Positions 1-64,000 of a DNA stretch of 64,000 bases are shown here, piece by piece; position 1 is the first letter of the stretch, and the number at the start of each line of letters is the position of its first letter. The notes under the pieces were generated by a model. The model saw only the letters and a list, made by a program, of their open reading frames with translations, was not told where the DNA came from and searched no databases. This DNA is from Zygnema cylindricum. Lineage: Eukaryota > Streptophyta > Zygnematophyceae > Zygnematales > Zygnemataceae. The stretch covers positions 1 to 64,000 of the forward strand of contig JBBHKE010001770.1 in NCBI GenBank assembly GCA_037447655.1. The letters are read 5' to 3'. The translations under genes and the position numbers were made by a program.

Positions 1-70
1 ACATTTAGCAAGAGTGCCGAAAATCGAGTGATTTTTTTAGGGTTTGGTTGAATAAGAATAAAACTCGCTA

Positions 71-287
71 CACCGTGTATCAATATTGGAGTTCATGTTT
101 TTTTTTCCATTTAAAACATCTTTTCTCCGTACACGTTTGTGGGATTATGGATCTGACTGTTGAGATTGAAAGCCAAAATTCTCACCTTCCCTTCGGCAGT
201 CTCCATCTGATAACCGGACAAGCGTGTACGGAGAAAAGATGTTTTAAGTTGCGAAAAAGTTATAAACATTACTAGCGATACTCGGTG
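71..287. mobile_element. TA-flanked MITE, family A (copy 1)
   Basis: Foldback element of about 217 bp. It starts CACCGTGTATC and ends CTCGGTG, with a TA on each side. Inside the ends are inverted blocks: AAAACATCTTTTCTCCGTACAC on the left pairs with GTACGGAGAAAAGATGTTTT on the right. The TA flank suggests a Tc1/mariner-type non-autonomous element. It carries no coding capacity; an ORF overlapping it from position 48 is incidental. Other family copies lie at 3528, 8610, 10296 and 11566. Confidence 0.75.
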
Positions 288-479
288 TAGTTTTTAGTCT
301 CGATTTTTTTGGGGGGGTTGTATTATTGGATAAACCTTCACCCAATTGTAATCCTAAAAGTACAGCATTGAAGTTATCTTATAGTTGCCGTAAGTCCAAC
401 TGTATTTCTCCCACCTGCTTAGCTTCCACTCTTTCTCCTTTCTCTCAATCTAATCTCTACCACACAAGGTATCACTTTA

Positions 480-1180
480 GGCGTTAAGAAATCGAAAAAA
501 GTAAAATTACATTTTGCGTCATCGTAGAACTCAGAATTTACTATACGTTGTCGTATTGTGTTTTTTGACCCACGGCCACGTCAAGAAACGTCATCTTCAA
601 ACTTTTCTTTAAAACACATTGGCGATGTGTTTCAAGTTAAAGTATTACCACAAAATAAGAAAACATATTCGCTCGTGTCAATTTTTTTTTTTTTTTTTAC
701 GATTTCAAGCGACGAGGAAAAGTATATGATTAATTATGTTTCGTCCGTTTGCGTTCAGTACGACGAGGAAAAGTACACAATTTTTTTATTTTTTTTTGTT
801 TCCGTCCGGTACAATTTTTTTTTTGCAAGAGTTTTTAGATTCCGATGCCAGTTCATGTCGACCGCACATGAGACGCAAGGGCAAAGCGCATCTTCGTCAA
901 CCATGAAACGACACAGGGTGGAAGGTAGTAGGTCTACGATGTCACGGTAAAGCATAGCAGTCACATGTCCAAGGAGTTACAAAAAATAAAAATAACGTGC
1001 ATATTCACAGATTGTAGATGTTGACAGCCGTCACGTGCATTGTTGACGTATACAATCGTCACACCTTTAAGTAATAATTTCGGTGTTACACATAGGGACA
1101 CCTGAAATCCGGGTCCGCCCGATCTGCGCTAAACAACAAAGTAGGCTCGCTAAGTTTCAAGTGCATGGGGACACACTTTA
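480..1180. repeat. Dispersed repeat, truncated relative of the 3727-4858 element
   Basis: Blocks such as TTGACGTATACA, CCGTCACGTGCATTG and TGAAATCCGGGTCCGCC recur in the same order at about 3890-4830, so this is a diverged copy of the Harbinger-like element there. Long T tracts interrupt it. Its left terminus is not recognisable. Open frames here (558-950 plus, 755-964 minus) are low complexity and are not called as genes. From 1180 to 1770 I see only AT-rich sequence without recognisable features. Confidence 0.5.
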
Positions 1181-1772
1181 GTTCAAAAGTAGGCGTTTTA
1201 TGGTAGGCCTTTGGTCGGCGACTTTAGCGTAAGTTGTGTTATGGGCTTTTCATGTGATCTTTTTAGATCGCTACTTTGATCAGCGACCGTCCGATTGTCC
1301 GAATTTGACGGTGTAAATATATTTGGTCTGAATGTTTTAATTGGTCCGAATAGGTCCGGATACAATATGGGTCTTAAGGTCATATTGTATGTTTTGCATA
1401 CAATAGGCATATTGTATTGGCCTACTTTCACCTACTTTTGAACTATGGGACACACCCTAAGTGTGTCGTTTGAGTGATTCCACGTAAGTTGAGGATCCAA
1501 TCTTTAAAATCGTCAAAGATTTCGAAACCTACCAATTTCGTTTCAAAAATCTGTACTTACATATTATGCACGTCTATTTTCACAATATGAATTTGTATTT
1601 CAAAACAAAAACGATAAAAAATAGCGCGCGAAACCATGAAGCTGGAAGGAAGGCAAAAACCGTACTTCTTCTGGTCGGGAAGGCAAAAACTGTACTTTAT
1701 CTCGGCAAAGATTTTGCGGTCACCTTGCCCGAAGGCACGTGACTTGAGCGACGTGATAATATTTTAATAGTA

Positions 1773-3087
1773 CACCGCGAATCGTAATTAGAGTAAATTA
1801 CTCTAATTCGGTCGTTCGAAATTTCGACTCTATCACATGAAATAGAGTAAACGATTCTATTTTTTTCATTATTCTATTTACGGTAAATTTTAATTAGTGT
1901 TTTTAATTCTAATTTAGATACGTTTTAAATAGCGTGGAGTACAGAGGGTGTCAGACCGTGCAAAATTGTACTTTATTAAGTAAAAAAGTACAAATAATTA
2001 TTTAATACAGGCCGTTATCATGTAGCTGCGTTTTACCAAACCGCGTAGTGCAAACGTCATAGTGACGATAAACTGTACGTTTTGCCAAATTCCCTACGAA
2101 TACCTTATTTACAATAGAGGATATTAGCGTTCCAAATTAGTAGTGTTGGGTATCGAGGACCATTTGCCGATATTCGATAAATGTCGAATTTCAAGTACCC
2201 GATAATCGATGTATTGCTTCCATATATCGAAAATCTAAATATCGCGATATATTGCCGATATATCGGCGATATATCGTATAGCCGATATATCGAGGCTTTT
2301 TAAAAAAAAAAAATATAACTATTTTTGCTACTGCTGCTAGTACTAATACTGTTGCAGGTAGTAAATATCCTGAAGCATTTCATTGTCATTATCCTCTTCA
2401 CCTCCCGTGCTACCTCCCGTCCCTTGGGAATCCATGGAGAAAACTAAAAATGTAACCTTTCTATAACATTAGTCGCTAGAAATGGATAAGCCGTAATAGC
2501 TACCAATCTGCAGATTGGTAGATGCCTGCAAAAATGCCTGCAGATTGGTGGGTATTCTTGCCTGAAAGCATGAAAAGAACAATCTGCATTTTTTTTTTTC
2601 TGATTATACTTTGACTTAATTAGTGTGACCTTTTCGTACGTGAAATCCTACGTACTAAATAATTAATAATATGAATTACGGAATTATTACTTTTTTTTCG
2701 GTTACATTTTGTGGTGTTTTGCTTTAAGTAACGGAACGAAAATCACGTCGTACGTGGCGTATCAAACAATTTGTCTTCATCGCTAAAATATCGTTTTATA
2801 TAAAATATTAAATTTTAAAAATACTATATATCGCGATAATTTTTGTTGGTCTTGGTACGATGTATCGAGGAGTATGCTCGATCGATATTCGATATATTGA
2901 ATATCGAAATCATCGCGATATGAGATTACCCGATACCCAACACTACAAATTAGAGTACTTAAATAAATTAGAGTAAACTTTATAGTTGAAAAAGCTCTAT
3001 CACATAAATTAGCGTTAATTACTCTAACTTTTTGTTTTTAGTTTTTGTACTCTAATTTTTTCATTTCTTTAATTACGATTCGCGGTG
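1773..3087. mobile_element. TA-flanked TIR element interrupted by a hAT-like MITE
   Basis: Left end CACCGCGAATCGTAATTA matches the reverse complement of the right end TAATTACGATTCGCGGTG (TTAATTACGATTCGCGGTG as read), and TA flanks both sides. The interior has repeated AGAGTAAA / TTTACTCT motifs. Removing the 2141-2945 insertion and its 8-bp duplication leaves roughly 500 bp. It is a mariner-like MITE by TIR and TA target (inference). It has no coding capacity. Confidence 0.65.
2141..2945. mobile_element. hAT-like MITE with GATATATCG palindromes (copy 1)
   Basis: Ends are TAGTGTTGGGTATCG and CGATACCCAACACTA, perfect inverted repeats. The flanks carry an exact 8-bp target duplication, CAAATTAG, at 2133-2140 and 2946-2953. 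An 8-bp duplication is the hAT-superfamily signature. Subterminal regions are dense in CGATATATCG-type palindromes, possibly transposase-binding sites (inference). No transposase is encoded. It sits inside the TA-flanked element at 1773-3087. Confidence 0.8.
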
Positions 3088-3726
3088 TAGTTCACCGTCG
3101 CACGCGTCTATCGTCCAGGTGTAGCGATTTTACGGGTTCTGTGATGGTGCACTCATCTCCGTGAGGTGGGTGTAAAGGAGGTGGGTGCACCTTTACAGAG
3201 GCTGATGGAGAGATTGCTTCGCGAATGAAGACCAAGGTATGATCGGACGGTCAATGTTTTCTCCCGGACCCTTAAGAGAATCATAATCGTATCTTCTGTA
3301 ATGTTTCCAAAATGTTTTCAAAAAACTTACGAAAAAATAGTACCTCATGGTACGGTCAAGTACGAAAATTTTGTAATACACTTTACTTTTCGTCTGATGT
3401 AACTGTATCTTCTGTAATGTTGTTTTCAAAAAACCCACAAAAAAATAGTACGGCATAGTATGGTCAAGTACGAAATTCTGTACAGTAATATACTTCACTT
3501 TTCGTTCAATGTAACTACAGTACAGTACACCGTGTACCGCTATTTGTGTTAATGTTTTTTTAGCCACTTAAACCATCTTTTCTCTGTACACACAAGTCGG
3601 GTTGCAGATGTGACGGTTGAGATTGAAAGGTAAGATTCTCAGCTGGTTGGCGCTCTCAAATTGAAATTCGGACAAATGTGTACGGAGAAAAAATGTTTTA
3701 AGTGGCAAAAAAAATATTAACACTAA

Positions 3727-4858
3727 GGGTATGGCCACATGTGGCTAAGTTCGGGTTTTTTTCTAAAGTTTTCCTTTCAAACTTAGCGCCGTATTGCCTA
3801 AGCTGCGACGTACGAAGAAATCGCAAATTTGTATAGTACAATTTGCGTCATTCTCTAACATAGGATGTACGAAAATTTGTCGTCTTGCGTTTTTTCGACC
3901 CACTGTCACGTCATCGTCAAACTTATCATAAAACACATCGGCAATGTGTTTTAAGCTAAGTAAAATCCATTTACACCAATAGGAAAACAATTTTTCACGT
4001 GTAATTTTTTTTCAAAATTTTTTGACGAAAAAAAAGTACAGGGTTGTTGGGTTTTGTCCGGTAGTACCTTGTACGGTTTTTTTTTACAGGGGTCTCGATG
4101 CTGCAGTGTCATTTCGCAAAGTTGAAAAATATGCGAAGGTGAAAAATCTGCGAAGTCATGGCGGCCGGACGGGCGAGGTTTACGCAAAGGCATGTCGTAC
4201 AGCCACGGCTGCAAGGCTCTACGTCTACGATGTCACGCAATGACACGCGACATGCCAAACCGTTTCAGAAATTACGACGTGTCTTGCGACTCGTGTTGGG
4301 TATCGGGCAGTTTCATATCGCGATAATTTCGATATTCGATATATCGAATATCGATCGAGGAAAGTCCTCGATATATCGTACCGAGACCAACATAAATTAT
4401 CGCGATATATATCGCAAAAAATGGGTATCCGTACATATACCGTACAGTCACCGTACAGGGGAAGTACGGCAATCCGGGGGGGGGGGCTTTTGGAAAAAAA
4501 AAAAAAAAAATCCGAAAAAAAAAAAAAAAAAAAAATCTGGATATTTAGCTTCTCCGTACATGGTCTCGATATATCGATTATCGGGTAGCTAAAATTCTAT
4601 AATATCGAATATCGGCAATTGGTCCTCGATACCCAACACAAGTTGCGACGCTTCAAAAAGTTTCAAAAAAATACGGTGCGACAAAGACAAATTGTATACG
4701 GTGACAACCGTCACGTGCATTGTTGACGTATACAGTCGTCACAAACTTAAGTAACAATCTCGAGAGAATACATAGAGATACTTGAAATCCGGGTCCGCCG
4801 GATCCGCGCTAAAACCCAAAGTAAGTACACTAAGTTACAACTACACGGGGCCGTATCC
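3727..4858. mobile_element. PIF/Harbinger-like TIR element with TAA target duplication
   Basis: Left end GGGTATGGCCACATGTGG resembles the reverse complement of the right end CTACACGGGGCCGTATCC. A 3-bp TAA lies on both sides (3724-3726 and 4859-4861). A TAA/TTA 3-bp duplication is typical of PIF/Harbinger; the assignment is inferred from ends and target only. No transposase is visible. It contains a nested hAT-like MITE at 4291-4641. A truncated relative lies at 480-1180. Confidence 0.6.
4291..4641. mobile_element. hAT-like MITE with GATATATCG palindromes (copy 2)
   Basis: Ends TCGTGTTGGGTATCG and CGATACCCAACACAA are imperfect inverted repeats of the same family as 2141-2945. The target duplication is CTTGCGAC on the left and GTTGCGAC on the right, 7 of 8 identical. 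It contains poly-G and poly-A runs at about 4476-4535. It is nested in the Harbinger-like element. Confidence 0.7.
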
Positions 4859-5100
4859 TAATAGCGATTCACAGTGTACACCCTAAGTTTTCAGCATTTG
4901 AAAAGTCCACTTACGTTTCTGGATCATTAGCTGTCGTATTCGCTACGAATCCTGAACGGATTCGGTAACCGTACGTATTTTCAATAAATTTTCGAAAGTA
5001 TGACCAACCATTCACCATACCATTAAATCATATGATGACCAAACAAAACCATTCTTTGAAGTGAGAAAAAGAAAAAGTCTTACCATAGTGTTATTGACAG

Positions 5101-5237
5101 GATTGGGAAATTAGACTCGCGCGGTTTCGCAAGGAAAAGTGTCGTATGCTGGGACGGGCCTGGACTGTACTTAAGGAACATAATTCAGGAGGCGGGAAGC
5201 AGCAGGACTTGGGAGGAATACGGCATTCGTATCTCAG
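5101..5237 (+). CDS. Copy A exon 1 (filamin-like domain start)
   Basis: Encodes CWDGPGLYLRNII and TWEEYGIRIS, the first strands of the filamin-like domain. The 3' junction is CTCAG|GTATTT, phase 1, as in copy B. The 5' side looks like a splice acceptor (TTATTGACAG at 5091-5100), whereas copy B has a signal peptide in the same exon. Sequence 4880-5100 has no similarity to the copy B promoter or start region. Confidence 0.65.
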
Positions 5238-8200
5238 GTATTTAATATTCTATAAGAAGTCAATGTTTTATTATTTATAAGAGCATTATTTATTATAAGA
5301 GCATAATTCTGGAGGCTGGAAGCAACAGGACTTGGGAGGAATATGGCATTAGGGTTTCAGGTATTTAATATCTCATATCGTATATATAATATATCGTATC
5401 TCAGGTATTTAATATTTCATATCGTATATATAATATATCGTATCTCCGGTATTTAATATTTTTATAATTATTTTGTGTGTTTCGGGCAGTTAGAACCTTC
5501 GTAATTCAATGTGGTTAGGAATTAGGGTTTTAGGTTTAGTCTGTGGACAGCCTTTTGTTCATTTAATTTCTGGAAAAACGTACAGCTTTTGTTAAAACGT
5601 ACTTATTGGTTTAGGTTTATTAGATGAACTATTTTCTCTGATTATTTTTACTTAAATGTCTTGAAGTGAAACTTGAACATGGACCAAGTACTATGAAACC
5701 CTAAATTTCATACAAGGAGGAGCTTCCTGCAAAGAAAATGCTAACTATATTGCAGCTTCTAGCGACATTGATCCTACTTTTTGGATAATTAATTATTTGT
5801 CCAGCGTTTTTGTTCAAATTGGGGGCGATTTTTTAAATTCTGTTGAGAGGAAAAGTTCAATGTGTGGAAATCCAATGATCTACCACACCCTCTAAAGGAC
5901 AAATCTTATCCGTTTTATATAAATTTGCAATTTTGCGACTCCTCCTAGTGTCAAAATCTGATTTTATAAGAAAAAGTACGTTCGTGAATAAGCTACTACT
6001 CGTAGCCCATCAGCCCGATGCACGCTAAAAAAAGAACTAAAAAAAGAACTAAAAAAAGAACTAAGAAAGAACTAAAAAAGAACTAAAAAAAGAACTAAAA
6101 AAAAACTAATAAAAGAACTAAAAAAAGATTGAAGCTTTATCTGGGTACAAGAAAGTCGCGCGACAAATGAATGCGATCACCTGCGGTACAGACCTCGCCG
6201 AAATGTGTAGGTTAGAATCTTATCACCTGGAACTGGGGTAGACACAGGACATGCCAAGACACTGAGGTTTGTAAACCAATCTTGCGTCTTGTATGGTGAT
6301 GCTTAGCCCCACTATGTACGGACCTCGTGTCATTGAGTGTACCTGAAAATAGGGTGTACCGGAATTCCGGATTTTGGCCAGTCATATCATACAAATTATA
6401 TACAAGTTAATTTTAATATGGTTAATATTTGTACAAGTTGAGGACCGAAAAGGCCACACCAAATGATACGGGAGTCATAGTATGAAGATTTGGTGATGAA
6501 TTTGCATTAATTTTAATAAAACCAACGGCATCTACGGTACCACCAGACTTTCCAAATTGACCTCCGTGAAGTTGTTACAAGGTCTTTCCTAAATGTAGAA
6601 ATTGTCTCCTACTTCCTTACCTTGGTCCACTCTCTTAGTGTGGTTCACAATGTTTTGTGATTTTTGACCAGAAAAAGTTGTGACTAAATTAGTGCTATTA
6701 ACAATCACAGCGATAGGCAGTGTACTTTAGTGCATATGAGTCGTGCTATTCGTACCAAACGTTTTATCGATATCACACTTTTTTCTCTCAATCTCATATC
6801 CTCCATCCCATGATCTGCAATTAACTTGAATTATCAATTGCTTGTCAAAAACTGAAGGATATCGGATCATTTTTTATTCATAGCGATGTTCTCTATGAAC
6901 ATTCTTTATAAATGTAAATACATACGTGCAACATGCTTGAATTAAGAAGGTGCACTTGCATTGGACTACATACATAAGATAAATGTGGATTTCAGAATGT
7001 GTCAGTCATTTTGCTGCTAATGTTTAAGAAATGCATTCATTAGGTTTGGCTCGTCAATCCTTGCGTCCTCTACCTATTGCCCACACTCTTTTTGCTTTCC
7101 GTTTCTTTTTCTAAGTTCCTGGTGCAAGAATTTTGGTGATTCAGGTGATGGCTGTCAGAAATGCATCGCAGGAATCTCGTGCCAATTTCAACTCCGTTTT
7201 GTTTCCGACGTTTATTTCGATAGGTGGTTTCCAGGGACACGGGAGTTTATGATCATTCTTACTGGTGAGTGTTAAAGCATGAGGCGGTACTCCTGAAATG
7301 AAAAACCTCGGGTTAGTTGAACTCCAGGCATTATTCTGGCCAAGAAATAGTTTGTCAGTCAGCTCTGAAGTGTGACAGTATGTAGAATGTGAGTATTGCT
7401 TGCTTAGTCTTATAAGAAAAAAATAAATACAAAACAAATATGCAACCTCTATTAGCTAATGTAAAAAAGTTATTTCGAAAGCAAACGTTGATCGGAAAGG
7501 ATAAACCAATTCATTAAGGTAAATTACATATGCATCAATGTGACGTAAAAGCAAAATGGCTGCACAATAGTGTTGTCAGCACCCGGTTATACTAAATAAA
7601 TGTTCAAACTGGTAAACCACATGTAAATATTTGTTTGAACGTTTATATTTGTTGTCGGTTTGAAAAACAGTAAGTCCAAAAGTCCAGGTACATAATATCT
7701 TTTTACAATCGTGCGATATCTGGAAATTTCCAATTCCGTGGTTTGGTATTCTCTTATTTTTTCGTAAGCTTCAAACATGTGTTTTGTTTTTTACTTTTCC
7801 TCGAGTTTCAATCAGGTATTTGGTGGAAGATCTTTTGAAGACAGCATTTTCATTGATTTTGATCTTTATCTTGCATATTTTCACCTATTTGTAATCCACA
7901 ACCATCTATTGCATCGTAAAAGAAATGCGAAGAAACATAAATTAACGTTAAATTCCAAGCCACTTTGTTTGTTTGTATTGGCAATCATGCAGTTTTTGTT
8001 TTATGTCTTGTTTATTCAATCAAATGTCAACCAATGTTGCAATGACACGTCAAAGTCCCATGCTAAATGGATTGTTAACAAAATGAGTGTCAAATTCCAT
8101 TGCATTAACTTGTCCAATATTGAACATTTGAATATTCAATGATTAATGGTGAAATTGAACATCCATTAAAACATTGAATTTAAAATGTCATTGATTTCTG

Positions 8201-11200
8201 AAGGCCAAATTCCAAAGAAACAACCATCAATGCTGAAAATTATTGCTTGAATTCCAAGTTGAATAAAAGTAACGAGGACAGTGATATCAAGTTCTATGGA
8301 GTTTTAACGTTTCACACTCTATTTGTAACCCTATAGATAAAATAAAAGCATCAACAAGGCCAGAAAGTCATACATTTAATTGTCCACAAGTTAGTTCCAG
8401 TTTTGCACAAGTTTTTGAAGGTTAAAAGAGGTTTAAACAGTCGACTAAAAGAGGTTTAAACAGTCGACCTACAGGGTCTAAACGTTTGAACAAATATTTA
8501 AATTTTTGCATGCGAAAGGGTTACTGTTTAAACCCATCAGTGAGCCCAGGTCGAATATTTTGACTTCCTTCTAGCCCTTGTACCTCTCTTGGTCACTCAA
8601 TGATTGCTACACCGTAGTCGTTATTCTTAGTTTTAAAGTTTGTTTTGCCACTTAAAACATTTTTTCTCCGTGCACACTTGTCGGATTGTCAATCCGATGG
8701 TTACTATTGGAAGGCACGTTTCGCACCTTCCTATTGGCAGTCTCTGAATGACAATCCGACAAATGTGAAAGAGAAAAAATGTTTTAAGTGGCGAAAAAAA
8801 CTTCAACACTAATAATAACGATTAGCAGTGTAGTCTAAGTCATCCGTTCTCTTTCCGGTTTGTGCTTTGAACGTTAATGCCATTACTGATGCTCTTGTAT
8901 GGTAGTCACTAGAAATATGTGGAAGTATGTCTAATCTGACTACGATTAGTCAGCGATTGTTTATAATTGTAGTTTTTCTCCCTCTTGTTATCGTTTGGAT
9001 AATAACCTGTCATTTTTTTGTCGTCCAGGCCCGGCCCTTGTGCATGGTTCAGTATCTAGCTCATTGAGTTTCAGAGGAAAAGGTTCTTCTTTTGATGTCA
9101 GCTATCAAACATGGGATGCTGGCAAGTATATTCTCACCATCGACGGCGACTGTTGCTCGTAAGTCTTGAAGTAAAGAAAAGAAGGAAAGGAGAGAATTGA
9201 GATCATCAGCATCCCTTCTTTTCTCTTCTTTCCCTTTTCCCCTCTTTTTTCTTTTTCCCCTTCTTCTTTCTTTTTTCCCTTCTTTTCTTCCCTTCTTTTC
9301 TTCTTTTCTTCCCTTCTTTTATCAATGTGATGCTTTATGTCCAGGGTCCGGTTTTGTCTGGTGGTCTGATTACATTTCAAAAATGACTTACGTTTTACGG
9401 ATAATTTTAGTCCTCTGAGTATCAATTTGCACGATTGTATGAAGTGTACCAGTACTCAGGTTTTATTCACACTACTGAGTAATTTCGATTATGTAACCAG
9501 GCTATGCGACAGACATTTAGGGTTTTTTAACTTCTTTTTTTATGTGTCTAAAAAAGCTAGAATACGACACCAGGTTTCAATAGTACATGACTTAACTGGG
9601 GATCCATTTTTGATGTCTTTTTCACAGGGACAGTGAGCAGATGATGTCACACCCTAGATAACCCTACAAAAGCCTTAAAACTCCTAAAGTGTCTTATGAA
9701 AAACCCTGATATAAAACCATGGGAAAACCTTAGAAAAGCGCTTATATACTCTAGATGACAAATGTACCAATGCTTCATTGCTTTTCAAATTTTCAGGGAC
9801 GAAGAAGCCGACAGTACCGTCTCTCGGCGTCTCGTTATGTTGGAGGTAGAGGTAGAGGAGCCCGAGGAGAAGATGCCACTTCCGACTCCATGTGAGATGG
9901 GACAAGTGGGACGATGGGTGGACACACGGGACGTGACCGAACAACCATTTGGCAGGAACTCAAATTCGGAGGTTTGGTTTGGACGACATCTCCTCGGTTA
10001 CGATCTTAGAACTACATATAAGGCCATAGGAATTCCTCCACCTCCCGTGCGACCTTATCTTCAGTTCCAGCCTTATGAGTGTGTAGGGCAGTTACAATCA
10101 TTGGACAATTTTGCAGGTGCTTTAATTAAAAGAGGCATCCGGGAGATATCTATTGTGGGAGACTCGCACCAACGGGCTCTTTTTACACATCTTCAAATGC
10201 TAGTTCATGGTGAGCACTTCTCATTTGGAAATATGGTCTTTGGTTTACAAGGATTTGTTGGCAATGTTCGATTTCGGTATTGTTAATGAATTGTACACCG
10301 CTAATCGTTATTAGTGGTAAAGTTTTTTTAGTCACTTTAAACATCATTTCTTCGTGCACACTTGTCGGATTGTCAATCTGATGGTTGCTATTGGAAGGTA
10401 AGATTCTCACCTTCCTATTGGCGGTCTCAGATGGACAATCCGATAAGTGTGCACGATGAAAAGATGTTTTAAGTGGGGAAAAAAACTTTAACACTAATAA
10501 CGATTAGCGGTGTAGTTATAATGGTCCATACACTACAACAAGCGGTTATGCATATCCAGTCTATTAGACAAATGTAGTCTCTGCAGCGTCCTCTATTCGA
10601 CATCTGTCAAATTTGAAGACACAAATATGTTCATTCTCTTTTTATTCCTCTGCTCATGCATCAAAGAAGTCACCCATTGTGTTTTTTACTTTTGAACACT
10701 GTAGATTTGGACCTTGCTTATCACATTAAAACTCAAGTGACGTGAAAGTATTAAGGCTATTAGTTCTGATATCTTATTGGATGCTATCTCCTTCGCGTTT
10801 GCAAGGATAATGTTTTGTCTATAATATAAAAAATGTACACCTAACCTTCCCATTTCTAAGATCAATGAGATCACCTAACATTTTTTGCGACGGCTTGATT
10901 GTTGGTAGATCCATCCACCTGTCTACTTTAATGAGTCTTCCTGTAAAAAAAACGTCGCTTTAAGACATTTTTGTACATATAAGGGCCATGTAAGCGTACT
11001 GGATTTTAAGATTTTCATGAAACATGAGACAGTTTTCAGTAAATGTGTGAATTGGCGCACTTACAAAAAAGTAGTTTTACTGAACCTGAACCACCCGTTT
11101 TCTAATTTTATAATCAGCAGGGCTCCCGGTTTTCATCGAACCGACAGTTTGACTAAACCTACCGATGTAAAGAGTACACGTTTTTTTTTTTTTTTTGCTA

Positions 11201-14200
11201 TTTTAAGTCAGTTTAGGACAATCAGTCAGTTTATGTTTCGACATTGTATTTTTCTGTCATAAATACACGTGGTGTCCATTGTGGTGACATGGTCTCCATA
11301 GTGGATCCAACTAGTCATATTTTGTTCCAGAGATATTAGAAATCGATAACGACCCACTTCCAATTCAATTGCAAGGATCTGCTGAAAAAACTAATGCGAT
11401 AATCGTCTTGACCAAGAGGCCAGATTTTGAACGATAGAAAGGAAATTAATGCACTTGCGTTTTAGCCACTGAAAACAACTTTACGACATGATTATGCCAT
11501 GAGTTTTGTCCAGGCATACATTGCAATCCTCAAAAATGAGCATTGCATAGTCCACATTAGGGAGTTACACGTGTATCGCTATTAGTGTTAATGTTGTTTA
11601 CGCCACTGAAAACATCTTCTCTCCATGCACACTTGTTCGATTGCTAATCCGATAGTTGAGATTGAATTATGAGATCCTCACTTCTGATTGGCGGTCTCAA
11701 ATAGAGTAACGGACGAATGTGCACGAAGAAAAGATGTTTTGGGTGAAAAACCCATTATTACTAATAGTGATACAAGGTTTAGTTTATGACGTGGCACTCG
11801 TACACATCACTAAATTGCTGGTTATTGACCAAGTGTGAGTTTGGGTGTCCACCCTGCAGTCTGCAAAAATGTGGATTAGAAAGTTCTCATTGTGAAGATA
11901 ATGTAACCATTCACACGGCTAAATGTGCTATATGAGAAAAATTGCTCGTGCGGATCTATTGCCGGGTCGATAAGCTCGGGTCTTCATAGATTTTGAATCC
12001 CATTCAATGTTAGTTTGTATTTTTCGTTCGTTTTTTGAGATTTAGCTTACGTCATCTCAGTGGGTGAAGAATTGTCCCTTCTTGTCGCCTAGTTTGTTGT
12101 TTCTATACTTTTATTTAATTCGCGTCCTGTTTTGGTTTTTCGCCCATGTTTGTCTAGGTTCTAGATGAAGGATGTCGTAAATGAACGACATATGGATTTC
12201 ACTTTTGGTTTTCGAAATTCTTTTGGTACACACATTATTGTTGCCGGTCGATTTTTTGTATCATTTATTAGTCATACTTTTTATGATGGTTTTCTTACGC
12301 CTGTAAGATGCTTGAAAAGGCATTTTGCCCTTATGACCTTAAGACTCGGAAAAAGGCTATCTAGGCCGTTTATACTCCAACCACAAAAGGGCAAATTAGA
12401 TTCCGTTTTACAAAGTTAATTTATGACGTATTTGTTTTTGTGAACGTCAATTTTTATGTTGTCGGGGGAGATCAGCTTAAAACGTTTACATATTGAGAAG
12501 AAACATATATCCATGTCCCTTTCCGCCTCTTTTTTTAATAATTTGTAAGTGTCATTCTAGCTATTTTAAAAACACGTTTTTAAAATGGCTTCATGAGATT
12601 AAATAAATCTGGCCAATCTCTTTTTTAATACTAAAATAGGTCGTTAGGTCATGTTTTTAACCACCCTTTTTCTTCACACATTTTAGTTACAGCGAGAATG
12701 TGGCTCGTAGAAGTGTGTTTCTATTAGTGTTGGGTATCGAGGAACTTTTGCCGATATTCGATATATATCGAATTTCAGGTACCCGATAATCGATATATCG
12801 CTTCGATATATCGAAAATCAAAATATCGCGATATATTGCCGATATATCGCCGATATATCGTATCGCCAATATATCGAGAAAATTTTCACAGGTCTCCAAA
12901 GTCATGTGCCTTCGGGACAAGGTGACCGTAAAATCTTTGCCGAAAAGAAATACGGTTTTTTCCTGAAAGTCAGCAGAGTGAAGGAGATCTCTGAGGTACA
13001 TTGACGCGGTACACTTGCGAAGTTCACGTACATAATACGCAAGTACGGATTTCCATACGAAAATGGTCGGTTTTCAAATCTTTGACTATTTTAGAGATTT
13101 GATCGTCAACTTACAAGGAACCACTCAAATCAGAACACGCATGTAAAAACTTGTTTACAGGCGATACGCGATGTAACCGAGGCGTCTGTAATACAAATTT
13201 TTTGCTGTCCGTACTATTACAGAGACCTCCTGATGTAGCCATACCCCAAATAAGTAATTATATGAAATACAGAATTAGTACTTTTTTGTCGGTTACATTT
13301 TGCGGCGTCTACCTTTAAGTCACGGAACGAAAATCACGTCGTATGTGGCGTATCAGACAATTTGTCTTTTTGGCTAAAATTACATATTATATAGATATAT
13401 AAAATATTAAATTTAAAAAAATACTATATATCGCGATAATTTATGTTGGTCTCGGTACGATACATCGAGGATTCTGCTCGATCGATATTCGATATAATGA
13501 ATATCGAAATTATCGCGATATGAATTTACCCGATACCCAACACTAGTTTCTATCACATATACCGTGGAACTGATTTTACCCCTTTTTGTGGGTATGCAGG
13601 CGGGGGTAATAATTACTTACCTCTACAGCAACGACTCGGGCAACTATGTTTGTATACTTTATCTAGACTTTTGATGAGCTTGTACTCTATCGTTGCTTTT
13701 TGCACTTTTGTACTTTCGTACTGAAGTTTTCTTTGTTGGTTCCGGACCTGCACATCGGATCGTTTCGGCACATGACATAGGGAAAAGTAGAAATATTGTA
13801 TCGCTACATCACATCGGTAACAAAAACAGAACAAGTGGTTAAAAAAAAAAGCGTCGGTTGGTTGCATCCGGTACCCGATTAATTGGGTACCGATGATGAG
13901 ATATACATCTTTAATTGGGTTTTTGTAGTGAGCTCGAATATTATTGGGTGGCCCAAATGATTACACGGAGGATCCGCAGATTACGGTACCTCCACATCTT
14001 TGAATGCTTTGATAATGGAATTATTTTGATATTAGTCAGGTCACATAAACTCGTAGGATGTATACATTGTACGGTCGTTTTTTGGTCCAAAGGAACAAGA
14101 TCTGCATCTTACGTAACAAAATGATAACCGTACAGAAAGAGCTCCGAGTACCATTTTTGTCATAAGAGTACATAACAATCTTTATTGTACTTTTCAAGCG

Positions 14201-17200
14201 GACAGTAAAGTGCATCTTTTCAGGCAATGTGGACCTTTCCTAGAGCCGGCCGTAGAACAAGAAGCACCTTAATAATTCCCTAAAAATAACTTTAGTTCAT
14301 TTTTTTGGGAGGAGAGAATAATGTTGAACCAGGCAAGGTGGTCCGCATAACTGAACAAATAGTATGGTACACACTAATTAAAGTAGTTATCCTTTGAATT
14401 TGGCTCAACAAATCATATCGGTCATGTGAAATGTGAACTAACACCAAAAACATGTGATTTCAATATAACGTGGTCTACTCTAAACTGATTTCAACACAAT
14501 AGCAGAAAAAGTGTCTTTCCAGTACCTTCAATATCAACTAGTATGGCAAAAATCTGTTTTAGTGATCCTTCAAAATGGAAAATTCAGGAATTGAACGCAG
14601 GACCTACAGGTTCTGTGAATAGTGTTGTTACCAAAACATCTTCCATCAGGATTTCTCGATTGACTCTTCTTTTTTCTGGTCTGACTTCCCCTTTCTTCTA
14701 CTGTCGTGGATTATCGTTGTGGATTTTTGCAGGAAGTTTTACTGGAAAGTTTCATGGAAACCGAGAGTTTTCTGTGTTTGACCCACAAAGTGAGACTAGT
14801 CTGCTAATAAGATTCTATTGGATGGAGGGAATCTTCACAAACGGCGAATTTGGCTGTTTGCGAGCTTCTGGAAAGGGCGATCCTGATTGGCCGATATTCT
14901 CCAACACATCGGATATTGTGGTTCTCGGCACGGCTGCATGGACTTTCCGGGTGGGCTTTTTTTCTGTGCCGTTTTTTGTGTTTTTTTTTTTCTCTCTCAA
15001 CTGTTCTTGGAGTCGTCAAGAAGCATATTCAAGATTTGAGCTTTACGTTTTTTTATGTTTGGATATATGTTTCTCACTTCATGAGGAACCTTTGCTGCGA
15101 AAAAAAGTAAAAAAGCTTAAATTGTTTTTTGTGTCAAACAGTAGAACCTTGTGAGAGACACCTAAAGGTAAGGTGAAGGCTAGGCTTTAATTTGAAAGAC
15201 TGCCCGCACTCTAATATATCAAGCTACACCGCTCATTGTTATTAGAGTTGATAACACTAATTTGGTCGCGACTTTTTCTTGCCAAAAATCACAAAATAGT
15301 GTTAAAAGAACACTATTTGGGGACGTGGACGGCAATATGCCACGTTCCCTTGCACTAAATTAGTATTATTTATTATAATTTCGCATTAACACTAATAAAT
15401 CCGTAACGCTAATAACGATGGGTGGTGTAGTGTTCAACAAAACTAAGCATTGTTAAGGATAAAAAATGTTGGTACTTCGACAAAGAATATTGGTTCTTTG
15501 ACAAAGAATGTTAGTTCTTTGACAAATAATGTTAATTCTTCGACTAAAGATGTTAATCCTTCGACAAAGAATGTTACAGAGGCAAAGGTCTCTCCTTGCC
15601 TGACAGCTCATCCTCTCTATAAATGTTGAATTGTTTATGTGCAGTTCTGTTCGGACCCAGTTAGGTCGTATTCACAATACCTTCCCCACTTCATGAAATG
15701 GAATGTGAATTTGCCGCATAAGCCGACCACTCGCTTTTTTTGGAGGACGGCCCCTCCTTTCCCAAACAGGTGGTATGGCTGCAGTGGATTTGTTGGATAT
15801 CGACGAAGTTCCCTTTTCGCAGAAGCGAATAGGATTGCAAGGTGAGAAAAAATCTCAGGAATCTAAGCTCAAAAATCTGCAATTATATAAGACAGGTGGA
15901 ACCGTTGGTTGCCGACTTCTGGGGGATTCTAGATTTTAAAGCATTGGAGGACTGTAGTAACATCGTTAGGCTGAATAATTTTGAAAGAGAGTCGTTAAGC
16001 CTATCATAATGTGATTGTGTTTTACGTAAGTGTGTCGTCGTTTTGATTCGGGGATCATTCCATCTCCAAATAGGTCTTAAGGAACGTATCACAGTATTCA
16101 TTACAAGAATATTCACATTTGAGAATATTTGAGAAAAATATCTGGTGAACCCAAAACCGCCATTAATTCTCCATATTCGGCAGTAGATTTAAGGTTCAAG
16201 TAAATCCGAAAATGAAATTTGCGATCAATGTTTGTACAAGATTTAACTTCAGGTCTGTACGTCCTAACAAATGCCCTCTCATCCTCACTAATCCGCCACA
16301 AAATCTTTCCGGGGATTCTTCTTTATGCAAAAAAGTCAAACCCTTGTTGCAGTTTCACAATACTTGCAGTATATTGTGGAATTTTCCTGCAGTTTTTGAA
16401 GATGTTATAGTGGAGAACTCCCTTGAATTATTCGAAATATTGTAACAAGAGAAGGGAAAATAACAAATTTTGAAAAAGGGCAGAATAGAAACCCTGAATG
16501 AGGAGGATTCCCGAAAGAGAGTATGAAAAATGAGAGAGTGGTGACAGAATCATGTGACGGGGCTGCCTAGAAACAAGGAGGATTGGAACCCGATGACAAA
16601 GAAATCTAAAAGGGAGTTAGGAACAATCCACCCTATTTTCTAATAAAGCATACATCAATTTGCCAATAATAAAGAAGACAAAGGGGACCTATATCTCCTT
16701 GGGCATTCCCATGGGATGGTTTTTTTTGTGAGTGTAGTGTTTGGGTTGAGGTGAGTAGAAATAGGATTACATTTGTCAAATGGTTTTAAGAGATAAAAAA
16801 TGTAATGCTCTTGACTTTATAGAATGTCTTGGGATCTATTTTTGAGAATAGCGTACACGGCGACCGGCATATCTCCATTGATAAACTTTTGTGTTGTATG
16901 AAACAAATTTTCATATAGAGTAAGTTGCTTACTCAAGAATCAGACAAAGATCATACTTTTTGGATTGTTGTGGGTGTTTATAAATTAAAGTAACACATTT
17001 ATGCCATCGGTGATGATGGACCCAAAAAGCGCTCGCTTCTCCCATTTCGAGAGCCTCGCCTTCAGGTTTCTTAGGATTTTTTAGGGTGTTTTAGGGTTTT
17101 TAAGGGTTTTTTAGAGTCCATACAAAAAATCTATTAGTTGCCAAAAAAAAATTTTGCCGCTTGCGACCAACCGCAACAAAATTTTCATTTTTGCGATTTT

Positions 17201-17296
17201 TTTTCTTTAAGTCTCCACAATCGAAAACATCATCGACATCAACGGAGTAGATGAGCTCCATCCGAGATCGTTGACGGATTTAGTGTTAACAAACTG

Positions 17297-17343
<47 letters not shown>

Positions 17344-17629
17344 TCATCTTTTTAATCGTTTATTTCCAATCTTGAAGGCTAATGTCTTTTTTAAGGTGTG
17401 GGTGTGGTTTGAAAACAGATTATATGCCCCTTCTTATGGAATCAACTATATGGACTTTTGGCCCATAGAGGCTCCAAGATATGGTGACGCATGTCTACGA
17501 GAATTTGCCCCTGGGACTTGGTGGAAGGACAGTCATTATTCTTGTCTTTATGCGAATAATACGGCAGTTCATGGAGTGGTAGGAGAATATGTGACACGTG
17601 TCTTTGTCCACATGCTCGTGAACTTGTGA
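5101..17629 (+). CDS. Copy A: secreted-type PC-esterase (NXPE/TBL-like) with filamin-like Ig domain, seven exons, start not identified
   Basis: Exons inferred at 5101-5237, 7145-7264, 9029-9158, 9797-10209, 14733-14950, 15645-15841 and 17419-17629, all with GT-AG introns. Joined, they stay in frame for 474 residues and end in TGA. Exons 1-3 give a filamin/ABP280-like immunoglobulin repeat ending in a SYQTWDAGKYILTI strand. Exons 4-7 give a PC-esterase: the GDSHQR nucleophile block, an SDIVVLG strand, and a C-terminal KDSHYSC that probably supplies the Asp and His. The family includes plant polysaccharide O-acetyltransferases (PMR5/TBL) and animal NXPE proteins; the substrate here is unknown. 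Exon structure and phases are identical to copy B at 33205-45056, which supports the model. Unlike copy B, no start codon or signal peptide is visible: homology begins within exon 1 at about 5114. It may use an unrecognised upstream exon or be a 5'-truncated paralog. Confidence 0.8.
5301..5360 (+). pseudogene. Tandem partial duplicate of copy A exon 1
   Basis: A second open copy of the exon 1 tail, encoding SNRTWEEYGIRVS and followed by the same GTATTTAATAT donor context, lies 123 bp downstream of the first. Its residues are closer to copy B (SNRTWEEYGIRVS) than to the upstream exon (SSRTWEEYGIRIS). It lacks the CWDGPGLYL half and has no clear acceptor. It is either a relic or an alternative exon. 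Confidence 0.6.
6021..6132. repeat. Minisatellite, AAAGAACTAAAA unit
   Basis: About nine imperfect units of 11-12 bp (consensus AAAAAAAGAACT) in intron 1 of copy A. The matching intron of copy B has a related AACTAAAACAA array at 44719-44818. The rest of intron 1 (5361-7144) shows no genes; an open frame at 6212-6394 (-) is unsupported. Confidence 0.85.
7145..7264 (+). CDS. Copy A exon 2 (filamin-like domain)
   Basis: Follows GATTCAG and ends ACTG|GTGAGT. Encodes DGCQKCIAGISCQFQLRF and the RWFPGTREFMI strand. It is 120 bp with phase 1 at both ends, the same length and phase as copy B exon 2. The paired cysteines suggest an extracellular, disulfide-bonded domain (inference). Confidence 0.8.
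8610..8830. mobile_element. TA-flanked MITE, family A (copy 3), intron 2 of copy A
   Basis: Starts CACCGTAGTCG and ends GATTAGCAGTG, with TA at 8608-8609 and 8831-8832. Internal arms such as CCACTTAAAACATTTTTTCTC pair with the right half. The matching intron of copy B around 39360-39385 lacks it, so it inserted after the gene duplication. Confidence 0.8.
9029..9158 (+). CDS. Copy A exon 3 (last filamin-like strands)
   Basis: Follows TCGTCCAG and ends TGCTC|GTAAGT. Encodes GPALVHGSVSSS and SSFDVSYQTWDAGKYILTI, closely resembling the C-terminal strands of a filamin repeat. 130 bp, as in copy B. It is followed at 9200-9325 by a CTTTT-rich pyrimidine tract in intron 3. Confidence 0.8.
9797..10209 (+). 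CDS. Copy A exon 4 (PC-esterase N-terminal part with GDS nucleophile block)
   Basis: Follows AATTTTCAG and ends TTCATG|GTGAGC. Contains C-x4-GRWVD, like the cysteine and Trp-Val block that opens PMR5/TBL proteins, then YLQFQPYECVG and SIVGDSHQR, the catalytic serine block of the SGNH/GDSL fold. It is 413 bp, 6 bp longer than in copy B, with phases kept. Confidence 0.85.
10296..10511. mobile_element. TA-flanked MITE, family A (copy 4), intron 4 of copy A
   Basis: Starts CACCGCTAATCGTTATTAGTG and ends CACTAATAACGATTAGCGGTG (as read, ACACTAATAACGATTAGCGGTG), near-perfect TIRs with TA on each side. Copy B has the uninterrupted site with one TA at 37945-37946, between matching flanks. This gives direct evidence for TA-target insertion after the duplication. 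Confidence 0.88.
11566..11782. mobile_element. TA-flanked MITE, family A (copy 5), diverged
   Basis: Right and left arms match the family (ACATCTTCTCTCCATGCACA against TGTGCACGAAGAAAAGATGT), but the tips are eroded: CACGTGTATCGCTATTAGTG on the left and CTAATAGTGATACAAGG on the right. It lies in intron 4 of copy A. Intron 4 otherwise (10512-14732) shows only the hAT-like element and unsupported short frames. Confidence 0.65.
12725..13545. mobile_element. hAT-like MITE with GATATATCG palindromes (copy 3)
   Basis: Perfect ends TAGTGTTGGGTATCG / CGATACCCAACACTA with an exact 8-bp target duplication GTTTCTAT at 12717-12724 and 13546-13553. Subterminal CGATATATCG palindromes are dense at both ends. 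The interior (about 12880-13400) is non-coding. It lies in intron 4 of copy A. Confidence 0.85.
14733..14950 (+). CDS. Copy A exon 5 (PC-esterase core)
   Basis: Follows TTTTTGCAG and ends TTCCGG|GTGGGC. Encodes NREFSVFDPQ, RFYWMEGIF and NTSDIVVLGTAAWTF. The SDIVVLG block resembles the strand following the catalytic core in the PMR5/TBL family (sDivVlntG). It is 218 bp; copy B has 233 bp because of an in-frame insertion near its start. Confidence 0.8.
15227..15427. mobile_element. TA-flanked MITE, family B (copy 1)
   Basis: Starts CACCGCTCATTGTTATTAG and ends CTAATAACGATGGGTGGTG with TA at both sides. The interior (CACTAATTTGGTC, GGGGACGTGGAC, CACTAAATTAG) differs from family A and is shared with 46712-46910. 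A fragment of the same interior is at 19902-19972. It lies in intron 5 of copy A. Confidence 0.75.
15645..15841 (+). CDS. Copy A exon 6 (PC-esterase)
   Basis: Follows TATGTGCAG and ends GCAAG|GTGAGA. Encodes YLPHFMKWNVNLP, FFWRTAPPFPNRW and FVGYRRSSLFAEANRIA. The FFWRT-x-P block is like the vfFRT-x-SP block of PMR5/TBL proteins. 197 bp, identical in length to copy B exon 6. Confidence 0.82.
17301..17339. repeat. (AT)n microsatellite
   Basis: About 19 AT units in intron 6 of copy A, 80 bp before exon 7. Intron 6 (15842-17418) otherwise shows no recognisable element; frames at 16113-16445 are unsupported. A TTTTAGGG-like degenerate stretch lies at 17075-17115. Confidence 0.95.
17419..17629 (+). 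CDS. Copy A exon 7 (catalytic Asp/His region and stop)
   Basis: Follows GAAAACAG. Encodes LYAPSYGINYMDFWPIEAP, WKDSHYSC and HGVVGEYVTRVFVHML before TGA. The KDSHY block probably carries the catalytic Asp and His. The canonical family spacing is DxxH and here it is DxH in both copies. The stop falls nine codons earlier than in copy B. Sequence similarity to copy B continues past the stop to about 17850, including a shared GTAAGY at 17729, so a 3'UTR intron or a further exon is possible. Confidence 0.75.
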
Positions 17630-18183
17630 CCACTTCGAATTCCTTCTTTGAGATGTCCATGGAGGGAGGAGGGAACACAAAAGACAAGAATACATTATGG
17701 GACCCTGACCGGCTGTCACTTCATTTCAAGTAAGTAAACGTTTTAAGTTTTGCCCATATAGAGTGTCCTTCCAATGATGGTTCTTTTATGAGTAGTGGAG
17801 TTATAATTGCCAATTATCTAGTCTTAATAGAGAGTATGTGGAACTTCATGACTCTTATAAGGAGGACAATATGTGAGCCAAGTGTGTTTTTGACTTATTT
17901 TTTACTTAATTTAGCCTTTCTAAAGGTCTCATTTAGGCAGAGATTCACAACCACATTTAAAAGTTTGTTTGTAGAATTTAAACGTTTTAGTGTGTTCACC
18001 GCTACCTTTATTTAGATTTTAAACGTTTTAGTGTGTTCACCACTACGTTTATTTGTAGATTTTAAACGTTTTTGTATTCACAACTACGTTCACAACTTCG
18101 TTTGTAAAATTTTGACGTTTTGTTGTTATATATTGTTGATGTCCTCGTGTACTTCAAAGTACACTCCATGCACATATTGATGT

Positions 18184-18275
18184 ATGAATCTACAATCTTT
18201 GAGGGCCTTTTATTCTTTGAGCAGAAACCTCTCTTTTTCCACTGATGGTGATTTGGTCCCGTTTTCTTCCATTTT
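18184..18275 (+). pseudogene. Fragment of reverse-transcriptase element
   Basis: The translation LRAFYSLSRNLSFSTDGDL matches the stretch VRAFYPLICSLSFSADGDL of the element at 20684-22721. Only about 30 codons are recognisable, just upstream of the QGDP region. It then runs into simple sequence. Positions 17850-18180 hold AAACGTTTTAGTGTGTTCAC-type short repeats only. Confidence 0.65.
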
Positions 18276-18279
18276 CTTC

Positions 18280-18935
18280 CCTGTCTATCTTAATTTCCCT
18301 CTCAATCTGAAACCCCTCTCCGTCTCCCTCTTCCTCTACCCCACAATCTCATTGTCCCACTTTCTTTTCCTCATCCCTCTCTCCCTCTTCAGTTCCCTCT
18401 CAGTTCACCTCTCCCTGTCCATCTCCGTTTCCCTCTCAATATGCCACCCCTCTCCGTCTCCTTTTTCCTCTACCTCACAATTTGCCTCTCCCTCTCCCTC
18501 TCCCTATCCATCTCTGTCTCCCTCTCCATCTCCGTCTCCCTCTCAATCTGCCACCCCTCTGTCTCTTTCTTCCTCTCCCTCTCAGTTAACCTTTCCCTTT
18601 CCATCTTTGTCTCCCTCTCAATCTGCCGCCCCTTTCGTGTCTCCCTTTTCCTCTCCCTCTCAATCTTCCCTCCCCTCTCTCTCTCCTTGTCAATCATGCT
18701 CCCCCACCTCTCTCTCTCTCCTCCTCTCCTTCTCTTTCCCTCTTTCCCTCTCCTTCTTTCTTTTCCTCTCACAGTGCACATTTTGGAATGTGATATTTTT
18801 TTTTTCACATTTTCATTTTTCACCTTTTTTTCACATTTTTTTTCATTTTTTTTTTCCATTTTTATTTTCACATTTTCTTTTTTTCATTTTTTTTTTCACA
18901 TTTTTTCACATTTTCTCCCTCTCCGTTTTAAATCA
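18280..18935. repeat. Pyrimidine-rich tract (CTCCCTCTCCATCT and CATTTT types)
   Basis: First a CTCCCTCTC / CAATCTCC minisatellite-like stretch to about 18770, then TTTTCACATTTT repeats to 18925. Long open frames on both strands here are consequences of composition (Ser/Pro/Leu or Arg/Glu/Lys only) and are not genes. Confidence 0.9.
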
Positions 18936-18939
18936 CATT

Positions 18940-19440
18940 GACTTGACGTCATGTTCCTTTGTGACAACGTCGACGTCACTGATTCAAGAACTTTTTGTCA
19001 TGGCTACTCTATTTCGGTTTTTCGACTTTTCCCACTCGACTTCCCATCAAAATGTGCCCAAAGGTAGTCAAAAGAATTGTTTTTCGAAGCTCTTCCATTT
19101 CATACTAGTGTTGTCGTGTTTAAATCCAAAAAGTGTGAGGAATAACCGACAGTGTGAGAGGGAGCGGGAGAGGGAGAGGCGACGATAGCGTAAACTTCTG
19201 CACAAGACCCATGAACGATAAAGGTCCGAGACCCTTGAAATTTTTCTTCCGTACATGCGCATGACGGGCAATGGAAAAAATAGCGAGTACTCTCTCTTGT
19301 GCTTAAAATTTCCTACTCTTGTGGCGAGTGCTTAAAAGGTTTTCCATTCGTTGTTCTAATGATACTTTAACTAAAATCACCCCGTAGAGTGGTTTTCGAT
19401 AAAGTTTTTTGATGAGCTGGATTCACGTGCTCGTGGGTCA
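18940..19440. repeat. Dispersed repeat, copy 1
   Basis: Shares a series of blocks in the same order with 59050-59570: TTGACGTCA, GACGTCAC, CCATCAAAATG, GGTAGTCAAAAGAA, AAAGTTTTTTGATGAG, and a GAGAGGGAG box. The element type is unknown. The region 19440-20600 contains a family B MITE fragment (about 19902-19972) and nothing else I can identify. Confidence 0.55.
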
Positions 19441-20645
19441 AAAGATTAAAACGCCAAAATGAGTACAGAAGACAACGAACACGGAGTTCAACCAAAGTAT
19501 CGAGTTGACGTTCATTCTTCTGTGGTAAATGCATTTTTTCCGTACGGCAACAAATTTTCTCGCTGGTGACTGAATTTCGGATGAAAACGACAAAAAAAAA
19601 ATCGATACTTTAATATGTGGGCACAACTTTTTAGAAAAGAAAAATATGCAAAATATGCTGTTGTAAGCATGTTTGCGTTTCACATAATGTGGCCGTTGTT
19701 GTTGTTAACTAGACTCGGTGTACTAGTGCAACACAGTATGTATTAATGTAAGCTGACTTTTTATATGGTCGAGATAGAAAAGTTTGTGTCTCATCCATTC
19801 CCATTATTCACGTGGACCCATAAAACTAGAGGTATTGGTTGTTACGGATCAGACTTTCTAATAACTATTTGAATAGGTCGTCTGTCAACTTCACTTGCCC
19901 ATTAGTAATAGAGTTAAAAACACTAATTTGGTCTTAACACTAACAAATCCTTGTCACTAATAACTATGGCCAATGAAATGAATTTACCTCGCAAGTTTTA
20001 ATGTACAGAAAAATTTGTGATAGTCCTTAGGTGGTCATTGTAGAGCATGTTTACTTGGTTGATTCTGTCTGGGTGAATCGTCAACATAAAATTGTCGGTT
20101 AGGTTGAGAGAGAGTACTAGGCAAGATTTACACATGGCGCATTGTCATGGGTAAGCGGCTTACATTGTACATGTGGTAACTTGGTGAGTAGAATACATCA
20201 TTCCAAGACATAGCAACTAAGAGCTAGTGCTCTCTCAAGGGTCAAGGCCTTTGAATAAGAGACAAGGTGTCAACTCTATAAGTGCCATTAGCTAGTAATA
20301 TAATGAGACATTGTGAGACAATGAACGTGTCACATCGATTTGGCTGTCGGAAATATTTGCTAGTGTCCTTTACCACTGTGGTATCATATGTTGCATAGTA
20401 ATGATTTTGTATGTGTATACTTGGCTAGCTTAAATTGAGCTCAGCTTCGGTATCCTTGGTATAACTTGGTTTAGAGGAGAAATTTCTTGAGAGTACCTAT
20501 TATTCAAGTCAGAGCAACAATTAGGTGCTTTCTTAATAAAATCTTATTAACGATTAGGCGAAGTCCTCACACTGGAGCTCTCACAAAGAACCGCTAGAGG
20601 CAGTTTGGCCATAACAGGAGCTCCATGCTTATCTAACAATGTGCG

Positions 20646-20683
20646 TTTCCACAATGTATCTCCACAATCGCATAAATTTCTTA
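20646..20683. repeat. 38-bp direct repeat, left copy
   Basis: The 38 bases starting TTTCCACAATGTATCTCC are identical to 30404-30441. They flank the whole block holding the reverse-transcriptase element, the LTR fragment and the gypsy element. This could be a target duplication or two members of the local satellite-like repeat seen at 30404-32100. Confidence 0.7.
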
Positions 20684-22721
20684 AAAAAAAAAAGAGGCGG
20701 GATAAATTAAAAAGCACGATGGTAAACCATCTGAGTCCGGGGGTACAAAAGGGTTGGCAAGGCCAAAACTGAAAAACTACAAGCAGTGCAATAAAGTAAA
20801 ATAAAAGCACCCAAACCCAAAATGAGAAGCACGGCAACAAACAAAACCAAAATTGCAAGCCCAACCCCAACTCGATTAAATATCCACTAAAAGCAACCCC
20901 GTAAGTCCCCCCAGCCCGGGGGAGCACGTTGAGGGAGTTCCGGAACACGTCGACGATCCAAAACCGCCATAGCCGATCGAAGGAGAATAGAAGACTGCAC
21001 TCGCTATAAAGCCACAGATAAACGTTGACAGTAAAAAGAAGTAAGCACCGAAGGAGGAGGGCTCCCAGGTCCTCGTCGCTCGAAAGCAAGTCGAGCACAG
21101 GTACAGAGAAACTCGTCCAACGCAACACCCAAACAACCAAAGATGTCGACCGCCATCAGAATAAAGTCATCCATAGGGTCCTGGTGGGCATAATCACTCT
21201 CCTTCGCCTTAGCGACATCACAAACTGCCACCCCAACATGTCGAGCCGCCTGACCAACAACAGTAGCCCAAGTAGGATTCGCCAAAACAATATCACTGAA
21301 GATGCGACGGGCACCATCGAGCAAAACAACATCAATACGGCGCGAGAGAAACCCCCCAACGCACAAAAGAGCCCCCCTCTAAAGCGATAGTCGCAACGGC
21401 GTCACGAAAAGTGTCGTGCACCTAGATCAATTCTCCCCCATGGGAGCAACAAAGCAAATGGACACCATCCCAAGACATGACCAGAGGCACAAACAAGAGA
21501 GCCAAGTAAAGGAGGATGGGGGAGGCTAAGGTGAAACCGGAGGGCGGTGGTGAACTGAGCAGGTGAGAATCGGAGAGTGGACAAAATAGGTGGAGCGAAT
21601 AGCCGAGACCCAGAACGAGGGTCACCACAAGAGAGAAGACGGACACGCTCAACGGATTTCGTAACAAGGGTGGAAAAAATCGGCACATCCACTAGGGCAT
21701 GAGGAGGAAAAGAACGTGACGCGTACAATAGAAACCGCTGGAAAGGGAACACACCGTCTGAAATCCGGGGTCCACGGTGGCTAGAACAAGTGTGTCCCCA
21801 ACCAAGAAGCAAGAAACAAGAGTGGAGGCAATAAGGCACTAACTTCCCGAATATGCAGCGGGAGCAACACGGACAGTCGATAATAGACCTAACCCCCCCA
21901 TAGAGTCACGGAGGGATGCCTGAATGCGAGCCGGAGGCCCAAACTCACGATTGAATGCCCCACGACGTAGCAGAGTGTGGAGGACATCCATGAGGCGATC
22001 ATCAAAGGCTGAGAGAGAGTACACAAACGTCGAGGTGGGAGGGGAAGTTCGAGTAAGGTCAAAAGGGCGGTGGGGGAAACACCTAGTTAATATAGCAAAA
22101 GCCACTTGGGGATCAGGATGGTGGGGAAGGTCGTCCACGTTGGCCAGGTCTGTTTGTAGAGCATTATCAAGAAATTGGGTCACGAAAGTATCCAGACCAA
22201 TGGGGCAACCCAGCACACGAATGTCATTGGAGGGAGAAGGAGTTTGAAAACCAAGAGGGGGAGTGCAGAAAAGTGGAATATCCTTAAGGGACCAAATAAA
22301 ACACTTCGAACGCTAGACTGAAAGGTTGAGTTGGCTTAACTTTCCTTGAAAAAATTATATGCCGAAACGACTTGTTCTTTAGGTCCAACAATGTGCGTAT
22401 CATCTACAACCAAAGGGAAAAGGCAAGAAGGGAAAGCGGTTGCGGAAGCACGGATGGCCTGGTAATGGGCGAGGGCAAACAAAGGTCCGCCGAAAGGGTC
22501 GCCTTCGCGAGTGCCAACCGCAGAGGAGAGAGGAATGAGGTCACCATCGGCCGAGAAGGAAAGGCTGCAGATCAAAGGATAAAAAGCCCTCACAAAGGGG
22601 AATAGTTGGACAATCATAGATGGAGCCGCCATTAGCTTTGAAAAAAATGACGTTCTGATCCACCGTATTGAAGCTATTGGAAACGTCGACCTGAAGGACT
22701 AACCAATCTGGATGTACATCT
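20684..22721 (-). pseudogene. Decayed non-LTR-like reverse-transcriptase element
   Basis: Read from 22721 downward, recognisable pieces are: PDWLVLQVDVSNSFNTVD (RT motif A region, about 22650-22712); REGDPFGGPLFALAHY and VVDDTHIVG (motif B and the catalytic Asp pair, 22336-22632); VLGCPIGLD to RIQASLRDSMGGLGL (21839-22240); a frame with LFAPPILSTLRFSPAQFTTALR (about 21550-21650); and a C-terminal region RRIDVVLLDGARRIFSDIV ... AKAKESDY (about 21004-21366). That last region resembles a restriction-endonuclease-like domain (inference). From memory, such proteins are common in bryophyte and charophyte genomes. Frameshifts and stops separate all pieces, so it is inactive. The QGDP Gln is Glu here. 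Its upstream end is cut by a Copia LTR fragment. Confidence 0.75.
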
Positions 22722-22835
22722 TGAAACTCTGAGACCTCTATAAGTCCTCAGAGTGGACAGCTTCCAAGAAGCCTCTAGGATAATCCTGACCCCTTTGTGT
22801 TTAAGCAAAAATAACTGCCACCCTGGCAGTGGAAA
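22722..22835 (-). mobile_element. Copia LTR 3'-end fragment
   Basis: On the minus strand this reads CTGCCAGGGTGGCAG through GTCCACTCTGAGGACTTAT to GAGTTTCA, matching the 3' terminal about 115 bp of the LTRs at 48691-49726 and 54075-55123. It ends in CA directly against reverse-transcriptase coding sequence. The rest of the LTR is missing. Confidence 0.8.
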
Positions 22836-22910
22836 TCTTTCACGCAGTCCGAAATTAACAAATATAGGGGGGGAGCAATCCCACCGGATTTCAAAACCAC
22901 ACTTTTTCCA

Positions 22911-23468
22911 ATGATGGTCAATTATTTTGCCGGAGGGGAATTGGCCGATTATAAGGAGCGTCAACCCTTGTTGATGGCTCCCAGTATCAAAATATCAGAT
23001 CCAGACTTGGACGCCGATGTCGTTCACGCAGCCGCCGAGTTGTCCGCCGCCGCCGTAGCTCCTATCACCACCATGTTCACTATGGACATGAAGTTGGAGG
23101 CCCAAGGTAGGGCCTATGTAAATCATCTCCAAGCGGTACAAGCCGCCGAGGCCGCCACTCGGATGATTGCCAACCCCGCTCCCTGTACGACTCTCTTGGA
23201 CGCCTGGCGACTCCATAACACAAAAAAGAACGAAACAACAATCAAGGAGTTCACCGACATCCGATATTTGAAGAATGAAACTCCTCAGACTCCGTTCAAC
23301 CGCCTCTCTAGCCTCTCTCATAAGACCAAACTGTCCACCATTGATACGCCAGCAATGGCCACCAAATACTATGTGGCTGTTCGAAATTCATTCGGGCCAA
23401 CAGGCGGCAACTCTGAAAATTATGAGTCAAGGTCGAGCGTAATCCTCCGGGCGCTAAATAACACGTGA
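22911..23468 (+). CDS. Gypsy gag, N-terminal part
   Basis: An intact 185-codon frame, rich in Ala (a DVVHAAAELSAAAVAP stretch) with predicted helices, located where capsid would be. No sequence motif identifies it on its own; the call rests on position before the zinc knuckle and protease. The start could be either of two adjacent codons (ATGATG). The region between its stop and 23821 shows only broken frames and is presumably decayed gag. Confidence 0.5.
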   Translation: MMVNYFAGGELADYKERQPLLMAPSIKISDPDLDADVVHAAAELSAAAVAPITTMFTMDMKLEAQGRAYVNHLQAVQAAEAATRMIANPAPCTTLLDAWRLHNTKKNETTIKEFTDIRYLKNETPQTPFNRLSSLSHKTKLSTIDTPAMATKYYVAVRNSFGPTGGNSENYESRSSVILRALNNT

Positions 23469-23820
23469 TAGTTGATGATCACTTTGTGAGCGGCGAAAAG
23501 AAAAGGGCGCATCGGGCGAGCCAACTTCGGCGGTTTTACGAGGGAATCACCTCTATGCCTAGGAAATCATCAACTTCAAACTTTCTTGAGAAAATGTGAG
23601 TCAAACTAAACCAACCCCGCACGCGAGATGAATTTTATCTTTACAAGCTGAATAACCAGTCAGGTTGGAAAAGATGCGAATTAACCGAACTCTTGATCGC
23701 AAAAAGGTTTGAGAAGGGCGTGCACAAAGTCCGAGGCAACAGAGGACAAGGAGGCGGAGAGGGGACCGCCGCCGGTCACTAAGACGTATAAACCTACTCC
23801 CGCTCGAAATCTTTCATCTG

Positions 23821-24117
23821 TTGAGACAAATCCGACTTCCTAAATTTTATGATGCTCAGATCTCAAATGAGCTAAAGGGGAAGTATACAACCGAGGGGTC
23901 GAAATGTGAGGCTTGTGGTTTCATGGGGCACAAAGAGGGGCAATGTTTTCGGAAGAACGGGGTCCCAAAAGAAATGCTGCAATACGCGCTGTTCACAGGC
24001 AAAGGGGAAACAGCGGTTAATCCTCAACCACTTCAACTTTTGTATCCACGGGAATGCCGATCTCTCGGTGAACTAAGGCCCAATATGATGAGACAGGAAC
24101 AGCTCATCCAGCAATAG
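23821..24117 (+). CDS. Gypsy gag zinc-knuckle segment
   Basis: Contains CEACGFMGHKEGQC, a C-x2-C-x4-H-x4-C nucleocapsid knuckle, at about residues 29-42 of this frame. Such knuckles bind the element's RNA for packaging. The frame ends at a TAG just before an open coiled-coil-like segment (QKLQKQKQELLQKLAKLEQQ) at 24127-24426, which is likely the same gag interrupted by a stop. Confidence 0.75.
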   Translation: MRQIRLPKFYDAQISNELKGKYTTEGSKCEACGFMGHKEGQCFRKNGVPKEMLQYALFTGKGETAVNPQPLQLLYPRECRSLGELRPNMMRQEQLIQQ

Positions 24118-24426
24118 AGCACTCAATTGGCCGCCTTGGCAGTAGAACTAGCCGCTCTCCGCGTGGGATCAAATGCTTGCACCCCCCAACCTCTGACGGC
24201 AGCTCAGAAACTGCAGAAACAAAAACAAGAACTGCTGCAAAAGCTGGCAAAGCTGGAACAGCAAACCGCAGTGGGGGGTAATGACAATGACCTTATGGGA
24301 TGGGATATAGAGCCTACAAATGCTCATCATGCTCGGACATTACTATCCGAAGCGTGGAACGTTGGAGTAGGGGATAGTCGTAGGCAACTGCGCCCTACAA
24401 CGTCCTCCCAGAGAAAGGACAAATAA

Positions 24427-25555
24427 CCGATAGAACGAGGGGACCACAGCCGCAAAGCCACCGGTCCTTTATCCTTCACACCCAGAGCGGTCCTCCTGAA
24501 CAATGACATTGGGCTGGGCCTAAAGCCGACTCATCCGCCTCCTCCAGCTCCAAAGAAACTTCCCCCTGGTTTCGAAGATTTTAAAAAACCCCAGCCGAAA
24601 AAAGATCCTTCAACCATTGAGACAGATCAGGAATGGTTCGACCGATACCTAGCTGAAAGACCAACCACAGATCCGCCGATGACACCTCCCACAAGGAATT
24701 CTGACGAAGAAAGTGAGGAAGCAGAAAGGGGGGAACAGGAGAAATCAGAAGACAAGGATTCACCCATTTCATCTCCCAAAGCTCTCCCTCGTTCCTCCAA
24801 GTTGACAGTAATGCTAGTACGGCACTTGATGCCCTACGCTCTAACTCACGTCAAAACGCTAGCCTCCTCTCACAATTTGCCCGAAAAAACACTCATACAG
24901 GCATTAGGGGAAGAGATTCACACAGAAGAGAAAGGGTCGCGTTTGCAAAACCACCCAAGACAAGCCTCATGGCGGCAAGACCAAAAACTTCTATGGCGGA
25001 TAGATATTATAAGGCCCTGTCGGTGGCTCTTATTCTTAACAGGACAGGAAATTTTAAACTTAATGGATACGACGGGTATCATGATGCAGTGGTAGATACC
25101 AGAGCTCTTCGAATCTCATAACCACATCAACATTACAACAAATGCCCGAGGAACTTCGGCCGAAAATCAGTCCAAGTGACATATGCTTGAGTACGGCCAG
25201 CAGTGGGAGCCAACCAGTATATGGCATCATCAAGGCAGTGGAGATCGAATTTGATAATGACGCGGGCCAATACGTTCAAATTCAACTCCACTTCCTAGTG
25301 GTGGAAGGTAAGCAATTTGAAATTTTGCTAGGTATGGCTACGTGGACAAGGTTTAACATGGAGTTGAGCGTGTGGAAGGAACAATTTATAGTTTCAGAAC
25401 CGAAGGACCCAAAGGGCACCAAAGTGGTGGTCCCCTTGGGTTTATGGAACCGGGGGAAAACAACCATTCCGGTATCTGGATGCTATCCCGTATACTCTAT
25501 ATCAACCCCTTCGGAGATGTTTGAAGACTCCACAGATATTGCTGACTCCATCTAG
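24427..25555 (+). pseudogene. Gypsy linker and retropepsin-like protease, damaged
   Basis: A frame open from about 24427 to 25119 has a Pro/Glu-rich linker. In an adjacent frame, at 25089-25106, lies AVVDTRAL, where retropepsins have D-T/S-G-A: the Gly codon is AGA (Arg), so the active-site loop is mutated. The frame at 25142-25555 continues with HFLVVEGKQFEILLGMATW, matching the later strand and ILLG block of retropepsins. Protease is therefore split over at least two frames and predicted inactive. Confidence 0.65.
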
Positions 25556-25719
25556 CAATTCCCTATTTCTAAGCGGTTGGAAAGAGAGTATCATAATCAA
25601 TTGGTATTTGGCCACACTTCGGCGGGAAGTGGACAGGAACTTTGCCGCCATATCGCACGGAACCGCAAAGGTTCTCCGGTCAAAACTTTCAACAGTTTCT
25701 AACAAAGGGAAGGACTTCG

Positions 25720-26822
25720 ATCAACAAATGGTGTCACTGGAGATCTTGCCATCGAGACTCAGGATTCCATCACTATTTTCCGGTATCAGTTTTGACCTGG
25801 AAGCCGTCCTGAAAGCTGGATACAAAGTAGAAACATACTCGGCAGTCGAGATTGACCCGGACGCCGGTGCATTCAGTGAGTATAGACTACAACAGCTTCA
25901 CCAACTTTACCCACAGCAACTCCCGGTATTTGCCATGTCTAACTCTCACCGCAAGCTTCCCCAGAATGTTGATAACATCACAAATTCGCATTTGGAAAAG
26001 CTAGGAAGAGTGTGGATAACATCACAAATTCGCATTTGGAAAAGCTGGGAAGAGTAGATCTGGTGGTCGCTGGATGGCCATGCCAAGCGTATTCATTAGC
26101 ACGACAGGGCAGGGGACACCATGATGTCCGTAGCAAAACATTCTTCCAGATGATGCGACTGATAATAGAGATATAGAAACGTGAGGACACGCCAGTGGGG
26201 TACGTCTTGTAAAATGTTTACCCCACAGGTGATAAAAGAAAACAGGTGGTCAGCAGCTAGAACCAAGTAACTCAAGTTCTGGGGACTCCCATAGTTTTTG
26301 ACGCAGCTCAGATCAGATCAAAGGCCCACAGAGTTCGAGCTTATTGGACCTACTTGGTTCCTCTTTCCATCCTCCAACAGTTGTTGAAAACACAAGTTCC
26401 AGATCCTAGCATCACAGTTCAGCAGATTCTCGGACAAGAGAGAATGGCCACTCCCGTGACCAAAGCCGACCGAGCACCCTTCTTCTGTTGCAATCATCTC
26501 GGGAATCCACGGAAAGCCCTTCCAACCCTGGTATCATTCCCTAATAGCCATGCTTACCGAAAAGGTGCACCAAGAATGATATTTGACAAAACAGCCGCTA
26601 CGTGGACAACACCAAGTATTGAAGATCGGGAACAAGCAATGGGATTTCAGCGGTCTCAATCTCAAAAAGGTGTCGTTTGATCGGGCAAAGTATAGATTTG
26701 AATGCAATTTCTTGGGTGCTGCAACATTCTCTGGCATTCTCCAGCCTACAATCTCCAAAGTCACGGACAACATACCTTCAAGCTCCACAATTGTAGGCCA
26801 TGCAAGCTACTCTACAGCTTGA
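25720..26822 (+). pseudogene. C5 cytosine DNA methyltransferase captured in the gypsy element, disrupted
   Basis: Motif I is SLFSGISFDLEAVLKAGY (25770-25823), followed by the acidic AVEIDPDAG. Motif IV, the catalytic Pro-Cys, is VVAGWPCQAYS with Cys at 26081-26083. ARQGRGHHDVRS and FFQMMRLI follow, as in this family. Motif VI (ENV) falls at 26210-26218, where Glu is replaced by TAA, leaving NV. Motif VIII-like QIRSKAHRVRAYW (about 26311-26349) and C-terminal TWTTPSIEDREQAMGF (about 26600-26650) follow. A 44-bp tandem duplication at 25971-26057 shifts the frame before motif IV. In-frame stops lie at 26174, 26210 and 26258, and another shift at about 26650. The enzyme family transfers methyl groups from S-adenosylmethionine to cytosine C5. 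The GWPCQ and REQAMGF forms recall DNMT3/DRM-like or prokaryote-like lineages; the clade is not resolvable by eye. Confidence 0.88.
25971..26057. repeat. 44-bp tandem duplication inside the methyltransferase
   Basis: GATAACATCACAAATTCGC starts at 25971 and again at 26015, and both copies continue through GAAAAGCT(A/G)GGAAGAGT. The period is 44 bp, which is not a multiple of three, so the duplication shifts the frame between motifs I and IV. The two copies differ at one position. Confidence 0.95.
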
Positions 26823-27104
26823 GGGGGGGAGAAAGGCAAGAAGAGAAAAATTCACAAAATTACATTCAGATAGCACACTGAACCTAGGAGTTTCCTCAGT
26901 GGGGGGGAGCGGAGGCTTAGAACACGAAATTGTCAGTAGCAACGTTTTTGCGGCCGAGCAAGGGACAGATCCACAAGTAGAGCTTAAATTCGACATCTCC
27001 CTCTCGATCGACGGTCGGAAACATGACCTGTAGTTGAACCCGGAAAGATGTATTGGATTCTAGAGGAACAGCTAGATCCACATCAGTAGGCTTGGCTCTC
27101 GAAG

Positions 27105-27740
27105 GTGTTAGAGGAGAATGGGCAGGTGTTCTCTTGGTCTGACACAGACATAGGAATCTATAAGGGGACCCATTTTCGAATAGATCTGACAGATGAGACG
27201 TCAACTGTTTGGCAGAAACAGTACTCTCTCAGATTCAAGGAGAAGGAATTCATCACCGCAAAGGTGCAGACTTTGGTAGACGCAGGGCTAGTGCAGGAGA
27301 GTACCAGGCTACATGAGTTTGCCTCTCCAGCAGTGCTCCAACCAAAGAAAGACTCCTCCAGGAAAACTGTAGATTACCGGATGTGTGGAGACTATCGGAT
27401 GCTCAACACAGCAACTATTTTCGATAGTGATCCCATGCCCACCACGGAAGAGGTCTTCGATTCTCTTGTTGGGGCCACCATTTATTCCACGTTGGATATG
27501 AAAAATGGATTCCACCAGATTGCAATGGAGCCAAAGCACCGAGAGGGAACCGCTTTTTGGGCACGATCCACGTTGTATGAGTGGCTGTACATGCCATTTG
27601 GTCTCAAAATGCACTTGCAAAATTCCAACGGGTTGTGGACGAGGCCCTCCGAGGAATTGATTGCGCACGTTGTTACATTGACGATGTGATCATTTTCTCC
27701 TAGACATTTGAAGAACACTTGGAGCATATATAGATCGTTT
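27105..27740 (+). pseudogene. Gypsy reverse transcriptase, frameshifted
   Basis: Frame 27105-27689 carries the Ty3/gypsy RT fingers and palm: SPAVLQPKKD, KTVDYRMCGDYRMLN, STLDMKNGFHQIAM (motif A catalytic Asp), then WLYMPFGLK. The YIDDVIIFS catalytic pair lies in another frame at 27674-27700, so one indel occurred at about 27600-27660. Downstream, DDARAEYL and similar RT/connection residues are interrupted by stops at about 27700-28090. Confidence 0.85.
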
Positions 27741-28094
27741 TTCGGGCTCTCCAAGCAACGGGCTTGGAGTGCCATCCGGGGAAGGGAATATTTGGGGTAG
27801 AGAAAATTATTTATCTGGGTCATGAATTGGCTTCGGGACAGTGGGTCCCCAAATGGTTAAGGTGGCAACTCTCGACGCACTTCCACCCGCGCAGGACATT
27901 TCTGCCCGCCGTACTTTCCTAGGTCTGGCCAACTATTACTGGAGGTTTATTCTCAAATTCAACAGCCACGCCCTGCCATTGAATCAATTATTGCGAAATG
28001 ACCAGGAGTGGCAATAGGTAGAAGAACATGAGATCACTTTCCAGTTCTTCAAAGAATCCCCTGAAGCAGCATCTGGTGCTCCGGATGCCGATCA

Positions 28095-28500
28095 CCAACG
28101 ACCAAACCTCTTTTATACTGATTGGAGCAAATTCGGATTGGGAGTAGTGCTGGCTCAATTGGATGATGCACGGGCGGAATACCTAGTGGCTTCCGCCAGC
28201 CGGAGCAATAACAGGGCCGAGGGGAATTACAACAGTTAACACGGGGAATTACTCGCCGCAGTATGGGCCATCACATAGTTCAGGCCTTACCTCTATGGAG
28301 TACACTTCACCCTTATTACGGATCACCAACCCCTCAAATGGATAATGGAGAACAGTAAGTTGACCGGCAAGCTGGCCAGATGGGTTCTCATTTTGCAGGA
28401 ATACGATTTCAACATCATCCACCGAGTAGGGGAGATTCATGGGAATGCAGACGGACTCAGCAAGAATTCAAACCCTTCCACCAGAGACTCTACTGGGCTT
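28095..28500 (+). pseudogene. Gypsy RNase H, with stops
   Basis: LFYTDWSKFGLGVVLAQ (first catalytic Asp), then HGELLAAVWAI (Glu), FTLITDHQPLKWI (Asp) and IIHRVGEIHGNADGLSK (final Asp), the Ty3/gypsy RNase H1 signature with YGVHFTLITDHQPL spacing. Stops interrupt between blocks at about 28239 and 28277. The last part is open from 28345. Confidence 0.8.
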
Positions 28501-28645
28501 GGCACGATGAAGACCCGGAGCTTAGCTTGGGACTTATCCGAGCTTCCTCTACCTCCATTTGGCTGCCTTGAGCTGAAGGAGAACTGTCAACTTTTGCTAG
28601 GGACGTCGAGGGGCATGCTCCCACTGGAGCCGGCCGCAAGGATAT

Positions 28646-30100
28646 TTGGAATGGCATCGATTCCCTCAGTCCATACAGAATGGTTCCCCTCTCCCTCACT
28701 TGGTCGAGAGTCATTTGTCCCTTGTTCGGACCTGGATGGTGGCGTATGAATGGGACAAAGGCATTCTTCTCAAGAAATGGGCCAATGGGACGAGGAAAGT
28801 GGTTCCTCCTCCGGCAGATCGACAAACCCTCATTGTTCGACTTCATCAGCAATGCGGGCACTTCGGACAGAAACGAACAACCTCACTAGTTACAAGGTCT
28901 TACTGGTGGTATGGGTTGCGGGCCCAACTCAACCATGTGGTGCAGACGTGCCCTTCCTGTGACCGGGTGAAAGCCGCCTTTGACAAGAAGGGTGGAACGG
29001 AACTTCATTCTCTCCCTATCCGGGGGATGTTTAACAGGTGGTCACTGGATTTGCTGGGACCACTTCGAACCAGCCGGAGGGGAAACCGTTTTGTTCTGGT
29101 AACGATTGAACACTTCTCCAAATGGATCGAACTGGTGGTTCTTCCCCGAAAGGAGTCAAAAGCAATCGCGGAAGCATTCTTGCAGAGAGAATTGTCCCAA
29201 TTTGGAGCACCGGCCAAAGTTCTCACGGATCAGGGGTCTGAGTTTGTCGAAGAATTTTCTAATCATTTGGAGAAGTGCCTCATTGACCATCGGTTGACTA
29301 GCCGAGACCACCCCCAAGCCGACAGTTTGGCTGAGAGGTGCGAACAGATAGTGAAGCGGTCAATACGAAAATATGTAGTTGAAGAGGATTTGGGGGAATG
29401 GGATAGACGGGTGCCTTGGATTGCCATGGTATACACGATCAACAGGCAGGCCTCCCTCCTATTCTATAGCTTTCACTTCATTCTCTTCGGCCGACATCCC
29501 ATCCTATTTGGAGCTGCCTCCGCTCAAGCGGTTGTGCTTCCGGAAATGGACAACCGGAGGACTGTCGAGAAACTAATTGCCGACCGGGCCAAAGTATTTC
29601 ACCGGGAAATACCTCTGGCTATGGGCAATTTACAGGCTGCTCAGCACCAGGATCAGCTCTGGTATTCCCACCGCCGGAGAGGGAATTATGTCCCACGACA
29701 ACGACGATTCATGCCTGAGGATTTTGTGTATCGCATGCAACAGAAGAAGGATACTTTGGACATTTTGGCCGGACGAGTGATACTGAAAGTAGTGGAGGTC
29801 TCTAACAAAGGGGTTCTTACCTTGGAGGGGAAAGATGGCCGCAAAATCAAAGAAAATCAGATCAATGTGGCTCCTTGCCACTTGCGGGGGTTAGAAGACG
29901 AACCCTCTTTCCACCTCGCCTATTTTGCAGAACCACCCTCTTGTTCCTTTGCTTGCAATGGGTCCTCTGTGCCCGACCTTCTGTTAATGTGTGAACACTT
30001 TCACGAGGGGTGGCATGACTGCTGCCTACCACTGAATTGGGAGCCCTGCTCTCAACTCGCAAATCCGTGGTTCTGTGGGGACTGCGAATTTGGCGGCTAG
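28646..30100 (+). CDS. Gypsy integrase with GPY/F-like module and C-terminal PHD-like finger, intact frame
   Basis: 484 codons without interruption. The zinc domain is HQQCGH ... CPSC. The catalytic DDE residues are in WSLDLLGPL, LTDQGSEF and ADSLAERCEQ. The C-terminal module ends KENQINVAPCHL, as in the GPY/F module. The last about 50 residues form a Cys/His cluster: CSFAC, LLLMCEHFHEGWHDCCLP, WFCGDC. This matches a PHD finger (LLLCDxCDxGWHxxCL ... WxCPxC), except that the expected second Cys of the CxxC before the histidine is Phe. PHD fingers read histone tails, so here it may guide integration to chromatin (inference). The true start is unclear; the first codons overlap the polyprotein in another frame. 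Confidence 0.85.
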   Translation: MEWHRFPQSIQNGSPLPHLVESHLSLVRTWMVAYEWDKGILLKKWANGTRKVVPPPADRQTLIVRLHQQCGHFGQKRTTSLVTRSYWWYGLRAQLNHVVQTCPSCDRVKAAFDKKGGTELHSLPIRGMFNRWSLDLLGPLRTSRRGNRFVLVTIEHFSKWIELVVLPRKESKAIAEAFLQRELSQFGAPAKVLTDQGSEFVEEFSNHLEKCLIDHRLTSRDHPQADSLAERCEQIVKRSIRKYVVEEDLGEWDRRVPWIAMVYTINRQASLLFYSFHFILFGRHPILFGAASAQAVVLPEMDNRRTVEKLIADRAKVFHREIPLAMGNLQAAQHQDQLWYSHRRRGNYVPRQRRFMPEDFVYRMQQKKDTLDILAGRVILKVVEVSNKGVLTLEGKDGRKIKENQINVAPCHLRGLEDEPSFHLAYFAEPPSCSFACNGSSVPDLLLMCEHFHEGWHDCCLPLNWEPCSQLANPWFCGDCEFGG

Positions 30101-30403
30101 TTTGTCAAATCCTCTTAGTTATACGGGACTCAGAGGAGGGGGGGAATCTGAAAGGGGTACGGGGTACTTTTTGTTTTTTCACTCCACTCCTCATTATTAC
30201 CTATGCATATCCCTAGGGGGGGAAAAGACAGAGAAGGGCCTAGTCCAAGTCCGGGGAATCATCAGCATTTGGGGTGGATGGCAGGTTTCTCATGCACACC
30301 TCATAGGACATCTTACCTGAACCTCACGGTCCCCAGGCACGCTCGACATGTTTGTGCCATAAAAAAATCTTTGGTAATCTAACCATGTGCCTTTCCCCCT
30401 TTC

Positions 30404-30441
30404 TTTCCACAATGTATCTCCACAATCGCATAAATTTCTTA
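30404..30441. repeat. 38-bp direct repeat, right copy
   Basis: Identical to 20646-20683. It is followed by GGGTGGATTGTCAATTTTGTACAAAG-type sequence that also occurs at 31617 and, diverged, at 32050, so it is part of a local repeat family. Confidence 0.7.
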
Positions 30442-30712
30442 GGGTGGATTGTCAATTTTGTACAAAGTCTTACATTAAAATCTACAAAACCAATCTTTAT
30501 TGGTAATTGTTGGGGCCATAATAGCATTTCCATGGTTATCTAACGGTGCGCGTTTCACTCTGATTACACATCATCAGCCTTGGAAGTGGATTATATGTCC
30601 GGTTTAGGACCGAGTTGTTATATTGACAAAGATCGATACCACTCTCAGTACTGAAAACGGAAGTCATTATTTCTAGTGAGATAATCATTAATAATCAGTT
30701 TGAATCGATAAT
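30442..30712. repeat. About 270-bp direct repeat, copy 1
   Basis: Runs from GGGTGGATTGTCAATTTTGT through CATGGTTATCTAACGG and TGTCCGGTTTAGGACC to GATAATCATTAATAATCAG. It recurs nearly identically at 31617-31880, with a short CATCA indel. The two copies flank the microsatellite and minisatellite block. Confidence 0.9.
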
Positions 30713-30798
30713 ATACACATATATATACACATATATATACACATATATATACACATATATATACACATATATATACACATATATATACACATATATAT

Positions 30799-30855
<57 letters not shown>
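30711..30855. repeat. TATATACACA and (TA)n microsatellite
   Basis: About eight TATATACACA units followed by about 24 TA units. The open frame across it on the minus strand is repeat-derived. Confidence 0.97.
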
Positions 30856-30857
<2 letters not shown>

Positions 30858-31069
30858 GACATTTTTCCCCCTCCTGGACATATATATTTTGGTCGAGTGG
30901 GTGTGTGTGTGCATGTGTGTGTTTGTGCGTACGATGTTTGGAACTCGCTATATGGGGGGATGGGGAGTTTGGCGATTTGTGAGAGGGGGTGAAGAGGCTA
31001 GTAATGACACAGGGGGGTCACACCTATGGTTTTGCCAATGTGTGTGTGGTTGGCAGCGGCCGCAGGCCA

Positions 31070-31530
31070 GATCCTTAGGTTCATGGTGACGAGAAGTATG
31101 TGCCGTTGAGTAGTGAGGGAGGAAAAGACGACAAAGTGTAGATCCGTAGGTTTATGGTGACGAGGAGTAGGTGCTGTCGCGTAGTGAGGGAGGAAAAGAC
31201 GACTGTGTAGATCCGTAGGTTCATGGTGACGAGGAGTAGGTGCCTCTGCGTAGTGAGGGAGGAAAAGACAACAGTGTAGATCCTTAGGTTCATGGTGACG
31301 AGGAGTAGGTGCCGTCGTGTAGTGAGGGAGGAAAAGACGACACTGTAGATCCGTAGGTTCATGGTGAGAAGTAGGTGCCGTTTCGTAGTGAGGGAGGAAA
31401 TAAGGACAATGTAGATCCGTAGGTTCATGGTGACGAGGAGTAGGTGCCGTTGCGTAGTGAAGGAGGAAAAGACGACAGAGTGTAGATCCATAAGTTCATG
31501 GTGACGAGGAGTGAGGGAGGAAAAGAAGAC
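31070..31530. repeat. About 60-bp minisatellite
   Basis: Seven or eight imperfect units built on GTAGATCCGTAGGTTCATGG and GACGAGGAGTAGGTGCCG, then CGTAGTGAGGGAGGAAAAG. Some units are short: the last lacks the GTAGGTGCC block. The minus-strand frame (SLTTRRHLLLVTMNLRIY repeats) is a by-product of a unit near a multiple of three and is not called as a gene. Confidence 0.93.
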
Positions 31531-31616
31531 AGAAATTTCATAGGGTCGATTAACCAACCAATTTGCACAAAATCTTAAGCCAAAATTTACAAAACCAATC
31601 TTTATCGGCTATTGTT

Positions 31617-31880
31617 TGCGGTGGATTGTCAATTTTGTACAAAGTCTTACACTAAAATCTACAAAACCAATCTTTATTGGTAATTGTTGGGGCCATAATA
31701 GCATTTCCATGGTTATCTAACGGTGCGCGTTTCACTCTGATTACACATCAGCCTTGGAAGTGGATAATATGTCCGGTTTAGGACCGAGTTGTTATATCGA
31801 CAAAGATCGATACCACTCTCAGTATTGAAAACGGAAGTCATTATTTCTAGTGAGATAATCATTAATAATCAGTATGAATC
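31617..31880. repeat. About 270-bp direct repeat, copy 2
   Basis: Second copy of 30442-30712. It is followed by an (AATCACTAAT)n-like array at 31880-32050, apparently expanded from its own AATCATTAATAATCAG end. Confidence 0.9.
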
Positions 31881-32050
31881 GATAATAATCACCAATAATC
31901 ACTAATAATCACTACCAATCTCTGATAATCACTGATAATCACTCATAATCACTCATAATCACTAATAATCACTAATAATCACTAATAATCACTAATAATC
32001 ACTTATAATCACTAATAATCACTAACAATCACTAATAATCGCTAATAATC
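31880..32050. repeat. TAATCACTAA short tandem array
   Basis: About eighteen imperfect AATCACTAAT units of 9-10 bp. The region 32050-32890 that follows is AT-rich with one further diverged local repeat and nothing else recognised. Confidence 0.92.
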
Positions 32051-33204
32051 TCCACAATAATATAAATTTCTTTGGGGCATTTGTCAACCAGCCAATTCAT
32101 ACAAATTTTACACTAAAACTTACAAAACTAATCTCTATAACCATGTTGAATTTACGAGACCATTATTTTTCTAGCGAATTCATCATTTTCTAGCCTAAAA
32201 AGTGAAAAATCTTTGAAAAACTGATTGCGATACATATTCTGACACTCAACCGAGTAATTTTACGTCAGCATTCTATGAGAATTCGCGGAAAAAAAAATAC
32301 GGAATTGCAGATCTGGACATTTTTATTTTTTTTGTTATTTGTAATTTAAAACCTCAACTTTGTTTTTTTTTTCTTTCAAAAAAATTCAATGCGTCTAATC
32401 AACCAGATTGGCGATTTTACTTTTTAACTTTTTAGTTAGGGTTTGTGAAAAGAGTCGGAAAAAAATTTATCATAGCTGTGGAAACAGTTAAGAGGGTGAA
32501 AGTATTTTTTTTTGCACTACAAAATTGGAATTGTAACCAATGCCTTTTTTTCTTTATGTAACTCAACCTGTGACATCAAGTAACTACCCTAAAATAGTTC
32601 AAATTCTTTGATATTATAACCCCATTTTTTCCCACTCCATCCAACATCCATCACCATGCATCCTGCCATTCTCCTCCCTCCCTCCATCATCCTCCACACC
32701 TCACTCCCTCCAATCCACTCAAGATACTTTCTTAAATAAATGAATTAAATTTTGAACGAAGTTGTTAACACAATTTAACGTTTAAATTCTAAAATATTTC
32801 TAAACGTCGTTTTTCAATCTGCCTGAAATGGGAAGGCTAAAAAGGCTAAATCAGGTCAAAAAATAATTGCTTGTGTGTCATCCTCGGAATAAGAATCAGA
32901 TTCCATGTACTCTGTTTAAGACTAGATAAACTGTCAGTTATGACATCTCTGTTTTTGGAAAAGCCATCATTGGAAAAACCATTATTGGAAGAACCATCAT
33001 TGGGAGGACAGACAACATGGCAATTTAAGACACTTACTATAAACCTATAGTAACTCATAATACATGATATTACCGTATTATAATACTATAATACTGTATA
33101 CACTAAAGCAAAATAATACTCTAATACTGCTTACTGGAAATGAAGTGACAGCATCATGGTCCCTTATTCTCATCTTTGTGTACCTCGAAACCTTCATGGA
33201 CATC

Positions 33205-33436
33205 TCACAAAGGGAACGCAAAGTTGTCAAAGTTCACTAGCATGTGGACAAAGACACGTGCCACATATTCTCCTACCACTCCATGAACTCTCTTATTTCT
33301 GGCATACATACAGGAGTAGTGGCTGTCCTTCATCCACACACCTGGGCGACTTTCTCGTAGACATGCGTCACCAGATCTTGGAGAGTCGATAGGCCAGAAG
33401 TCCAAAAAGTTGATTCCAAAGGTAGGGGCATATATT
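33205..33436 (-). CDS. Copy B exon 7 (catalytic Asp/His region and stop)
   Basis: Starts after GAAACAG on the minus strand with IYAPTFGINFLDFWPID. Contains WMKDSHYSC and HGVVGEYVARVFVHML, ending NFDNFAFPL and TGA. Similarity with copy A continues in the 3' flank to about 32890, where copy B has an expanded AATGATGGTTCTTCC repeat (about 32965-33010). Confidence 0.82.
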
Positions 33437-36400
33437 CTGTTTCCAAAGCACAGGAAAAACACACATTAGCACAGGAAACATTAGTTTTTAGCACAGGAAA
33501 TAGAGATGAAAAAACTGAGCGTTAAGTAGAGACCTTGAATTATAGTAGGGGATGTTACGAGGACCTCCTTCATTTGTACGGTTTTCTGTTTCTGTACCTT
33601 TTTCCGTACGCTTCCGAACATGTACATGTTTTTTGTCTAAAATGACGCCACGCTGGCTATTAAACCAATCAGAACTTAGTCTTAAGAAATAGTACCACCT
33701 ATCAGACATCTTCTTTTCCTATAATCTGAATTACAAATTGTAATCTAAATTGAAAAGGCAAATTCAGTGATAGGAGTAATATTTTCTGAGATCGACGTGC
33801 ACTTTATCGATAAAGACAATTCAGTGATAGGGGGATTCTGTTACACTAGCCTTTATGAATTACTATGTTTCAATCCGGAGGTCCCAGCCAAACACATTTT
33901 AGAGTTAAATCTTGCACAAACATTGATCGCAATTTTTATTCTCTGATATTTTCCATTTTAAATTGCTGCTTTAGAATTATAACCTGCTGTTGAATATGAA
34001 AAACGGTTGGGGCTTTTGGTTTTTCCCAAGATTCTTCAAATGCAAATATTCTTGTAATGAATGCGGTAATTATGGTTCTTAAGGTCTATTTGGACATCGA
34101 GCGAGCAATCATTGAATCGTGACGCTGTCATACAATCACATTGGGATAGCCTCCATGGTTGTTTCAAGATTATTAAGTACTAGGATCTCTGAAAAGTCCA
34201 CAAGGTCTTTTTTAATTGCAGATTCTTTAGCTTATCCAGTCTCACCTTGCAATCCTATTAGCTTCTGAAAATAGGGAACTTCGTCGATAACCAACAAATC
34301 CACTGCAGCCGAACCATTTACTTGGAAAAGGGGGAATTGTCCTCCAAAAAAATTGTGTGTTTGGCTTATGGGGCAAATTCACAGCCCAATTCATGTACTG
34401 CGGAAGGTAATGTGAATACGATCCAATTGGGTCTCCACATGACTGCACATCAACAACCCAACATTTATAGAGACAGTAGGAGCTGTCAGGAGAAGAGACA
34501 GCTTTGCCTTTGTTGAAGGATTAACATTCATTTCCATTAGCAGCGCTAAATTTTGTTGAACAGTAGTTTAATATATTATGTATCAGGCAGTCGTTCAAAT
34601 TGGAATGAAAACATTAGGTATCTCTCACGAGATTCTGCCATTTGACACTAGACTAGTCAAGGTTTTTGCAGCAAAGGTTCCTTGCGAAGTGAGAAACATA
34701 TATCAAAACACAAAACGTAAAGCTCAAATCTTGAATATGCTACATGATGACCCAAATGACTGTGGAGAACAGAAAAAAAACTCACCCAGAAGGTCCACGC
34801 ACCCGTGCCGAGCACCACAATATCAGATGTGTTGGAGAAAACCGGCCAATCAGGGTCGCCCTTCCCAGGTTTGACCGAACAGCCAAATTCGCCACTCCTA
34901 AAAGTGCCCTCCATCCAGTAGAACCTTATTTGTAGATGGGTCCCACTTTGTGGATCAAACACAGAAAATTCCCGGTTTCCGTACTCATCGGTTCCATGTA
35001 ATCCTCCAGTCACACTTCCTACGGTAGTTAACAACAGTACAAGGAGGGAAAAGTCAGATAACAAAAAGTTATCGTTCCTGCTATTCTATTGTACATCTCC
35101 CCTCCACCCGGCAGAGAACGGTTCTACGAAACCGTAAAAATAAGCGGAAAGAAACATGTTTTGTGCTTCTTCGGACAAAAAGTGGAAAAAAATATGATTT
35201 AGGATGTAAAACAATGACACATTCACGTTTTTATTCACACGCTCGCTTTCTAGCAAAATTTGTAAGTACTCACGCATGAAAAAACATGAAATGTTCTGGG
35301 AACTGAAAACACACACACACTGACACTGATACGGTTATCAATTTCACGTACGGGTACTCAAACAAAAGACTTAATAAAGACCTTTCTTCTGATACTGAAT
35401 TTACCGTGTTCCATTCACTCTTCTCATGCAAGTTTGATCTGCAAGTTTCGGCTGATTCCACTTCCCACTTTTCTCTTCATCCACTTTGCTAAACCAGCTT
35501 TTAGTCCACTATGAATATTCACAGTCACAACCACACAGAGCCGGCAGGGCTCTCTTCCCCTCTCTTCCCCCTCTTCCCTTCAGTTCCCCTTTCTTTCCCT
35601 CTCTAGGCAGAAGGACGTCGAGGCAACAGGGTGTGGCAAATCTACTGTGCTGAGGGGTCACCATTGTGTGAATCTTCAATCTATTAGTCTATATCTGTTT
35701 TTGTAGCATTAGGTTGTATAATTTTATTTTTGCTTAGAGTTTGTTATGCTTGAACTATGTAGGAATAACCTTTAATGGGTTGTCAACAATTTTAAATTTC
35801 AATCATGCTTTTGTACCTAAATGGTTATTTTTGGAAATAAAATCTTATTCTTTCTTGTGTGGAAAAGAACACTAAAGAATGCTTCTATTTTGGAGACGTA
35901 ATGGTACTTGGAGCTCTTTTTGTAAAGGTTTTGTCACGGTAGAACGCAAACCGAGGTCCTTTGACCCAAAAAAAGATCGTACAGTTTTTACATCGTACTA
36001 GCTTTATGAAACATGACTAATCATCCTAATTTATCATCATACTGCTGGTCCTCTGTTGAATTATTCGAGTCGCGGGCTCACAGCAAACCTCAAATGTACG
36101 GAACTTAATTTTCTGTGCGTACTGATGTACAGTACAGGTATGCGGAGTTCCCGCGGTCGCCCATGCCAATGCATGTACATTACTTGATTTTCTGTGTGTA
36201 CTGTCGTACCGTACAAGCATGCGGAGATCGCGTGGATGCGGTTGCCCATTCCAATGCATGTACGGTACAGTACTTCATTTTCGGTGTATACTGTTGTACC
36301 GTACAGGTATGCAGAGTTCGCGCGAATGGGTCGTCCATGCCAATGCATTGTATTGGGGGGGGGGGATGCTTTCACGGATGTCGTGGAAATTTCATGCCTG

Positions 36401-39400
36401 CCTGGAACACAGTACCCTCAGCCGATTGAAGTACACGCGTCACATTTTTTTGTCTTTTTGTATTATCAGCGTTACCACCTACCATTTTTTCCAGCGTCCA
36501 GTTGGGAAGTAGAAAAACCTAGGGTCAGATGTCAAATTATGTCCTAACTGTAAGTAGCCTAACAAAACAAAACGCTTTGCACTAGATAAAAAAGTACGAG
36601 ACAAATACAGGTCTCTAATCTACATCGTTTTGGAAGTAGCCAATAGGGACGGAAATGATTGTCAATTGTCGCTGATCAACAGAAAGACGATAAAAGCAAC
36701 ATATTTCTGTCTTTATTTTTGTCAAAAAAAAGAGAACAAAAGAAATTGGCGATTATCGGCAGCTAAAAGCTTGGCAATATTTTTTTATCCCAGAAGAACG
36801 TGAGACGCCAGAGTCGTAGGAAAAGAAAAAAACAGAAAACGAAAGTGTTGGAGAAAAAAAAACAGAATCATTGTTTTGAATTTTTTACTGTTTTATCAAT
36901 ACTTCCAAAACTGTAAGGTGAATACCCAAAGGCACAAGGCACAAGGGATGGTAGTCTTCAGACCAGGATAGGTCCGAAAATGTCAAGGATGTTTTTTGTA
37001 AGTACTGGGGTTTTATTGAAGTCACTTAACAAGTAAATCTATATACCTTGTAATGTGGACACGTCTCCCTGTTCATCCTAAAATTGTCAACCTGCAACGG
37101 CAAGGTTGCAATAGTAGGGTTATATATTGGAGACATATTTTAGTGTTGTGTATCCACTAATTTTTTATCGCGATAAATCCGATAACCGATATTATCGGTT
37201 ATCGAACGGTGAGGGGTCCCGATAAACCGCTCCGGAACCAACAAAAATTATCGCCGATAATTATTGGTTCGGGGGGTTTGTCCGTACAAAAAGTACGGAA
37301 TTATGGCACAGAAATAAAGTACGAAATGAGTACGGAGATATCACGACGGGGAGGGGGAGGGGGGGGGCTTTTGGACATGTTTCACAATCCATTCCGTACC
37401 AGAGTACGGAGTTATCGTCGATAGATATCGGCCCGATATTTATCGGTAATTCATCACGATATATCGGAAATTTATCGCGATAATTCTTTCACCGATATAT
37501 CGAACCAATATATCGATTATCGGTAGGTTAAAAGAAGGTACATATCGGTTATCGGCAAATGGCTACCAATAAACAACACTAATATTTCCTGTATGCGATA
37601 AAGGGTATAGTTTTGACCCTCGATACTCAATGCAACAACCTTTTCGATATTGATATCGCTATTCGATACACAGACGGGAAATACAAAACGAAACCAAAAA
37701 AAAAAATATAACCTCACCTGTCCATAAGTCCTGAAACCCTAGACCAATGTCAGAGTGCGAACCTAGAGTGAGGCTCCCTTCCTCTTTGTTTTTCTTCTTC
37801 TTCTGAACCGCACCACAGAGATTTGGCATTTGTCCAACAGATTGAAATTGCATGTCTGCTTGCTGTAGTGTACGGACAAGTACAACTACCCTTCATGAAC
37901 AACACCAAAATTGCCCATTGCTGTAGTGTACAGACCAGTACAACTACCCTTCATGAACAATACAAAAATTTGCACATTTTCAACAGATCCTTGTAGCCAA
38001 TGGCCATATTTCCGAATCAGAAAGGCTCACCATAAACTAGCATTTGAAGATGTACAAAAAGTCCCCTTTGGTGCGAGTCCCCGACGATAGATATCTCCCG
38101 AATGCCTCTTTTAATTAAAGCACCTGCAAAACTGTCCAATGGTTGCAGCTCCCCTACACATTCATAGGGCTGGAACTTAAGGTAAGGCCGCCCGATAGGT
38201 GGCGGAATTCCTTTGGCATTATAATAAGTTCTAAAACCCAAGATTTGTCGTCCTATCCGACCTTGCCTGTGTATTATCCTGTTAAATTTTTGTTTGTCCA
38301 CAGCCCTTGTGTCCACCCAGCGTCCCACTTGTCCCATGTCACATGGCGTCAGAACTGACTCCAAGTCCTCGGGCTCCTTTACCTCCACCTCCAATAGGAC
38401 GAGCCGCCGGGAGGCCGTGATGCCAGTCACTTCATCCCTGACAACTTGAAAAGCAACAGCTTATCAGCAAAGCTGCTATTTACACTTTTTAAGAGTTCTT
38501 TTGAGGGTTCTTTTAAGGGCTTTTTAAGGGATTTTTAAGGGCTGTTTAAGGGTTTTTTTTACGTTCTATTGAAGGTCTTTTTTTAGGTTGTTTTTGAGGT
38601 TTTTTTCGGGGTTCCTTTTAGGACATTGTTAAGAGTTATCGGAGTTGTTTGTGTTTCTGTAGGGTTTTCTAGGGTGCTGCATCTCATGCTCAATGTCCCT
38701 GCGAAGAATGAACCTGGTGGCCTGCTCTCACTTCTTAAGCACATAAAACAAAAAACCTAAAATACCCTAAATGTGCTCTCATAGCCTGGTTACGTGGTTG
38801 AAAGTTACTCATGTCTTATGAGTAAAACATGAATACTCGTACACTTCATACAATAATTTGACTACTCATGCGCATAAATACACACCGAAAAGTACTACTA
38901 CTCAAAAAGAGAAAGTAATTTTCGACAATGTAACCAGGCTGTTAGAAAAAACTGAACCTTGCCAAAAGCATCACATTTTAAAGTCAAAAGAAAGTATGCA
39001 GATGACCTCATTCCTCTTCTTTCCTTCTTTTATTGACTTGAAGACTTACGGGCAGCAGCTGCTGTCGATGGTGAGAATATACTTGCCAGCATCCCATGTT
39101 TGATAGCTGACATCAAAAGAAGAACCTCTTCCTCTGAAATGCAATGAGCTAGATACTGAAGCATGCACAAGGACCGGGCCTAGACAACAAAAAAATGACA
39201 AGTTATTATCCAGACGATAACAAAAAAAAACTACAATTATAGGCAATCATCGTCAGATTAGACATACTTCCGCATACTTCTAGTGATTACCATACAATAG
39301 CATCAGTAATGGCATTAACGTTCAAAGCACAAACTGGAAAGTTCGAGAACGGATGGCTTAAACAAGTGATCATTCGTCACCAAGAGAGGTACGAGGCCTA

Positions 39401-42400
39401 GGACGTCAAAACATTCAACATGTGCTCAGCGTTGAATTTATACCATAATACCTTAACATGCAATCGTTTTCTACATTTGTTCAAACGTTTAAACCTTGTA
39501 GGTCAAATGTTCAAACATCTTTTAACCTTAAAAAACTTGTGCAAAACTGGAATTGACTTGTGAATAACTAAATGCATGCCTTCATGAACTTATCGATGAT
39601 TCATTTACTCTATAAGGATACAAATAGAGTGTGAAACATTGAAACTCCATAGACCTGGACAAAATTGTCATCGTCACTCTCATTCAACATGTAATCCAAG
39701 CAATACTTTACAAGATTAATCGTTTCATCTTTGAAATTCCAAGTTTGGCTTTCGAAAACATTTTTAAATCACCATTTCAATGGATGTTCAATTTCACCAT
39801 TGATAACTGAATATTTAAAAGTTGAATATTGGACACGTTAATACAAATGCGAATTTTCATTTTGTTGTCATTGCAACATTGGTTGACATTTGACTGAAAA
39901 AACAAGACATAAAAAAACCGGGTGCTGACAACACTGTTGTGCCGCTGGTATGATTCCATTTAGCTTTTACGGCACGTCGATGCATATATGGTTCACCTTC
40001 ATGAATTGGTTTATCCTTATCGATCAACATTTGCTTTCAGAACAACTTTTTTATGTTAGCAAATAAACATTGCATATTTGTTTTGTAATTTCTTTTTCTT
40101 ATAAGACCAAAAAAGCATCACTCACAATCTACACTGACCTATTTCAGAGCTGACTGACAAACTATAGCTGGGCCAGATTACTGCCTAGGGTTCAACTAAC
40201 CCAAGGTTTTAGATTTCAGGAGTGTTGCCTCATGGCTGAACGCTCACCAGTAAGAAGAATCATAAACTCCCGTGTCCCCGGAAACCACCTATCGAAATAA
40301 ACATTAGAAGCAAAACGGAGTTGAAATTGGCACGAGATTCCTGCGATGCATTTCTGACAGCCATCACCTGAATCACCAAAAATTTTGCAACAGGAACTGA
40401 GAAACCAAAAAGAGAAGACAAAGAGTGTGAGCAAAAAAGGTAGAGGATGCAAGAATTGTCGAGCCAGACCCACTGTATGCATTTCCCAAGTATTAGCAGC
40501 AAAATAACTGACACGTTCTGAAATCCACATTCATAGGATGTAGTTAGTCCAATGCAAGTGCACCTTTTTAGTTCCCGCATGTTGCACGTATGTATTGCAA
40601 TTTATAGAAAACCTCACTATGGATAAAAGGTGATCCGATATCCTTCAGTTAGGAGGAGCCGCAAAATTTCAAATTTATATGAATTGGATAAGATTTGTCC
40701 TTTAGAGGGTGTATATGAAGCTCAATATAGTTTCCGATACTAATTTTATCCTACGACATTTTGGCTTCTTGGGTGGATCCACCTCAGCAGAGTTACGAAA
40801 TCTTGAAAATGGTATGGACGAAGTCTCTAGAAAAGATTAGCTTTTGGCAAGATGACTCGTCTAGCTTTTTGTCTCATCAAACCAGAAGTTCAGACACCTT
40901 GTCACTAGATCATTCAGATGCGATGCTCAGTCTTAATGGCTCTCATTATTTTTTAGCTTTATTTTACTTGTTTTGCACATGTATATCTCATGAAAGCCAA
41001 GTCTGAGGTCTTTTCCAAGTTTAAACATGTTAAAACTTTTTGACAAATTCACAAATAAGAAAAAAATATATATCAATACTGAGAAAGTTCGGGAGAACAC
41101 TTCAAAAGAACCTTTTGATGTCTTATTGGACGGGATCTCCCATCGATCCACCATGTCATCCACCCCAACGGGTGCTGTTGAGTGGTACAACAGTAAACAT
41201 ATGGACATAGCCCGGTCCATGTTGCTTTTTTCAAGGTGAAAGACTTATTTCCAGGGGAAACGTTACTCACTGGTTTTTTTTGTAATTGTTGCCTTACCAA
41301 TGTCACACTGGTACTCTTTTTGAAACTTGAAAACTTTCAATGCTTTTCACGCTTGAACCAGTTTGGAACCTACGACAGTTTTCCGGGGGAAATGTTACTC
41401 CTCACTGATTTCCTCGCAACTGTTACCTACCAATCTCACACTAACACCTGTAGCCTCCATTAGGACCTTGAAACTCTTTACCACCCCTTGTCATACTCGA
41501 ACGGATTTAATACCTCAAATCTGTTCCTTTTGTATTTTCAGATTTGTGTTATACAAAAACCTTATGGACAAGGGTAGTAAATGGGGCTCGTATGCCTCCT
41601 CAAATTTTTTCTTGGGTACACGTAGGACTTTAAAGAGTATCAGATTCAGCCTCCTCAACTTAGTCACATTATCCTCGGACTGGATGTTCGGTTCAATGGA
41701 TTTTGGGGGGGGTAATTACTTCACCTACTCCTCCTCCTACTCAATTAGATTTCTACAAAGACCTTCCACCTTCTCACACATTTTCGTTCGCCTCTCGCCC
41801 CTATTTATGTCATATTTACAACCTCAATCGCCACTCCTTTATCTAACCCGTCTTCTCCCCGCTCCTCTCCTTCCTTGACGTATCCTACCTGTCCTCTCTA
41901 GCATTCTTTTGAATCCAAAACATTAAATTCAGAACTTTAGTCCCTCCGCTGAAATATGCGTAAACAGAATTTGTCACTTTGTTCTCGGGAAGCCCACGTG
42001 TATGGACTAAAAATCTTGGATAGGTTATAGTTGAGGCAGGTTTACCTGTCGACATGCATATTCAAGTTTACTTAAGCATGGATAGATGACAACCATCTTG
42101 TTTTGCCTATTTTTTCGGAAAAACGTCAAAATACTTTGGCTACTGACTTTGACTTTACAGATCTTCGTGATTTACACTTATTTTGGGGACTTCAAATCTT
42201 TTGAGATCACGCCAACTGGATACGCCACGTTGGTCAACAGACTTACGCTGACGATATGTTGAACTCAAATTTAGTACTATGCAAAGCACCACCTCTCTCT
42301 TCGAAACCTCATGCCAGTATCGCCTCATGGTGGGGACCTTGATGTATGCTTTGCTTGAATCTCGCCCGGATTCTTAGGTGGCCGTACAACAGCTCAGTCC

Positions 42401-45056
42401 ACTCTTACAGAATCGTACTGAGGATCACATGGCAACTACCAAAAGTGTTTTCCGGCATTTGCAGGCTTGCAAACACCTTCCTCTTCCCTTTTCTAGAGGA
42501 GTAGCATCTGTGGATCGTGTGGGATAGTGTGGTAGAGGCCAGGGTAGTAACAAGACTGACTGCCAGTCTATTTCAAAAGTATGTTTCGCTTTTGGTGGAG
42601 CCCTTATTTCTTGATTTTTCAAAAAGCAATCCTTAGTTCCTCTACCTTCCACAGAAACATAAAATATGGCTACCACTCAAGCAACCAAGGAGACAATTTA
42701 GGAGGCAATTTAGGAGGCAACTTAGGAGGCAATTTAGAAGGCAATTCGGCCCCCTGCCCTGCTTCTCAATCTTCTCCTACCTCAGGCTTCCCCTACTCCT
42801 ATTTTTACATATTTGCAAGGCAGTATGTCGCTCATGAATCCAATCGATCACAAGCGTACCAAGGAGATTTAAGTTCTGGACCACTTTACGCAGGAGAAAA
42901 TTAACAACGGCACACTTGAAATATCAGCCTTCCATGGATCATATTGAGATATCCTTATCAAGCCCATGCATAATCTTCAATACCATATCATTCGATCTTC
43001 AGTTGTTTGCGGAAATGAAAAAACAGGGCGGGTTTTCAGTGGTCCTTTCAACATTTCCGTTGTTTTCCCATACATAGCCATTTTACCTGTTTTTTACTAT
43101 TTTGTCGTCATCCACACTGCTTATTAATCCAAATCGAGATGTTCTTATATACCATACATCTGACATCATTCCAACTTTGCAGTTTTTCGCCTGCTACCTG
43201 ACATCACCAGATACATTCTTTTCGATAGTCACTGTTCTTGTGTACAGTCAATCAATAACAGTAGACTTCATTTTTATTACATCTATTGACCAATTAGGAT
43301 ATAGTCACACACATTACCTGGATTAGACTTATTTGCATACATTATGTGATGGCGCGTCCTCTTGTAACATTCATTTATGTTATGATTGTTACATTCCTTT
43401 GCTGCATCTCGTATCTATTCTTGTTTTTTTCCCCCTTGCTGGTTTATATTTTTCTCCTTCCCCTATTATCGTGACTAATGGTGTAACATTTTCCACAAAT
43501 GGACATTTTTGGCAAATGAACGTCTTTGACAAGTCGACATTTTGACAAAAGAACATTGTTGACAAATCAACAATTTTGACAGAAAACATTATTCAAAAAG
43601 GAAGAATTATGTCAACATTTTTGACAAATAAACATTTTTAACAAGTGACGTTTTTCGGCAGATGAACCTTTATGACAAAAGAACATTTCCGACAAATGAA
43701 CGTTTTTGACGAATGAAGCTTTTTGACAACATTTTTGACAAGTAGACATTTTTGATAGGTGAACATTCGTGACAAGTGAACATGTTTGACGACGTTTTTG
43801 ACAAATACATATTTTTGAGCAATTAACATTTTCTGAGAAATGTTGTAAATATTAACATTTTTTGAAGATTATAACATTTTTGACAAATTGACATTTTTGA
43901 CAAATAAACTATTTTGAAAAATGAATGCTGTCAACGAGGGGACATTTTTGAGAAATGAACAGTTTTTTTTTGGACAAATCAACATTTTTGACAAACAGAC
44001 TTTCTCTCGTCATGATGCTAGTTGAAGGCAAGCATCAACATGCAAACACATTACCTAAACCCTATCCACATTTATGCTAAGGAATTGAAGGAGAGACATT
44101 TCTAACACTTTTTGCACAATGACATGGTACAATTAGGGTTAGTCACATTAATTCCTGAGTGTTTATAACAGTATATTGTTAAGTGGCCCATAATGGAGCC
44201 ACGTTGGAGAACATAATGTAGTGTAGTTAATTCTAGTTAAGTGTAAACCTTAAATACTCTTTAACTCCAACAGAGATAATCGGTGTAGTAGATTATTAGA
44301 TTTCCACGCATTGAACTTTTTCTCACTACAAATTCAAAAAAATCGCCCGCAATTTGAGCAAAAAGTGCGAAACTAATAGGCAATTTTCCAATACAGTAGG
44401 ATGGATCTCGCTAGAAGCTACGATAATAATACACATTTCATTTGCAGGAAGCTCCTCCTGACATAAAATTTAGGGTTTCATAGTACTTGGTCCATGTTCA
44501 AGTGTCATTACAAGACGTTTAAGTAAAAACGATCAGTAAAAATAGTGCAACTGGCAACCCTAATCCAGGAAGTACGTTTTAACGAAGCGGTACGTTTTTT
44601 CCAAAGATTACATGAACAAAACTCTGTCCACGAATTAAACCCTAATCTCTCTAAATCTTGCACCAGATTGGATTGCGAAGGTTATAGCTACTCAAAATAC
44701 ACCATAACTAGAAATTATCAAAACTAAAACAAAACTAAAACGAAATTAAAACAAAACTAAAACAAAACTAAAACGAAATTAAAACAAAACTAAAACGAAA
44801 CTGAAACAAAACTAAAACATTGACTTCTTAAAGAATATAGAATACCTGAGACTCGAATGCCATATTCCTCCCAAGTCCTGTTGCTTCGAGCATCCAGAAT
44901 TATGTTCCTTAAGTACAGTCCAGGCCTGTCCCAGCATGCGACACTTTCGCTTTCAGAACCGCGCGAGTCCGTCGTACGATCATCATGCGACTCGGCGACA
45001 TGGCAACTTCTTGACGCTACCACTAGCAATACTAGAAAAGCTGCCCAACCAGCCAT
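33205..45056 (-). CDS. Copy B: secreted PC-esterase (NXPE/TBL-like) with filamin-like Ig domain, seven exons, complete
   Basis: Exons, in transcription order: 45056-44846, 40367-40248, 39179-39050, 38437-38031, 35018-34786, 34442-34246, 33436-33205. They total 1530 nt, giving 509 residues, all in frame with GT-AG introns. Residues 1 to about 23 form a signal peptide (MAGWAAFLVLLVVASRSCHV). About 44-154 form a filamin/ABP280-like Ig repeat. About 155-509 form the PC-esterase, with GDSHQR at 273-278 (nucleophile Ser275) and KDSHYSC with Asp470 and His472 as likely catalytic residues. It probably acts in the secretory pathway or outside the cell. By family analogy (PMR5/TBL acyltransferases, NXPE proteins) it would modify glycans by acyl transfer or hydrolysis, but the substrate is not known. 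It lies tail-to-tail with copy A and is the more intact of the two. Confidence 0.87.
34246..34442 (-). CDS. Copy B exon 6 (PC-esterase)
   Basis: 197 bp. It follows GATGTGCAG and ends GCAAG|GTGAGA on the minus strand. Encodes YLPQYMNWAVNLP, FFWRTIPPFP and CSGFVGYRRSSLFSEANRIA. Intron 6 (33437-34245) is non-coding; an open frame at 33488-33709 is unsupported. Confidence 0.84.
34786..35018 (-). CDS. Copy B exon 5 (PC-esterase core)
   Basis: 233 bp between CTACCGTAG and GTGAGT on the minus strand. Encodes NREFSVFDPQSG, RFYWMEGTF and NTSDIVVLGTGAWTF. Here SDIVVLGTGAW keeps the Thr-Gly of the family consensus, where copy A has Thr-Ala. Confidence 0.84.
36100..36350. repeat. Three about 82-bp tandem repeats
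   Basis: Each unit contains a GTACGGTACAG-like core, CATGCGGAG and CCATGCCAATGCATGTAC. The three diverged copies are followed by a poly-G run at 36356-36364. They lie in intron 4 of copy B. Short open frames on both strands across them are repeat-derived. Confidence 0.8.
37141..37581. mobile_element. hAT-like MITE with cGATAtATCG palindromes (copy 4, diverged)
   Basis: Ends TAGTGTTGTGTATCC and TACCAATAAACAACACTA are eroded inverted repeats. The interior is dense in TATCGCGATA, CGATATATCG and TTATCGGTTATCG. Flanks share ATATTT but not a clean 8-bp duplication. It lies in intron 4 of copy B. Confidence 0.6.
37858..37975. repeat. 58-bp tandem duplication at the MITE empty site
   Basis: TGCTGTAGTGTAC..AGTACAACTACCCTTCATGAACAA occurs twice, about 57 bp apart. 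The second copy contains the single TA (37945-37946) that corresponds to the MITE insertion point in copy A intron 4. Confidence 0.8.
38031..38437 (-). CDS. Copy B exon 4 (PC-esterase with GDS block)
   Basis: 407 bp, acceptor AAGTTGTCAG and donor TTTATG|GTGAGC on the minus strand. Encodes RRLVLLEVEVKEPEDLE, CDMGQVGRWVDTR, YLKFQPYECVGELQ and REISIVGDSHQRGLF. The GDSHQR serine is the predicted nucleophile. Confidence 0.87.
39050..39179 (-). CDS. Copy B exon 3 (filamin-like strands)
   Basis: 130 bp, acceptor TTGTCTAG and donor TGCCC|GTAAGT on the minus strand. Encodes GPVLVHASVSSSLHF and SSFDVSYQTWDAGKYILTI. Confidence 0.83.
40248..40367 (-). CDS. Copy B exon 2 (filamin-like domain)
   Basis: 120 bp, acceptor GATTCAG and donor ACTG|GTGAGC on the minus strand. 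Encodes DGCQKCIAGISCQFQLRF and RWFPGTREFMILLTG. Confidence 0.83.
41560..42720 (+). pseudogene. Decayed Copia pol relic inside intron 1 of copy B
   Basis: Scattered Copia blocks in order: FFLGTRRTLKSIRF with VTLSSDWMF (integrase end, about 41610-41695); DLRDLHLFWGLQIF (about 42160-42210, RT end); MVGTLMYALLESRPDS then VAVQQLSPLLQNRTEDHMATTKSVFRHLQ (about 42328-42467, connection); FAFGGALIS and FKKQSLVPLPST ... MATTQATKETI (about 42590-42700, RNase H). Stops and frameshifts separate every block. It is a different family from the 48.7-kb Copia. It is followed at 42690-42750 by AATTTAGGAGGC triplet-like repeats. Confidence 0.75.
43485..43995. repeat. Degenerate GACAAATGAACATTTTT array
   Basis: About 28 imperfect 16-18-bp units with consensus TTTTTGACAAATGAACA. 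It lies in intron 1 of copy B. Open frames on the minus strand (43389-43829) are by-products of the array. It has no CRISPR features: there are no unique spacers of constant length, and the host is eukaryotic. Confidence 0.88.
44719..44820. repeat. Minisatellite, AACTAAAACAA unit
   Basis: About nine AAAACAAAACT / AAAACGAAATT units in intron 1 of copy B, next to exon 1. It occupies the position equivalent to the AAAGAACTAAAA array of copy A. Confidence 0.88.
44846..45056 (-). CDS. Copy B exon 1 (signal peptide and first Ig strands)
   Basis: Starts with ATG at 45056; the leader MAGWAAFLVLLVVASRSCHV is a classical secretory signal. ESVACWDRPGLYLRNII and TWEEYGIRVS follow, with donor CTCAG|GTATTC. 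In-frame length is 70 codons plus one base. Copy A similarity begins at GACTCGCGCGG, downstream of the leader. Confidence 0.85.
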
Positions 45057-45666
45057 TTAGGGCCACGTATCCCCGATTATCGTTATGGAAAGACTAGGAG
45101 CCTGGACTCACTCTAACTCAGGGACGGCTTTTGGTCATCATATATAGTGTGATACTCCTTTGGTGATTCTTTGGTCAATCTTTCCAAAACTTGTTGAAAG
45201 ATGCGTACAGTTACCGAATCGGCTCAAGGTTGGCAGCGGTTGCTTTGGGAGTATGGCAGAGGTCGCAAAAGTCAGAAATTTTCATACCCGAAACCGACCG
45301 TTTTTTTTTTTTCAAAATCTGAGTAACCGACGCCAGACCGAGTTTTGTCACGCTCCAAAATTGTTAACCGTTAACCGACCGTCGTTTACGAAAAAAAAAA
45401 TTAACCTTTTTTTAGTTTGGACGTGAATTGCCCTTGACGTCATCTCACGTCAACAAAAACGTCGCGATTTGATTCAAGTTGCCGTACGATTAGGCGCCGA
45501 TGACTCAAATCCGTCCGTACCAAACCATCGTTTTTCACCCTTAAGACGGGGGGAGGACGTTTCGTCAAAGTCTAAAGAAGTTTTAAAATTACATTTTTTT
45601 ACGTTCTATTTTAGATGATTTTGATTGGCTATTTGATAATGAGTTAGCATTTAAAAAAAATCCATT

Positions 45667-46440
45667 ACAGTAAGGGTGGAATTCCATTAGAAGAAAGGCG
45701 TGGTTCGTTACTGGACGCCGTACAAGTTCGTACATATTCGTACCACGCCGTACGTTAAATTTATTTTTGTCAGACGAAATATCGTTACTGGAAAGCTGTC
45801 GCTGTCGGGAAGCTCCAATGATATAGGCGTAATTCCTGGCCGTTGGATATTCCACTTTTTCAGATTCGTGAAGCAATCGCGCACATCATCCAGTGTGACG
45901 ATACTCTCCTCGCGAGGAGAGTTGTACGATACTAGACGTGTACCATTGGTACACGTGAAAAAGCTAAAAAATATCCGCTTTGAACAAGCGATCACAGGTC
46001 TACACGACGTATATGCCATGTGCCTACGTCGTACGATCCATGTGCCGCCTGCCACGCTGGATGCAGAAGAGCCGAAAATATTTTCGCACGCTCCGTCTGA
46101 CATCCACCGACATTCAAAGTTTGTCGCGACCTGCAAAGTTTGCCGCGTTGTTTTGCCATTCCGTTTCGAAATTTTCATTTCCGTTTTCAAAATAAAAAAT
46201 CTGATCGCAAACTTTACGTATGAATCATTAACTACCTCCGGTCGTACAGATATTTCGTTCTGACTTTCCGTTTGAAAATTTTCTTTCAGATTTCAAATCT
46301 GGACTCTAGCCTACGTGGCACCAATCATAATTGAGGAAGGTTTGTTACTGGCCCGACAAATGGAATAGTCTTCTAGTAAACGTTGCCAGTAGAATATTTC
46401 GTACATTTACTGGGACGGCCTAATGGAATTCCACCCTAAG
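45667..46440. mobile_element. TIR element with AGGGTGGAATTCCATTAG ends
   Basis: AAGGGTGGAATTCCATTAG at about 45673 is the inverted complement of CTAATGGAATTCCACCCT at about 46419-46437. The interior is open on both strands (45700-46263 plus, 45708-46190 minus). Neither translation resembles a known transposase to my eye, so no gene is called. It abuts the next element at 46434. Confidence 0.6.
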
Positions 46441-47381
46441 GGAGAAGTTCCATCATACGTTTCTGTAATTGTACGTCAAACTCTACAGACCGGGTCCATT
46501 GAGTCGAAGCTCCATCACGTAGATTCTGTAAGTCACGTGTTCTAAATTGACTAGCGCCCACGCAAGCTACGATCCGATATTGAATATCTTTCAGATTTTT
46601 AGCACCGACAAACTTAACTTCAAATATTGACTTGCGTACCATGTACCTGCGTAGGAAGTAATCATACGACAAAACTTTTATAGATTTTGCAGACGTCTTG
46701 TCTGTACGGTACACTGTGAATCGTTATTCGCCTTATGTACGCTATATTGGCACCCCAAAATTTTGACATTGATACCTTAAATATAATAAATTACACTATT
46801 TAAGGACGTGGACCATAATCTGCCACGTCTCCTGACACTAAATTAGAATGAATGACGCTAATTTTTTCTTTACACTAATAATTTCTATACGCTAATAACA
46901 ATTCAGGTGTAGCGCATTTTTTAGGGTTTCAGTTTCGAACATAAAGAACGTCCTTTGAGAGAAATAGTGTGACGAACAAAAGTTATCGAAAATAGCGTGA
47001 TGAGGGAATGTTACGAAATTTCGTTTTATTTTCGGTTGTATTTTGGAAACCAAATGTCATGTGCAAATCTTAAGATTTTCGTTGGTTTTCCATCATGACA
47101 CGTAACTTAATTGTCCACCGTGTCACAAATTTATTTTTTTTGTGTATGCTCACCCACCTCGTCGAGGGTGGGTTGAGTCTAACAGAGAAAATTGAAGCGA
47201 ACTCATCGCAGATGAACATCCGACGGCCATTATTACCTCCAGACCTCCGGAGAGTATCGGCAAGATTCTTTGTAATGTTGGTTTTCGTATAAAAACAAAA
47301 TAGGCGGTACGATTGGTACGAAGATTCGCGGATTTCTGTTAGAAACTTCACTTTTCGCTTGATGGAACTTCACCCTAAGGA
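46434..47381 (-). mobile_element. TIR element carrying a possible C2-domain fragment
   Basis: CCCTAAGGGAGAAGTTCCATCA at the left pairs with TGATGGAACTTCACCCTAAGG at the right. The minus frame 46714-46436 contains IFEVKFVGAKNLKDIQ, QFRTRDLQNL and QWTRSVEFDVQ, reminiscent of a C2 domain (V.ArNLkD ... RT ... W.e.f.f.V); this is a weak, by-eye resemblance. A family B MITE (46712-46910) interrupts it. A second open minus frame is at 47351-47070. Confidence 0.45.
46712..46910. mobile_element. TA-flanked MITE, family B (copy 2)
   Basis: Starts CACTGTGAATCGTTATTCG and ends GCTAATAACAATTCAGGTG with TA on both sides. It shares GGACGTGGAC, CACTAAATTAG and TACGCTAATAAC with the copy at 15227-15427. Confidence 0.7.
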
Positions 47382-47384
47382 TCA

Positions 47385-48250
47385 TTCATTCAGGATACGA
47401 CTTTCTCTTTTTTCAAAGTCGGATTTATGCATTCCGAAAAGGTTTTCCGAAAAAGAAGATGATTTACCACATTTGTCAAGTTTTAACGCACTTGACCGTA
47501 TGTTTTGTCCGTCGTTACGCTCCAAATAGGTAGACAGCCAATCGGTCAACCTATTTGGCGCCTTCCGTTTTTGTTTTTTTTGCGGAATGAATGGTATGTG
47601 ATTATTCGTTTCCTAATCTCATTTGCTGCATTCGCACTAGAAATGGATGATGAATGAGATGAGGAAACAAATGTCCTTTTTTTGTTTGGACGTGAATCGC
47701 CCTTGACGTCAACTCACGTCAACCAAAACGTCGTGATGTGATTCATGTTGCCGTACGATTAGTCGCGATTACTCAAATTTGTCCGTACCAAACCATTGTT
47801 TTTCACCCGTAAGAAGGTGGGAGGACGTTTCGTCAAAGTCTCAAAGAAGTTTGAAGTTTACATTTTTTTACGTTCTATTTTAGATGATTTTGATTGGCTA
47901 TTTGTCTATGAGTAAGCATTTTAGAAAATTTCGTTACCGTACGGATCATTCATTTGGGATATGACTTCATGTTTTTTCAAAGTCGGATTTCTGCATTCTG
48001 AAAAGGTTTTCTAGAAAGAAGATGACTTACCACAGTTGTCAAGTTTTGACGCACTTAACCGTATGTTTTGTCCGTCGCTACGCTCAAAATCGTATATTTT
48101 GTCTGTCATTACGCTTCAAAAAGGTTGATAGCCGAGCGGTCGACTGTTAGGCGCCTCTGTTTTTGTTTTTTTTGAAATGAAATGGTACGGGATCATTCGT
48201 TTCCCTCGCCTCATTCATCATCCATTTTTAGTGTGAATGTAGCAATTCAT
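47385..48250. repeat. Set of interspersed direct repeats
   Basis: The block GGATCATTCATT ... TTTTTTCAAAGTCGGATTT ... GTATGTTTTGTCCGTCG at 47387-47520 recurs at 47942-48080. The block TTTGGACGTGAATYGCCCTTG ... CCGTACGATTAG at 45416-45640 recurs at 47693-47930. They are probably overlapping transposon copies of an unknown family. From 48250 to 48560 the sequence is AT-rich with scattered CGATATAT motifs. Confidence 0.65.
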
Positions 48251-48559
48251 TATCCATTTCTAGCGTGAATCATGGAAATAATCGGATACTATAGTAATAT
48301 ATAGTAAATGTTTTTCATGGTGTTTTGTATTCTTGGCTATTTGTCCGAAAACCGATATGTACATTTTTTGACTTACTGACAAACGATATATTGGTTTGGT
48401 ATATCACTAACGGAATTAATCGCAATAAAAAGCCGATATATGGCGATCAATTAGTGTACCGATAATATCGGGTCCAATCATTATCGGCGATATATGTACA
48501 GTTCATACAATACACATGTACCTTTTTTGACGTAAGTACCAAACAGATTGTTGTTAAAA

Positions 48560-48690
48560 GTTATGTATTTTCTAGGTCTTAATAGTAAAAATAAAAGGAA
48601 TAAATAAAGCAAAGGCAGTCTACTTCTCGCTCCACTCTCCAGTCCCCATACTTGTTGTAGTCACTGAAGACTGGAGAGAGAGCTAGAACC
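48560..48690 (+). mobile_element. Truncated older Copia LTR start
   Basis: TATGTATTTTCTAGGTC ... GGCAGTCTAC ... GTAGTCACTGA ... GGAGAGAGAGCTAGA parallels the first about 130 bp of the LTR that follows. The full element therefore sits directly downstream of a diverged partial LTR of its own family. Confidence 0.7.
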
Positions 48691-49726
48691 TGTAGAAATT
48701 AATGGTTTTAAGTATTTTTCTAGGTCTAAATAGAAAACAAAGAAGCCGAGGCAGTCTACTCTAACTTCTCTCTCCAACTCTCAAACTTGTCGCAGTCACT
48801 GAGAAATTGGAGAGGAAGCTAGAGCCATGGCTACCTAAGCTATCCTCAGGTTTACGGGAAATTTATATTAGTTAGGGTTTATTTATTTAAAAAGAATGTG
48901 CCGCCAACAGGAATTGATCCTTGTACCTACCCGCCGGCAGACACGAAATAGCCGGTAGCCTTAGCCGTTAACTCTAGGAATAACATTACGTAGTATGTTG
49001 TTTGATATTTATTTAAACACGTAAACATAGGATATCATTTAATTGTAATTGTTTACGGTATACATAGATCCGGTAATGTATAAGTACGGAATACGGTACG
49101 AGCAAGAAATCAATACCGCGCATTTATTTCTTAAGTGAAATGAATACCGCGCATGTATTTATTACGGCTACAATTAAATTCAATTCTAATCGGACGGCCG
49201 GAATTAGCGCCGAGATCGCGGAAGAAGATTTCGGCGGTTTGTGGCCATCGCCACGTCAGATGACGCGTGGCGAAATTACATTGGATCGTGGAATCTCCAG
49301 AGATTATAGCACCGAATCCGGATATGACATGTGTCGACATTTAGGCCATGACGTACAATGTCCGTACATAAAGTACACTGACAGCTGTACTTTTTCGTAC
49401 GGAACTGTATTCTGATTGGTTTCGTATATCGGTAAATAGAGTATGTGAGAGAGATATGACTTAGAAAAATTAGGAGATAGGACCCTCTCTCCCAGAGAGC
49501 TTCTGTACAAAAGGTCAACTTTGACCCTCCATAACTTACTGCTCAGGGGAGCACATTCATAGATTCTTTTTGCTATCAACTCATGGGAGTCTTGCCTTCA
49601 CAGGGATGCAGGTGGTCAAAGTTTTTGTCTGCCAGGGTGGCAGTTATTCACAAAGGGGTCAGGATTATCATAGAGGCTTCTTGGAAGCTGTCCACTCTGA
49701 GGACTTATGGAGGTCTTAGAGATTCA
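48691..49726 (+). repeat. Copia 5' LTR
   Basis: TG...CA ends (TGTAGAAATT to GATTCA). It includes CTCGCAGTCACTGAG-like blocks, CGGACGGCCGGAATTAGCGCC and the terminal CTGCCAGGGTGGCAG. A short internal segment with a tRNA-like GATCCTTGTACCTA box at about 48910-48935 is unlikely to be a tRNA. It is about 90% like the 3' LTR by eye, with indels. Confidence 0.85.
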
Positions 49727-49741
49727 GGTTATGGGCCCACC
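49727..49741 (+). other. Copia primer-binding site (half-tRNA initiator Met type)
   Basis: GGTTATGGGCCCACC is complementary to the anticodon-arm region of initiator tRNA-Met rather than to its 3' end. This is the half-tRNA priming described for Drosophila copia, whose site begins with the same GGTTATGGGCCC. Confidence 0.75.
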
Positions 49742-50853
49742 CTCTAGGGTACCAATTTTTAATGGAACTGGATTCATATACTTGGAAAGTATGATGATAG
49801 GAGCTCTATGCGAAAAAAGGTTTTGGGGAATAGTGAGTGGACGGTTGGGGCGTCCATCAAGTCTTGGAATTCCTCCAGGTTTGGAGGAAGCAGATTCACC
49901 AGGAAAGAGGATCCATCTTCAACGGAGGAAAAAGAAGGAGTGGTGGTGGACAAAAGAAAGGAGAAGGAGACGACCACACCAATACCAACTGGTTCGAAAT
50001 TCATGTCACCTATTCCGAGGAACGAGGAGAATGATACTGAAACCTGAGACTTCAACAATATGGCGGCAAAGTACTTCATCCTACGCCATCTCACTCAAGG
50101 ACTTGCATGTCCTCATTTGCAGGTAGAAAGGGCATCCAATCTTTGGATGGCTCTCATAGAGATGTACTGAAGTGGTACGATTCAGCAACAACAGTTGGCT
50201 GATCAGAAAGTTAAGGAGTATGTATACAAAGGGGGAAATATGTTGGATTTTTGCAATGAGCTTGCTACACTCTTCATGGAGCTAGAGAGTGCGGGAAAAG
50301 ATTTTAGTGAAAAAGAAAAGGTTAACTGTTTACTGATGAAGTTACCTGATGAGTTCGAGAACATAGTCAACCGTGTGCAGGACTTGCCGGACTCAAGGTG
50401 GATATGGAACTCAGTGGTAGGGATGATTCTCGTTCGAGAGAATACAATTGAGATCCGAAGGGGAGGAAAGAGTGGCCAAGCCTTGGCAACAGCGACTGAT
50501 TGGAGGAACAAGGATTCCCGAAAACCGGTCGGAAACTATGGGGTAGGGAGCAGAAAAAACAGGCCGACGCGTTCGAACCTAGGGCTCCCAAAGGTTTATG
50601 TCATTTTTGTAAGAAACCGGGGCACTATATGGCAGAGTGCACTAAGCTAACCGAGCTTCGGTTAAAGGAGGGGCAGATCGGTGGTACCCTGAGAGGAAAG
50701 AAAAAGGCCCTTGTCACAGAGGTACTTGAGGCGGAATCCGAGGACGAGGACGATGAGCTCCTTTTGATTGAGGAGTTGGAGGCGAAAAATGAGGTCGAAA
50801 TTCCACGAATGCAGAAATGTGCTTACGGTGGATTGAAAGGTGAAGCACGCTAG
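49731..50853 (+). pseudogene. Copia gag with CCHC knuckle, frameshifted
   Basis: Begins MGPPSRVPIFNGTGFIYLES with MMIGALCEKRFWGIVSG, the usual Copia gag opening. It continues after disruption at 50195-50650 (FCNELATLFMELESAG, NCLLMKLPDEFENIV), then in another frame at 50500-50853. That last frame holds CHFCKKPGHYMAEC (C-x2-C-x4-H-x4-C) and an acidic tail. At least two frameshifts separate these. Confidence 0.8.
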
Positions 50854-52106
50854 ATTGTAGATTCAGGTGCCTCCATACACATGTGTAAGGATAGACACCT
50901 GTTCACTAAGATAAAAAAGATTACCAACGTAGGGATAGAGTACGGAGATGGGAGGATAGTCACCACTACTCTTGTGGGATCAGTAGATTTGAAAGTGTTA
51001 GTAGAATGAAAGACATCCATATTAACATTCTCCGATGTATTGTTTATTCCAGAGCTGAACAAAAATCTTATCTCTACATCTCTATAAGATGATAAGGGTT
51101 TTTTCACTAGCATTAGGGAAGGAGTCTTTACTGCTAGTTTTGAGGAGGATGTCTATTTCATTGCTGAGAAAGGTAGACATGGGATGTTTAGGCTGATCTT
51201 AAGTAATGAAAAGAAGAAATTTTATTATACTGGTGTTCATGATATTATGATGTGGCATAAGAGGCTTGGGCATGTGAATCTAGATAAGTTAAGAGAGATG
51301 AAAAAGATGGGAGTGGTGGAAGGGATTCAGTTCAGTGAGAATGATGATATTAGTGATTGTAGTGGATGTGCTCAAGGTAAATCACACAGATTACCCTTTT
51401 CTAAAACAGCCACCTATAAGGGAGAAAAAAATCTAGATCTAGTACACACATATGTTTGGGGACCGGCTAGAGTACCCTCACCGGGGGGGGAAGAGATTTA
51501 TGATGACTATCACTGATGATTGGTCTCGGTATTCCCGAGTGTATTTTTTGAAAAACAAGTCCGACGCTCAGGATTGTTTTAGACAATATAAAGCATGGAG
51601 CCAAAAACTCCATGAAACTCCAATCAAGAGAATAAGGAGTGACAATGGTGGAGAGTATACTTCTAACCAGTTTGAGGATTTTCTGAGGGAAGATGGGGTC
51701 CAACACCAAAAGACAGTTCCACAAAAACCCGGAACAGAATGGGGTAGCTGAAAGGTTAAATAGAACACTAAGTGATAGTGCTAGAAGTATGTTGTCAGAT
51801 AAGAAGATAGGAAAAAGGTTTTGGGCAGAAGCAATGAACTATGCTAATTACCTCAAAAATAGAGTTCTTACTTCAGCTATAAAAGATCAAACACCTTATG
51901 AGAGATGGACAAGCCGGAAACCAGACATATCTCACTTAAAGGTTTTTGACAGTCAAGTATTTAGTCTAGATACAGATCATTCTAATTGTAAGCTAGATCC
52001 TAAACGAAAATCGGGATACTTATTAGGATATGATGAGGATGTTAAATGATATAGAGTTTATGATCTAAAAACGGAAGATATAATCTTTGTAAAACATCTA
52101 GTAGTT
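50854..52106 (+). pseudogene. Copia protease and integrase, frameshifted
   Basis: IVDSGASIHM (protease D-S-G) starts right after a TAG at 50851. Stops follow at about 51007 and 51084. Integrase zinc residues are in WHKRLGHVN and CSGCAQGK (51250-51380). The catalytic Asps are in LDLVHTYVWGP and RSDNGGEY, and the Glu in PEQNGVAERLN, in frames that shift at about 51490 and 51705. GYLLGYDEDVK with a stop at about 52047 marks the integrase tail. Confidence 0.82.
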
Positions 52107-53195
52107 ATGGATGAAAGAAAGTCTGTGGATCCCTTCAAATATGCAAAGTCATTAAAAATCAGATTTGAGTCAGAAAATTCCGATGACATTGGGCTTCCTA
52201 ACTATCCAGGTTTTAGAGAAGATGACATTCTTGCAGGTACAAATCAGACTGAAAAGGACTTGGCTGTGGAAACTCCAGTGACAACTCTACCCGAAGCGGA
52301 AGACGTGGTGGAAATTGATTCAGAATCAAAGGATAGGGGAGAAGCCGAGTTTGTTGGAAAGAATCCACGAGAACCATCTATTTCGGCCTCTGATTTGAAG
52401 GGGGGAAGGAGAAGTAGCAAAAGACTGCAAGAAAAACAGATTAATAACAAGGTAACTAAACTATCTCATCAAGATGAACCTCAAACTTATGGAGAGGCGA
52501 TGACTTGTCCAGAAAAAAATCGGTGGAAGATAGCCATCAATGAGGAGATGGCCTCAATTATGGCAGCCGATACTTGGGAGCGGGTGGATTGTCCACCTAA
52601 ACAAAAACCAATCGGTTGTAAGTGGGTTTTCAAATTAAAACTGAACCCAGATAACACAATCGAGCGCTACAAGGCCAGATTAGTGGCACAGGGATTTACA
52701 CAAAAGGAGGGAATTGACTACGAAGAAACCTTTGCCCGGGTCATCAAATTTCCCTCCATCCGCATACTTCTCAGCCAGGCAGCAGCGGAAGACATGGAAG
52801 TACACCAGATGGACATCAAGACAGCATTTTTGCATGGAGGATTGGAAGAGGAGATCTTCACGCGACAACCCAAAGGGATTGTGGAGGAAGGAGAGGAGAG
52901 TAAGGTATGCCGGCTGATTAAATCTCTTTATGGTTTGAAACACGCGCCTCGACAGTGGAATAAGAAGCTTAATGAAATTCTAACAGGTTTGGGATATATC
53001 GGGATCAGCTCCGGTCACTCAATCTATGTTTTTAAAGATGAGGAATGTTTTATATTTATTGCAATTTATATTGATGATTTGCTTGTTCTAAGTAAATCAA
53101 TGGAAAAAATTAATAAACTGAAAACCGATCTTAAGGGGAGATTTGAAATGAAGGATATGGGGGAAGCAAGATATATTTTGGGAATTCAAGTATAA
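52107..53195 (+). CDS. Copia reverse transcriptase, intact 362-codon segment
   Basis: Contains WKIAINEEMASI, KPIGCKWVFKLKLN, RLVAQGFTQKEGIDY, QMDIKTAFLHGGLEEEI (motif A), SLYGLKHAPRQWNKK, and AIYIDDLLVL with the catalytic Asp pair, ending ARYILGIQV. The first about 125 residues are the variable integrase-RT linker (acidic, ending KRLQEKQINNK). A stop after LGIQV separates it from RNase H. Confidence 0.88.
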   Translation: MDERKSVDPFKYAKSLKIRFESENSDDIGLPNYPGFREDDILAGTNQTEKDLAVETPVTTLPEAEDVVEIDSESKDRGEAEFVGKNPREPSISASDLKGGRRSSKRLQEKQINNKVTKLSHQDEPQTYGEAMTCPEKNRWKIAINEEMASIMAADTWERVDCPPKQKPIGCKWVFKLKLNPDNTIERYKARLVAQGFTQKEGIDYEETFARVIKFPSIRILLSQAAAEDMEVHQMDIKTAFLHGGLEEEIFTRQPKGIVEEGEESKVCRLIKSLYGLKHAPRQWNKKLNEILTGLGYIGISSGHSIYVFKDEECFIFIAIYIDDLLVLSKSMEKINKLKTDLKGRFEMKDMGEARYILGIQV

Positions 53196-53222
53196 AGAGA
53201 CCGAAAAAGAAAGATTATAAGA

Positions 53223-54061
53223 TTGACTCAAAAGGAGGCAATAGGGAACATGCTTGAAAATTTTCAGATGGATAAAGCTAATAGTTGTACAACTCCAATG
53301 GAGTTAAAGAAGGGAAGTGAGGGGAGTGAGGAAGAAGGAGTCATAGTCTTAAACGAGATATTATCTCTTGAAGAACAAAAGTTCATGCAGACTATTCCTT
53401 ACAGGCAACTAGTGGGAAGTCTAATCTATTATATGAATTGTACCCGGCCGGATTTAGCTGCAGTTGTAGGAGTGCTGAGTAGAAGTCTAAATGCTCCCAC
53501 TAAGAGGGATTGGGAGGCAACTAAGAGAGTCCTTAGATATTTGGTAGGAACTAGGGATCTATGGTTGCATTTGGGTGGGGAGAATACTGACATCACCACT
53601 TGGAGTGATGCTAGTTATGGTGATGCTCCGATGAGGAGTTGTACTTCTGGATATGTATTATATGTGGGTGATTGGCTTGCTGTTGGAGTAGCAAACAGCA
53701 AAAGGTTATTGCTCAGTCCACCATGGAGGCTGAGTATATGGCCTCTCGCTCTGCTGTAAAAGAATTGATGTAAGTCAAGTCTTTACTTGGTGAACTTGGT
53801 CATCTTTAGAGTGGTGTGCAGAAAATATTTTGTGATAATCAGGTAGCAATTGCTATTTCTGCCAATCCTAAACATCATTTGAAAGCCAAACATATGGACA
53901 TTAGACTCAGCTTTGTTAGAGAGAAAGTAGAAAATAAAATAATCAGTTTAGAGTACCGACCAGATAGTGAGATGGTAGCAGATATGATGACCAAACCTGT
54001 GCCTTCCCCTAAGCTAATTTTCTGCAAGGAGAAGTGTGGTCTGAAATTAAAGATTGACTAG
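53223..54061 (+). pseudogene. Copia RNase H, frameshifted
   Basis: YRQLVGSLIYYMNCTRPDLA and TSGYVLYVGDWLAV lie in the frame 53223-53759. A shift at about 53700 moves the EAEYMASRSAVKEL block to another frame. KIFCDNQVAIAI and KHMDIRLSFVREKVE lie in 53816-54061, ending just before the polypurine tract. Confidence 0.85.
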
Positions 54062-54074
54062 AAAATAAGGGGAG

Positions 54075-55123
54075 TGTAGAAATTAATGGTTTTTAAGTAT
54101 TTTCTAGGTCTGAATAGAAATAAAGAAGCCGAGGCAGTCTACCTCTAACTTCTCTCTCCAACTCTCAAACTTGTCGCAGTCACTGAGAAATTGGAGAGGA
54201 AGCTAGAGCCATGGCTACCTAGGCTATCCTGAGGTTTACGGGAAATTTATATTGGTTAGGGGATTAATTACTAAAAGGTATGTGCCGGCGACAGGATTTG
54301 ATCCTGGTACCTGCCGGCCGACAGAGAGTAGATAGCCAGTAGCCTTAGCCGTTAAGTCTAGAAGTAGTGTTACATAGTATATAGTACGATAATGATTTAA
54401 ACATGTACATGTGGGATATATCATTTAACTATAACTGTTAACGGGATACATAGATATGGTAGTGTAAAAGTACGAATAGCGGTACGGATAAGAAATCAAT
54501 ACCGCGCATTGAATTCGTAAGCGAAATAAATACCGCGCATGTATTTATTACGGCTACGATCAAATGCGAGTTTAATCAGACGGCCGGAATTAGCGCCGAG
54601 ATAGCGGAAGAAGAATTCGGCGGTTTGTGGGCATCGCCACATCGGATGACACGTGGCGATATTACATTGGAGCGCGGCATCTCCGAGGATTAAAGGAGCG
54701 AATCCGAATATTCCACGTGTGGACATTTAGGCCATGTCGTACAATGTCTGTACATAAAGTACACCGGCAGCAGTACTTTTGCGTACGAAACTGTATTCTG
54801 ATTGGTTTTGTACATCAGTAGATAGAGTCCTGTGAGAGAGATAGGACTTAGAAAAATTAGAAGATAGGACCCTCTCTCCCAGAGATCTCCTGTACAAAAG
54901 GTCAACTTTGACCCTCCATAACTTACTGCTCAGGGGAGCAAATTCAGAGATTCTTTTTGCTATCAACTCAGGGGAGTCTTGCCTTCACAGGGGTGAAGTT
55001 GGTCAGCGTTTTTGTCTGCCAGGGTGGCAGTTATTTTTGCTTAAACACAAAGGGGTCAGGATTATCCTAGAGGCTTCTTGGAAGCTGTCCACTCTGAGGA
55101 CTTATGGAGGTCTCAGAGTTACA
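54075..55123 (+). repeat. Copia 3' LTR
   Basis: Starts TGTAGAAATTAATGG directly after AATAAGGGGAG and ends with CTTATGGAGGTCTCAGAGTTACA. It retains TTTTTGCTTAAACACAAAGGGG, which the 5' LTR lacks in part, an indel of about 13 bp. Confidence 0.85.
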
Positions 55124-55350
55124 TATTCAAATATCCGCAGCTTCGTAGCAGCTGCGTTATCACATACAAAAGTTAGCCGCAGCTGCGATTGTCTTGTTGC
55201 GTAGCAACTGCGTTGTCATGTACCAAAATATCCGCAGTTGCGTTTGACCTGTTGCGTCGCAGGCTGCGTTTGTTCGTACAGACCATATCAAAAATAAACG
55301 CAGCTGCGCTTGTTCCATCTGCGTCGCACCTGCGTTGTTGGTACCATTGA
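55124..55350. repeat. CGCAGCTGCG-rich tract, copy 1
   Basis: At least nine variants of CGCAGCTGCG, CGCAACTGCG and TTGTTGCGTCGCA spaced by 20-40 bp. It starts exactly after the 3' LTR. A similar tract is at 60350-60515. From 55350 to 55685 nothing else is recognised. Confidence 0.8.
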
Positions 55351-55685
55351 AAAACATGCACTGTGATTCAAGTGACGACGCGTGTCTATATAGATCTATT
55401 TTTCTGCCGTCGTATAAATTTGTTGAGACTTAAAGCTTTCCAAAAACAACCTGTCCCCTGTGGAAATCTAGACGTCTCCCATTTATTTCTCTTCTTCCGC
55501 AAGATTGGTGAACTGTGGAGAAGACAATCTAGGGGAACTGAAAAATTGAGCAAGGGAGATGACTCCTATATCCTCGTCCTCAAGACCGGAACCGCCTCCT
55601 TCTCCACTAAAAGGTGCGACCCTACAGGAGGTGGATCCCCCCCCAGTGGGTTGGTGTTTCTAGCTGGTGTGGTCCCTGATCCCCC

Positions 55686-56288
55686 TTAGTTTAAATGATG
55701 TCCGAGTACGACAACTTGTCCTGACATGTTGAATCTGGAGGTTGAGTTTGTTCGGCGGAGAACCATGGAAGGACGAAGACGAATAAATGGTGGGTGACTT
55801 TGCTTGGGATACGGTGTATGCCCTCTAGTAGTACGTCTCGATCGAGATGAAGGTGGAGGTTCAGAGCTATAATATAGGGAGCGACAGTTAGGTGGAGAAT
55901 AGGTAGAAATAGTGGTTTTACGCAAGGCAGATGTAACAAGGAGTCCAACCACGAACGAAGAGAGTGTCGCGGGAATGTCCTTGGTGTCAGCTTGAGATTT
56001 AGGGAACTGAGAGAAAGGAAGTGGAGGAAGAGAAGAGGGAAAATTAGGAGATTGTCTAGGAGGTGAGGAAAGAGGAATGGACGGTCTTAAGGGAATGTGA
56101 ACACTTTTGTCTAGTCGTAATTCCATCAAAGAGTCCACGGCGGAGGACACCTCTATCGAGACAAAAGCTGGTACTTCTCGAGGAGCAGTTGCGATTTTAA
56201 GGAGTAGATTTGCACCCAAACCCTTCCTATTAGGCCCTGTGATTCCCCCTTCTACCCGCTTAAGAGGAGTATCTCGGCTAGTTTTCAA
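55686..56288 (-). CDS. Hypothetical protein, 200 codons, Ser/Pro-rich
   Basis: An open frame starting MKTSRDTPLKRVEGG with low-complexity SLPPLPFSQFP and EPPPSSRSRRTTRG segments. There are no transmembrane segments or motifs I can name. It sits between a repeat tract and LTR relics, so it is more likely transposon-derived than a host gene. A parallel open minus strand exists at 60626-61333 in the same kind of context. Confidence 0.3.
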   Translation of the reverse strand: MKTSRDTPLKRVEGGITGPNRKGLGANLLLKIATAPREVPAFVSIEVSSAVDSLMELRLDKSVHIPLRPSIPLSSPPRQSPNFPSSLPPLPFSQFPKSQADTKDIPATLSSFVVGLLVTSALRKTTISTYSPPNCRSLYYSSEPPPSSRSRRTTRGHTPYPKQSHPPFIRLRPSMVLRRTNSTSRFNMSGQVVVLGHHLN

Positions 56289-56449
56289 GAGAGGAGTCTC
56301 TGGCTGAGTTATAGAGCTAGGAGTTGTTTCATGAATTGGTGCTATAAGATAGTGCTTTGTCCTATGATAAGTGGGAATCTACGCGATTTTGAAAAGAAGT
56401 AATTAATATTCACTTCTTAATTTAGACTTTGGAGTGAAGAGAGAGAGAG

Positions 56450-57312
56450 AGAGAGTCAACATGGCTGCCGCCATAGTTAGAAAGAAACAAGCAGACATAG
56501 TTAGAAAGAAATAAGCAGACAGGCAGACAGATTGATAGATTAAAAAAACGTTGCCCTAAACCAGATTTGAACTGAAGTCTGCGAAATAACATATAGATGA
56601 ATGCCTTATCGATTATGACTATGACGAAACGATACACAAATATAGTCTGGTATTTAAGAAAAGTTTTACGCAAACGTAACTTTCACTGAAACAGACCAGA
56701 ATTGACGAAACAATATCTATAGTCAAACGGCGCTCGCGGACGCGAATCTAACTATGTAAAATACATGATCGGACGCACATTGTCGCCCGCGCCAAACCCA
56801 AATGAATATTTGGCGGCTATCAAACATAGTGGCGCGGTGTGCCACGTGGCCCCACAATAATGGACGCTGGAAAAGATGGGAAAAGGAATGTTGGCTCTCA
56901 TGTTGATAAGTGTTAACCAGAAGGCCATGTTGGACAATGACTGTACAAGAAGTATAATCGGCCACTGTAATTTATTTTACTATAATCCCTTTTTATTTGC
57001 CTACGGTAAGGTAGTAGGTAGTTGTAAGTAGGATTTAAGGGACTTAGCGTGTTTGAGGTGCCTCTCTCGAGATGACCTTTTGAATTTCTAGGCCATCTTT
57101 GGCGAGCCATAACTTACTTCTCAGGGAGCAAAATCAGTGATTCTTTTTGCGTTTCACTCATGGGAGTCTTGTCCTCATAGAAAGGAGGTTGGCAATAATA
57201 TTTCTTTGCCTGGATAGCATTTTTTTAGTGGAAAGTGAAAGGGGCAAATATTATCCTAAAGGCTTTACATAGGCTGCTCATTTTCTGGGTTAATGGAGAC
57301 CACAGAATTTTA
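56450..57312 (+). mobile_element. Diverged Copia-type solo LTR relic 1
   Basis: Blocks in LTR order: AGATTTGAACTGAAGTCTGCG (the LTR CAGGATTTGATCCTGGTACC box), TTTGGCGGCTATC, GCCACGTGG, AAGGCCATGTTGGACAATG, AACTTACTTCTCAGGGAGCA, ATTCTTTTTGCG and TAATGGAGACC. Similarity to 54075-55123 is clear in order but low in identity. Edges are uncertain. A GA microsatellite (56436-56455) and CAGACA repeats lie at its start. Confidence 0.6.
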
Positions 57313-57573
57313 GCGCAGTTGACCTACACCGAGCTTCATGAATATGATTCAATTCGTGTTCCCATAAATTCCTCCTTTCCACCTCTAAGGCCTCCTAATC
57401 TACAATGATGTGTCCGGGCCCCCTTGTAGCCTAGCCTTGGCCTTGAGATTTCAAAATAATTACCAGTTTGGGAGTCTTCCTGACTACACTGGTCAAATCC
57501 GCTATACCCATACCCAAGACCTCTTGGTCGGTAGATTTTTTTTGCCACAATCCTCTCGAAGGCCGAACGGTTG

Positions 57574-58712
57574 ATGTTGCTTGAATATGTTGATATTTGA
57601 GTATTTTCTAGGTACGTTAGGATAGAAAAAGAGTAGAGGCAGCCTGTCTCTAACTCCCTTCTCTAAGCCCCCACACTTGTCCTAGTCACTAACGCCTGGA
57701 TTAGGAGCAAGATCCTTTTCTGCCTAAGCTCACTAGAGAAGTTAGGGGCTTTGATTTAGAAAGATGTACTAAAAGGTACTTGACGGACGCAGGAATTGAT
57801 CCTAGTACCTATTGTCCGTCAAGTCACTTGTAGCCAGTAGCTTTGTTTGCTTAGTCTAAGACTAGTGCTAAGGTATACGGGTTTTATATGTATATAAACA
57901 TGTACATATAGGATTTTCCATTTAACTAGATTACGGTTTATTAGACATAGAAACAGTTGTAATATTAGGTCGGGACAAAATAAATAGTACGGACATTTGT
58001 TTTGACGGTCCGTATTAAATACCGATATCAATCGGACTGCCGTGGTTAGCGCCGGCTTCGCGGAAAGGACAATTTGGCGGTTTGCGAACTCTGCCATTCC
58101 AGATGACACGTGGTAATATCATACGGGTTTAGGGAATCTCTGGAACAGAAGACGACAAATCCTGATGTGACAAATCTCGCATAATGGCGACGTCGTACAC
58201 TGTCTGTACAAAGGTACACCGACATCTGTACTTCATTTTACGGTACACTCTTGTGATTGGTCTAGAGGGTTTAAAGAGGGGTTTAGAACTTAGAATATTT
58301 TGGGTAGGTAGGCGCCTCTCCTAGAGAGCATCTTGTATAAAAGGCAAACTATGGCCAGCCATATCTATCAATTTACCTGACCATTTTCAGTGATTCTTTT
58401 TGCTGCGGAATCAAGGGATTCCAGGCTTCATAGGGGTGTAGTTGGTCACTGTTTTTGTCTGCGAGGGTGGCTGCATTTATAAGGGAAAGTAAAAGTGGGT
58501 GAATGTGTCCAAATCTCATATTCTAACTTTGCATTCTGTGGTGGAACTGAGCACACAGAAAGTGTTATTTCACAAAGGTGAATCTATATTGGGGTTCTTA
58601 CTGTAAAGGGGTCAATCATTTGGGTTTGAATCAAGTTAGGGGTCGGCAATATCTAGATTAGCTTCTTTGGATCTGCATACTCTGAGGGCCAATGGAGGTC
58701 TCAAAGTTTCAA
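57574..58712 (+). mobile_element. Diverged Copia-type solo LTR relic 2
   Basis: Starts TGTTGCTTGAATATG with GAGTATTTTCTAGGTACG and runs through GAATTGATCCTAGTACC, GACTGCCGTGGTTAGCGCC, GATGACACGTGG, GTCGTACACTGTCTGTAC and ATTCTTTTTGCTGC to GAGGGCCAATGGAGGTCTCAAAGTTTCA. It has TG...CA termini and the same internal order as the LTR at 54075, at about 65-70% by eye. No internal element region adjoins it. Confidence 0.7.
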
Positions 58713-59049
58713 TTGTCATACGTGGAATGCAACACTATATTTGCCATACTTTTTAATGTGTTTAATATCGTACAAGTTGGTATAAAGCACTATGATATAG
58801 TATACAATAATTTCACACTTAGGGTACTTACGCACATAACCAAAACTTTAGTCTTGTAACTTTGTTTTTAGCAAATATTTTCCGTACTACTTTCAAAACA
58901 TTCGTATGTAAAGAAATGAAATCGTTACTTAGATTGTGACAGATGTAGATGTGGGTGTAATTTGTGACGGTTGTGGACGACTACAAAACTCGCGACAATT
59001 GACGACGTTTACAAAATAGCAACAACAATAGAAGTCTAGCCACTTGTGA

Positions 59050-59570
59050 CATTGTAGATTTTTAAGGTTTGTGACATTTTGACGTCAAGCTCAAATTATG
59101 ATAGCGTTGACGTCACAAATTCTAAAACTTTCCGCCAAGGTTTTCAAATTTCAGATTTTGCTTTTTAGTCATTTCTCACTCTATTTGCCATCAAAATACG
59201 CCAAAAGATAGTCAAAAGAAATCGTTTTTAAAGATCTTTCATTTGACGTTTTTCATTGCAAGAATTGTGAGATAAACGCGGTAGTGGGAGAGGGAGAGAG
59301 AGAGGCGCTTTCATGGACTTCGCTTTTATGAAATGGCGTCCGTTGGTGGAGACCCCCTCCATGGCCTTGTACGGAAAAAAACGCACAGAAAAAAGTCACA
59401 CACATCCTAGAAATGTGCAGTGAGTTTTTTCTTTTGTACTCCGCGCACAAAAATGTCAAATACTTGCGACAGAATCTACCTATTCGCTCACCTTATGTAA
59501 CTTTATTTAAAATCACCTCCCGAGGTAATTTTATATAAAGTTTGAAGATGAGTTGGAAGGACGCGAAAGT
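59050..59570. repeat. Dispersed repeat, copy 2
   Basis: Same series of blocks as 18940-19440 (see there), including TTGACGTCA, GATAGTCAAAAGAA and GGGAGAGGGAGAGAG. Flanking 58713-59050 and 59570-60350 are AT-rich without recognisable features. Confidence 0.55.
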
Positions 59571-60349
59571 GGGTCGAAACGTGCTAGACGACAAACTGTA
59601 TCGCGCTAGACGACAAACTCCAGTATGTTGTCCATAGCCTATTTCAGCCATGGACTACACTTGGAAGCACCACAGACTACCCCTCAAACAGCTATGTTTT
59701 AGACAACACAAATTACTCCACAATAAATAAAATCCCCTCAAAATGCACCAATAGGCAGTATGCTATAGACAATGTAAGCTCCCAAAGTTATAATGAAATC
59801 CACCAAGGAATTTAGAAGATATAAGCTCCAGAGTTTCACAAAAACAACTCACAACTTCACAAACTAACCACTTAGACCTCTCACAGAATATTACAAAAAT
59901 AACAAAATAGAATGAAACTACACACACATATAGATTCTATATCATAGAATAACTTCACAAAGTTTCACAGGAAAAATCCAAATAGGGTGATCACAACAAC
60001 AGGTCAAAGATGCAGAAAACAGTTTGCCGTTGCTTTGATAAACTTGACTGTGATAATCAAAATAATATAAGCCCTACAAGTTATACTGAGAGAGTTCACT
60101 ATTGAATGTACGGTGGCATACCAGCCGTGTAGTATCTACCATCTACCTAAACTATTGTAAGTATACCCGAATAGTTCGAGGTATGTCAGACTGAACAAAT
60201 CTACACTGATAAACTAATTAGTAAAAAAACAAACCTATGTTGTACAAAATATTTACACCGACATCTCCAGAATCTTCGTACGTCAAAAACCAAGCTACCA
60301 CTAAGCAACCACTTAAATAAATATCATTACTCACAATCTATACTAGTTA

Positions 60350-60515
60350 TATTATCCCCAGCTGCGTCAGCTGCTTTGTCCGTACGGATCATATCAAGGT
60401 AACCACAACTGCGTTGACTTGTTTGCGTCGCAGCTGCTCCGTACAGGCGACGCGTATTCATCTAAAATAACCGCAGCTGCGTTGTCCTGTCTGCGTTGCA
60501 GCTGCGGCGTACCGA
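60350..60515. repeat. CGCAGCTGCG-rich tract, copy 2
   Basis: CCCAGCTGCGTCAGCTGC, TTTGCGTCGCAGCTGC, CCGCAGCTGCGTTG and GTTGCAGCTGCGGCG, with GTCCGTACGGATCATATCA shared with GTACAGACCATATCA in the 55124-55350 tract. The pair may be the ends of one mobile element of about 5.2 kb or independent members of a family. Confidence 0.7.
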
Positions 60516-60625
60516 CGGTGCCTATTTCTTCATTTCATTTATTCCACATCAGATCGCTTCGCGATCCGCCGTCCATTTGTCAATGCTTGTTCACGCCACT
60601 CAATGAGTCTTTTACATTACTTAAA

Positions 60626-61333
60626 TTATATCCGTTCGTTTGCTCCCCCAATGGTGGTGCCTTCTCTACCACGGTCTCGAGAAGTTGTTCGTCCTTTGGA
60701 CTGCTTAGTGGTAGCTGTATCTTGGGACTGACTGGTTTGAGGGCGTGAAGTTCGCACCCTCCAGGGTCGGTTTGGTACTGACTGAGAAGAATTGCTTTCT
60801 AAATAACTCCTCAAAATCTCTAATACACCTCCCACTGGCCAGACTACCTGAGCTCGATCTGTGCGGGCTACCTTTGAACTAACTCTTTTACCTTCAACTC
60901 ATGTATATTGTCAAGGGCAAGGAGTTCATTTTCACGAGGCTGACAAGGATCTGCTAAAATGTCGAGTTCTATTAGGATTTTAGCCCTAGGAACCTTAGAC
61001 CGGGTATGGAAATCAGCTTCTGAAAAGTGACCCGAGAATGATTCCTTATGAGCCAACCCTTTTTTGCAAGCAGTAGGAGATAACTTTTTCCTATTCTCGG
61101 CTAAGGCCGTGGCGGCCACGGCTAAAATGGGAACTACTCACGAGTCAAGCTAGGGGGAGGTGGAGGAGGGGTGCCCTAGATGGTTTCTTAGGCAGAGAAT
61201 CAGAGACAGACGCCACTAGGACGGATTCCTCTAACATCTGAAACCTTTCTTTTGGTACGAACGTCTCTTGCCCACACTGCTCTCCGAATGGGATATCCGG
61301 AGTTCCCTTCTTTTGGACTTCTCCCCCTCCCAT
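60626..61333 (-). pseudogene. Decayed ORF of unknown origin
   Basis: Three open segments in different frames on the minus strand (61333-61145, 61119-60868, 60835-60626), including LIELDILADPCQPRENELLALDNI (shown in part) and a basic Ser/Thr-rich end (RPQTSQSQDTATTKQSKG). No domain is recognised. The composition resembles transposon ORFs nearby. The following 61334-62640 interval shows no recognisable gene. Confidence 0.35.
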
Positions 61334-62639
61334 TGAGTGATGGTTAAAGGGAAGTGTACCTGACTTGAGATAGAACCCTAACTCCTCTTAAGAAATTAAT
61401 GTACAAACACTAAAGCTTCTATCCCCTCTAATCTGAGAAGACACGGTTGCTTTTTTAGTACTATGCTTATCACCAAGAAGTGTGACAAATGCTCGTTCAA
61501 AACCCAGTATTATGGTACAAAATATTCTAGCAACCTACTATGGCTGAAACGCAATTGATGCCAAAAGGACTACCAAAGAGGACCCAAATGAACTCCCTGG
61601 TAGAAATAACTGAAATAAAAAGAATTGGATGTTTCAGATTTAACAATATCACATTGTTTCAAAATATATAATAAACGATAGAATTAAAGATGATAGCAAA
61701 GTAAGCTCAACATACTCAAAAAGCAACGCTGGCATAAAGAGAAAACGAAATCTCTCCTGATGGCACCGAAACCAGGTAAAGTCCGCTTTCACCCCTCAGT
61801 TTCCGCAACTCACAACCAACAAAACTCTTCCTGGTTTCAACAACCAAAATTCCAAATCGCCCAAATGATGGATAGTTCTAACTACCCGCTGAACTACAAT
61901 CTTTACAAAAGACAAATTCAAAACCAAAATGGTAATAGAGTCACACACACATCTAAGACAAAGATTCTCTAAAAGAGGCTTGTATGGAATTTTTGGGGGC
62001 TTTCTCAAAAGACAATACTGAAAAAGCAACGTGTCTCCTTCCGACTTTAATGCCTTATACATCAAAGTTTTGTCCAATTTTAAGTTAACAAGGTCAACGC
62101 TATGCAATTAACCAATGAGCGGAGAGCAAGTGCTATTGAACTGACATAAGAAAAAATAATCCGTACCACACCTGGGCCAAAAAGTTATACTTCTAAGTGC
62201 AGCTAGATCCTCGACCGAAAGTCAAAATTGGTTCCATTATTAGAAGACAAAGTATTGAAAATGACACAAAAACGCCAAGCTTTGACCTAATGTAATTAAT
62301 GGACCGAAAATCAATAGGACCTTAAATGAATAGGACCTTAAATGAATCCCCACTGACATTTATCAGCATAATCTAGATGAAAATGCGGAAATTTCCGTGG
62401 AGTTCCACAATCTAACCCCCACCAGGGCTAGTGGCACCTGGTCTTATGCAATGAAATTGCAATTTTGAGGCGCAATAACTTTGTTGCCCGACCTCCGTTA
62501 GACGCGAAATAAAGTGCGTCGTGCACAGTTTAGGAAATATAAGGGTATTTTTCGGTTTGGTATTCTCCCTTTTTTGTACACAGGTGACCGTACAGGATAG
62601 AAAAGGTCCCGAAAATCTTCGGTATAAGAATGTGTGCCA

Positions 62640-64000
62640 ACAACGCGCACGGGTTTGACATCCTTCTGGTTGTTGCGTGAAGATCTCTTTTTCTAATTCT
62701 CTGTGTAAGAAACCGGTTTTGATGTCCACCTGGTGCATTTCCATGTTCTGTGCTGCCGCTAGACTTAGTAGAATCCGGACGGATGGAAATCTAACAACCA
62801 TAGCGAAGGTCTCCTCATAATTGATTCCCTTCTTCTATGTGAATCCCTTTACCACTAATCTGGCCTTGTATCTCTTGATAGTGTTATCCAGATTGAGTTT
62901 CAACTTAAATTCCAACTTGCATCCAATCGATTTTTTTTCTGGACGACAATCCACCAACTTCCATGTGTTTGCTTCCATAATGAAGCCATCTCATCATTAA
63001 TGGTTGTCATCCACCTATTATGTTCCGGCCTATTAATTCAATACGAGTAAGTCTAGGTTTCTCTTAAATGTGAGAGCTTTTTACCTTGTTGTTCACTTTT
63101 CTCTCTTGATTTCTCTTGCAACTTCTCCTTCCTCTTTCAAAATCTGATGCTCGAATGGAGGGTTATCTCAGATTTCTCTAGATGCCTTCATCTTCTCCCC
63201 TATCCTTGGGATCTTTGGACTTTCCTTGTCCATGACTACCAAGTGTTTTACTAGAATGATATCTTCTCTTTCGAGATCATAAAATCTATATCTTTTTTCA
63301 TTTTCATCATATCCAAGTAGGTATCCTGGCTTTCCCCTTGCATCTAAATTCCAATCAGATTTTCTGTGTTAAGACTAAACAGTTTGCTTCGAACACCTTT
63401 AAGTGTAAAATATCAAGTTTTCTCCCGGTCCATCTTTCATAAGGTGTTTGTCTTTTTAGTACAGAGGTATGGACTCTATTTTTAAGATAGTTAGCACAAT
63501 TCATAGCTTTTGCCCAATTTTTTTTTTTTTTTTTTTTTTTTTTATCTAATAACATACTACGGGTACTATCACTTAATGTCCAATTTAGTCTCTTGGCTAC
63601 ACCGTTTTGTTCTGGGTTCTTTGGATTAGTCTTTTTGGGTTGAACCCCTTCCTCTTTCAAAAAATCCTCAAACTCATTAGAGGTGTATTCCCCCCCATTA
63701 TCACTCCTCACTCTCTTTATAGGTGTCTCATGAAGCTTCTCACTCCATGTTTTATACTATTTAAAATAAGCCGAAGCCTTAGATATTTTTTTCAAGAAAA
63801 AGACTATAAAGTATCGAGACGAATTATCAATGATAGCAAGCATAAATATTTTCCCTCCAACTAATGGTACTTTGAACGGTCCGTATATGTCAATATGAAC
63901 TAGATCGATGACCTATTCACCTTTATATGTTGCGATTTTAGTAAAGGCAATCTGTGGGCCTTACCTTAAGCACATCCACTATAGTCATCCAAGGTCTCCT
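62640..64000 (-). mobile_element. Copia retrotransposon fragment, runs off the window
   Basis: On the minus strand: integrase pieces RSDNGGEYTSNEFEDFLKEE and NPEQNGVAKRLNWTLS (63711-63355), interrupted by a poly-T (Lys-coding) run at 63519-63543. A linker follows, then RT with GCKLEFKLKLN, ARLVVKGFT, VRFPSVRILLSLAAAQ and MHQVDIKTGFLHRELEKEIF (62960-62660). It breaks off at about 62650, shortly after motif A. Its residues match the 48.7-kb Copia closely, so it is the same family, inverted. Confidence 0.85.

Follow-up and report, generated by a model that had tools for sequence, protein, structure and literature searches.

Chromoviruses are Ty3/gypsy elements that carry a chromodomain on their integrase, and REM1 of Chlamydomonas has a PHD finger together with unusual repeats and, to our knowledge, no methyltransferase (MTase). 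According to the part of its description available here, the REM1 integrase is truncated, lies in a reverse frame and has only a GPY/F module and a chromodomain (PMC2774666). KnitGypsy-Dnmt3 of Klebsormidium nitens, as presented in the accessible sections of its report, is a gypsy element whose Pol frame includes a non-rearranged MTase of the Dnmt3 type; this MTase is under purifying selection, and the repeats follow an A-coding-B-A-B order that is termed DIRS-like (de Mendoza 2018, PMC5890265). The same sections treat SymbioDIRS-Dnmt3 and SymbioLINE-Dnmt of Symbiodinium as independent captures, and they state that DNMTs of retrotransposons are capable of de novo CG methylation and that transposition in these hosts is also seen for elements lacking a DNMT (PMC5890265).

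The window analysed here, a stretch of 64,000 nucleotides from Zygnema cylindricum (contig JBBHKE010001770.1), contains on its forward strand a 5′-truncated and broken copy of a related element at 22829–30348. This copy is a decayed member of a high-copy family of Ty3/gypsy-type LTR elements (family A), probably a plant-type, abundant jumping gene. In DNA alignments, 22829–23404 and 23747–30348 match two sister copies, on contigs C1374 and C544, at about 80–82% (79.8–82.3% identity), and a chance resemblance is excluded because both segments align to these two copies. Comparison of the termini with those of sister copies identifies the left edge as a 5′ truncation and the right edge as the element terminus (GACA); the edges first proposed, 22911 and 30130, were thus close but not exact and are revised to 22829 and 30348. 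The initial annotation had placed a C5-MTase between the protease and reverse transcriptase (RT) of a gypsy element and a PHD-like cluster at the end of its integrase, and had assigned the element to a kind reported from Klebsormidium; this description holds.

All parts of the copy lie on the forward strand. The protease region (24730–25552) is spread over three frames, with three tblastn pieces 74–84% identical to the protease frame of sister copy L033, and Pfam on the window ORFs gave only RVP_2 at E 0.05. The DNMT3-type cytosine MTase (25755–26785, start approximate), recognised from PF00145, tblastn pieces and motifs, likewise occupies three frames with internal stops, and includes a 44-bp tandem duplication (25963–26050, repeat family D10). 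RT and RNase H (27003–28497; RVT_1 3.5e-9, RT_RNaseH 1.5e-12) are interrupted by stops and frame changes. The integrase frame (28601–30100) is open, with an H2C2 zinc domain (Integrase_H2C2 8.4e-15), an rve core (1.3e-11) and a C-terminal PHD remnant (29942–30085), and is 86% identical to the L033 protein across 470 aa. The 3′ region (30101–30348) comprises a G-rich tract and repeat B and ends in GCTCGACA, the same terminus as in other copies.

All four motifs originally quoted for the MTase are present, namely LFSGISFDLEA (25773–25805), AGWPCQAYS (26069–26095), AHRVRAYW (26324–26347) and EDREQAMGF (26621–26647), split over three frames as motif I, motifs IV to IX and motif X. Because the copy is frame-shifted, its long stop-to-stop ORFs gave no Pfam MTase or PHD; with shorter in-frame pieces, one of the three from the MTase matched PF00145 and the PHD scored weakly. 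Within 25720–26820, the interval initially assigned to the enzyme, PF00145 matches the part at 26006–26173 (E 8.5e-9, 35.7 bits, cut-off 22), with no match on the other two MTase pieces tried or on the longer ORFs. The motifs run in order from I to X, and both PDB sequence matches and Foldseek place the domain closest to the DNMT3 catalytic domain: the best PDB match by sequence is DNMT3A (57 bits), followed by DNMT3B (42), HhaI (26) and DRM2 (21), and the best 50 Foldseek matches listed are all DNMT3 entries. NCBIfam returned the dcm superfamily only, under its cut-off.

Sister gypsy copies in the same genome carry the MTase, and the open ones have the order gag-protease-DNMT3-type MTase-RT-RNase H-integrase-PHD. 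A single frame of 2287 aa in L031 runs from weak zf-CCHC and protease matches through PF00145, RVT_1, RNase H and rve to PHD, and in L033 and L034 one frame (1520 and 1525 aa) extends from MTase to PHD. RVT_1, RT_RNaseH, H2C2 and rve exceed their cut-offs in L031 and L033–L034, whereas the protease matches do not (Asp_protease_2 2.1e-4 in the sister frame, below cut-off). A 5743-aa open frame on contig C961 was set aside as a probable artefact; the upstream stretch fetched there holds 1001 N. We regard the identity and anatomy of the element family as practically certain.

The Cys/His cluster noted earlier at the integrase C-terminus proved to be a PHD remnant, on the basis of an alignment with four sister sequences and a weak PF00628 match (E 0.9, 10.1 bits, cut-off 24); Phe occupies one of its eight ligand positions, with one zinc ligand lost. 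L031, L033 and L034 retain the full C4-H-C3 set of eight ligands, as do 16 of 20 family-A copies. For the family-A finger, AlphaFold gave a poor model (mean pLDDT 57). By analogy with the chromodomains of chromoviruses, a PHD at the integrase C-terminus would tether the integration complex to the histone H3 tail, and we put the prediction that it reads histones and steers integration slightly below even odds. The finger might instead serve the integrase as a structural element or by binding nucleic acid, and be no histone reader, an interpretation to which we give substantial, though minority, weight. The family-A finger is divergent, with a C-x3-C first pair, weak PDB matches and PF00628 scores below cut-off in two sister copies (0.0044 and 2.4e-4), and a PHD is absent from two Closterium-type proteins that have MTase and integrase; against this, a second family scores 1.5e-9, and the family-B finger is a canonical PHD whose nearest relatives are the fingers of PHF12, BAZ2B, WSTF, KDM5 and BHC80. 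Several of these fingers bind the H3 tail.

Between the open copies L033 and L034, dN/dS is 0.12 for the MTase, 0.11 for RT and 0.32 for the PHD, the last being above the MTase value and based on few changes. Over 53 pairs of open copies the median for the MTase is 0.24; the pairs are non-independent and some are identical, and the copies were picked for open MTase frames, which biases the set to low dN/dS. These comparisons argue that the family MTase is very probably maintained by selection. In the mechanism that we propose, the MTase would travel with the Pol proteins and methylate, de novo, either the new cDNA or the freshly inserted copy, and a new copy would thus enter the genome already carrying the mark normal for such DNA. 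The prediction that the enzyme acts on the element's own DNA is evenly balanced. The selection data fit equally well with an MTase that dampens the element, self-methylation cutting transposition and sparing the host, which is one option offered in the accessible part of PMC5890265; however, the large copy number and the identical 931-bp A repeats in at least one copy show recent success, and selection for self-restraint would be harder to maintain, making such dampening rather improbable.

The elements have split repeats in an A-coding-B-A-B plan instead of the simple LTR-coding-LTR plan. In the genome they read TGTC-A-coding-B-GC-A-B-GACA: the ends are TGTC...GACA, and the internal junction, GACA-GC-TGTC, is palindromic. 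Ends and duplications were read on chosen copies: an exact 4-bp target duplication flanks four of six full-structure copies, the other two being without an exact one, and one of four copies that lack A2-B2 has a target duplication. Outside this count are copies whose left end was not found (C10, C2595, C1836, C917, C233 and C2496), C2630 (neither end), C1407 (left end truncated) and C961 (left end not fetched). Since each outer end corresponds to one half of the internal palindrome, we infer that the integrase would cut a GACA-GC-TGTC-type junction in a DNA intermediate that is circular or has two repeats, a step that we put forward tentatively. The A-coding-B-A-B plan, called DIRS-like in the sections of PMC5890265 considered here, could also be taken as the signature of a DIRS element, which a tyrosine recombinase would have integrated. 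This is very unlikely, and membership of DIRS is rejected: an rve integrase lies in frame, the ends and the exact 4-bp duplications are as given above, and no tyrosine recombinase matched in the window ORFs and sister frames scanned.

In the genome, the MTase-A protein matches at least 119 sites, from a search in which 118 of 1891 candidates were scored, and 37 of 90 integrase matches have an MTase 1.6–3.3 kb upstream, an association that took in all 119 MTase-A rows and only 15 of 123 PF00145 rows. Eight of 20 sampled integrase copies are without the MTase, and seven of these eight are also without the neighbouring linker and RT. An MTase without a role, left by a host gene fragment that inserted by chance into one gypsy copy, might be argued from these eight copies and the broken state of the window copy, but is refuted, at a negligible residual probability, by the regular presence and constraint of the enzyme: it shares its frame with RT and integrase in L031–L034, recurs across the genome upstream of integrase, has low dN/dS and is found in relatives elsewhere.

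Among 5.8 billion proteins searched, 43 match the MTase, from named sources that include Klebsormidium, Closterium and Marchantia, and 27 have an integrase core. The MTase stands either before RT, as in the window, or between RNase H and integrase. PF00628 is found in 23 of the 27 integrase-bearing proteins; the pairing of MTase and PHD, which the initial annotation had singled out as least expected, is therefore real and no one-off. We found no report of this pairing in gypsy elements in the text of the openly licensed papers searched. The kind of element is already known, and the integrase-borne PHD as a regular partner is unreported in the literature searched.

The earlier suggestion that writer and reader let the element mark its copies and target chromatin fails for the window copy, which, being broken, is unable to mark its own copies or to steer integration. 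Better-preserved relatives have both the MTase and the chromatin-reader-like finger, and such elements may manage their own chromatin. The whole explanation, a self-methylating, chromatin-guided element, is a prediction from sequence to which we assign a probability of roughly 0.5. Its broadest form is doubtful: a broad, probably streptophyte gypsy clade in which a DNMT3-type MTase would pre-methylate the element's own DNA, an integrase PHD would read the H3 tail, and a DDE integrase would cut the GACA-GC-TGTC junction of a circular or two-repeat intermediate, like circle-forming insertion sequences and not at ordinary LTR ends. Transposons are the usual targets of DNA methylation, and here a selected family brings its own DNMT3-type enzyme and a reader-like finger. 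Whether the element exploits a silencing mark and a histone reader to get into chromatin or persist there is testable, and the 4-bp duplications combined with DIRS-like split repeats pose the question of how a DDE integrase handles a permuted DNA form.

Compared with known systems, the family shares with REM1 that both are algal gypsy elements with a PHD finger and unusual repeats. SymbioDIRS-Dnmt3 and SymbioLINE-Dnmt are likewise retroelements with a DNMT, and SymbioDIRS also has two domain orders, but as far as the accessible text of PMC5890265 describes them they are tyrosine-recombinase or LINE elements, whereas the window family is gypsy with rve. Chromoviruses resemble it in that the integrase of their gypsy Pol carries at its C-terminus a chromatin-reader-like domain, which is a chromodomain there and a PHD in the window-family frames scanned; no chromodomain matched in the window ORFs (at E 10) or the sister frames (at E 1), and the relatives P0120 and P0023 carry both PHD and chromodomain. 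With KnitGypsy-Dnmt3, as characterised in the available sections of PMC5890265, the family has in common a Pol frame that includes a Dnmt3-type MTase, purifying selection on this enzyme and the A-coding-B-A-B repeats. A PHD is not mentioned in the main text of that report, as far as accessible, and the K. nitens proteins compared end before that point; the target duplications and GC junction present in the window family are not described in its sections examined. In the K. nitens protein P0122 the MTase, RT and integrase follow each other as in the window family, and the integrase tree clusters this protein with that family.

In sister copies of the decayed gypsy element, we find the cytosine methyltransferase (MTase) and the PHD joined to the usual polyprotein. 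L033 (contig C1374) and L034 (contig C544), which belong with the window copy to family A, have frames of 1520 and 1525 aa containing MTase, RT, RNase H, integrase and PHD, preceded in L033 by a protease frame; their PHD matches to PF00628 score 17.5 and 21.5 bits, below the cut-off of 24. In a second family (family B), CCHC, protease, MTase, RT, RNase H, integrase and PHD occupy a single 2287-aa frame in copy L031 and are spread over two frames in L032, with the CCHC and protease matches of both copies below their respective Pfam cut-offs. The L033 MTase matches at least 119 places in the genome at 64–100% identity (a lower bound, 118 of 1891 candidates being scored). Open MTase stretches are identical in four pairs of places (L001/L002, L008/L009, L019/L020 and L022/L023), and copy counts are therefore inflated by haplotigs or very recent copies. 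An integrase-PHD query found at least 90 places (90 of 8407 candidates scored), and by manual count 76 of the 90 rows reach query residue 467 or further and thus include the PHD. An MTase match lies 1.6–3.3 kb upstream of 37 of these places. In a random sample of 20 from the other 52 (window copy excluded), MTase sequence is present in 12 and absent from eight; in seven of those eight the neighbouring linker and RT are missing too. Together, the open frames, the genome matches, the upstream MTase and the random sample establish the MTase as a regular part of the element.

The window copy itself (window G000:C1326:1-64000, in an assembly of 352.8 Mb and 2689 contigs) aligns with its sister copies at the DNA level over 22829–30348. 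Its right edge at 30348 is a true terminus, because other copies have their end or their junction at this GACA. The four MTase motifs quoted in the initial annotation are indeed present (25773–26647), split over two frames, with motif X apart from them in a third, and the MTase contains internal stops and a 44-bp tandem duplication (25963–26050). The proposed C5 class was borne out by PF00145, which matches 26006–26173 (E = 8.5e-9). Protease, RT and RNase H are likewise broken, and the integrase frame is open (28601–30100). The Cys/His cluster reported at its end is a PHD remnant (29942–30085) with Phe at one ligand position, PF00628 giving only 10.1 bits.

The family-B PHD is canonical (PF00628, E = 1.5e-9), and its nearest solved fingers are those of PHF12, BAZ2B, WSTF, the KDM5 type and BHC80/PHF21A. 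The family-A PHD is divergent, with a C-x3-C first ligand pair and weak nearest solved matches to MLL3, MTF2 and ATXR5. The MTase is under constraint and the PHD ligands are conserved, all eight being kept in 16 of 20 family-A copies (three of these 16 with a stop inside the finger) and at least one lost in four. In a five-member subfamily with differing other PHD residues, all eight ligands are kept in L121, L124, L126 and L127; the fifth member, L122, has an incomplete set.

The arrangement recurs in other organisms. Searches of the protein database returned 43 proteins for the MTase part of the polyprotein and 82 for the integrase-PHD frame. The integrase core (rve) is present in 27 of the 43, and 23 of those 27 carry PF00628 in the database Pfam column. 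Among proteins with both rve and MTase, P0088, which has no PF00628 entry, ends by eye in a divergent PHD-like cluster, the available K. nitens protein P0122 ends ahead of the PHD position, and no PHD was found in P0110 or P0111 (Closterium). Named sources of the MTase matches are K. nitens, Closterium and Marchantia polymorpha, to which the integrase part adds Calypogeia and Riccia. Judged by these relatives, the host is probably a streptophyte. Two relatives, P0120 and P0023, have a chromodomain in addition to the PHD.

The MTase lies either ahead of RT, as in the window family, or between RNase H and integrase. In the MTase tree (41 rows), all 16 rows of the second order fall in a group of 22 (support 100/99), whose other members are five rows truncated ahead of RT and one consisting of the MTase alone. 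In the integrase tree (28 rows), seven of eight first-order rows group with support of 94/89, slightly below the tool's mark; P0129, a first-order row on a long branch, falls outside, and the second order is not recovered as a single group. The root is uncertain, as the outgroup, DNMT3A, sits on a long branch. These groupings fit one old partnership between MTase and element, the MTase being later relocated; alternatively, two separate captures may have occurred. In four Marchantia polymorpha proteins (P0090, P0092, P0100 and P0104) no recognised domain follows the MTase, and RT and integrase are absent from its frame, possibly a third layout.

The repeats are split into parts A and B. A complete family-B copy on C1344 reads A1 (931 bp)-coding-B1 (242 bp)-GC-A2 (931 bp)-B2 (243 bp), with A1 and A2 identical and TTGG on either flank. 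Family A follows the same A-coding-B-A-B plan (A ~1187 bp, B ~210 bp), which a figure legend also gives for the K. nitens element (PMC5890265). B1 is joined to A2 at 14 of 20 family-A 3′ junctions, via GC (12) or GT (2); five more have a GACA end abutting other DNA, and one has no visible terminus. At the L083 junction the stretch contains only the first bases of A2. The GACA end without A2 is also found in the C1374, C544 and window copies. Both outer ends were read in six full-structure copies, four of which have exact 4-bp duplications on their flanks (C1344 TTGG, C1508 AGTG, C953 CACT, C507 ACGT); the flanks match at three of four bases in C1393 and two of four in C1120. Copies without A2-B2 have an exact duplication in one of four cases (C549 CCCT), with none at C1374, C544 or C1920, three copies whose TGTC and GACA ends are nevertheless exact. 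A G-rich tract resembling a polypurine tract sits before B1, and no tRNA-type primer site was recognised in the element by eye. The TGTC/GACA ends and the 4-bp duplications favour the DDE integrase over a tyrosine recombinase as the joining enzyme. GC is present at the internal B-A junction and absent from both outer ends, which would fit a proposed cut by the integrase at the B-GC-A junction of a circular or two-repeat intermediate.

In the surrounding DNA, an exact 38-bp direct repeat (20646–20683 and 30404–30441) brackets a GC-richer block containing a LINE-like remnant and the gypsy copy. ORFs within 20684–22700 (−) resemble LINE-type RT remnants by eye, and the single piece tested had no Pfam match. 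Copia-type elements occupy 22722–22829, 54204–55126, 49700–53760 (+) and 62412–63756 (−), with RVT_2 matches of 5.6e-67 and 1.7e-14; a 108-bp piece abutting the 5′ edge of the gypsy copy shares 98% identity with 55016–55123. Downstream of the gypsy element lie a 271-bp direct repeat (97%; 30443–30713 and 31620–31887) and tandem arrays with units of 12, ~69 and 10 bp (30711–30860, 31022–31512 and 31855–32084, respectively). Two similar ORFs, 9759–10286 (+) and 38017–38460 (−), share ISIVGDSHQR, have no Pfam match and are possibly host gene exons.

DNMT-bearing gypsy elements are already described in the text of PMC5890265, a report repeated in PMC12344493. The texts of the literature searched contained no report of a PHD as regular MTase partner, of an MTase between RNase H and integrase in gypsy, or of 4-bp target duplications for DNMT-bearing gypsy. 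The PHD may already be visible in a K. nitens figure or supplement, in which case the window family would be one more element of the KnitGypsy-Dnmt3 kind. We infer that the MTase would methylate the element's own DNA and that the integrase PHD would read histones. In animals, the ADD domain of DNMT3 enzymes reads unmodified H3K4. No ADD domain was recognised in the element's DNMT3-type MTase. The element holds this MTase and an integrase PHD in one polyprotein, a parallel that is suggestive rather than proof.
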